Positions 1 through 32,043 of a stretch of 32,043 nucleotides of DNA are shown in pieces. Within the stretch, counting starts at the first letter, position 1. Each line of letters starts with the position of its first letter. The notes under the pieces are model-generated. The model did no database searches, had not been told where the DNA came from, and saw only the letters and a program-made list of their open reading frames with translations. Position numbers and translations under genes: made by a program. This DNA comes from Candidatus Woesearchaeota archaeon (GTDB lineage: Archaea; Nanobdellota; Nanobdellia; Woesearchaeales; SKGA01): contig JAIPJP010000012.1 of NCBI GenBank assembly GCA_021734105.1, positions 1 to 32,043 of the forward strand, read 5' to 3'.

Positions 1-39
1 TGCTTAACTTTTTTAATTAATCTATCTTTTTTCTTCATT

Positions 40-96
40 GGAAAAACAGCCTCAATCTGTTTTTCCCTCCCACAATGCTACTTTTGGCAGTGGGAG
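40..96. other. two back-to-back perfect hairpins
   Basis: GGAAAAACAG (40-49) pairs with CTGTTTTTCC (57-66), a perfect 10-bp stem with a 7-nt loop. It is followed without a gap by CTCCCAC (67-73) pairing with GTGGGAG (90-96), extended inside by TGC/GCA (76-78 with 87-89). The strand cannot be told, because the inverted repeats fold either way. They sit upstream of the sulfotransferase promoter (TATA at 154-161), so they are not in its leaderless mRNA. They may be a terminator for a gene to the left of the window or part of a small RNA. Confidence 0.55.
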
Positions 97-182
97 CATA
101 TATTTCTTTCTAAAAAGTTAGAGACTTGGGACAAACCCTTGTTTTACCAAAGTTTTATATTGGCTTAAACCCTTTATTTATT

Positions 183-932
183 ATGTTTATACGCTATTTG
201 AAGAGAAAGCACTTAATGTATATGAAAGACAATTATACTAATTATTCTTATTGGTTTTTGTCTCTTTTATTATATGGTTCTGTTGATCCTCGTTTCTTTG
301 TAATTCCGCCTAAAAAAAAGATTGCGTATTTAGTTCTTCCAAAAAATGCTTGTTCTTCAATTAAGAGTTCGTTAGTTCCTTTTGTTAAATCGAATCATTC
401 AATTCATTTTAACGATGGTTTGTCAAAAAATGTTGGAAAATTGTCTTCTGATTTTAAATCGCATTATTCGTTTACTTTTATTAGAAATCCCTTTGAGCGT
501 TTGGTTTCTTGTTATGTTAATAAATTTGAAGAATATGAACGATGGGATAAAATATTTTTATTTGAAAAGTATTATTTGTTTGGCTATTTAAAAAAGACTG
601 ATTCTTTTGCACAATTTGTTAAGAAAGTGGCTAAGTTACCTGACTTTTTATCTGATTCTCATTTTCAATCACAGTATTCTCGAATTTACAGGCGAGGTAA
701 ACTTGTAGTTGATTTTATTGGTCGTATGGAGAATTTTTCAGAAGACTTTGCTGTTCTTAAAAAGAAATTTTTGTTAGCTAATCCGCCACATATCAATAAA
801 ACAAAAAAGAAATATTCTTGGAAGGATTATTATACTCCTGAATTGGCTAGATTAGTTTATCGGAGATATAAGAAAGAATGTGATTTGTGGTATCCTGAAG
901 AATATCTTAATTTATTGCGTCACTTAAAATAG
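183..932 (+). CDS. sulfotransferase family 2-like protein
   Basis: Probable PAPS-dependent sulfotransferase, which would move a sulfo group from 3'-phosphoadenosine-5'-phosphosulfate to a glycan or other acceptor. The 249-aa product shows the 5'-phosphosulfate-binding loop as LPKNACSSIKSSL (about residues 54-66) and the 3'-phosphate-binding segment as FIRNPFERLVSCYVNKF (about 99-115), the two hallmarks of the family. Near the C-terminus, YRRYKKECDLWYPEEY resembles the usual end of family 2 members. I chose the ATG at 183 because a TATA box (154-161, TTTATATT) lies 26 nt upstream, giving a leaderless mRNA. An upstream in-frame TTG at 126 would precede the promoter. The 3' end overlaps the convergent LysRS-like gene by 9 bp. 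No signal peptide is clear. The acceptor cannot be deduced. Confidence 0.75.
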   Translation: MFIRYLKRKHLMYMKDNYTNYSYWFLSLLLYGSVDPRFFVIPPKKKIAYLVLPKNACSSIKSSLVPFVKSNHSIHFNDGLSKNVGKLSSDFKSHYSFTFIRNPFERLVSCYVNKFEEYERWDKIFLFEKYYLFGYLKKTDSFAQFVKKVAKLPDFLSDSHFQSQYSRIYRRGKLVVDFIGRMENFSEDFAVLKKKFLLANPPHINKTKKKYSWKDYYTPELARLVYRRYKKECDLWYPEEYLNLLRHLK

Positions 933-2069
933 CGGGAAATATGTTGTATCTCTAGCATCTTTTTTATTTGAAATACCTAATAATATTTTTTCAATACCTA
1001 AACTTAGTCCTGATGTGGGTGGAAGCCCGTATTTCAATGTTTCTCGACCACTCAAATCAACTTCTTCTTGCGATAGTCCTAACTCTTCTATTTGATTATT
1101 TTCGTTTATAATTATTTGATCCACGGATGTTTCTAATGAATGCCCATGCATTATTCCCATTCCATTGTAGCATATTTTGAAATCCTCTAAAAATTTTTCA
1201 TTTAGTTCTGACTTTTTTGATAAAGGAGTTAATGTATGTGGGAAATTATATATTATTGTTGGTTCTTCTAATAATGGCATTATTTTTTTGTTGAATATTC
1301 TGAAATCTTTATCTGTTCCAGTTGGCGTGTAACCATTTTGCTTTAATAGTTCTGAGAATATGCGTGTTTGAAATTTAGGCTCTTCTTCTTCAAATATTTT
1401 ATATGCAATAGAAAACAATTCTTTTCCAATATCTGCCATTTCTTTATAGTCGCTGTATTTCATAAGGATATCTACGCAAGAAAACTCAGGTAATTGTTTT
1501 TTTGATTTTCCTTCATTTCTAAATATTTTACCTATTTCAAAAACTCTTTCGAATCCGCCTATTAAAAGTTTTTTTAATTCAATTTCGCTGGTTTTCTTTA
1601 GAAATAATTCTTTTTTTGTTGATTTTTGCTCTGTTTTGAAGCTATCTGCTTTTGATGCGTAAGGCTTAGATTTTAGAATTCCTGTTTCAACTTCATCAAA
1701 ATCTTTATTCCACAGGTATTCTCTAAATCGTCTAATTACTTGGTTTCTTTTCTTAAAGAATTCGAATGATTCCGGATTGCATATTAAATCAAGATATCTG
1801 TTTGTTTGATTTTTGGGGTTTTTGAAATAATCGTTGTTTGGAAGTATAGTTTGGTTTTTATGTATTATTGAAATATTGTTGACCTTAATTCTTGACGTTT
1901 CTTCAGGAGACTTTTCTCCTTCTATTTGAACGATATCTCCCTTTTTTAAACTAAATTTATGCTTATTGTAGGTGATTTTGTAATATTTGTCTTGTGTTTG
2001 TACGAATCCGTAGCCTATTTGGCTTTTTTCCTTGCTTAGGTTAATTATTCGCCCTTTAATTTCCACCAT
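924..2069 (-). CDS. LysRS-like class II synthetase paralogue with altered substrate pocket
   Basis: A 381-aa relative of class II lysyl-tRNA synthetase, in addition to the true lysS at 8836-10338. A short OB-fold-like N-terminus (1-75) precedes a class II catalytic core. Motif 1 lies around RYLDLICNPESFEFFKKR (91-108), motif 2 is FRNEG (183-187) followed by LPEF, and motif 3 is GLSLGIEK (354-361). Two things are odd. The near-universal motif 3 arginine is lysine (K361). The lysine-binding segment, GNAYSELND in the true LysRS, reads MHGHSLET here, so the Asn, aromatic and Glu that hold lysine are His308, His310 and Leu312. It therefore probably activates something other than lysine, or ligates to a non-tRNA acceptor as EpmA/PoxA does. 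The ATG at 2069 is preferred over an in-frame TTG at 2093. It is the last gene of a four-gene operon, 26 bp after the radical SAM gene. Confidence 0.8.
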   Translation of the reverse strand: MVEIKGRIINLSKEKSQIGYGFVQTQDKYYKITYNKHKFSLKKGDIVQIEGEKSPEETSRIKVNNISIIHKNQTILPNNDYFKNPKNQTNRYLDLICNPESFEFFKKRNQVIRRFREYLWNKDFDEVETGILKSKPYASKADSFKTEQKSTKKELFLKKTSEIELKKLLIGGFERVFEIGKIFRNEGKSKKQLPEFSCVDILMKYSDYKEMADIGKELFSIAYKIFEEEEPKFQTRIFSELLKQNGYTPTGTDKDFRIFNKKIMPLLEEPTIIYNFPHTLTPLSKKSELNEKFLEDFKICYNGMGIMHGHSLETSVDQIIINENNQIEELGLSQEEVDLSGRETLKYGLPPTSGLSLGIEKILLGISNKKDARDTTYFPLF

Positions 2070-2095
2070 GTTATTACTTAGTGATAACAACAAAT

Positions 2096-2989
2096 TTATA
2101 ATGGTTTCTCTTTTTTGGCGGATTTTTTTTTATTATCTTGGATAAATTGCCCGCACCCACCATCAACATCTACTCCTTTGCTAATTTGCACATTGCTAAC
2201 GATTCCATATTTTTTTATTATTTCATTGAATTGTATTGCGTCTTCTTCACTAGGTCTTTGATATGTGCTATTTTTAATTGAATTAAATAACAATATTTGG
2301 ACATCGAAGTAATCAGGATTTAATAGTTTTGCAAATTCTTCTGCATGTTTTTTAGTATCGTTAAATCCTTTAATCAACATATAACTCATTTCAACACGTT
2401 CATTTTTTTGTTTTGCATAGTACTCGCAGGTTTCTATGAGTTTTTTTAAATGGTATTTTTTATTTATTGGAATTAGTTTATTTCTTTCTTCATCAAAAGG
2501 AGAGTGAATTGAAACAAAAAGTTTAAAATTTACTTCTTTATTATCTGCTAGTTCTTTAATTTTTGGTGTTATGCCAACGGTGGATATGGATATTGGATCG
2601 ATGTATGGTTTTGTTTTTTTTACGTCCTTGTAGAATTTGCAAATTTCTTCAAAATTCATTAGTGGTTCTCCCATTCCCATAATTGCATATGATGTTGCTT
2701 CAGGTTTATTTCTTGATGCAAGATCTTTATTTATGCTGGTTATTTGTTGTAGCATGTCTTCTGCAGTTAAATTCGCAAAAAATCCGCCTTTTCCAGTAGC
2801 GCAAAATGAACAATCCATTTGACATCCTGCTTGAGATGAAATACAAAGCGTATTGATTTCAATTGGTTTGTGTTTTCGCTGACCTATGTATGTGAAATAT
2901 ATTGATTCAACTTTAATTCCTTCTTCGTTTGAAAATATGTATTTTATACTTTTATCGACAGATTCTTTCGTTGTTACAATTTGCATCAT
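2096..2989 (-). CDS. RlmN/Cfr-like radical SAM methyl-transfer enzyme, short form
   Basis: A radical SAM protein with the CxxxCxxC cluster motif as C56-QMD-C60-SF-C63. It keeps both extra cysteines that define the RlmN/Cfr mechanism: C49 in LCISSQAGC (E. coli RlmN Cys118) and C279 in VDVDGGCGQF (Cys355, the methylated one). GMGEPLMN (about 104-111) is the family's GGE-type SAM motif. A two-SAM methylation of an RNA or similar base is therefore likely. At 297 aa it lacks about 90 residues of the N-terminal accessory domain that RlmN uses to bind rRNA and tRNA, so the substrate may differ. The tail is lysine-rich. RlmN is uncommon in archaea. The ATG follows the stop codon of the AsnRS-like gene by 1 bp, so translation is probably coupled. 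Confidence 0.82.
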   Translation of the reverse strand: MMQIVTTKESVDKSIKYIFSNEEGIKVESIYFTYIGQRKHKPIEINTLCISSQAGCQMDCSFCATGKGGFFANLTAEDMLQQITSINKDLASRNKPEATSYAIMGMGEPLMNFEEICKFYKDVKKTKPYIDPISISTVGITPKIKELADNKEVNFKLFVSIHSPFDEERNKLIPINKKYHLKKLIETCEYYAKQKNERVEMSYMLIKGFNDTKKHAEEFAKLLNPDYFDVQILLFNSIKNSTYQRPSEEDAIQFNEIIKKYGIVSNVQISKGVDVDGGCGQFIQDNKKKSAKKEKPL

Positions 2990-2990
2990 T

Positions 2991-4121
2991 TTATGGCTTT
3001 ATTGTTTTATCTACTCTTGGAAATTGACTTGCAGACCAAATGAATGGCATTTTTAATAATCCTTGAATTAATCGTTCCCATCCCATTCCGAAACCGGATG
3101 ATGGTTTGTAGTTGCTAAATTGTCTTGATTGTATATATGGTTGGTAGTCTTTCATTGGCAGATTGAATATTTTTGATTTTTCTTTTAGTTCTTCTTCGCT
3201 TTTGATTCTTTGTCCGCTTCCGAGAATTTCTCTATATCCTGGCCAAATGATGTCTAAGTTGTTTGCAATTCGAGGTTCACTACCTTCAATTGTCGCATGG
3301 TAAAATGGAACTTCTAGTAATGGAAAATCCTTTATACCTATTAGACTACCATATATTTCTGTAATTCTAATTTCTTCCCAAGAACCAAAATGTTTTAATG
3401 TGAATTCTTTGTACTTTTCATCTTGAGTATCTTTATATAACTCATCTAATGCTTCTTTTAACGTTATTATTTTCATGCTTTTTTGATTTGCAATTTCTTT
3501 TAGTTCTTCAATATCTTCATCAACCAAGAATATTTTTAAACTATCGAGATTATGAGTTACTAGGTCGTTAATTATTCGTTTAATCATTTCAAACGCTATT
3601 TGCTGGTTTTCTTCTTGATTAACTTGACCTTCGTATTCTATGTGGTGAAATTCAGATAAATGTGTTGCGTCAGCTTCTTCCTTTCTAAATGAACTATATA
3701 TTGCATACACTTGACTTATATTCTTTTGAATTAATGATAATTCTAAATATATTTGAGATGATTCTGCTAAAAATATTTTTTTATCGTGATTAAACCAATC
3801 AAGTTTAATTGGACAAGTATCTGTCGTGTAATTTATTGCTTCCTTTCCATAAACGGCTCCTGGTGATGAGATCATTCTGGTTGTTAAGGGTAATAATGTG
3901 AACATTGCTTTTAGTTCAGTAAAATATTCTGTTGTGGAAATGAATATTCTATCGTTTATCTTGGCTATGTGTTCCCAAAAAGGTTCTTCATCAAATGAAT
4001 GCACTCTGTTCTCTAATTCTGTAACACTATATTTTTTGTTTAGTATATCTTTTATTTCAGCGAATATCTTGTTTCCAACATATTTTACTTCTTTTCCGTC
4101 TGTTTTGTATGGTCTTACCAT
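2991..4121 (-). CDS. AsnRS/AspRS-like stand-alone class II synthetase core
   Basis: 376 aa resembling the catalytic core of asparaginyl/aspartyl-tRNA synthetases, without the N-terminal OB-fold that binds the anticodon. Motif 2 is FRKEEADATHLSEFHHIE (145-162), with the ATP-binding Arg146 and the TxHLxEF pattern typical of AsnRS. Motif 3 is GFGMGWER (343-350), with its arginine. SGQRI (302-306) and the ending FPRVD match AsnRS-type segments. The core looks catalytically intact, unlike the LysRS-like neighbour. Archaeal asparagine synthetase A (AS-AR) is a known OB-less AsnRS paralogue that amidates aspartate, so asparagine or another aspartyl amide synthesis is one possibility. Transfer of an activated amino acid to a peptide or small molecule is another. 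It lies 2 bp after the methyltransferase gene and 1 bp before the radical SAM gene. Confidence 0.8.
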   Translation of the reverse strand: MVRPYKTDGKEVKYVGNKIFAEIKDILNKKYSVTELENRVHSFDEEPFWEHIAKINDRIFISTTEYFTELKAMFTLLPLTTRMISSPGAVYGKEAINYTTDTCPIKLDWFNHDKKIFLAESSQIYLELSLIQKNISQVYAIYSSFRKEEADATHLSEFHHIEYEGQVNQEENQQIAFEMIKRIINDLVTHNLDSLKIFLVDEDIEELKEIANQKSMKIITLKEALDELYKDTQDEKYKEFTLKHFGSWEEIRITEIYGSLIGIKDFPLLEVPFYHATIEGSEPRIANNLDIIWPGYREILGSGQRIKSEEELKEKSKIFNLPMKDYQPYIQSRQFSNYKPSSGFGMGWERLIQGLLKMPFIWSASQFPRVDKTIKP

Positions 4122-4123
4122 TT

Positions 4124-4957
4124 TTACTTAATCTCTTTAGCTAGAAATGCTTCTGGTTCTTCTTTTTCGAATCGTTTTCTTAATATCATTATGGAAAAAT
4201 TTGTATATTTTAAGTTTTCATTGAATATTGAAATTGTTTTTTTCCATCTATTGTATATTTGATTCTGTTGTTCTTTCGAAAGATTTTTTATGTGTTCTTT
4301 TTTTAGAAAATAACTTACATACTCTTCTAGATCCGTTTCACTTAGAAATTTGAACTCGTAATCTTTTGAATAATATATTTCAAATCCTTTTTCTTCAAAC
4401 ATGTCTTTCCAATCTTTTTTAGTGTATTTTTTTATGCTTCCATTAATTTCTTTGCTTGTTGCTTCTATAATCTCATTAGGAGTTTCTTTTACGTAGAAGA
4501 TTGGACTTGTTGCTATAAAACCCCATTGTTTTACTACTCTTTTATATTCTTTTATTGCTTTTTCTTTCTCATCCATAAATGATGTTGCATTTCCACAAAA
4601 GAGTAAATCGAATGATTCGTCTTTGAAAGGAATGTCATATGCACTTGCTTCCTTGAATGTGACTAGATTGCTAATTGTCGCATCTTTGTTTTTTCTTTTA
4701 TTTGCTAATTTTATTGATTCTTTGTTGATGTCAATTCCAACTACTTGACATTTTATTGTTCTAGCAATTTCAAGACTCGAGAATCCATTTGTACATCCTA
4801 CTTCAAGGACTTTAGTTTCTTTTGAACTAAATGTATTTTTTAGTATTTCTCGAACAGTATTTTTCCCGCCTGAAGGTCGGTTTTCTTCTTTAATAAAACT
4901 AATAAAATCAGTATAACTTAAGCTTTTGATGTTGTTATTGTCTTTTTTATCTGTCAT
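4124..4957 (-). CDS. class I SAM-dependent methyltransferase
   Basis: A 277-aa methyltransferase of the UbiE/methyltransferase-11 type. Motif I is VLEVGCTNGFSS (about 51-62), followed by the acidic ribose-binding end of strand 2 in VVGIDINKES (about 73-82). A later strand, FDLLFCGNA, and the YKRVVKQWGFI segment complete the Rossmann core. The C-terminal third (from about 170) is a charged helical region of unknown function. It is the first gene of the operon that continues with the AsnRS-like, RlmN-like and LysRS-like genes. A TATA box (minus strand, 4980-4988) sits 27 nt upstream of the ATG, so the mRNA is probably leaderless. The substrate is unknown. The gene order suggests it acts with the amino-acid-activating proteins downstream. 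Confidence 0.82.
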   Translation of the reverse strand: MTDKKDNNNIKSLSYTDFISFIKEENRPSGGKNTVREILKNTFSSKETKVLEVGCTNGFSSLEIARTIKCQVVGIDINKESIKLANKRKNKDATISNLVTFKEASAYDIPFKDESFDLLFCGNATSFMDEKEKAIKEYKRVVKQWGFIATSPIFYVKETPNEIIEATSKEINGSIKKYTKKDWKDMFEEKGFEIYYSKDYEFKFLSETDLEEYVSYFLKKEHIKNLSKEQQNQIYNRWKKTISIFNENLKYTNFSIMILRKRFEKEEPEAFLAKEIK

Positions 4958-5097
4958 TATGTGTTTTAACCTTTAAATCTTTATAAGTTTGAGCTTATTT
5001 AAAAACTTAATTGGTTATGCATTCATTTGCTAAAGTAATAACTTTTTATCAAGTTCTAAAGGAAACTTATTTAAGGTAGTTTTATTTCTGCTGTTAT
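4958..5097. promoter_or_regulatory. divergent promoters of the four-gene operon and the S66 peptidase
   Basis: In 140 bp there are two archaeal TATA boxes placed for leaderless transcripts. On the minus strand, CTTATAAAG (4980-4988) is about 27 nt from the methyltransferase ATG. On the plus strand, CTTATTTAA (5066-5074) with purine-rich GGAAA just upstream is about 27 nt from the peptidase ATG at 5098. Neither gene has a Shine-Dalgarno site. Shared control of the two divergent units is possible but not shown. Confidence 0.6.
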
Positions 5098-6135
5098 ATG
5101 AAAAAACCATCAAAACTGAAAAAAGGTGATTTGATTGCTGTTGTTGCTTTATCTTGGGGAGGTCATGATCATTTTCCTCATATCGTTGACTTAGGAATTC
5201 GTCGTTTAGAAGACGAATTTGGCTTTAAAGTTAAGCGAGGAAATACTTTAAGTTTGACTGATGCTGAATTGCATGCTTCACCAGAAAAAAGAGCTGAAGA
5301 TTTACATAATCAATTTTTAGATCCTGCTGTAAAAGGAATAATTTCAATAATTGGTGGTAGTGATGGTGTTCGGGTATTACCTCATTTGAATAAAGATATT
5401 TTCATAAAGAATCCTAAGTTTTTTATGGGTTATTCAGATACTTCAGTTTTCAATATTTTTCTAAATCAGTTAGGTTTGGTAACTTTTAATGGTCCTTCTG
5501 TTATGGCTGGGTTTGCGGAATCTCATTCTTTGGAGAGTGATTTTATTGAGCATGTTGATTCATTTTTATTTGGTGAATGGGAAACATTTTCTTATGTTCC
5601 TTTTAAACGATATGTAAACAATTATTTGAGCTGGGCTGATCCTGAAAATCTAACTAAAAAAAATACTGGTTATATTGATAATGTTGAAAAATTTAATTTT
5701 GTACAGGGCGATGGCATTGTTCAAGGCACTTTATTTGGGGGTTGTATTGAGGTTTTAGAGTTTCTCAAGGGAACAACTTTTTGGCCAGATGCTAACTTTT
5801 GGAATGATAAAATTTTATTTTTTGAAACTTCTGAAGATGTGCCTTCGCCAAAATATATTGAATATTGGTTAAGGAATTATGGAATTCAAGGTGTTTTTGA
5901 TAAAATTAATGGTTTGATGTTTGGCAGACCCAAAGGATTTTCTGATGATGAGAAAATTGAATTAAAAGAAACTATTCTTAAAGTTTTAAAAGAATTTAAT
6001 AAGGCTGATTTACCTTTGATAATTAATGTTGATTTTGGTCATACTGATCCTCAAATAATTTTACCTCTTGGTGCTTTAGCGGAGATTGATTTTGGAACTT
6101 CTTCCTTGAAATTATTAGAATCTCCTTTCAAATAA
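5098..6135 (+). CDS. S66 family peptidase, MccF/LD-carboxypeptidase-like
   Basis: A serine peptidase of family S66, 345 aa. The catalytic triad is visible: Ser113 in MGYSDTS, Glu243 in FFETSED and His315 in VDFGHTDP, with spacing close to that of microcin C immunity protein MccF. The segment ETSEDVPSPKYIEYWLRNYG and the GRP at 276-278 also favour the MccF branch over murein LdcA. MccF cuts the amide bond in processed microcin C and related aminoacyl-adenylate mimics. LdcA trims peptidoglycan, which archaea lack. It is divergent from the operon holding two synthetase-like proteins. That makes a role in detoxifying or maturing an aminoacyl-nucleotide or peptide product an attractive inference. 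Transcription is probably leaderless. Confidence 0.85.
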   Translation: MKKPSKLKKGDLIAVVALSWGGHDHFPHIVDLGIRRLEDEFGFKVKRGNTLSLTDAELHASPEKRAEDLHNQFLDPAVKGIISIIGGSDGVRVLPHLNKDIFIKNPKFFMGYSDTSVFNIFLNQLGLVTFNGPSVMAGFAESHSLESDFIEHVDSFLFGEWETFSYVPFKRYVNNYLSWADPENLTKKNTGYIDNVEKFNFVQGDGIVQGTLFGGCIEVLEFLKGTTFWPDANFWNDKILFFETSEDVPSPKYIEYWLRNYGIQGVFDKINGLMFGRPKGFSDDEKIELKETILKVLKEFNKADLPLIINVDFGHTDPQIILPLGALAEIDFGTSSLKLLESPFK

Positions 6136-6330
6136 TAAATCAACTTATTTTTTTTATTTTTTTTGACCTCTTTTATATTGTCGAGGGCAAGTGATATTTG
6201 TATTGCGTATGCTCTTTGTTATTGAAATGATTGTTTGTAACTGCTTCTAGGTGTGAGTTATAATTAAGCTTTATTCTTATTTTAGGATAATTTCGCATCT
6301 ACCTTTATAAACCACTCTCCCTTCTACCCT

Positions 6331-6431
6331 TCTTAGAGAATCTTTAGAATTAGGGGTTTTTACCTTGAGAGGGGCTTACTGCGAAGATTATCGCCTTGGG
6401 CGGTTTCTCGGAGGGGACTTATTTTCTTTTT
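6331..6431 (+). ncRNA. candidate structured small RNA with its own promoter
   Basis: The 316-bp gap between two convergent genes (6136-6451) contains a plus-strand TATA box (CTTTATAAA, 6303-6311) that has no gene to serve. About 25 nt later a GC-richer stretch begins in AT-rich surroundings. CCTTGAGA (6363-6370) pairs with TCTC-G-GAGG (6406-6414) with one bulged G and one U-G pair. Inside, GCGA (6381-6384) pairs with TCGC (6391-6394) around a 6-nt loop. A T-rich run (6418-6431) could terminate the RNA. I could not assign it to a known family: no C/D boxes and no clear ACA box. The rest of the gap (6136-6300) shows only T-rich sequence. Confidence 0.45.
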
Positions 6432-6451
6432 AGAAAATTTTTGTAAAAGGA

Positions 6452-7462
6452 TTAATTCGCTTTTATTTGTTCTAATTCTTTTACCGCGGCATCAATATTA
6501 TCACTACATATTTCTGCAATATACTTTTGCTCTGTTAATGCATGTTTGTATTGTTTATCGTAATGCTCTATAAGAAGTGCTTCTGCAAGCTGCTTGTATT
6601 TCTTTTCATCAACAAGTGCACATAATTCTTCGCAGCGTTTAGTACTTAAATAAACTTTGAGCTTCATAATGATTTTTTTGATTTCTTCATCTTCATTATG
6701 GGTGAAATAATCTTGCACTATTCGTTTGCTTCGTGTTGTTATGCTTGCAGTAATATTGACTGTTGGTGCTGTTTGCATGGTTTCATATATTTTTTCTGGG
6801 ACAAAAATATCGCCAATTTTTTTTGCTTCTCCTTCAATAAAAACTATTTTCTCGCTTTCTAACTCGTGAAGTTTTTTCCAGAGTCTACTTTCAAACATTT
6901 TTTGACTTACTGGTTTTAATCCTAATGCGCCAAAGAGCGAACTTCTATGATGTGCGTATCCTTCTAAATTTATTGTAGGAAATAACTTTTTGATTAAATC
7001 TGTTTTTCCACATCCTGCAAGTCCTTGCAAAACAATGAATGTAAATGGAGGCTCGTAATTTTTTAACTCTTCACGTACTACTGCTCGAAATTGTTTATAT
7101 CCGCCGATAAGTTGGTAGACGTTTGTTCGTTTTGACGCAATAAGTTCTGCTATTGTTTTTGAGCGCATTCCTCCTCGCCAACAATAAATAATTATTTTTT
7201 TCTCAAGAGGTATTTGTTTAAATTGTTCAATAAAATCTAGAATTTTACTATTATAAATACCAAATCCTTGCTGATATGCCTCTACTTGATTGTTCTTGTA
7301 AAGCGTTCCAATTATTGCTCGTTCTTCATTAGAAAAAATAGGAATGTTAATTGCTCCGGGGATATTATCTTCAGCAAATTCTTTTGGACTGCGAGTATCC
7401 ACAAAAACAACATCTTCACTAGGTAATTTTAGAGCTTCAGTAATTTCTATTGTGTTAACCAT
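6452..7462 (-). CDS. mnmH: tRNA 2-selenouridine/geranyl-2-thiouridine synthase
   Basis: MnmH (SelU, YbbB) converts 2-thiouridine at the tRNA wobble position to 2-selenouridine through a geranylated intermediate, using selenophosphate. The 336-aa protein has an N-terminal rhodanese domain with the active-site cysteine at C94 in IYCWRGGMRS, then a P-loop (GLAGCGKT, 147-154) in the C-terminal half. This is the full one-chain bacterial arrangement, whereas methanogen SelU is known as two separate proteins, so acquisition from bacteria is plausible. No selD is visible here. A TATA box (minus strand, 7488-7496) is about 30 nt upstream of the ATG, leaving a leader of only a few nucleotides. If SelD is absent, the enzyme may stop at geranylation. 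Confidence 0.9.
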   Translation of the reverse strand: MVNTIEITEALKLPSEDVVFVDTRSPKEFAEDNIPGAINIPIFSNEERAIIGTLYKNNQVEAYQQGFGIYNSKILDFIEQFKQIPLEKKIIIYCWRGGMRSKTIAELIASKRTNVYQLIGGYKQFRAVVREELKNYEPPFTFIVLQGLAGCGKTDLIKKLFPTINLEGYAHHRSSLFGALGLKPVSQKMFESRLWKKLHELESEKIVFIEGEAKKIGDIFVPEKIYETMQTAPTVNITASITTRSKRIVQDYFTHNEDEEIKKIIMKLKVYLSTKRCEELCALVDEKKYKQLAEALLIEHYDKQYKHALTEQKYIAEICSDNIDAAVKELEQIKAN

Positions 7463-7513
7463 TCAGAACTTCTCTATCTGTGCTTTATTTATAAAATCTT
7501 GTGCTAATAGGTC

Positions 7514-7548
7514 TTCTAGAGCCTCCAAACAATCCATATTTATAAATT
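7514..7548 (+). promoter_or_regulatory. lipoprotein gene promoter with 17-nt upstream element
   Basis: TTCTAGAGCCTCCAAAC (7514-7530), then 5 nt, then ATATTTATAAATT (7536-7548). The same 17-mer, spacing and 13-nt TATA region recur at 8780-8814 before lysS. The TATA centre is 25 nt from the ATG at 7568, so the mRNA is leaderless. Confidence 0.7.
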
Positions 7549-7567
7549 ATTTTGACTTTAAATTAGT

Positions 7568-8776
7568 ATGATTCGTCTTTTATTTGTTTTATTTGTACCA
7601 CTCTTGCTTTTCACTTCTTGTGATTTAAACTATGAATCTGAATATCAAACAGAGCTTTTTTTCATTCATTCAGAGTCAAGAATTGGTGCTTTAGGTGAAG
7701 TTTTCATGAACAATGTTAGTTTAGGTTTTCTTGAAGATGGTTTGTTGACAGTTCCTTCTACAAATCTTGATTTGGGCGTTATACGATTAGAAACTTTTTT
7801 CAGAGGAGATAATTACTCATTCGAGTATATTGTGGATGAAGATTATTCAGTTTATGATTCTGTGGAATTTGAATTTTCAAATAATGACATGTCTGATTAT
7901 TTAGATCAAAAAGAGATTGAACAAAAAATAAATACAAAATCAAATTTATTTAATTATTCTCTTGGAGATTCTATAACTAGAAATTTTTCGTTTTGTAGAA
8001 CTGGTGTAGTTGGAACGCGAGAGCGACTCACTTTGGATGTTTATTCGGATTTAGATTCGTACTTATTTTCATTGGAACGATTGATTTATTACGATTCTGA
8101 TGATTCCCCTCCAACGGAGAGAGATTTTCTTTTCAAAACGATTGATGAGCCTAATCAATTGGTTGAAGTGAAAGTTCTTGCTGAAAAGATTAAATTATTA
8201 TCTAATGACTCCCAAGAGCAAGCAAGAATTGCAATAACTTTAGTACAAATGATTCCCTATGATAATTATGCAATAGAAACTTTTGAAACCCATGTAGAAC
8301 GTTATCCTTATGAAGTTTTATTTGATTATACAGGTATTTGCGGCGAGAAATCAGAACTTATTGTGATGTTACTAAGGGAGTTAGGTTTTGGTTCAGCATA
8401 TATAATTTTCCCAGAAGAGAATCATGCTATTGCAGGAATATCTTGTCCTAAGGAATTTAGTTTTAGAACTTCTGGTTATTGTTTTGTTGAATCAACTGAA
8501 AGTACTCAAATAGGTCAAAGTGATGGAAACTATGTGGATGTTGGAAGATTAGAATCTATTCCAATAATAATTCCTGTTTCTGAAGGAAAATCTTATACTG
8601 ATATTGTTCAGTTCTATCAAGAAGCTATTAAAGGTCTTGAAGAAGGAACTCATTCAAAAATTAGAGATAAGTATGGAAATGAAATTATTCGAGCGAGTGG
8701 TGATTATTGGACAAAATTAAATAATCCTGATTTTTATGTTACTTATGGCGATAATCGTTATGAAATCTTAATTTAA
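7568..8776 (+). CDS. secreted lipoprotein with transglutaminase-like domain
   Basis: 402 aa. The N-terminus MIRLLFVLFVPLLLFTSC is a short lipoprotein signal with the lipobox cysteine at C18, so the protein is probably anchored outside the membrane. Residues about 215-320 resemble the transglutaminase/cysteine-protease fold: Cys258 in GICGEKSELIVMLLRELG and His286 in ENHAIAGI have the right spacing for the Cys-His pair, and an acidic third residue may lie in CFVESTES. Residues 20-200 match nothing I recognise and look beta-rich and acidic. Such domains in archaea are often proteases or act on cell-surface proteins, but the substrate is unknown. It shares a promoter element with the downstream lysS but has its own start, and lysS follows after 59 bp. 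Confidence 0.7.
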   Translation: MIRLLFVLFVPLLLFTSCDLNYESEYQTELFFIHSESRIGALGEVFMNNVSLGFLEDGLLTVPSTNLDLGVIRLETFFRGDNYSFEYIVDEDYSVYDSVEFEFSNNDMSDYLDQKEIEQKINTKSNLFNYSLGDSITRNFSFCRTGVVGTRERLTLDVYSDLDSYLFSLERLIYYDSDDSPPTERDFLFKTIDEPNQLVEVKVLAEKIKLLSNDSQEQARIAITLVQMIPYDNYAIETFETHVERYPYEVLFDYTGICGEKSELIVMLLRELGFGSAYIIFPEENHAIAGISCPKEFSFRTSGYCFVESTESTQIGQSDGNYVDVGRLESIPIIIPVSEGKSYTDIVQFYQEAIKGLEEGTHSKIRDKYGNEIIRASGDYWTKLNNPDFYVTYGDNRYEILI

Positions 8777-8779
8777 ACT

Positions 8780-8814
8780 TTCTAGAGCCTCCAAACCCCC
8801 AATATTTATAAATT
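8780..8814 (+). promoter_or_regulatory. lysS promoter with the same 17-nt upstream element
   Basis: TTCTAGAGCCTCCAAAC (8780-8796), 5 nt, then ATATTTATAAATT (8802-8814), identical in motif and spacing to 7514-7548. The TATA centre is about 28 nt upstream of the lysS ATG at 8836. Confidence 0.7.
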
Positions 8815-8835
8815 CAATCCTCTTTTGCAAGTGTT

Positions 8836-10338
8836 ATGGTAGAAGAAAATAGACTTAAAGAGGAACGAGTCAGAAAACTTAATGAGCTTCGGCAGGCTGG
8901 CGTTGAGCCGTATCCGCATCTTTTCAAACCTGGTAAGAAGTCCGCTCAAATTAAAGAAGAACATAAAGACCTCGCTCCTGAATCTAAAACCTCTGCCAAA
9001 GAGAAAGTAGCTGGCCGTGTTGTGCTTCTTCGAAACATGGGGAAAGCAACTTTTCTCACACTGCAAGATGGTGAAGGGAGAATTCAAGCGTACATTCGAA
9101 AAGATGATGTTGGTGAAGAAAATTATTTCATCATAAAAAAACTTGACTTGGGTGATATTTTAGGAATTGAGGGTGATGTCTTCACCACTAAAACTGGCGA
9201 GATTAGTGTTTATGCTAAAGCTGTTACGCTTTTGTGTAAAGCAATCGAATCTCTTCCTGAAAAACATCATGGTCTAAAGGACACTGAACTCAAATATAGA
9301 AAGCGTCATCTTGATTTAATTACTAATCCTGAAAGTAAAGAAGTTTTCGTCAAACGATTAAAAATTATGCAGGCTATTCGGGAGTTTATGATACAGCGTG
9401 GTTTTTTAGAAGTGGAAACGCCAATTCTCCAAACACAATATGGTGGGGCTGCTGCAAAACCTTTTATGACGCATCACAATGAATTAGATATGGATATGTA
9501 TCTTCGAATTAGTCCTGAGTTATATCTTAAAAAACTCATCGTTGGTGGTTTTGAGAAAGTTTTTGATATTAACAAAAATTTTCGAAATGAAGGTATTGAC
9601 ACAACGCATAATCCAGAGTTCACTATGCTTGAAGCATATCAAGCGTATGCTGATTATAATGACATGATGGATTTAATGGAGTCTATGTATGAATTTGTTG
9701 CAAAGAAAGTTTTAGGAACAACAAAAGTGACTTTCAAGGGCAAAGAAGTTGATGTTGCTAAACCTTGGGCTCGAGTTCCTATGCTTGACGCAATTAAAGA
9801 ACATGCAGGTATTGATGCGAGCACTGCATCAGTTGATGATCTTCAAGATGTTATCGATAAAAATCTTATTGATTTTGAAAAAGAGAAGAATTGGGGTAAT
9901 ATGGTCTTAGCTATTTTTGAGCATTTCTGCGAAGACAAATATATTAATCCGACATTTATTACACATTATCCTCGAGAATCAACACCGCTTTGTAAAAAAT
10001 TACGTGAAGGAGATGAGCGGCTTATTGAGCAGTTCGAGCCTTTATGTATGGGTGTTGAGTTAGGTAATGCTTATAGTGAATTAAATGATCCTGTTGAGCA
10101 ACGAAGACTTTTTGAAGATCAGCAGCGACAATTGAATGCTGGTGATGAAGAAGCTAATCCTCTTGATGAAAGTTTTCTCCATGCAATTGAAACTGGTATG
10201 CCGCCAACTGGTGGTATTGGTATTGGTATTGATAGAATGATTATGATTTTGCTCGGCCAAGAATCCATCAGGGACATTATTTTCTTTCCAACTATGAAGC
10301 CAGAAGTTGAAGAGAAAGAAAAAGAGAAGAAGGAATAA
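8836..10338 (+). CDS. lysS: lysyl-tRNA synthetase, class II
   Basis: Charges tRNA-Lys with lysine. It is a full-length 500-aa class II enzyme. An N-terminal OB-fold anticodon-binding domain (about 55-155; VAGRVVLLRNMGKATFLTLQDGEG) is followed by motif 1 (RYRKRHLDLITNPESKEVF region in variant form), motif 2 (FRNEGIDTTHNPEFTMLEAY) and motif 3 (GIGIGIDRMIMILLG). The lysine-binding signature GNAYSELND is intact. Many archaea use the unrelated class I LysRS, so the class II form here is a bacterial- or eukaryote-like trait. The C-terminal end is a lysine/glutamate-rich tail. Transcription is probably leaderless or nearly so. A T-run directly after the stop may terminate it. The convergent gene ends 5 bp away. 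Confidence 0.97.
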   Translation: MVEENRLKEERVRKLNELRQAGVEPYPHLFKPGKKSAQIKEEHKDLAPESKTSAKEKVAGRVVLLRNMGKATFLTLQDGEGRIQAYIRKDDVGEENYFIIKKLDLGDILGIEGDVFTTKTGEISVYAKAVTLLCKAIESLPEKHHGLKDTELKYRKRHLDLITNPESKEVFVKRLKIMQAIREFMIQRGFLEVETPILQTQYGGAAAKPFMTHHNELDMDMYLRISPELYLKKLIVGGFEKVFDINKNFRNEGIDTTHNPEFTMLEAYQAYADYNDMMDLMESMYEFVAKKVLGTTKVTFKGKEVDVAKPWARVPMLDAIKEHAGIDASTASVDDLQDVIDKNLIDFEKEKNWGNMVLAIFEHFCEDKYINPTFITHYPRESTPLCKKLREGDERLIEQFEPLCMGVELGNAYSELNDPVEQRRLFEDQQRQLNAGDEEANPLDESFLHAIETGMPPTGGIGIGIDRMIMILLGQESIRDIIFFPTMKPEVEEKEKEKKE

Positions 10339-10345
10339 TTTTTTT
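10339..10345 (+). terminator. T-run after lysS
   Basis: TTTTTTT directly follows the lysS stop codon. Archaeal transcription commonly ends at such U-tracts. It overlaps the end of the convergent gene. Confidence 0.4.
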
Positions 10346-10973
10346 ACTTTTTTCTTAGGATTATTTCTGTTGTTTTTCTAGTTCTAACCAAGTAATCTTG
10401 CGTAGAAATATAAAATGGCTCAATGAGTTCTATAATATCTTTATTTTTAATTATATTGCCCAGTTTAATTTTAATCAAATGTAAATGTGTTAATATATTT
10501 AGTATGTCATTTAATTCTTGGGTTATTTCTTCTTCTATTATTTTTTTATTCCCATAATACGTTAAATAAATAAGTATTAATAATATTAAAACAACAAATA
10601 TACACAAACCAAAGAAAATCATTCTTGTTGTGTTTGTTTGTTTAACAAATCCTTCTTTGGCTATTTCATAACTAGACATGGTTGCATTGAGTAGTTGTTT
10701 AGTTATGTTGTTAAGACTTCCAGCTGCTAAATTAGTCATAGAATCTTGGTTTTGGATAAGTGTTCCTGTATAATAATTTGAAATAGGTGTTAATAAAAGA
10801 TTTGCAACAGTAATAATTAGAACTATTGTTGTTAGTATTAGTTGGATTGTTGTAATAAACTTATTGTTTTGATTCTGGGTGTTGGTTTCTTTTTGACTAT
10901 ATGCCCATTGTAATTTGTTGGACTTGGATTCAAAGTATTCTATTAAAGTATTAATACTAATTTCCTTAGTCAT
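10344..10973 (-). CDS. unknown protein with two membrane segments
   Basis: 209 aa, not recognised. It has a polar N-terminus (1-40), a first hydrophobic helix (about 41-62), a roughly 55-residue polar loop rich in Asn/Thr, a second hydrophobic helix (about 118-140), and a C-terminal helical domain (about 141-209) that may form a coiled coil. By the positive-inside rule both ends are probably cytoplasmic, with the loop outside. A TATA-like box (minus strand, 10995-11003) lies 26 nt upstream of the ATG, so it is probably transcribed on its own and leaderless, with the promoter inside the end of the upstream helicase gene. Confidence 0.65.
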   Translation of the reverse strand: MTKEISINTLIEYFESKSNKLQWAYSQKETNTQNQNNKFITTIQLILTTIVLIITVANLLLTPISNYYTGTLIQNQDSMTNLAAGSLNNITKQLLNATMSSYEIAKEGFVKQTNTTRMIFFGLCIFVVLILLILIYLTYYGNKKIIEEEITQELNDILNILTHLHLIKIKLGNIIKNKDIIELIEPFYISTQDYLVRTRKTTEIILRKK

Positions 10974-10996
10974 TTTATTTTAAAAACAAACCTTCT

Positions 10997-12640
10997 TTAT
11001 ATCTTTTCTGAAAGTATTTTTAAAGCCTCATAAAGTTCTTCAGGCCATGCTGGAGGCTTCTCATCATGTCTTGTCAAGCTCAGAATTCCTTTTTTTGTGT
11101 CTTCATCTAAGACCATTGGCTCACCATCTAGATACCTCATAATTGTGAGGAAGAATTCATCAGGTAAAAACAACCGAATCCGTACTTTTCGCAGTTGTTC
11201 TTTGAGTTCTTCAGATTCTTGGACAGAATAATGATGGGTTATTTCTCGCCCTTCCTCTTCTTGCTCCACTCGCTTCTGCAAATTGGGCCAACGGTCAGGA
11301 TTCTCATTAAAAAGCCTTTCAATACTGTCATGATGCATTGTATAAAACTCAGAATCTAATTGCTGTTTTGCTGACGCCATATCTAATTTCTTAAACAGCC
11401 ATTGTTCGAAGCTTTCGTGACTGCTATGCGAGAGAAATGTTTTCAAATGTATTTTTGCATCATTATCATCAATAAAGCCATTATTCCATCGTAGCCACTC
11501 GCCTGCAAACGCAATATCTGTCGTTCCTGTCTTCCGTAGTATAGTAAAAAACTTTTCTTCCTCTATTCCTTCAATAAGTAATGTATAGCGACGAACATAA
11601 TCATTTTTACGAAGTAATCGTCCGTCGCGTTGTATCATTTGTCGGGCGCTTCGAGTAAAGCTTGCAATAATTGCAACGTTTGCATCAGGAACATCGTATC
11701 CCTCATCAATCATTTTTGGCGCAATTAACACACCCGTCTCTTGCTCCCTGAACACTGCAAGTCTGTTTAAGACTTCTTTTTTAGATAGTTTACTATGCAC
11801 AATAATACTTTTTGGAATTGCTTGATGGAGTGTTTCGGTAAATTCTATACTTTCAGAAAAAATAATTGTTTTATTTTCTTGTTCATTAGATAAAATATTT
11901 TTAATTACAAACACTTTATTTCGTGCGTTAGTTCGTAGATACGTTTGTTTAGACCAAATTTTAAGAATATGTAATGCGTATTTGTTTCCTCGTTTCGCTT
12001 GATATTCTATTTGGCCGTGTTTAATTCCTGAAAGATGCAGTAGTTTATAGAATTCGTTTTGTAAATCAGTATAATGTTGATATTCATCAAGTGTGAATGG
12101 AACGCGAATAGTCCACAGGCTGAATCGTTCACGCAATTCTTTCAGGTTAGATAATGCGTAAACTATTTTACCAGCACCGTAGCGAATGGCAAGGTCTCCA
12201 TCATCTTCTCGTTCTGGTGTTGCTGAAAGACCAATGGTGCGCGGGGTGGGTAAACTAAAAATGCTTTGATAAAGTTCTGCTCCGTAATGATGAATTTCAT
12301 CTAAGACTTTAATATCGTACTCGCAATTAAGCTCCATTTTTGCTGCGCTGTTAATAACTGCAATAACAATTTCTCCTGATTCATTTTTTTCTTGTCCATA
12401 ATAAAATGAGGTGGTGTATTGGGGATAGAATTTCCTAGCTTCCTCGCTCCACTGTTTCATCAAATTAATAGTGGGTACGATGACGAGCGCTTTTCCTTCT
12501 TGTTTCATCGCAAGGATTGCGTCAATAATGGTGAGTGCGAGCACTGTTTTTCCCTTGCCGCTAGCTACTTTAAGTATGCCGTTGTAATCGTGTTGTTTGA
12601 GTGTGGTAAGTGCTTCTTGTTGCCAGTCGTAAAGTTTCAT
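10997..12640 (-). CDS. superfamily 2 helicase, XPB/Rad25-like
   Basis: DNA-dependent ATPase/helicase related to XPB and type III restriction-enzyme helicase subunits. The 547-aa protein shows Q-motif-like YDWQQEAL (4-11), motif I ASGKGKT (26-32), motif II DEIH (114-117), motif III SAT (139-141), a second RecA domain with TIIFSES and IIVHSKLSKKE, and motif VI QRDGRLLR. The remaining C-terminal 160 residues are charged and unassigned. The ATG at 12640 is chosen because TTTATAAAT (minus strand, 12662-12671) is 26 nt upstream. A further 29 in-frame codons upstream would run through that promoter. The role could be DNA repair or transcription-coupled remodelling. The XPB damage-recognition domain is not evident upstream of the helicase core. 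Confidence 0.85.
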   Translation of the reverse strand: MKLYDWQQEALTTLKQHDYNGILKVASGKGKTVLALTIIDAILAMKQEGKALVIVPTINLMKQWSEEARKFYPQYTTSFYYGQEKNESGEIVIAVINSAAKMELNCEYDIKVLDEIHHYGAELYQSIFSLPTPRTIGLSATPEREDDGDLAIRYGAGKIVYALSNLKELRERFSLWTIRVPFTLDEYQHYTDLQNEFYKLLHLSGIKHGQIEYQAKRGNKYALHILKIWSKQTYLRTNARNKVFVIKNILSNEQENKTIIFSESIEFTETLHQAIPKSIIVHSKLSKKEVLNRLAVFREQETGVLIAPKMIDEGYDVPDANVAIIASFTRSARQMIQRDGRLLRKNDYVRRYTLLIEGIEEEKFFTILRKTGTTDIAFAGEWLRWNNGFIDDNDAKIHLKTFLSHSSHESFEQWLFKKLDMASAKQQLDSEFYTMHHDSIERLFNENPDRWPNLQKRVEQEEEGREITHHYSVQESEELKEQLRKVRIRLFLPDEFFLTIMRYLDGEPMVLDEDTKKGILSLTRHDEKPPAWPEELYEALKILSEKI

Positions 12641-12756
12641 AATGGGGAGAAATGAGGAGTTATTTATAAATAAATCACCGGAACCATTGTTTGTTGTTAC
12701 TATGAAGTAATCAAAAAAACGAAACATTTATATATTAGTACCACCATACAGTGATA

Positions 12757-12866
12757 TAGTTGGAGGTGTCCAAGCAACGTATGTTCTCACTTCCAAAACA
12801 CACCTCACACACCCTTTTCACAACCACGCGATGCCTTGGACACTATCTGACTGCTTTTTTATTCTT
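12757..12866 (+). ncRNA. candidate small RNA with C-rich, anti-Shine-Dalgarno loop
   Basis: This lies in a 380-bp gap between two minus-strand genes. A plus-strand TATA (ATTTATATATTA, about 12726-12737) places a transcription start near 12757. GTGTCCAAG (12766-12774) pairs perfectly with CTTGGACAC (12835-12843), and the helix continues inward with CA/TG and CG/CG pairs. The roughly 50-nt loop is C/A-rich and contains ACACCTC, complementary to the ribosome-binding site GAGGTGT. A T-run (12854-12860) follows the stem. An alternative reading is a 47-codon ORF from ATG 12781, with GGAGGTG 12 nt upstream. I favour RNA because of the stem. From 12870 to 13020 I see only AT-rich sequence. Confidence 0.5.
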
Positions 12867-13020
12867 AATAAATCAATACAATCAGTCAGTATATTTATTT
12901 TTGCTGGTTTTTTTTAATTCTTAGAAACTAATGTGGAACTAAAAGAAAAAGTATGCATGACTAAATAATTATGTGGTTATGCAAAAAGTATATATTATAT
13001 GATTTATTATACTAACAGGC

Positions 13021-14427
13021 TTACTTTAATTTGACTTGTTTTCTGCCGCCACCTTGCATCTTTTGCATCATTTTCTGCATGTCTTTCTCGCTACCCGTGC
13101 CGCCTTTCATCATTTTCATCATTTTCTTACTTTGTTTGTATTGTTTAAGAAGGAGTCGAAGATCTTTAATGTCAACACCACTACCTTCGGCGATTCTATC
13201 AAGGCGCGAACCTCGGATAATGTCGGGATCTTCAAGTTCTGATTTGGTCATGGAGTTCATAAGTATTTTCCAATTGTCCATTTTTTCTTCTTGTCCTTCG
13301 AGCATGTCTTTTGGAATGTTCATATTGCTAAATCCTGGAATCATCGAGGTGAGTTTAGAAAGCGAACCCATTTTTTTTACTGACTTCATTTGTTCGTATA
13401 AATCAATCAGGTTAAAATCTCCTTTGAGGAATTTTCTGCCAAGGTCTTGTGCTTGCTCTTCATCCATTGCTTCTTTTGCTTTTTCAAGAAGTGCTTCTAA
13501 ATCGCCCATGCCGAGGAGTCGTCCAATAAACCCTTCTGGTTTAAATGTTTCTAGCGCGTCAATTTTCTCGCCAACGCCAATGAATTTAATTGGTGTTCCT
13601 GTAACTGCGCATGCAACTAATGCGCCTCCACCTTTTGCTGTACCATCTAGTTTTGTTAAAACAACGCCTGTGACATTGCATGTATCATGAAATGCTTGTG
13701 CTTGTGCTTGTGCACTTTGGCCGATATCTGCGTTAATAACAAGAAGTGTTTCATCAGCTGCAACTGTTGTGTTAATATCGTTTAATTCTTCGATAAGTTC
13801 GTCATTGAGTGCGTCTCGTCCCGCAGTATCAACGATAACTAAATCATATGTTGCTAGTTCTTGTTTGAAGTGATTGTAGATTTTTGCAGGATCGCCAAGC
13901 TCTGGCTTCCCAAAAACCGGAACCTTAATGGAGTCGCCTATTTGTTTGAGTTGCTCGTATGCTGCTGGTCGCCACGTGTCTGTGGAAAGCAGTGCAACTT
14001 TTATGCTTCGTTTCTTGTAGTAGTTTGCAAGCTTTCCTGCTGTTGTTGTTTTACCGTTTCCAAATAAACCAACTAGCATGATGGTAAAAGGCTCGGCCTT
14101 AGTCGTACCAAGAGCTTCGTTGCTTCGTGTCTTAGACTTGACATCAATAGTGGAATCGCCTTTTCCAACAAGCGCGACTAATTCTTCATAAACGATGTTA
14201 ATGAGATGTTCTTTTTTAGAAAGTTTTACTGGTGTTTTTTCATCCAGCATGCGTGCCTTGATATTTTTTCCGACGTTAAAAACGAGTTTGACATTCACGT
14301 CTGCTTGGAGGAGTGCTCGTTGTATGTCTTTGACGAGTTCATTAACGACCTTCTCGTCAACGAAGAGTCCCTTGCCTACTTTAGCAAGGCTGTTTCTAAG
14401 CGATTCTCCGAGTTTATCAAGTACCAT
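13021..14427 (-). CDS. srp54: signal recognition particle 54 kDa GTPase
   Basis: SRP54 binds 7S RNA and signal peptides and delivers ribosomes to the FtsY receptor at the membrane. The 468-aa protein is full length. An N domain of helices (1-90) precedes the G domain, with G1 GLFGNGKTTT, STDTWRPAAYEQL, DTAGRD, TKLDGTAKGGG and the closing GVGEKIDALETF. The methionine-rich M domain (from about 320) ends in KKMMKMMKGG and QKMMQKMQGG, the signal-peptide groove and RNA-binding region. Its own TATA box (minus strand, about 14449-14459, TTTATAAA) is 27 nt upstream of the ATG, inside the gap after the DUF502 gene, so it can be transcribed without the upstream genes. Confidence 0.98.
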   Translation of the reverse strand: MVLDKLGESLRNSLAKVGKGLFVDEKVVNELVKDIQRALLQADVNVKLVFNVGKNIKARMLDEKTPVKLSKKEHLINIVYEELVALVGKGDSTIDVKSKTRSNEALGTTKAEPFTIMLVGLFGNGKTTTAGKLANYYKKRSIKVALLSTDTWRPAAYEQLKQIGDSIKVPVFGKPELGDPAKIYNHFKQELATYDLVIVDTAGRDALNDELIEELNDINTTVAADETLLVINADIGQSAQAQAQAFHDTCNVTGVVLTKLDGTAKGGGALVACAVTGTPIKFIGVGEKIDALETFKPEGFIGRLLGMGDLEALLEKAKEAMDEEQAQDLGRKFLKGDFNLIDLYEQMKSVKKMGSLSKLTSMIPGFSNMNIPKDMLEGQEEKMDNWKILMNSMTKSELEDPDIIRGSRLDRIAEGSGVDIKDLRLLLKQYKQSKKMMKMMKGGTGSEKDMQKMMQKMQGGGRKQVKLK

Positions 14428-14467
14428 TTTCTTCTGAAAAGAGCTGTTTCTTTATAAAGATTAGGCC

Positions 14468-15055
14468 TTATTTTTGCATTTTGGTAAGTATTTTGTTTGA
14501 GTTGTTCCCAACAGAAACGACTGTTTTAAGCATCGTATCAACTCGCGTGTTCACGGGGAATACTCGTTTATTGGGTACGTGATAGATGTTGCCTGATGCA
14601 GGGTTTGGTCCCGTCGGAATAAATACTGTTGTAAGATTTTTTTCTGGTGTTGTATTGGTGATAAATCCCATCATGAGTGTTCCTGTGCCAAAGATATCAA
14701 CAACTACTGCTGATTGTAGTGATTCTTTAAACGCGCCGCCGACAAATGGTTCGATAAGGTTTTTAATGGCGTTATATCCGGGGATGTATGCTAGAATATA
14801 TCGTTCTGTTTGTTTGAAAAACCAACTGCCCAGTTTTGTGCGAACAGCAACGCCAACTAAGAAGACGATGAGTGCTACACCTACTAGTGAGATGATAATG
14901 GTAAGCCATATGGGTGTGCCAGTGACTGCGCCGACTGGTGCAACAAAACTCACCACGATGCGATACAGCCAGGTAAGTACAAGCAGTAATAATGCAATAG
15001 GTAAGAGTGCTACAAATCCGGTAAAAAAGTTTTTTTTGAATGCATCTGTTTTCAT
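14468..15055 (-). CDS. DUF502 family membrane protein
   Basis: A 195-aa protein with the features of DUF502 (PF04367): N-terminal KKNFFTGFVALLPIALLLLV leading into a first membrane helix (about 10-36), a second helix (about 48-70), then PGYNAIKNLIEPF (about 93-105), GFITN, VFIPTGPNPASGNIYHVP (about 143-160) and a short beta-rich C-terminal domain. The family function is not established. A GGAGGAG ribosome-binding site (minus strand, 15062-15068) precedes the ATG. It starts 29 bp after the TrmB-like regulator gene on the same strand, so the two are probably one operon, and the regulator may control it. Confidence 0.9.
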   Translation of the reverse strand: MKTDAFKKNFFTGFVALLPIALLLLVLTWLYRIVVSFVAPVGAVTGTPIWLTIIISLVGVALIVFLVGVAVRTKLGSWFFKQTERYILAYIPGYNAIKNLIEPFVGGAFKESLQSAVVVDIFGTGTLMMGFITNTTPEKNLTTVFIPTGPNPASGNIYHVPNKRVFPVNTRVDTMLKTVVSVGNNSNKILTKMQK

Positions 15056-15084
15056 GGTATTCTCCTCCGAGAGTTTGTTTTAAT

Positions 15085-15819
15085 TTATTTTTTTGATTTC
15101 ACTTTTGGTTTGTTTTCTTGTGCTAATTTCCAAAAATAATTAAAATATTGTTTATGTGTTGTTGCTATATCTTTACTGGTTATTTTGATGATGGTGAGTG
15201 GTTCTGCAGTGAGAAATTGTATGACTGTGTTTCCATAAAGTATTGTTGGTGTTGGTGTGATGAGCTTTTTATCGATTGCACGATATTCTCCTGTAGTTAT
15301 GGTTGTAATTGGATCTCCTTGTGCATAAATGATTTTTTCTCCTATGCCGAGTCGCTCGAGTTCTTGAAGTGCTTTATTAACAATTTTTTTATATGTTTCT
15401 TCATAGATGAATGGACTAATATCGCCGAAGGCGTAGTGTTCTAATTTATTGGTTATCATATCCATAAATATTGTTTGTAATCCTTGTGTCCCTTTGAGGA
15501 TTTCTACTTTGATTTCTTGAGTTGTTTCTACTAGTTCTTTAAGTTGAGGAATAACTTTCTCAAACTCTTGTTCTTTTTGTTTTAGGTCTTCAAGGACTAC
15601 TTCTGGCGCAGTTGCTTGATACATGCGGGTGTTGTTTTCGTGAAAATAACTTGCTCGTCCTTGTTGTATGAGTCGCTCAAGCACGTCATAAATGGTTCGT
15701 CGCTCGATATTAGTCACTTTCAGTAGTTCGGTAACGCTTGCTCGTTCGTAGCGAAGCAAGGCAAGGTAAATGTCTGTTTCTTTTTCATCAAAGCCAATGG
15801 CTTGTAGTTCGTCTCTCAC
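15085..15819 (-). CDS. TrmB-like transcriptional regulator
   Basis: A 244-aa regulator. The N-terminal winged helix (about 1-70: LQAIGFDEKETDIYLALLR, then the recognition helix region ERRTIYDVLERLIQQG) is typical of the TrmB family, followed by a coiled linker (about 75-110) and a C-terminal domain that could bind a ligand. The start is the GTG at 15819: a TATA box (minus strand, 15841-15848) is 26 nt upstream, giving a leaderless mRNA. A longer in-frame ORF would run through the promoter. TrmB proteins usually control sugar genes, but no sugar genes are visible. A palindrome next to its TATA box (15853-15873) suggests self-regulation. Confidence 0.82.
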   Translation of the reverse strand: MRDELQAIGFDEKETDIYLALLRYERASVTELLKVTNIERRTIYDVLERLIQQGRASYFHENNTRMYQATAPEVVLEDLKQKEQEFEKVIPQLKELVETTQEIKVEILKGTQGLQTIFMDMITNKLEHYAFGDISPFIYEETYKKIVNKALQELERLGIGEKIIYAQGDPITTITTGEYRAIDKKLITPTPTILYGNTVIQFLTAEPLTIIKITSKDIATTHKQYFNYFWKLAQENKPKVKSKK

Positions 15820-15840
15820 GATGAGAATGGGGTTGTGGAA

Positions 15841-15886
15841 GTATATAAGTTTTGTGGGTGAAAATCTCCCACATATCTTTAAATAG
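15841..15886. promoter_or_regulatory. divergent promoter with palindromic operator candidate
   Basis: The minus-strand TATA of the TrmB-like gene (15841-15848) and the plus-strand TATA-like TTTAAATA (15878-15885) flank TGTGGG-N9-CCCACA (15853-15873). A dimeric winged-helix regulator bound there would cover the TFB-binding side of both promoters. The plus-strand transcript would start near 15908 and carry the GAGGT ribosome site at 15928-15932 before ATG 15940. Confidence 0.6.
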
Positions 15887-15939
15887 TCAAAAACACTACT
15901 AAGTAATAACAACTAACTCTATTAAACGAGGTAAAGAAA

Positions 15940-16482
15940 ATGACATTACAAAAAACAATAGTTGATATGAACAAACTTTCACAGTACAAGCCAAATAAAT
16001 CTGTGTTGGCTGTTGGTTTGCCACGAGAAGTAAGTCTATGGCTTAATCAAGGTATAACATTTGTTGGTTTTAAAGAATGTTATGTAGCTCCTAGTGCAAG
16101 TAATGCAATGGATTTTCTGGAGAAGAACGCTCATCGCTTAGAATCGCCTGTAAGCCATCTTATTGCGGCACCATCGTATCGTTATGAAGATGATAAGATG
16201 CCTCTAGCAGAATTACCTTTCTGCGATTATGAGGGTTTAGATTATTTTCAAAACCGAAAGCGAGCGCCAACAGAGTTTATGCAAGGTCTGCAATTAGCGC
16301 GGCAAGTCAAAGAACAATTTCCTGACATTACGTTAGCAATGTATGGTTCTGGTTATGATGGTTCTATGACGCAGGCCAAAGAGTTGGATGTTGATTACGT
16401 CCCCACTTCATTTCAGTGGAACATTCCTTTTACAATTATGGAATATCTCAGAAATGAAAATAATGAATTGTTTAGTAAATAA
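15940..16482 (+). CDS. unknown protein, receiver-domain-like
   Basis: 180 aa with no certain family. The order of predicted strands and helices (SVLAVGLPREVSLWLNQG, SHLIAAPSYR, then LQLARQVKEQFPDITLAMYGSGYDGSMTQAKELDVDYVPTSF) resembles a CheY-like receiver, with the usual 'amino acids of position 80 to 110' segments TLAMYGSG and DYVPTSF. No phosphate-accepting Asp stands at the end of the expected third strand, so any receiver would be a non-phosphorylated type. A GAGGT ribosome site 7 nt before the ATG and a leader of about 32 nt set it apart from its leaderless neighbours. It is divergent from the TrmB-like regulator and shares its palindrome, so it is a likely target. Confidence 0.55.
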   Translation: MTLQKTIVDMNKLSQYKPNKSVLAVGLPREVSLWLNQGITFVGFKECYVAPSASNAMDFLEKNAHRLESPVSHLIAAPSYRYEDDKMPLAELPFCDYEGLDYFQNRKRAPTEFMQGLQLARQVKEQFPDITLAMYGSGYDGSMTQAKELDVDYVPTSFQWNIPFTIMEYLRNENNELFSK

Positions 16483-16497
16483 TTTTTTTATTTTTAC
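16483..16497 (+). terminator. T-rich end between convergent genes
   Basis: ATTTTTTTATTTTT follows the stop of the receiver-like gene and precedes the convergent gyrB stop, a likely U-tract terminator. Confidence 0.4.
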
Positions 16498-16517
16498 AAG
16501 AAAAAAGAATATGAATT

Positions 16518-18766
<2,249 letters not shown>

Positions 18767-19915
18767 ATGGTAACGCAAGAAGAGCTCGAAAAAATGAGTC
18801 CTGAAGAAATCGCTGAGCTCCAAAAGCAGAATTGTCCTTTTTGTAAAATTGTAAAAGGAGAAATTCCTTCTAAAAAAATTTATGAAGACGATGAAATTTT
18901 AGCAATTCTTGATATTAATCCTGCAAGTAAGGGTCATATTCTTATTTTGCCCAAAGAGCATATACCCATATTGCCTTTAGTCCCGCCGCCTGTTTTCAAA
19001 AAATTGTTTGTAACAACAAAAACGTTGGCTAAGGCTGCTAAACAAGTGATGTTAACTAGTGGTGTTTCTATTTTTATTGCAAATGGTGCTGTTGCTGGTC
19101 AACAATCGCCGCATTTTTTGTTCCATATTATCCCTTCTGATGAAGCTTCTATTCCCAGTTTTGCTATTCCAATAAATGATGCGTTAATTGCTGAGCAAGA
19201 AACTATCGCTGCATCACTACAAAATAACTTAACTATTATGTTGCGTAATCACGCTCAACGTGAAGGGCGACAAACAAAGACAAACTTGCCAGAAAATCAG
19301 AACGCTGATTCGTCGATTGCTGCTACGTCGCCCGAACAAGTCATGGCGGCAAAACGAGAACACATTGCAAAAATGATTGAAGAAAATCCTGATGTAAAAG
19401 ATCTTCTCAAAAATAATCCTGATGAGTTCAAACAAACAATAAAGCAAAATCCTCAAGTTGAAGAATTATTTCGCGGTGTTGATATTGATGCTTTATCTAA
19501 GAATCTTAACCAGATTCCTACACAAACAGAACAAAAAGCACGACAAGCACACCCAGAAAAACTAGCACAACTAGACCAACCAGACCAAGGAGTACAAGAA
19601 GAAAGTACTGAATCGCAAAACACCCAAACACTGTCATCGGATACCTTGCCTGAAGTGTTCTTAGGTCAAGATCCTCTTGCGCAGCGAGAAAAAGTGTTTG
19701 CTTATTTTAATAAGAAGCCAAAAGCAAAAGAATTGTTTATGAATGATATTATTAAGTTTAAAGAACTTTTAAGTATGCGTGAAGATATCAAACCAATTTT
19801 TGAGGATATTAGTCTTGATAAGCTTGCAGAAAAATTACGAAAAGCAGAAATTAAAAATTACTCAGAAGATATTGAATCGCAAAAAAATCCGGTAGAGGGG
19901 GAACGCGATGAGTAA
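18767..19915 (+). CDS. HIT-domain protein lacking the catalytic histidine, with helical repeats
   Basis: 382 aa. Residues about 20-130 are a HIT domain: zinc-type C23-PF-C26, IVKGEIPSKKIYEDDEILAILDINPASKGHILILPKEH, and the histidine triad region. The triad should read HxHxH but reads H116-F-L118-F-H120, so the middle histidine, the nucleophile of HIT hydrolases, is leucine. It may bind nucleotides without cleaving them. The C-terminal part has two related helical units of about 50 residues (one from REHIAKMIEENPDVKDLL, one from REKVFAYFNKKPKAKELF), separated by a Gln/Thr-rich linker. The ATG at 18767 is chosen because TTTATATA lies 27 nt upstream. A longer in-frame start at 18662 would precede the promoter. 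The last 8 bp overlap the next HIT-like gene. Confidence 0.8.
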   Translation: MVTQEELEKMSPEEIAELQKQNCPFCKIVKGEIPSKKIYEDDEILAILDINPASKGHILILPKEHIPILPLVPPPVFKKLFVTTKTLAKAAKQVMLTSGVSIFIANGAVAGQQSPHFLFHIIPSDEASIPSFAIPINDALIAEQETIAASLQNNLTIMLRNHAQREGRQTKTNLPENQNADSSIAATSPEQVMAAKREHIAKMIEENPDVKDLLKNNPDEFKQTIKQNPQVEELFRGVDIDALSKNLNQIPTQTEQKARQAHPEKLAQLDQPDQGVQEESTESQNTQTLSSDTLPEVFLGQDPLAQREKVFAYFNKKPKAKELFMNDIIKFKELLSMREDIKPIFEDISLDKLAEKLRKAEIKNYSEDIESQKNPVEGERDE

Positions 19916-20405
19916 GGAATTATTTACTGACAATTTTATCAAACTTAATCTTGTCATGCCTCCTGCAAGCAAAGGTCACATCCAAGTTGTGCCTGCTAAA
20001 GAAGTTAACTCATTTGAAGATTTATCAGAAGTTGAATTTATTGAATTATTTTATGGCGCGTCATATGCTGCAACTGCAGGTTTTGAGTTATTAGGTGCGG
20101 ATGGCACAAACATATTATTCTCTGATTTTGGTAAAGGTGTTGCTATTGATGTTGTTCCTCGTATGGAAAATGATGGATTAAATTTCTTGTGGCAACCAGT
20201 ACAAGGTAATCCCTCAGAGCTTGATGAATTGAGTAAAACTATTAAAGATAAAGTTGACGAACTTCTTTGGGCTAAAAAAAATCCTCTGGCTGCAAAAAAA
20301 GCAAGTGAATCAAATAGTCAAAATTCTGCTCCTGCAAAGGAGTTAAGAGAATCTGAAGATAGTAAAGTTAATTATTTATTGAAAAGTCTTCGGCGAACCC
20401 CTTAG
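19908..20405 (+). CDS. second, fully degenerate HIT-like protein
   Basis: 165 aa. MPPASKGHIQVVPAKE (17-32) matches NPASKGHILILPKEH of the upstream protein, and VAIDVVPRM (78-86) lies where a HIT triad (HxHxHVVPR) is expected. The three histidine positions are Gly77, Ala79 and Asp81, and there is no cysteine pair, so it cannot be a normal HIT hydrolase. The C-terminal 60 residues are charged and low in complexity. GAGGGGG 6 nt before the ATG and the 8-bp overlap with the upstream gene suggest coupled translation in similar amounts. HIT proteins act as dimers, so a heterodimer of the two is a reasonable inference. Confidence 0.65.
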   Translation: MSKELFTDNFIKLNLVMPPASKGHIQVVPAKEVNSFEDLSEVEFIELFYGASYAATAGFELLGADGTNILFSDFGKGVAIDVVPRMENDGLNFLWQPVQGNPSELDELSKTIKDKVDELLWAKKNPLAAKKASESNSQNSAPAKELRESEDSKVNYLLKSLRRTP

Positions 20406-20495
20406 TGTTCTGAAAATATTTCGGTTTTTGTTGAGTCGATTATAAATTGAACTTTTGTTATTATTCTTGATAAGACGTTTTGGAGGTGTCTTATT

Positions 20496-20951
20496 ATGAG
20501 AACAAAAAATTTAATTGCTATAATGGCCGTTGCAACGATAGGTTTAGGGAGTTGTAAAGTTGGAAATTATTCTCAACGTGATTCTAAAAAAGATTCGCAA
20601 TCAGTAGTACAAAAAACGGATGTGACAAAAAAACCCACTCCGTATCACTTGAATGGCTCAAAGAAATCTGTGCCGACAATTTCACAGTCAAGAGAAGATT
20701 TATTAAAGAAAATTTCTTTTTACAAGGATAAAGAAAACCATTATCTTTCAACTATTGATAATCTTTATAAATCCATTGATTCATTAGAACTTGTAATCAC
20801 AGATATAAAAAAAGAAAACCAATCTTTAGAATTGATTGCTGATGAATTTAATAAAATTAAACCTGATTATGATTATCTTCTTGACCGTTACACCAACCTT
20901 TCGAATCGTTTAGAAAATAAGATTTCTAGATATATATCAGAAAATAATTAA
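20496..20951 (+). CDS. small coiled-coil lipoprotein, unknown
   Basis: 151 aa, not recognised. MRTKNLIAIMAVATIGLGSC is a lipoprotein signal with the lipobox GLGSC (Cys20). A polar Lys/Ser/Gln linker follows (about 21-65), then a long helix (about 66-150) with heptad-like leucines, probably a coiled coil. It would be anchored on the outer face of the membrane. A strong ribosome site, GGAGGTG (20482-20488), sits 7 nt before the ATG, with a TATA at 20439-20447, so this mRNA has a leader of about 26 nt. Its 3' end overlaps the convergent prepilin peptidase gene by 15 bp. Confidence 0.7.
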   Translation: MRTKNLIAIMAVATIGLGSCKVGNYSQRDSKKDSQSVVQKTDVTKKPTPYHLNGSKKSVPTISQSREDLLKKISFYKDKENHYLSTIDNLYKSIDSLELVITDIKKENQSLELIADEFNKIKPDYDYLLDRYTNLSNRLENKISRYISENN

Positions 20952-21839
20952 ATAATTAACCCAGTTACCAACAAACATAATAATGATATAGCCGAGTAAG
21001 AATCCCGGGATAAATGGCACGCCTTGTTTAATGGTAACTGTTTTTACACCATGTTTTTTAAGCTCTGCAATTTGTTTGGTGGAAATGCCGAGTTTATCTT
21101 TTGGTCCGCAGATAATGTTGCCTTTTATTTTTACTTCTTTTTTTATCCATTCTCCTTCCGTTATTTTGCTTACGTGCATGGATGTAATCATGAGTTGTTC
21201 TTCTACAATTTTTCCAATGAGCATAAGGTAATGTCCAAAAAAGACGGTGAATACAATAAGTCCTATGCTAATTTTGAAAAATGTTTCGGGTATGATGAAG
21301 ATGAGGATGAGTCCTCCAACCACACTACCAGTAATAAGATAGCGTCTTTTTACGATTTTTGGTTCACGGATTTTTTTGGTAAATGCGTGTTTAAATACTT
21401 TCCAATGGGTAAGTGCAAGATACATGGTGTAAAGAATACCATATATTGCTCCCGCAACAAAAATAGTAAATATGGTGGTAATAAAAATAGGTGCGCCAGA
21501 GAACAGTTCCCCAAACGCAGACACACTGACTACCGGTATAAAAAGACCTTGCATTGCGCCAATGCCCATAAGCATTTTTGCATCTCCTCCTCCCCACTGT
21601 CCGGTATAATACATGAGCGCGCCAATCAGATATCCCATAAACAGACCACTGATTGCTGAGAGGCTTGGCCAAATACTATGATTAAGAATACTTAAGATGA
21701 TGCCGCTAACAACACCAACACCCATGAGGCCATAATTTAATGTGTCTGGAACTTCTCGTTTTTTTAGGTCAGTAATGCTGCCAATAACAAGAGCAAGAAG
21801 TATTGTGCCATGAAGGAGCCATAATGGAGTTGTAATCAT
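20937..21839 (-). CDS. archaeal prepilin/prearchaellin peptidase (A24 family)
   Basis: Membrane aspartic peptidase that removes class III signal peptides from pilins and archaellins. The 300-aa protein has both catalytic aspartates: D24 in ITDLKKREVPD and D86 in the GxGD motif GGGDAKMLMG. Several membrane helices surround them (about 9-22, 37-52, 62-79, 97-130, 158-205, 280-298). It is longer than PibD/FlaK, with a soluble segment (about 205-275) between the last helices. The ATG at 21839 is chosen because TTTTATATAG (minus strand, 21862-21871) is about 27 nt upstream. The longer frame would begin with TTG at 21854. No pilin gene is visible in the window. Confidence 0.88.
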   Translation of the reverse strand: MITTPLWLLHGTILLALVIGSITDLKKREVPDTLNYGLMGVGVVSGIILSILNHSIWPSLSAISGLFMGYLIGALMYYTGQWGGGDAKMLMGIGAMQGLFIPVVSVSAFGELFSGAPIFITTIFTIFVAGAIYGILYTMYLALTHWKVFKHAFTKKIREPKIVKRRYLITGSVVGGLILIFIIPETFFKISIGLIVFTVFFGHYLMLIGKIVEEQLMITSMHVSKITEGEWIKKEVKIKGNIICGPKDKLGISTKQIAELKKHGVKTVTIKQGVPFIPGFLLGYIIIMFVGNWVNYLIIF

Positions 21840-21889
21840 ACTACTTTTCAGCAAGCCGGTGCTATATAAAACTTCCCAAGATAATTTTT

Positions 21890-22534
21890 CTATTCTTGCA
21901 TTTGCTGAAGAATTGCGTTTACATAACCTAGTGTTATTGTTTCTAATAAACGAGCAACTCCTCTGTCTTTAAATTTATATTCTGGATGTTCTTTAAAGAT
22001 GGGGAGTACAACGTGACTTTCAGGAAGTCCTCGCACTGGATCTTGGTTTGCAAGTAAAAGAAGTTTTTCTGGAGCCATACTTTCTTTACTATATGGGTGG
22101 GTGATTGTTTCGCTTTGAGAAATCATTCCTTGCACTTCTCGTTCTTGTGCGTTTTGTATATAGATGTCTTGAGGAATTCCGGTACTATTTTCGTTAACGT
22201 GGTATTCCCATTGTTCTGGTAAGATTATTTCTCCAGGGCATCTTTTTCTGTGATGGTTTTCTTCTGGCGACATTCCTTTAATGAATTTTCTTTTTTCTGC
22301 GCTTGGTACATTGAAATATTTACTTTCTAATTGGTTTCGCTCAGTTGAGTTATCAAGTTGATATACGTAGTCATAAAAATCATGTTTCCATTGGTTCTTT
22401 GCCTTATAAAGAAATTTTTCAGGTGTATTCCAGTTTAATTTAAATTGTCGATTAAAGACTATTGTAGGAATTGGAATAACTATTCGGTCTGATTGCGTTA
22501 CATCGTCTAGTGTTAATTGTATTTTTTTGTTCAT
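21890..22534 (-). CDS. unknown protein
   Basis: 214 aa with no signal peptide or membrane helix, and not recognised. It is rich in charged and aromatic residues and has a cluster HHRKRCPGEIILPEQWEYH (about 94-112) that looks like a conserved core or possible metal site. The C-terminus (about 165-214) has the appearance of a small helical domain. A TATA-like TTTTAAAAATA (minus strand, about 22555-22567) lies 26 nt before the ATG, so it is probably leaderless. It stands between the prepilin peptidase and the divergent membrane protein at 22709, with no context that suggests a role. Confidence 0.55.
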   Translation of the reverse strand: MNKKIQLTLDDVTQSDRIVIPIPTIVFNRQFKLNWNTPEKFLYKAKNQWKHDFYDYVYQLDNSTERNQLESKYFNVPSAEKRKFIKGMSPEENHHRKRCPGEIILPEQWEYHVNENSTGIPQDIYIQNAQEREVQGMISQSETITHPYSKESMAPEKLLLLANQDPVRGLPESHVVLPIFKEHPEYKFKDRGVARLLETITLGYVNAILQQMQE

Positions 22535-22708
22535 GGGAAAAGACCAAAATAATTTTTTATTTTTAAAATCTCCTGTTTTTTGGCGTAGTTCATGATTAAC
22601 TATACTTAGTTTTTTACCACATAATTTACCTTTCTTTTTTGATAGCGTTGATTTTGTAGACTTCTGAGCAAATATTTAAGAAGACTTGTTCATTCTTCTT
22701 TTTCTTGT

Positions 22709-23185
22709 ATGGTAAAAAAATTTGAAAAAAGTCCATGTAATAATTCGTTTAATTCTCTTCAGCAATTACAATTGTATAGGGATAGTTATGTGAATGATAA
22801 TCCTAATGATGTTATTCCTCAAGAAGTTCCTAAAAGAGATTTGCTTGAAGCAATTATTAAAAATCAAGAGCATCTGTATGAACGGCAACAAGCAATTAGC
22901 AAAACGGTAAATGAAGCTAAACAAGAAAGATCTTCATACTATAAGGCATTATATAGGGGGATTTTTAAAAATAATGGTTTTGTCTTGCGAGCCGCAACGT
23001 TTATTTTGGCCGCAGCCACACTTATTCCTATGTGTTCTCGACAAAAAAAATTGTATGAGCAATTCAAAGAAAATGAAGATTTTTCAATTAAAGAATATAT
23101 GCAACCGTATATGTATCCTCCTGTTGAGCGTACATCGCTTAGCTTAGCAGATACAATTGCACATCCTTATAGTGTACGAAATTAG
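22709..23185 (+). CDS. unknown single-pass membrane protein
   Basis: 158 aa, not recognised. It has a polar N-terminus, a helical segment (about 40-80: EVPKRDLLEAIIKNQEHLYERQQAISKTVNEAK) that may be a coiled coil, one hydrophobic helix (about 90-108: GFVLRAATFILAAATLIPM) and a short acidic C-terminus. AAATATTTAAG (22670-22680) is a TATA box about 32 nt before the ATG, so the leader is very short. The gene is divergent from the unknown protein at 21890-22534, with 174 bp between them. Confidence 0.55.
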   Translation: MVKKFEKSPCNNSFNSLQQLQLYRDSYVNDNPNDVIPQEVPKRDLLEAIIKNQEHLYERQQAISKTVNEAKQERSSYYKALYRGIFKNNGFVLRAATFILAAATLIPMCSRQKKLYEQFKENEDFSIKEYMQPYMYPPVERTSLSLADTIAHPYSVRN

Positions 23186-23398
23186 TACGAACATAATTTG
23201 TTTCTTCAAATGGATTGTTTTTACCCGAATTTTTTCTATTGCAAAGAGCTTTTAATTCGCGCTGCAAGAATTAGTTTTTATCAAAATTCAAGACGATTAC
23301 TACGAAGTAGATAATTTTTGTAATTTGAATTTTTTAACTTTTCTTCAAGGCAGTATATGACAAGATCCAGTATATAATCAAAGTCTTTAAACACATAT
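23186..23398. other. intergenic sequence upstream of the L7Ae promoter
   Basis: AT-rich. Apart from a small CTACGAAGTAG palindrome (about 23297-23307) I see nothing in it. The rest of the gap to 23568 is the L7Ae promoter and leader. Confidence 0.4.
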
Positions 23399-23568
23399 AT
23401 TTATAAATGGCCTTAGCTTCCTTTCATATACACATAGTACCTGTGAAAGATGAAGACAAATCGCTTCGGTGGGAGTCTGATGGAGGCATTGTGAAGTTTT
23501 CTTCTCAAAGCGCGATAACCATAATCGCAGGTGAAAGACAAACCAGAGCAATCTGGAGGTTATAAAAA
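23399..23568 (+). promoter_or_regulatory. promoter and long structured leader of the L7Ae operon
   Basis: The TATA box ATTTATAAAT (23399-23408) puts the start near 23429, giving a leader of about 140 nt in a genome where most mRNAs are leaderless. ACCTG (23439-23443) pairs with CAGGT (23528-23532). GCGAT (23512-23516) pairs with ATCGC (23524-23528). A UUCG-capped hairpin lies at about 23461-23470. AGATGAAGAC (23449-23458) facing GTCTGATGG (23475-23483) resembles the C/D-type kink-turn that L7Ae binds. GGAGGT (about 23555-23560) is the ribosome site. Archaeal L7Ae has been reported to repress its own mRNA through a leader kink-turn, so autoregulation is likely. The exact kink-turn pairing is my inference. 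Confidence 0.6.
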
Positions 23569-23886
23569 ATGAGTGACGCAGCATATGAAATTATTGAAGT
23601 TGCAAAAAAAACTGGCGCAATTAAGCGTGGAACTAATGAAGTAACAAAAGCTATAGAGCGTGGTAAAGCCGCATTTGTAGCAGTTGCTAGTGATGTAAGT
23701 CCTAAAGAAATTATCATGCATATTCCCATGCTTGCTAAAGAAAAAGGTATTCCTTGCGCAACTGTACCTTCACGTGAAGAACTCGGTACTGCAGCAGGCT
23801 TAGCAGTTCCAAGTGTAGCTATTGCAGTTGTTGATGCTGGTGAAGCAAAAGATTTAATTGCAAATTTTAAACCAGATGAAGAATAA
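23569..23886 (+). CDS. rpl7ae: ribosomal protein L7Ae (eL8)
   Basis: 105 aa, full length for the family. L7Ae binds kink-turns in 23S rRNA and is also the core protein of C/D and H/ACA guide RNPs and of archaeal RNase P. The RNA-binding surface is visible in [27 protein letters not shown] and in the loop around [18 protein letters not shown]. It is the first gene of a run with S28e and L24e, with gaps of only 10 bp. Good ribosome site (GGAGGT). The leader may let the protein limit its own synthesis. Confidence 0.97.
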
Positions 23887-23896
23887 GGTAGATAAT

Positions 23897-24190
23897 ATGG
23901 CAGATAATACTAAAGGCTACAAAGGCAAGCAATCAGGAAAAAAAACTGATGCTAGTAGCGGCTCTTTGTTTACTCACGCAGTTCCCGCAACAATTGAAGA
24001 AATTGTTGGTCGAACGGGTACTCGTGGTGAAGCAATTCAAGTTCGTTGCAAAGTCCTTGATGGTCGAGATAAAAACAAGATCTTACGTAGAAATGTTCGT
24101 GGTCCAGTTCAAATTGGTGATACGTTAATGCTTCGAGAAACTGAAATTGAAGCGCGGCCTTTGAACAAAACTGGTCGGGGAAACATTTAG
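23897..24190 (+). CDS. rps28e: ribosomal protein S28e
   Basis: 97 aa. The S28e OB-fold covers about residues 28-97: ATIEEIVGRTGTRGEAIQVRCKVLDGRDKNKILRRNVRGPVQIGDTLMLRETEIEARPL. The first 27 residues (Lys/Gly/Ser-rich) are an extension beyond the usual length of about 70. The ATG at 23897 is chosen because AAGGT stands 7 nt before it. A longer frame would overlap the L7Ae gene. S28e sits near the mRNA exit channel of the small subunit. Confidence 0.95.
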   Translation: MADNTKGYKGKQSGKKTDASSGSLFTHAVPATIEEIVGRTGTRGEAIQVRCKVLDGRDKNKILRRNVRGPVQIGDTLMLRETEIEARPLNKTGRGNI

Positions 24191-24200
24191 GTGAATAAAA

Positions 24201-24389
24201 ATGGTAGATTGTAGTTTCTGTGGAAAAAGCATTAATCCAGGCACCGGTAAGATGTATGTAAAAAAAGACGGTACCGTCTTTTATTTTTGTTCTTCTAAAT
24301 GTCAGAACACGCAAATCAAGCGAGGATTCAAATCTCGAATTACTCCTTGGACTAAACTGTTTCAGACAACAAAGAAAAACAAGAAATAA
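24201..24389 (+). CDS. rpl24e: ribosomal protein L24e
   Basis: 62 aa. A zinc-ribbon protein of the large subunit, with DCSFCGKSINPGTGKMYVKKDGT and FYFCSSKCQ giving the four zinc cysteines (C4, C7, C30, C34). The basic tail is typical. It follows S28e by 10 bp with an AGGTGA ribosome site. A T-run after the stop (24390-24396) could end the L7Ae-S28e-L24e transcript. Confidence 0.95.
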   Translation: MVDCSFCGKSINPGTGKMYVKKDGTVFYFCSSKCQNTQIKRGFKSRITPWTKLFQTTKKNKK

Positions 24390-24451
24390 TTTTTTTATTA
24401 TAATTTATGATTTAGTGATGAAGAACGCATGTGGAAAGGTGAATAAGAACA

Positions 24452-24925
24452 ATGAAAGTTGAAAAAACATTAGTTATCATTAAACCAGACGGTATTAACC
24501 GAGCATTGGTTGGTGAAATTATTGGTCGTTTTGAAAAAAAAGGTTTACAAATTGCTGGTATGAAAATGCTCCATCTAAAAGATGAGTTATTAGAAAAGCA
24601 TTATGCGCACCTAAAAGACAAACCTTTTTTCCCAGGAATTAAATCATTCATGCAAGCATCTCCAACAATCATTATAGCTCTTGAAGGATTAAATGCGATT
24701 AATGTGGTGCGAACGCTTGCAGGTGAAACTCATGGAGCAAAAGCGCTTCCTGGAACAATTCGAGGAGACCTTTCCTTAAGTGTGCAATCAAATGTGGTGC
24801 ATACATCTGATTCAGAAGATGCTGCAAAAGAAGAACTAGCTCGATTCTTTACTGATGATGAACTATTTTCTTATCCGCGTATTGATTTTGAAATTTTATA
24901 CGCTGCTGACGAGCGGGGTGAATAA
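24452..24925 (+). CDS. ndk: nucleoside diphosphate kinase
   Basis: Moves the gamma phosphate of ATP to other NDPs through a phosphohistidine. The full-length protein is 157 aa: IIKPDGINRALVGEIIGRFE at the start, and the active-site His117 in NVVHTSDSEDAA. GGAAAGGTGA before the ATG is a good ribosome site. In many archaea ndk follows rpl24e in the same order. Here a T-run lies between them, so it may have its own promoter. The stop is 2 bp before the aEF-2 start, so these two are co-transcribed. Confidence 0.97.
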   Translation: MKVEKTLVIIKPDGINRALVGEIIGRFEKKGLQIAGMKMLHLKDELLEKHYAHLKDKPFFPGIKSFMQASPTIIIALEGLNAINVVRTLAGETHGAKALPGTIRGDLSLSVQSNVVHTSDSEDAAKEELARFFTDDELFSYPRIDFEILYAADERGE

Positions 24926-24927
24926 AT

Positions 24928-27102
24928 ATGGCAAAGATGGTTGATAGAGTGATGGCGGGTATGAAAAACCCAGAAAAAATTCGAAATATTGCAATTGCTG
25001 CTCACATTGATCACGGAAAAACAACACTTTCTGACAACCTTTTAGCAGGTGCAGGAATGTTAAGTGAAGAGCTTGCAGGTAAGGCTGTAGCTTTAGATTT
25101 TCATGATGATGAAGCAGAACGAGGTATTACTATTGATAGTGCGGCAGTTTCTATGGTGCACACGGTAAGTGGTGAAGATTATTTAATCAATTTAATTGAT
25201 ACGCCAGGTCACGTTGATTTTGGCGGTGACGTAACACGTGCTATGCGTGCTGTTGATGGTGCAGTTGTTGTCTGTTGTGCTGTTGAAGGTATTATGCCAC
25301 AAACTGAAACGGTTCTTCGGCAAGCTCTTCGAGAACGTGTTAAACCAGTTTTGTTCATTAACAAAACAGACAGACTCATTAAAGAATTACAATTAACGCC
25401 TGAAGCAATGATGGAGCGTTTTACCAAAACAATTAATGAGGTAAATAGACTCATTGTTGAAATTGCAGAAGATGAATTTGGCAAGAAATGGCAAGTCAAT
25501 GTACAAGATGGAAGCGTGTGTTTTGGTAGTGCGTTTCACAATTGGGCATTAAGTATTCCTTACATGAAAAAATATGGTGTTTCTTTTAAGGATGTTATTG
25601 ATGCATATACTGAGGGTGATGAAGCCTGGAAAAAATTAGGTAAAAAAGCACCTTTACACGACGTGCTTTTAAGCGCATCAGTTATTCATCATCCAGATCC
25701 GGTGCAAGCAGCAGCTTATCGCGTTGAAAAATTCTGGAAAGGAGAACTTGAGAGTGATGTTGGTAAATCATTAACAACAGCAGATCCAACTGGTGAAGTC
25801 ATGTTTGTTGTGACTAAGGTTGTTGTTGATCCGCAAGCAGGAGAAATTTGTATGGGTCGTTTGTATTCAGGTACAATGAAGAAGGGTTTGAATGTGTTTA
25901 TGCATAAAGCAAACCTTGAAGTACGAACGCAACAAATCTATATTTACAATGGTGCAAAAAAAGAAATTGTTGATAATGTGCCTGCAGGTAACATTGTTGG
26001 TGTTGGCGGTTTAAAAGGTGCATTCCCTGGAGAAACTATTTCTCTAAAAAAAGAAACACAACCTTTTGAAAGTTTAAGTCACATTTTTGACCCTGTTATT
26101 ACTAAAGCAATTGAAGCAAAGAAACCCAGCGACTTACCAAAACTTGTTGAAGTATTAATTCAGGTTTCAAAAGAAGATCCTTCTATTGAAATAACGCTGA
26201 ATCAAGAAACTGGCGAACACTTAATGAGTGGTATGGGTGAACTGCACTTAGAAATTATTGAAAACAGAATCGTAAAAGAAAAAAATGTTGAAGTAAAAAC
26301 CAGTCCGCCTGTTGTGGTATATCGTGAAACCGTAACGGGAAAAAATGTTGAATCAGCTGAAGGTAAATCGCCAAACAAACACAATCGTTTGTACTTTTAT
26401 GTCGAACCTTTAGAAGCTGAAATTATTGAAAAAATTCATGCTGGAAAAATTCAAGAAGGCCGTGTGAAGCGTAAAGATCTTGATTTTAGGAAACACTTTA
26501 CTGATGCTGGTTGGGATACAAAAGTTGCTGACAAAGTAAAAGATGTGTATCAAGGAAACGTCTTCATTGATGGAACACGAGGTATCGTGCACATTGGTGA
26601 AATTATGGAAATGGTACTTGACATGTTTGAAGATGTTATGCGAAGTGGTGGTCTTTCAGGAGAACCATCATTTGGGGTAAAAGTCACTCTTGATGATGTT
26701 AAACTTCACGAAGACGCTATTCACCGTGGTCCAGCTCAATTGTACCCTGCAGTACGAGAAGGTATTCGCGATGCGATGAGAAATGCAAAAGCAGTGCTCT
26801 TTGAGCCGGTGCAAACCTTACAATTCGAAGCGCCAAGCGAGTATACTGGTGAAGTATCTAAACTTATCAACAATAAGCGAGGTCAACTCATTGACATGGA
26901 TGATGACGGTGCAACAGTAACGGTAAAAGGCAAATTGCCTGTTGCAGAGATGTTTGGCTTAGCAAGCGAACTTCGGTCTGCTACTGGCGGTCGAGGAAGC
27001 AGTGCTGTTGTTGACCAGACGTTTGAACGATTACCTGAAGAATTGCAGGACAAAATCATTAAGCAAATTCGTTCAAGAAAAGGTCTAGATAAGAATGAAT
27101 AG
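24928..27102 (+). CDS. fusA: translation elongation factor aEF-2
   Basis: GTPase that moves the ribosome along mRNA. The full-length archaeal form is 724 aa: G1 AAHIDHGKTT, switch region ERGITIDSAAVSM, G3 DTPGHVDFGG, G4 NKTD, then domains II-V. The diphthamide loop in domain IV reads LHEDAIHRGPAQ, so the modified histidine is present, implying that a diphthamide pathway is kept elsewhere in the genome. GGGGTGA stands before the ATG. It is 2 bp after ndk. Confidence 0.98.
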   Translation: MAKMVDRVMAGMKNPEKIRNIAIAAHIDHGKTTLSDNLLAGAGMLSEELAGKAVALDFHDDEAERGITIDSAAVSMVHTVSGEDYLINLIDTPGHVDFGGDVTRAMRAVDGAVVVCCAVEGIMPQTETVLRQALRERVKPVLFINKTDRLIKELQLTPEAMMERFTKTINEVNRLIVEIAEDEFGKKWQVNVQDGSVCFGSAFHNWALSIPYMKKYGVSFKDVIDAYTEGDEAWKKLGKKAPLHDVLLSASVIHHPDPVQAAAYRVEKFWKGELESDVGKSLTTADPTGEVMFVVTKVVVDPQAGEICMGRLYSGTMKKGLNVFMHKANLEVRTQQIYIYNGAKKEIVDNVPAGNIVGVGGLKGAFPGETISLKKETQPFESLSHIFDPVITKAIEAKKPSDLPKLVEVLIQVSKEDPSIEITLNQETGEHLMSGMGELHLEIIENRIVKEKNVEVKTSPPVVVYRETVTGKNVESAEGKSPNKHNRLYFYVEPLEAEIIEKIHAGKIQEGRVKRKDLDFRKHFTDAGWDTKVADKVKDVYQGNVFIDGTRGIVHIGEIMEMVLDMFEDVMRSGGLSGEPSFGVKVTLDDVKLHEDAIHRGPAQLYPAVREGIRDAMRNAKAVLFEPVQTLQFEAPSEYTGEVSKLINNKRGQLIDMDDDGATVTVKGKLPVAEMFGLASELRSATGGRGSSAVVDQTFERLPEELQDKIIKQIRSRKGLDKNE

Positions 27103-27188
27103 GGCTAGTTAAGCCTTTTTTTATTCGTTGTAAAGCACGCCCAAAACCTTGTTTTTGAGTGTTTTTTATTTTTTTATTTGAAGCGTAA

Positions 27189-27298
27189 TGTTTATAAATA
27201 GAGTATGTTTCCAGACGACTAGGAAGGAGCGCAATATTTGTAGTGTTTATTCCTAGTAAAAACACATAATATTCCTACGAAAGGGGGTCATAACGAAA
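27189..27298 (+). promoter_or_regulatory. aEF-1A promoter and leader hairpin
   Basis: TTTATAAATA (27191-27200) sets a start near 27221. ACTAGGAA (27218-27225) pairs perfectly with TTCCTAGT (27250-27257), so the mRNA would begin with an 8-bp hairpin. ATTCCTA recurs at about 27270 and could compete for the same arm. AGGGGGT (about 27281-27287) is the ribosome site. The leader is about 78 nt. Confidence 0.6.
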
Positions 27299-28567
27299 AT
27301 GGCAGAAAAAGAACACATCAATTTGGTATTTATTGGTCATGTTGACCATGGTAAATCAACAACTGTTGGACGATTAATGTTTGATAGTGGCACCATCAGC
27401 GAACAGCAACTTCGAAAACTTCGAGAAAAAGCAGAACAGCTTGGTAAAGCTGGTTTTGAATTTGCATACGTTATGGATGGTCTAAAAGAAGAACAAGAAC
27501 GTGGCGTAACTATTGATCTTGCTCACAAAAAGTTTGAAACAGACAAATATTACTTTACGGTTATTGATGCTCCAGGTCACAGAGACTTTGTTAAGAACAT
27601 GATTACTGGTGCTTCACAAGCAGATGCTGGTGTTTTAGTTGTTGCAGCTAACGACGGTGTTAACTCACAAACTAAAGAACACGTTTTCCTAAGTCGAACA
27701 CTTGGAGTTACACAATTAATTGTTGCAATCAACAAGATGGACTTACAAGACTATGCTGAAGCTCGATACAAAGCAGTTGTCGAAGAAGTTTCTGCTTTAC
27801 TAAAAAGTGTAGGTTATAATCCTGCTGATATTAAATTTATTCCAATCGCTTCACTTAAAGGCGATAATGTAGTAAAGAAAAGCGAAAACATGACTTGGTA
27901 TTCAGGTCCAACAATTCTAGAAGCTATGAATGAGTTAGCTGTTCCTGACAAACCTGTAGACTTAGCACTACGTATGCCTGTTCAAGACGTTTACAACATT
28001 ACCGGTATCGGTGTTGTTCCTGTAGGCCGAATTGAAACTGGTATTCTAAAAGTTGGTGACAAAGTTGTTGCAATGCCTGGTCGAGAAGGAACAGGTGTTC
28101 ATGGTGAATGTAAGACTATTGAAATGCATCATGAATTAATGCAAAAAGCAGGACCTGGTGATAACGTCGGTATTTCTGTTCGAGGTTTTGGTAAAAAAGA
28201 CCTTGCACGTGGCGATGTTATTGGCGCAGAAAGTAATCCTCCAACTGTTGTGAGTGAATTCACTGGTCAAATTGTTGTTCTTAACCATCCTAGCGTTATT
28301 ACTGTTGGTTATACACCGGTTTTCCATATTCACACCAGCCAAGTCGCTTGTCAAGTAACTGAAATTATTAAAAAGGTAAGTCCTGAAGCAGTGGACAAAC
28401 CTGATTTCATCCGAAACGGAGATGCAGCGGTTGTTAGAATTAAACCAACTGTTCCTCTGGTAATTGAAAAGAAAGAAGAATTTCCGCAAATGGCAAACTT
28501 TGCTATTCGAGACTCCGGTTCAACCGTTGCTGCGGGAATGTGTATTGACTTAGTCAAAAAGGCCTAA
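27299..28567 (+). CDS. tuf: translation elongation factor aEF-1A
   Basis: Delivers aminoacyl-tRNA to the ribosome. The full-length protein is 422 aa: G1 [15 protein letters not shown]2 region [19 protein letters not shown]3 [23 protein letters not shown]4 NKMD, then the two beta-barrel domains ([44 protein letters not shown]). It has its own promoter and a structured leader. A hairpin-plus-T-run terminator follows, and S10 comes 109 bp later. Confidence 0.98.
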
Positions 28568-28596
28568 GTCAATTTTCTTTTCGCTGTGAAGCGTGC

Positions 28597-28627
28597 CAGA
28601 AATTATTAATTTCTGAGCATTTTTTCA
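28597..28627 (+). terminator. hairpin and T-run after aEF-1A
   Basis: CAGAAATTA-T-TAATTTCTG (28597-28615) is a perfect 9-bp inverted repeat followed by GAGCATTTTTTC. A closely related hairpin (GCCAGAAAT...ATTTCTGAGC) appears twice more, in the 100-bp repeat after tRNA-Ser. Confidence 0.55.
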
Positions 28628-28633
28628 TTTCGG

Positions 28634-28656
28634 ATCATAAATTCGATGTTTATGAT
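28634..28656 (+). promoter_or_regulatory. inverted repeat upstream of S10
   Basis: ATCATAAA (28634-28641) and TTTATGAT (28649-28656) form a perfect 8-bp inverted repeat with a 7-nt spacer, 20 nt before the S10 ATG. It may be a leader hairpin or a protein-binding site. The TCATAAAT part is also the only TATA-like sequence here. Confidence 0.45.
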
Positions 28657-28676
28657 TAATACACGGGTAAAACAAC

Positions 28677-28982
28677 ATGCAGAAAGCAAGAATTAAACTA
28701 GCAAGTTCAGACATTAATAAAATCAACGAGACCTGCGACTACATTAAAGGTATCGCTGAGAAAACTGGTGTCGTTCTTCGTGGGCCAATTCCTTTGCCTA
28801 CAAAGAAGCTAAAAGTGACTACAAGAAAAAGCCCGAGTGGAGAAGGTAAAGCTTCTTGGGATCGCTTTGAAATGAGAATTCATAAAAGACTCATTGACAT
28901 TGGCGTTGACGAACGGGCTCTTCGACTTATCATGAGAGTTCCAATTCCAGAAGGTTTGAATATTGAGATTGAAATGGTGTAA
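28677..28982 (+). CDS. rps10: ribosomal protein S10 (uS10)
   Basis: 101 aa, the full archaeal length. It is a small-subunit head protein. Typical segments are [54 protein letters not shown] and [15 protein letters not shown], ending in [14 protein letters not shown]. The order aEF-1A then S10 is standard in archaea. A second, decayed copy of its last codons lies 48 bp downstream. Confidence 0.97.
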
Positions 28983-29010
28983 GCCATTCAAGCGAAATAT
29001 GAAAGCCCAG

Positions 29011-29060
29011 TGAATCTGCGATTCTAACGCGGCCTGAACATTGAAATCGAGATGGTTTAA
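29011..29060 (+). pseudogene. relic of the 3' end of a second rps10
   Basis: Positions 29031-29060 read GGC CTG AAC ATT GAA ATC GAG ATG GTT TAA, encoding GLNIEIEMV-stop, exactly the end of S10. Seven of the nine sense codons differ from those of the intact gene (28953-28982), all by synonymous changes. Just before, in the same frame, CTG CGA could match LR of S10 ALRLIMR, followed by a stop and deletions. Both copies are followed by GCC. A recent tandem duplication would not give this pattern. A gene from a diverged relative that replaced or joined the old one would. Confidence 0.7.
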
Positions 29061-29163
29061 GCCAAAGGCCAACCATTAATTTTTTTACTTCTTCTTTATT
29101 TCTTTATCTTAGAACAACATTTTTAAACAGAAGTAGATTGCAAACTACTATACTTATTTTCGC

Positions 29164-29249
29164 GCCACGATCGCATAATCTGGTATTGCGCAAGCCTGGA
29201 AAGCTTGTCCCGTTCGGGATTCCCGGTTCAAATCCGGGTCGTGGCGCCA
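29164..29249 (+). tRNA. tRNA-Ser (GGA anticodon)
   Basis: 86 nt, type II. The acceptor stem is GCCACGA (29164-29170) with TCGTGGC (29239-29245). The D stem is GCA/TGC with GG in the loop. The anticodon stem is CAAGC/GCTTG, with loop CTGGAAA giving anticodon GGA (29198-29200), which reads UCC and UCU. The long variable arm is TCCC-GTTC-GGGA (29208-29219), as expected for serine. The T arm is CCCGG-TTCAAAT-CCGGG (29222-29238). The discriminator G (29246) is typical of tRNA-Ser, and CCA (29247-29249) is encoded. A T-run follows directly (29250-29255). A TATA-like TTTTTAAA lies upstream at about 29117-29125. Confidence 0.95.
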
Positions 29250-29444
29250 TTTTTTCTTTCAGAAAAAATTCGCCTAGGTGGATTTGAACTTGTTCCTTTG
29301 GCGCCAGAAATAGTTTCATTTCTGAGCGCAAATCCGGGTCGTGGCGCCATTTTTTCTTTCAGAAAAAATTCGCCTAGGTGGATTTGAACTTGTTCCTTTG
29401 GCGCCAGAAATAGTTTCATTTCTGAGCGCAAATCCGGGTCGTGG
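29229..29444 (+). repeat. 100-bp tandem repeat containing the tRNA-Ser 3' end
   Basis: The unit at 29229-29328 is repeated exactly at 29329-29428, with a 16-nt partial third copy (29429-29444). Each unit begins with the last 21 nt of tRNA-Ser (from CAAATCC to the CCA), then a T-rich tract, an AAATTCGCCTAGGTGGATTTG segment in shortened form (about 29267-29286) and a hairpin GCCAGAAAT...ATTTCTGAGC. The extra tRNA 3' ends cannot form tRNAs. They look like attachment-site duplications or a tandem amplification of the tRNA flank. No integrase gene is visible. Confidence 0.85.
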
Positions 29445-29459
29445 TGAATCTTAACGCGG
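29445..29459 (+). repeat. second copy of a motif beside the S10 relic
   Basis: TGAATCTTAACGCGG is the sequence at 29011-29032 with exactly the 7 nt GCGATTC removed (TGAATCT, then TAACGCGG). It is bounded by GTGG on both sides. The two copies bracket the tRNA and tandem repeats. From 29460 to 29520 there is only the TATA box (about 29489-29498) of the next gene. Confidence 0.6.
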
Positions 29460-29520
29460 TGGCGCTTTTGTTTATTTTTTCAAAGAAATCATTATAAGCT
29501 CTCTTTTATTCTCGTCTCTT

Positions 29521-29955
29521 ATGGGACAAGCCGGCAAACTAGGAAGACCTCGTATTCGTTATGAACTACCTAGTTCTCAAAAGTTATTGGTTCATGATTT
29601 GGGCGATTACGAGGAAAATACTCTCGTTTCCTTGCTAGTTGAAGCTGAAGAACAAAACCTTCCTAATAATGCTAAAGTAAAAATCACAGGTCGAACCATT
29701 GACATGAGATTTACTTCTGGAGCTTGGGATCATAATCCTGAACAAACGTTAAGATATTATAATGAGTGGTGTCCTCTTCAAGAATTAAAAGAAGATTATC
29801 AACGTATGACTGGTCATCCTTTCTCTATTGCAAATGAAGAAGAACGTTCAGCGTTTAGACTTGAAGCATTAAAAAACCAAGCAAATCAAATTGCTGGCTG
29901 GGCTTATTTTGGAATTGCTATGAAAGAAGCTGGAGAATATTATTTTTCTAAATAA
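29521..29955 (+). CDS. unknown protein
   Basis: 144 aa, not recognised. It has no signal peptide or membrane helix. The N-terminus is basic (GKLGRPRIRYELPSS), the middle holds short beta-like stretches (KVKITGRTIDMRFTSGAW), and the C-terminal half is helical (LQELKEDYQRMTG, then RLEALKNQANQIAGWAYFGIAMKEAG). CATTATAAG (about 29489-29498) is a TATA box 27 nt before the ATG, so the mRNA is leaderless. It lies right after the repeat-filled tRNA-Ser flank, so it could have arrived with whatever caused that rearrangement, but there is no direct sign of transfer. Confidence 0.6.
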   Translation: MGQAGKLGRPRIRYELPSSQKLLVHDLGDYEENTLVSLLVEAEEQNLPNNAKVKITGRTIDMRFTSGAWDHNPEQTLRYYNEWCPLQELKEDYQRMTGHPFSIANEEERSAFRLEALKNQANQIAGWAYFGIAMKEAGEYYFSK

Positions 29956-29959
29956 TTTT

Positions 29960-30466
29960 TCACTTTATCTTCTTTGCTGGTATGCCGCCCCAGATTTCTC
30001 CAGCAGGAACGTCTTTTGTCACAACGCTTCCCATAGCAACAATTGCATTTTCTCCAATGCTCACACCGCAATGCACAGTTGCATAAGCGCCAATTATTGC
30101 TTTCTTTCCTACATGTATTTTTCCAATTTTCACATCGTCTTGCGTAATTTCGTGCACAAGTAAATGGCTTCCCAGTCCAATAACTGCATCATCTTCAAAT
30201 GTAATCAAACTGGGAATGAGTGGGTCGATGAGTCCTGGCGCAATACCAACTCGCTTACCAACATGAACACCAACAAGTCGTAGCAGACAACGTTTCAGTC
30301 CCATGAAGACAAATAAATTCTTAGAACAATTAAGTACGAAATGATTCAAAACTGGAACGAGAGGACAGCGTACCTTCTTCCATACAGAAATTCTGTCTCT
30401 TGCTGTAATATCTAGATGAATAACTTTTTCATCGCTCTTCAAAAGCGTTTTAATCTCCCTCTTCAT
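29960..30466 (-). CDS. hexapeptide-repeat acyltransferase
   Basis: 168 aa. The second half is a left-handed beta helix of hexapeptide repeats (IGKIHVGKKAIIGAYATVHCGVSIGENAIVAMGSVVTKDVPAGEIWGGIPAKKI), the fold of CoA-dependent acetyltransferases for sugars and related molecules. The ending GGIPAKKIK is the standard close of the family. The acceptor is unknown. A possible catalytic histidine is in LLVHEITQ (about 103-110). TATATAAA (minus strand, about 30492-30500) is about 29 nt upstream of the ATG. It converges with the unknown gene at 29521-29955, with a 4-bp gap. Confidence 0.82.
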   Translation of the reverse strand: MKREIKTLLKSDEKVIHLDITARDRISVWKKVRCPLVPVLNHFVLNCSKNLFVFMGLKRCLLRLVGVHVGKRVGIAPGLIDPLIPSLITFEDDAVIGLGSHLLVHEITQDDVKIGKIHVGKKAIIGAYATVHCGVSIGENAIVAMGSVVTKDVPAGEIWGGIPAKKIK

Positions 30467-30560
30467 ACATTCTCATTTATATAGTGCCTTTATATATGTA
30501 TCTCCCATAAGGTTTAAATAGCCAATGAGACTAATTTCTGCTATTGGAGGGTAAAATACG

Positions 30561-31112
30561 ATGGAAACATGGTTAATTATAGTTATTATTGTTGGCGTAC
30601 TTCTGTTATTCATTATAGCATTGTACAACGCTTTAATCCGTCTTCGAAATCAAGTTAAAAATTCTTGGGCTCAAATTGACGTACAATTAAAGCGAAGAAA
30701 CGATTTAATTCCTAACTTAGTAAATACTGTTAAGGGATATATGAAGCACGAAAAAGAAACGTTAGAAAATATCACTAAGGCTCGATCTGCAATTATGAAT
30801 GCAAGTGGCGTTGATGAAACTGCAAAAGCTAGTGGTGAACTAACGGGAATGCTTAAGTCTTTATTTGCAGTTGCAGAGAATTATCCTGACCTTAAGGCTA
30901 ATCAAAACTTCATGCAGCTTCAGGAAGAAATTACTGGCACAGAGAATAAAATCGCATATTCGCGTCAACATTACAACGACATGGTTATGGTCTTTAATAC
31001 AAAGATTCAGAAATTTCCAAACAACGTCTTTGCTGGGATATTAAGTTTCACAGAGCAAACATCTTTTGAAGCAACAGAAGCAGAAAAGAAAAACGTTGAA
31101 GTTAAGTTTTAG
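30561..31112 (+). CDS. lemA: LemA family protein
   Basis: 183 aa. One N-terminal membrane helix (about 4-24) is followed by a helical-bundle LemA domain: [42 protein letters not shown] (about 37-78), ending SYSRQHYND-type [28 protein letters not shown]. LemA proteins are membrane-anchored and often encoded next to HtpX. The exact function is not settled. GGAGGG (30546-30551) precedes the ATG, and a TATA (TTTAAATA, about 30512-30520) gives a leader of about 20 nt. HtpX starts 12 bp after the stop, so the two form an operon. Confidence 0.92.
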
Positions 31113-31124
31113 AGGGGTTTGTTC

Positions 31125-32030
31125 ATGACTCGTATAGCATTTGATGAAGTACGGAGAAATAAAAGAAAATCCGTCTTCATGATTTTTATTTTTATTCTTC
31201 TTATTGTGGGCTTAGGCTTTGCTATTGGTCTGGCTTTCACAGGCTATGGTCTGTTTGGTTTAGCTATTGCCTTACTTGTTCTTATTATTTATTTACCGTT
31301 AGCATATTTTTCCGGTGATAAAATGGTGCTTTCAGCAATGGGTGCAAAGCCAGTTTCCAAGCAAGAATATCCTCATTTATATCACACTATTGAAGGTCTT
31401 GCAATTGCAGCAGGTATTCCAACACCTAAAGCGTATGTCATTAAAGATTCTGCGCTGAACGCATTTGCAACTGGTCGTGATCCAAAGCATGGTTCAATTA
31501 CAGTCACCACTGGCTTGCTTCAAAATTTGAATCGTGAAGAACTTGAAGGAGTGATTGCTCATGAAATGGCACATATTAAGAATTATGATATTCGCATGAT
31601 GCTTTTTGCAGCAGTCTTTGTTGGCGCCATTATACTACTCAGCGATATGATGCTTCGCGGCTTTTTATTTGGTGGGGGTCGTAGTGGTAGTGGTAATGAT
31701 AATAAAGGCAATATTGTTATTATTGTTGTTGCTATTGCGCTTGCTATTTTAGCTCCTTTCATTGCACAATTAGTAAAACTTTCTATTAGTCGTAAACGAG
31801 AATTTGCTGCAGATGCAGCGGGCGCTCTTCTTACAAGATATCCTCCTGGGCTTGCTCATGCGCTTAAGAAAATTTCAAAAGATCCTGATCCCCTGGTTGA
31901 TAAAGCAAATAAGGCGACAGCCCATTTATTTATTTCAACACCGTTTAGAAAAAAGACTGGTTGGTGGACGAGAATTTGGTCAACGCATCCACCCATTCAA
32001 GATAGAATTAAGCGTCTTGAGCAGATGTGA
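31125..32030 (+). CDS. htpX: membrane zinc metallopeptidase HtpX (M48)
   Basis: Membrane protease that helps clear damaged membrane proteins. The full-length protein is 301 aa. Two N-terminal membrane helices (about 18-62) are followed by the zinc site HEMAH (His146, Glu147, His150), then two more helices (about 157-176 and 199-221), and the third zinc ligand Glu in REFAADAAGAL. The end, WSTHPPIQDRIKRLE, is typical. The ATG at 31125 has GAGGGG 7 nt before it. An in-frame TTG at 31119 is less likely. It is co-transcribed with lemA. The window ends 13 bp after the stop. Confidence 0.96.
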   Translation: MTRIAFDEVRRNKRKSVFMIFIFILLIVGLGFAIGLAFTGYGLFGLAIALLVLIIYLPLAYFSGDKMVLSAMGAKPVSKQEYPHLYHTIEGLAIAAGIPTPKAYVIKDSALNAFATGRDPKHGSITVTTGLLQNLNREELEGVIAHEMAHIKNYDIRMMLFAAVFVGAIILLSDMMLRGFLFGGGRSGSGNDNKGNIVIIVVAIALAILAPFIAQLVKLSISRKREFAADAAGALLTRYPPGLAHALKKISKDPDPLVDKANKATAHLFISTPFRKKTGWWTRIWSTHPPIQDRIKRLEQM

Positions 32031-32043
32031 ACTAAAAAAGAAC

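Follow-up and report, generated by a model that had tools for sequence, protein, structure and literature searches.

The stretch of DNA that was analysed (32,043 nucleotides, referred to as the window) carries a cluster of five genes, all of which were located. Four of them (4124-4957, 2991-4121, 2096-2989 and 924-2093) form an operon on the minus strand with intergenic gaps of 2, 1 and 2 bp, the last of which amounts to 26 bp if the start of LysL is a downstream ATG (M9). The fifth gene encodes an S66 peptidase (5098-6135) and is located divergently on the plus strand. The original prediction had described this arrangement, four packed minus-strand genes divergent from an S66 peptidase gene across 140 bp, and every gene was found in its place. 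TATA-like stretches were seen by eye in the 140-bp spacer, approximately 25 bp upstream of both ATGs. An exporter was not visible within the window. The features are as follows:

924-2093, minus strand: LysL, a divergent paralogue of lysyl-tRNA synthetase (LysRS), from profile matches and residue alignment
2096-2989, minus strand: RlmN/Cfr-family radical SAM methyl synthase without N-terminal RNA-binding domain, from profile match and cysteine check
2991-4121, minus strand: AsnL, an AsnRS-derived catalytic domain in a clade sister to AgnA, from profile matches, tree and structure model
4124-4957, minus strand: MccD-like SAM-dependent enzyme of methyltransferase fold, from matches to AgnA-linked enzymes and MccD
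4958-5097, no strand: divergent promoter region of 140 bp
5098-6135, plus strand: MccF-like S66 peptidase, from Ser113/Glu243/His315 and Trp179 and a match to MccF
8836-10338, plus strand: ordinary class II LysRS, context outside the cluster, the sole full LysRS found in the genome

AsnL matched Pfam and NCBIfam profiles in the catalytic domain only, with 130-145 bits versus cut-offs of 343-414, and the N-terminal anticodon-binding domain of AsnRS is absent. In the phylogenetic tree AsnL and AgnA, the synthetase of agrocin 84, formed one clade with a support of 100/97-99, and both AsnRS and the archaeal asparagine synthetase (AS-AR) fell outside of it. The AU test rejected a grouping of AsnL with AsnRS (p 0.014) as well as a grouping of AgnA with AS-AR (p 0.013). 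Since the AS-AR clade is separate from AsnL and AgnA, AsnL is not an AS-AR, and the analogy to this enzyme that had been drawn before gives way to one with AgnA, which was described as a truncated AsnRS that works in agrocin biosynthesis (PMC4392301). The predicted structure of AsnL (pLDDT 85) had its best match in AsnRS with Asn-adenylate, a model-based similarity that adds little to what the sequence gives. By analogy to AgnA, we propose that AsnL is a phosphoramidate-forming adenylating enzyme, and in the window cluster it probably takes the role of MccB, the ThiF enzyme of microcin C biosynthesis; a gene for ThiF/MccB was not found in the cluster, and two ThiF proteins are encoded elsewhere in the genome.

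The SAM-dependent enzyme encoded at 4124-4957 gave 166-211 bits with the SAM enzymes linked to AgnA versus at most 25 bits with the other methyltransferases of pAgK84, on which its homologue is encoded directly after agnA. MccD from a full mcc operon matched the protein across its length (E 1e-26). MccD has a part in the aminopropylation of the microcin C phosphate (PMC10491745). By analogy, the MccD-like enzyme is proposed to alkylate a phosphate oxygen of the phosphoramidate. Since agrocin 84 has, to our knowledge, no alkylated phosphate, this step may differ.

The S66 peptidase matched MccF from a full mcc operon with an E-value of 6e-27. The Ser113/Glu243/His315 residues named in the original prediction are indeed present and align, together with Trp179, with the S66 proteins of other clusters. 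MccF cuts the carboxamide bond, MccH the P–N bond and the S51 peptidase MccG again the carboxamide (PMC9239234), and genes encoding S66, HIT or S51 proteins were recurrent at AsnL loci. A function of the S66 peptidase in self-immunity, by cleavage of the acyl–N bond, is proposed by analogy to MccF.

Like the rRNA methyltransferases RlmN and Cfr, the radical SAM enzyme of the operon has the CxxxCxxC motif and both catalytic cysteines; unlike them, it has no N-terminal HhH RNA-binding domain, the profile match beginning at position 70 of 355, and with 262 bits it stayed under the curated RlmN cut-off of 290. The enzyme is RlmN-type, not an aminomutase, and LysL reached only 99 bits with the EpmA profile (cut-off 287), so that the suggested parallel to EpmA/EpmB did not hold. 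We propose that the RlmN-like enzyme methylates the adenine of the product at C2/C8. An RlmN-like gene was present at 2 of the 25 AsnL loci, and another 10 DPANN genomes, all without AsnL, encode similar proteins. Because most DPANN RlmN-like proteins are not encoded near AsnL, RlmN was dropped as a marker of the system.

In LysL the OB-fold is retained and the lysine-binding acids and the motif-3 Arg of LysRS are replaced; therefore, LysL may have degenerated or act on a different substrate. The same residues are partly kept in the LysL of L034, another archaeal MAG. The predicted structure of the window LysL (mean pLDDT 50) was too poor to use. LysL is proposed to be the variable module that activates the amino acid. 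The housekeeping LysRS is encoded approximately 3 kb from the cluster. No other full LysRS was found in the genome, which is 97% complete, and relatives encode counterparts of this LysRS with 73% identity, for which reasons a function as immunity copy was rejected. Thus, no full-length, self-resistant version of the target synthetase was found in the genome of the window, its sole full LysRS being an ordinary one. Near the LysRS of the genomes G001 and G003 there was no counterpart of the other genes of the window, only weak matches to synthetase paralogues, and an empty site was not identified from this comparison.

AsnL clusters have a patchy distribution that covers DPANN archaea, haloarchaea and some bacterial MAGs; AsnL was found in 11 of the 371 genomes of the phylum, and no AsnL relative was found on viral contigs. 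L034 contains the same five genes as the window in a different order. The predicted conservation in relatives is thereby confirmed for the gene set and not for the gene order. An S66 gene was located within 6 kb of AsnL at 13 of 25 loci, compared to 0.035 loci expected from the S66 density in relatives; since, in addition, L034 repeats the five genes, the position of the S66 gene next to the operon is not due to chance. The second synthetase paralogue differs among the clusters (Lys, Pro, Ala, Asp or Leu). Furthermore, full-length synthetases are encoded in several of them: a LeuRS in the clusters of two Natrinema, which have another LeuRS elsewhere in their genomes, a ProRS without INS in L039 and L086, whose genomes hold further ProRS-class genes outside the cluster, and an AlaRS in L057 and L060. 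L056, in which a LeuRS occurs together with ProL, is an exception to the expected match between full-length copy and divergent paralogue. By analogy to AgnB2, the LeuRS that confers self-immunity to agrocin 84 (PMC5059758), the full-length synthetase in some clusters looks like a self-resistant target. The Natrinema clusters also contain an added DrrA-type ABC exporter. Among the archaeal relatives, one enzyme seems to be exchanged, and the product may be redirected to different targets.

Agrocin 84 and microcin C imitate the activated form of an amino acid within an enzyme that charges tRNA. The agn genes for agrocin 84 (pAgK84, Rhizobium rhizogenes K84) share with the window the sister of AsnL, AgnA, the SAM enzyme homologue after agnA and an MccF-like protein, AgnC5. 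However, this bacterial system has neither a LysRS-like nor an RlmN-like gene, its immunity is based on the full-length LeuRS AgnB2 and it has agnC genes for an acyl group that is not an amino acid. With microcin C (mccABCDEF) the window shares the MccD- and MccF-like proteins, and the product of mcc, an N-acyl phosphoramidate nucleotide, belongs to the class proposed for the window by analogy, but MccB and MccE are absent from the window and, in the 140-bp spacer, which was looked over by eye, a short precursor peptide ending in Asn was not recognised. Phosmidosine contains proline, 8-oxoadenine and a methylated phosphoramidate. Two loci, L045 and L059 (plasmid of Streptomyces sp. NBC_01707), encode ProL, an AsnL/AgnA protein, an MccD-like enzyme, an S66 peptidase and a molybdopterin hydroxylase, which is what phosmidosine would need. 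L059, whose assignment as a phosmidosine-type candidate is inferred, resembles the window in its AgnA-like, MccD-like and S66 proteins and its divergent class II synthetase paralogue, but the latter is ProRS-like and the molybdopterin hydroxylase replaces the RlmN-like enzyme. The earlier statement that no described system has this gene set can thus not be upheld for the core, which is common to agrocin 84 and microcin C. A description of archaeal agrocin-like clusters was not found in the literature searched, an absence that is no proof of novelty.

With the homologies, the recurrent co-location, the AsnL–AgnA clade, the variable second synthetase and the extra full-length synthetases computed here, we consider it likely, on sequence grounds, that the operon and the divergent S66 gene serve the biosynthesis of, and the immunity to, a small nucleotide antibiotic. 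This compound would be a mimic of an aminoacyl-adenylate, akin to agrocin 84 and microcin C, and would contain an N-acyl phosphoramidate bond and perhaps a C-methylated adenine. LysL, or in relatives another cluster-specific synthetase paralogue, would activate the amino acid, AsnL, in the place of MccB, would link its carboxamide to AMP via the stable N-acyl phosphoramidate, the MccD-like enzyme would then alkylate the phosphate oxygen and the RlmN-like enzyme would methylate a carbon of the adenine. Product acting inside the producer would be hydrolysed at the acyl–N bond by the S66 peptidase. The pathway of the original prediction, from amino acid activation to an aminoacyl-nucleotide with SAM-dependent tailoring and MccF-like immunity, is in agreement with these sequence data.

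MccD and MccF homologues would also be expected for a peptidyl-nucleotide as in microcin C, in which case AsnL would modify a short peptide that is not annotated at its C-terminal end and LysL would add a residue or group, and microcin C precursors are indeed too short for annotation to catch. This is nevertheless unlikely, since the cluster lacks a ThiF/MccB gene, agrocin 84, to which the closest characterised relative AgnA belongs, is not derived from a peptide and the second synthetase paralogues point to amino acids in free form. A modification of macromolecules, or formation of a cofactor or signal, in which LysL and AsnL would aminoacylate protein, lipid or RNA and the RlmN-like enzyme would methylate RNA, finds parallels in RlmN and Cfr, which act on RNA, in the DPANN genomes that encode RlmN-like proteins without AsnL and in EpmA-type paralogues, which modify proteins. 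The grouping of AsnL with an antibiotic synthetase, the recurrence of MccF/MccH/MccG-type hydrolases and extra full-length synthetases and the patchy distribution within the phylum make it improbable.

Full-length resistant synthetases such as AgnB2 are known (PMC5059758) and immunity peptidases against peptidyl-nucleotides such as MccG also occur standalone (PMC9239234), as a resistance island without synthesis would require, where AsnL and LysL would be spare synthetases against a foreign antibiotic and the S66 peptidase would confer resistance. But AsnL, which has no anticodon-binding domain, falls into one clade with AgnA, LysL misses the lysine-pocket residues and the motif-3 Arg, and a role in resistance is not evident for the MccD- and RlmN-like genes, all of which renders such an island very unlikely. 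The least probable explanation, already disfavoured, is that S66 is an LD-carboxypeptidase beside an operon to which it is unrelated: its gene does not share the strand of the operon, and among solved relatives Ba3275 of B. anthracis is the nearest, but the frequency of S66 genes at AsnL loci and the repetition of the five-gene set in L034 speak against it.

Within the preferred reading, a biosynthesis-and-immunity cluster for an aminoacyl-adenylate mimic, we tentatively suggest, as a possibility at somewhat less than even chance, that archaeal nucleotide antibiotics form a modular family with a conserved core (AgnA-like P–N synthetase, MccD-like enzyme alkylating the phosphate, MccF-like immunity protein), to which are added exchangeable purine-tailoring enzymes and synthetase paralogues, the latter likewise exchangeable and determining the amino acid and thereby the target. 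The window would encode a version with an adenine C-methylated by an RlmN-type radical SAM enzyme acting on a small molecule. If true, the logic of agrocin 84 and microcin C, the poisoning of a tRNA synthetase by a stable mimic of the aminoacyl-adenylate, would apply in archaea as well, among them DPANN symbionts and haloarchaea that can be cultured. It would also mean that agrocin and microcin C, and probably phosmidosine too, are linked through a shared MccD/MccF-type core. New translation inhibitors could then be predicted from genomes in a testable way, since the paralogue, often together with a full-length synthetase beside it, gives an indication of the amino acid and the target, and for enzymology the question arises of how an AsnRS fold forms a P–N bond.

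All five genes of the original prediction are present as it described them:

924-2093, minus strand: LysRS-like paralogue (LysL)
2096-2989, minus strand: RlmN-like protein
2991-4121, minus strand: AsnRS-like paralogue (AsnL)
4124-4957, minus strand: MccD-like SAM enzyme
5098-6135, plus strand: MccF-like S66 peptidase

A sulfotransferase-family gene (126-932, plus strand) is convergent with LysL and overlaps its end by 9 bp; 6452-7462 (minus strand) encodes a bacterial-type MnmH (tRNA 2-selenouridine synthase) in this archaeal genome, above NCBIfam equivalog cut-offs. Both synthetase-like proteins fall far under the NCBIfam cut-offs of ordinary synthetases, AsnL scoring 145 bits (AsnRS, 414) and LysL 215 bits (LysRS type, 468). 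AsnL consists of the catalytic domain and lacks the N-terminal one that binds the anticodon; Phe-Arg and Glu of motif 2 and Gly and Arg of motif 3 were invariant among 23 aligned members. A tblastn search of plasmids with AsnL found the agrocin 84 synthetase AgnA (pAgK84) together with AgnA-like proteins from Xenorhabdus, Exiguobacterium, Peribacillus, Pantoea and Streptomyces. AsnL and the AgnA-like proteins formed one clade in trees with long branches (support 100/99 for an alignment of 50 rows and 100/97 for one of 24), and AU tests rejected AsnL with AsnRS (0.014) and AgnA with the archaeal asparagine synthetase AS-AR (0.013). AsnL and AgnA have residues in common that AsnRS does not have, for example P(L/V/I)TTxx(I/V)(S/T)SP.

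A genome scan for AsnL gave 24 loci (40-69% identity), in genomes whose records name them Woesearchaeota, Pacearchaeota, Nanoarchaeota, Micrarchaeota, Marsarchaeota, Aenigmatarchaeota and haloarchaea (Natrinema, Halomicroarcula), and a few in MAGs labelled bacterial in their records; 11 of 371 genomes of the window's phylum carry it, the window's own included. The core common to the neighbourhoods is AsnL, the MccD-like SAM enzyme and S66. S66 occurs in 13 of 25 loci (0.035 expected) and the MccD-like enzyme, counted automatically, also in 13 of 25, with locus L050 as one more; L036, L038, L039 and L086 have a different type of methyltransferase. L034 has precisely the five genes of the window. 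An Lrp/AsnC-like regulator, mostly divergent, adjoins AsnL in L033, L035, L053, L086 and L088, and in L086 a DUF34/NIF3 protein (8215-9123) lies immediately downstream of AsnL.

The SAM enzyme matched AgnA-linked enzymes with 166-211 bits, but the two other pAgK84 methyltransferases that were compared with at most 25 bits. Its next plasmid matches lay mostly beside a GNAT gene, and one such region, on the small plasmid unnamed_2 of E. coli ATCC 25922, a strain widely used as a laboratory control, was a full mcc operon (ThiF, MFS, SAM enzyme, GNAT, S66). Compared directly, the SAM enzyme matched MccD (E 1e-26 across 256 residues) and S66 matched MccF (E 6e-27). MccD with MccE aminopropylates the phosphate of microcin C (PMC10491745) and MccF cuts the carboxamide bond (PMC9239234); thus, both have counterparts in the window, whereas the ThiF-family enzyme MccB is absent and AsnL is present instead. 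Related decarboxylases adjoin AsnL in L033 and L049, that of L033 belonging to PF02784, the Pfam family of the MccE N-terminal domain. Other known microcin C immunity enzymes are MccH, a HIT protein (PMC7157772), and MccG, an S51 peptidase (PMC9239234); HIT proteins adjoin AsnL clusters in L043 and L086, some maybe by chance since HIT genes are common, and an S51 peptidase does so in L031. A second S66 gene of the window's genome (G000:C10:31877-32236) lies outside the cluster.

The second synthetase paralogue varies from cluster to cluster.

Synthetase-like genes accompanying AsnL or AgnA-like genes
LysRS-like: window, L034, L035
ProRS-like (ProL): L031, L032, L036, L037, L039, L042, L045, L052, L053, L086
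AlaRS-like: L079; bacterial L057, L060
AspRS-like: L038
LeuRS in cluster: L047, L048, L053

The AsnL proteins of the window and L031 are sisters (100/99) with different paralogues, therefore the module changed between close relatives. ProL proteins have lost the motif 2 Glu. LysL keeps a shortened OB-fold, and the lysine-binding residues E278, Y280, E421 and E428 (E. coli LysU numbering) are replaced, as is the motif 3 Arg, by Lys; because of this changed pocket lysine is doubtful as the amino acid of the product. The L034 protein retains E278, Y280, E428 and the motif 3 Arg.

In several clusters a full-length synthetase adjoins the divergent paralogue: ProRS with ProL in L039 and L086, whose genomes each have another ProRS-class gene elsewhere; AspRS, which may be the housekeeping copy, with an AspRS-like protein in L038; and AlaRS with an AlaRS-like protein in the AgnA-like clusters of Exiguobacterium (L057) and Peribacillus (L060), for which the simplest product to propose would be a mimic of alanyl-adenylate. 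The clusters of two culturable haloarchaea (Natrinema, L047 and L048; ~2038-10042) combine an MccD-like gene, a second LeuRS (another lies elsewhere in both genomes), AsnL, a DrrA-type ABC exporter and S66, by gene content an agrocin-like core. These full-length enzymes are reminiscent of AgnB2, a LeuRS shown to confer self-immunity (PMC5059758). L053 and L056 do not fit a simple one-to-one rule; L056 pairs LeuRS with a ProL-like protein.

The RlmN-like protein, the only RlmN of the window's genome, retains both catalytic cysteines as well as those of the radical SAM motif, and is without the N-terminal RNA-binding domain. Few of 59 relatives gave strong RlmN matches. Other DPANN genomes (L113-L122) have RlmN-like proteins ~35% identical to it away from AsnL, some apparently without the HhH domain. 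In L059 (Streptomyces sp. NBC_01707 plasmid, 7908-16050) and L045, a molybdopterin hydroxylase adjoins ProL, an AsnL/AgnA gene, an MccD-like gene and S66. Phosmidosine consists of proline, 8-oxoadenine and a methylated phosphoramidate; this gene set would fit it, and L059 is a candidate phosmidosine cluster. In the window and in L034, the RlmN-like protein would play the corresponding base-tailoring part, a reading with one independent recurrence (chance ~0.5%).

The cluster probably makes an N-acyl phosphoramidate nucleotide mimicking an aminoacyl-adenylate. The analysis establishes homology, co-location, phylogeny and module variation; in the proposed pathway, LysL would activate the amino acid, AsnL form the P-N bond, the MccD-like enzyme alkylate the phosphate and the RlmN-like protein methylate the adenine; S66 would protect the producer. 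A literature search, which did not include key agrocin and Trojan-horse papers, found no paper on archaeal AsnL clusters, so that novelty is provisional. The window's cluster belongs with the agrocin 84 and microcin C systems, and what would be new is the archaeal host and the gene combinations.
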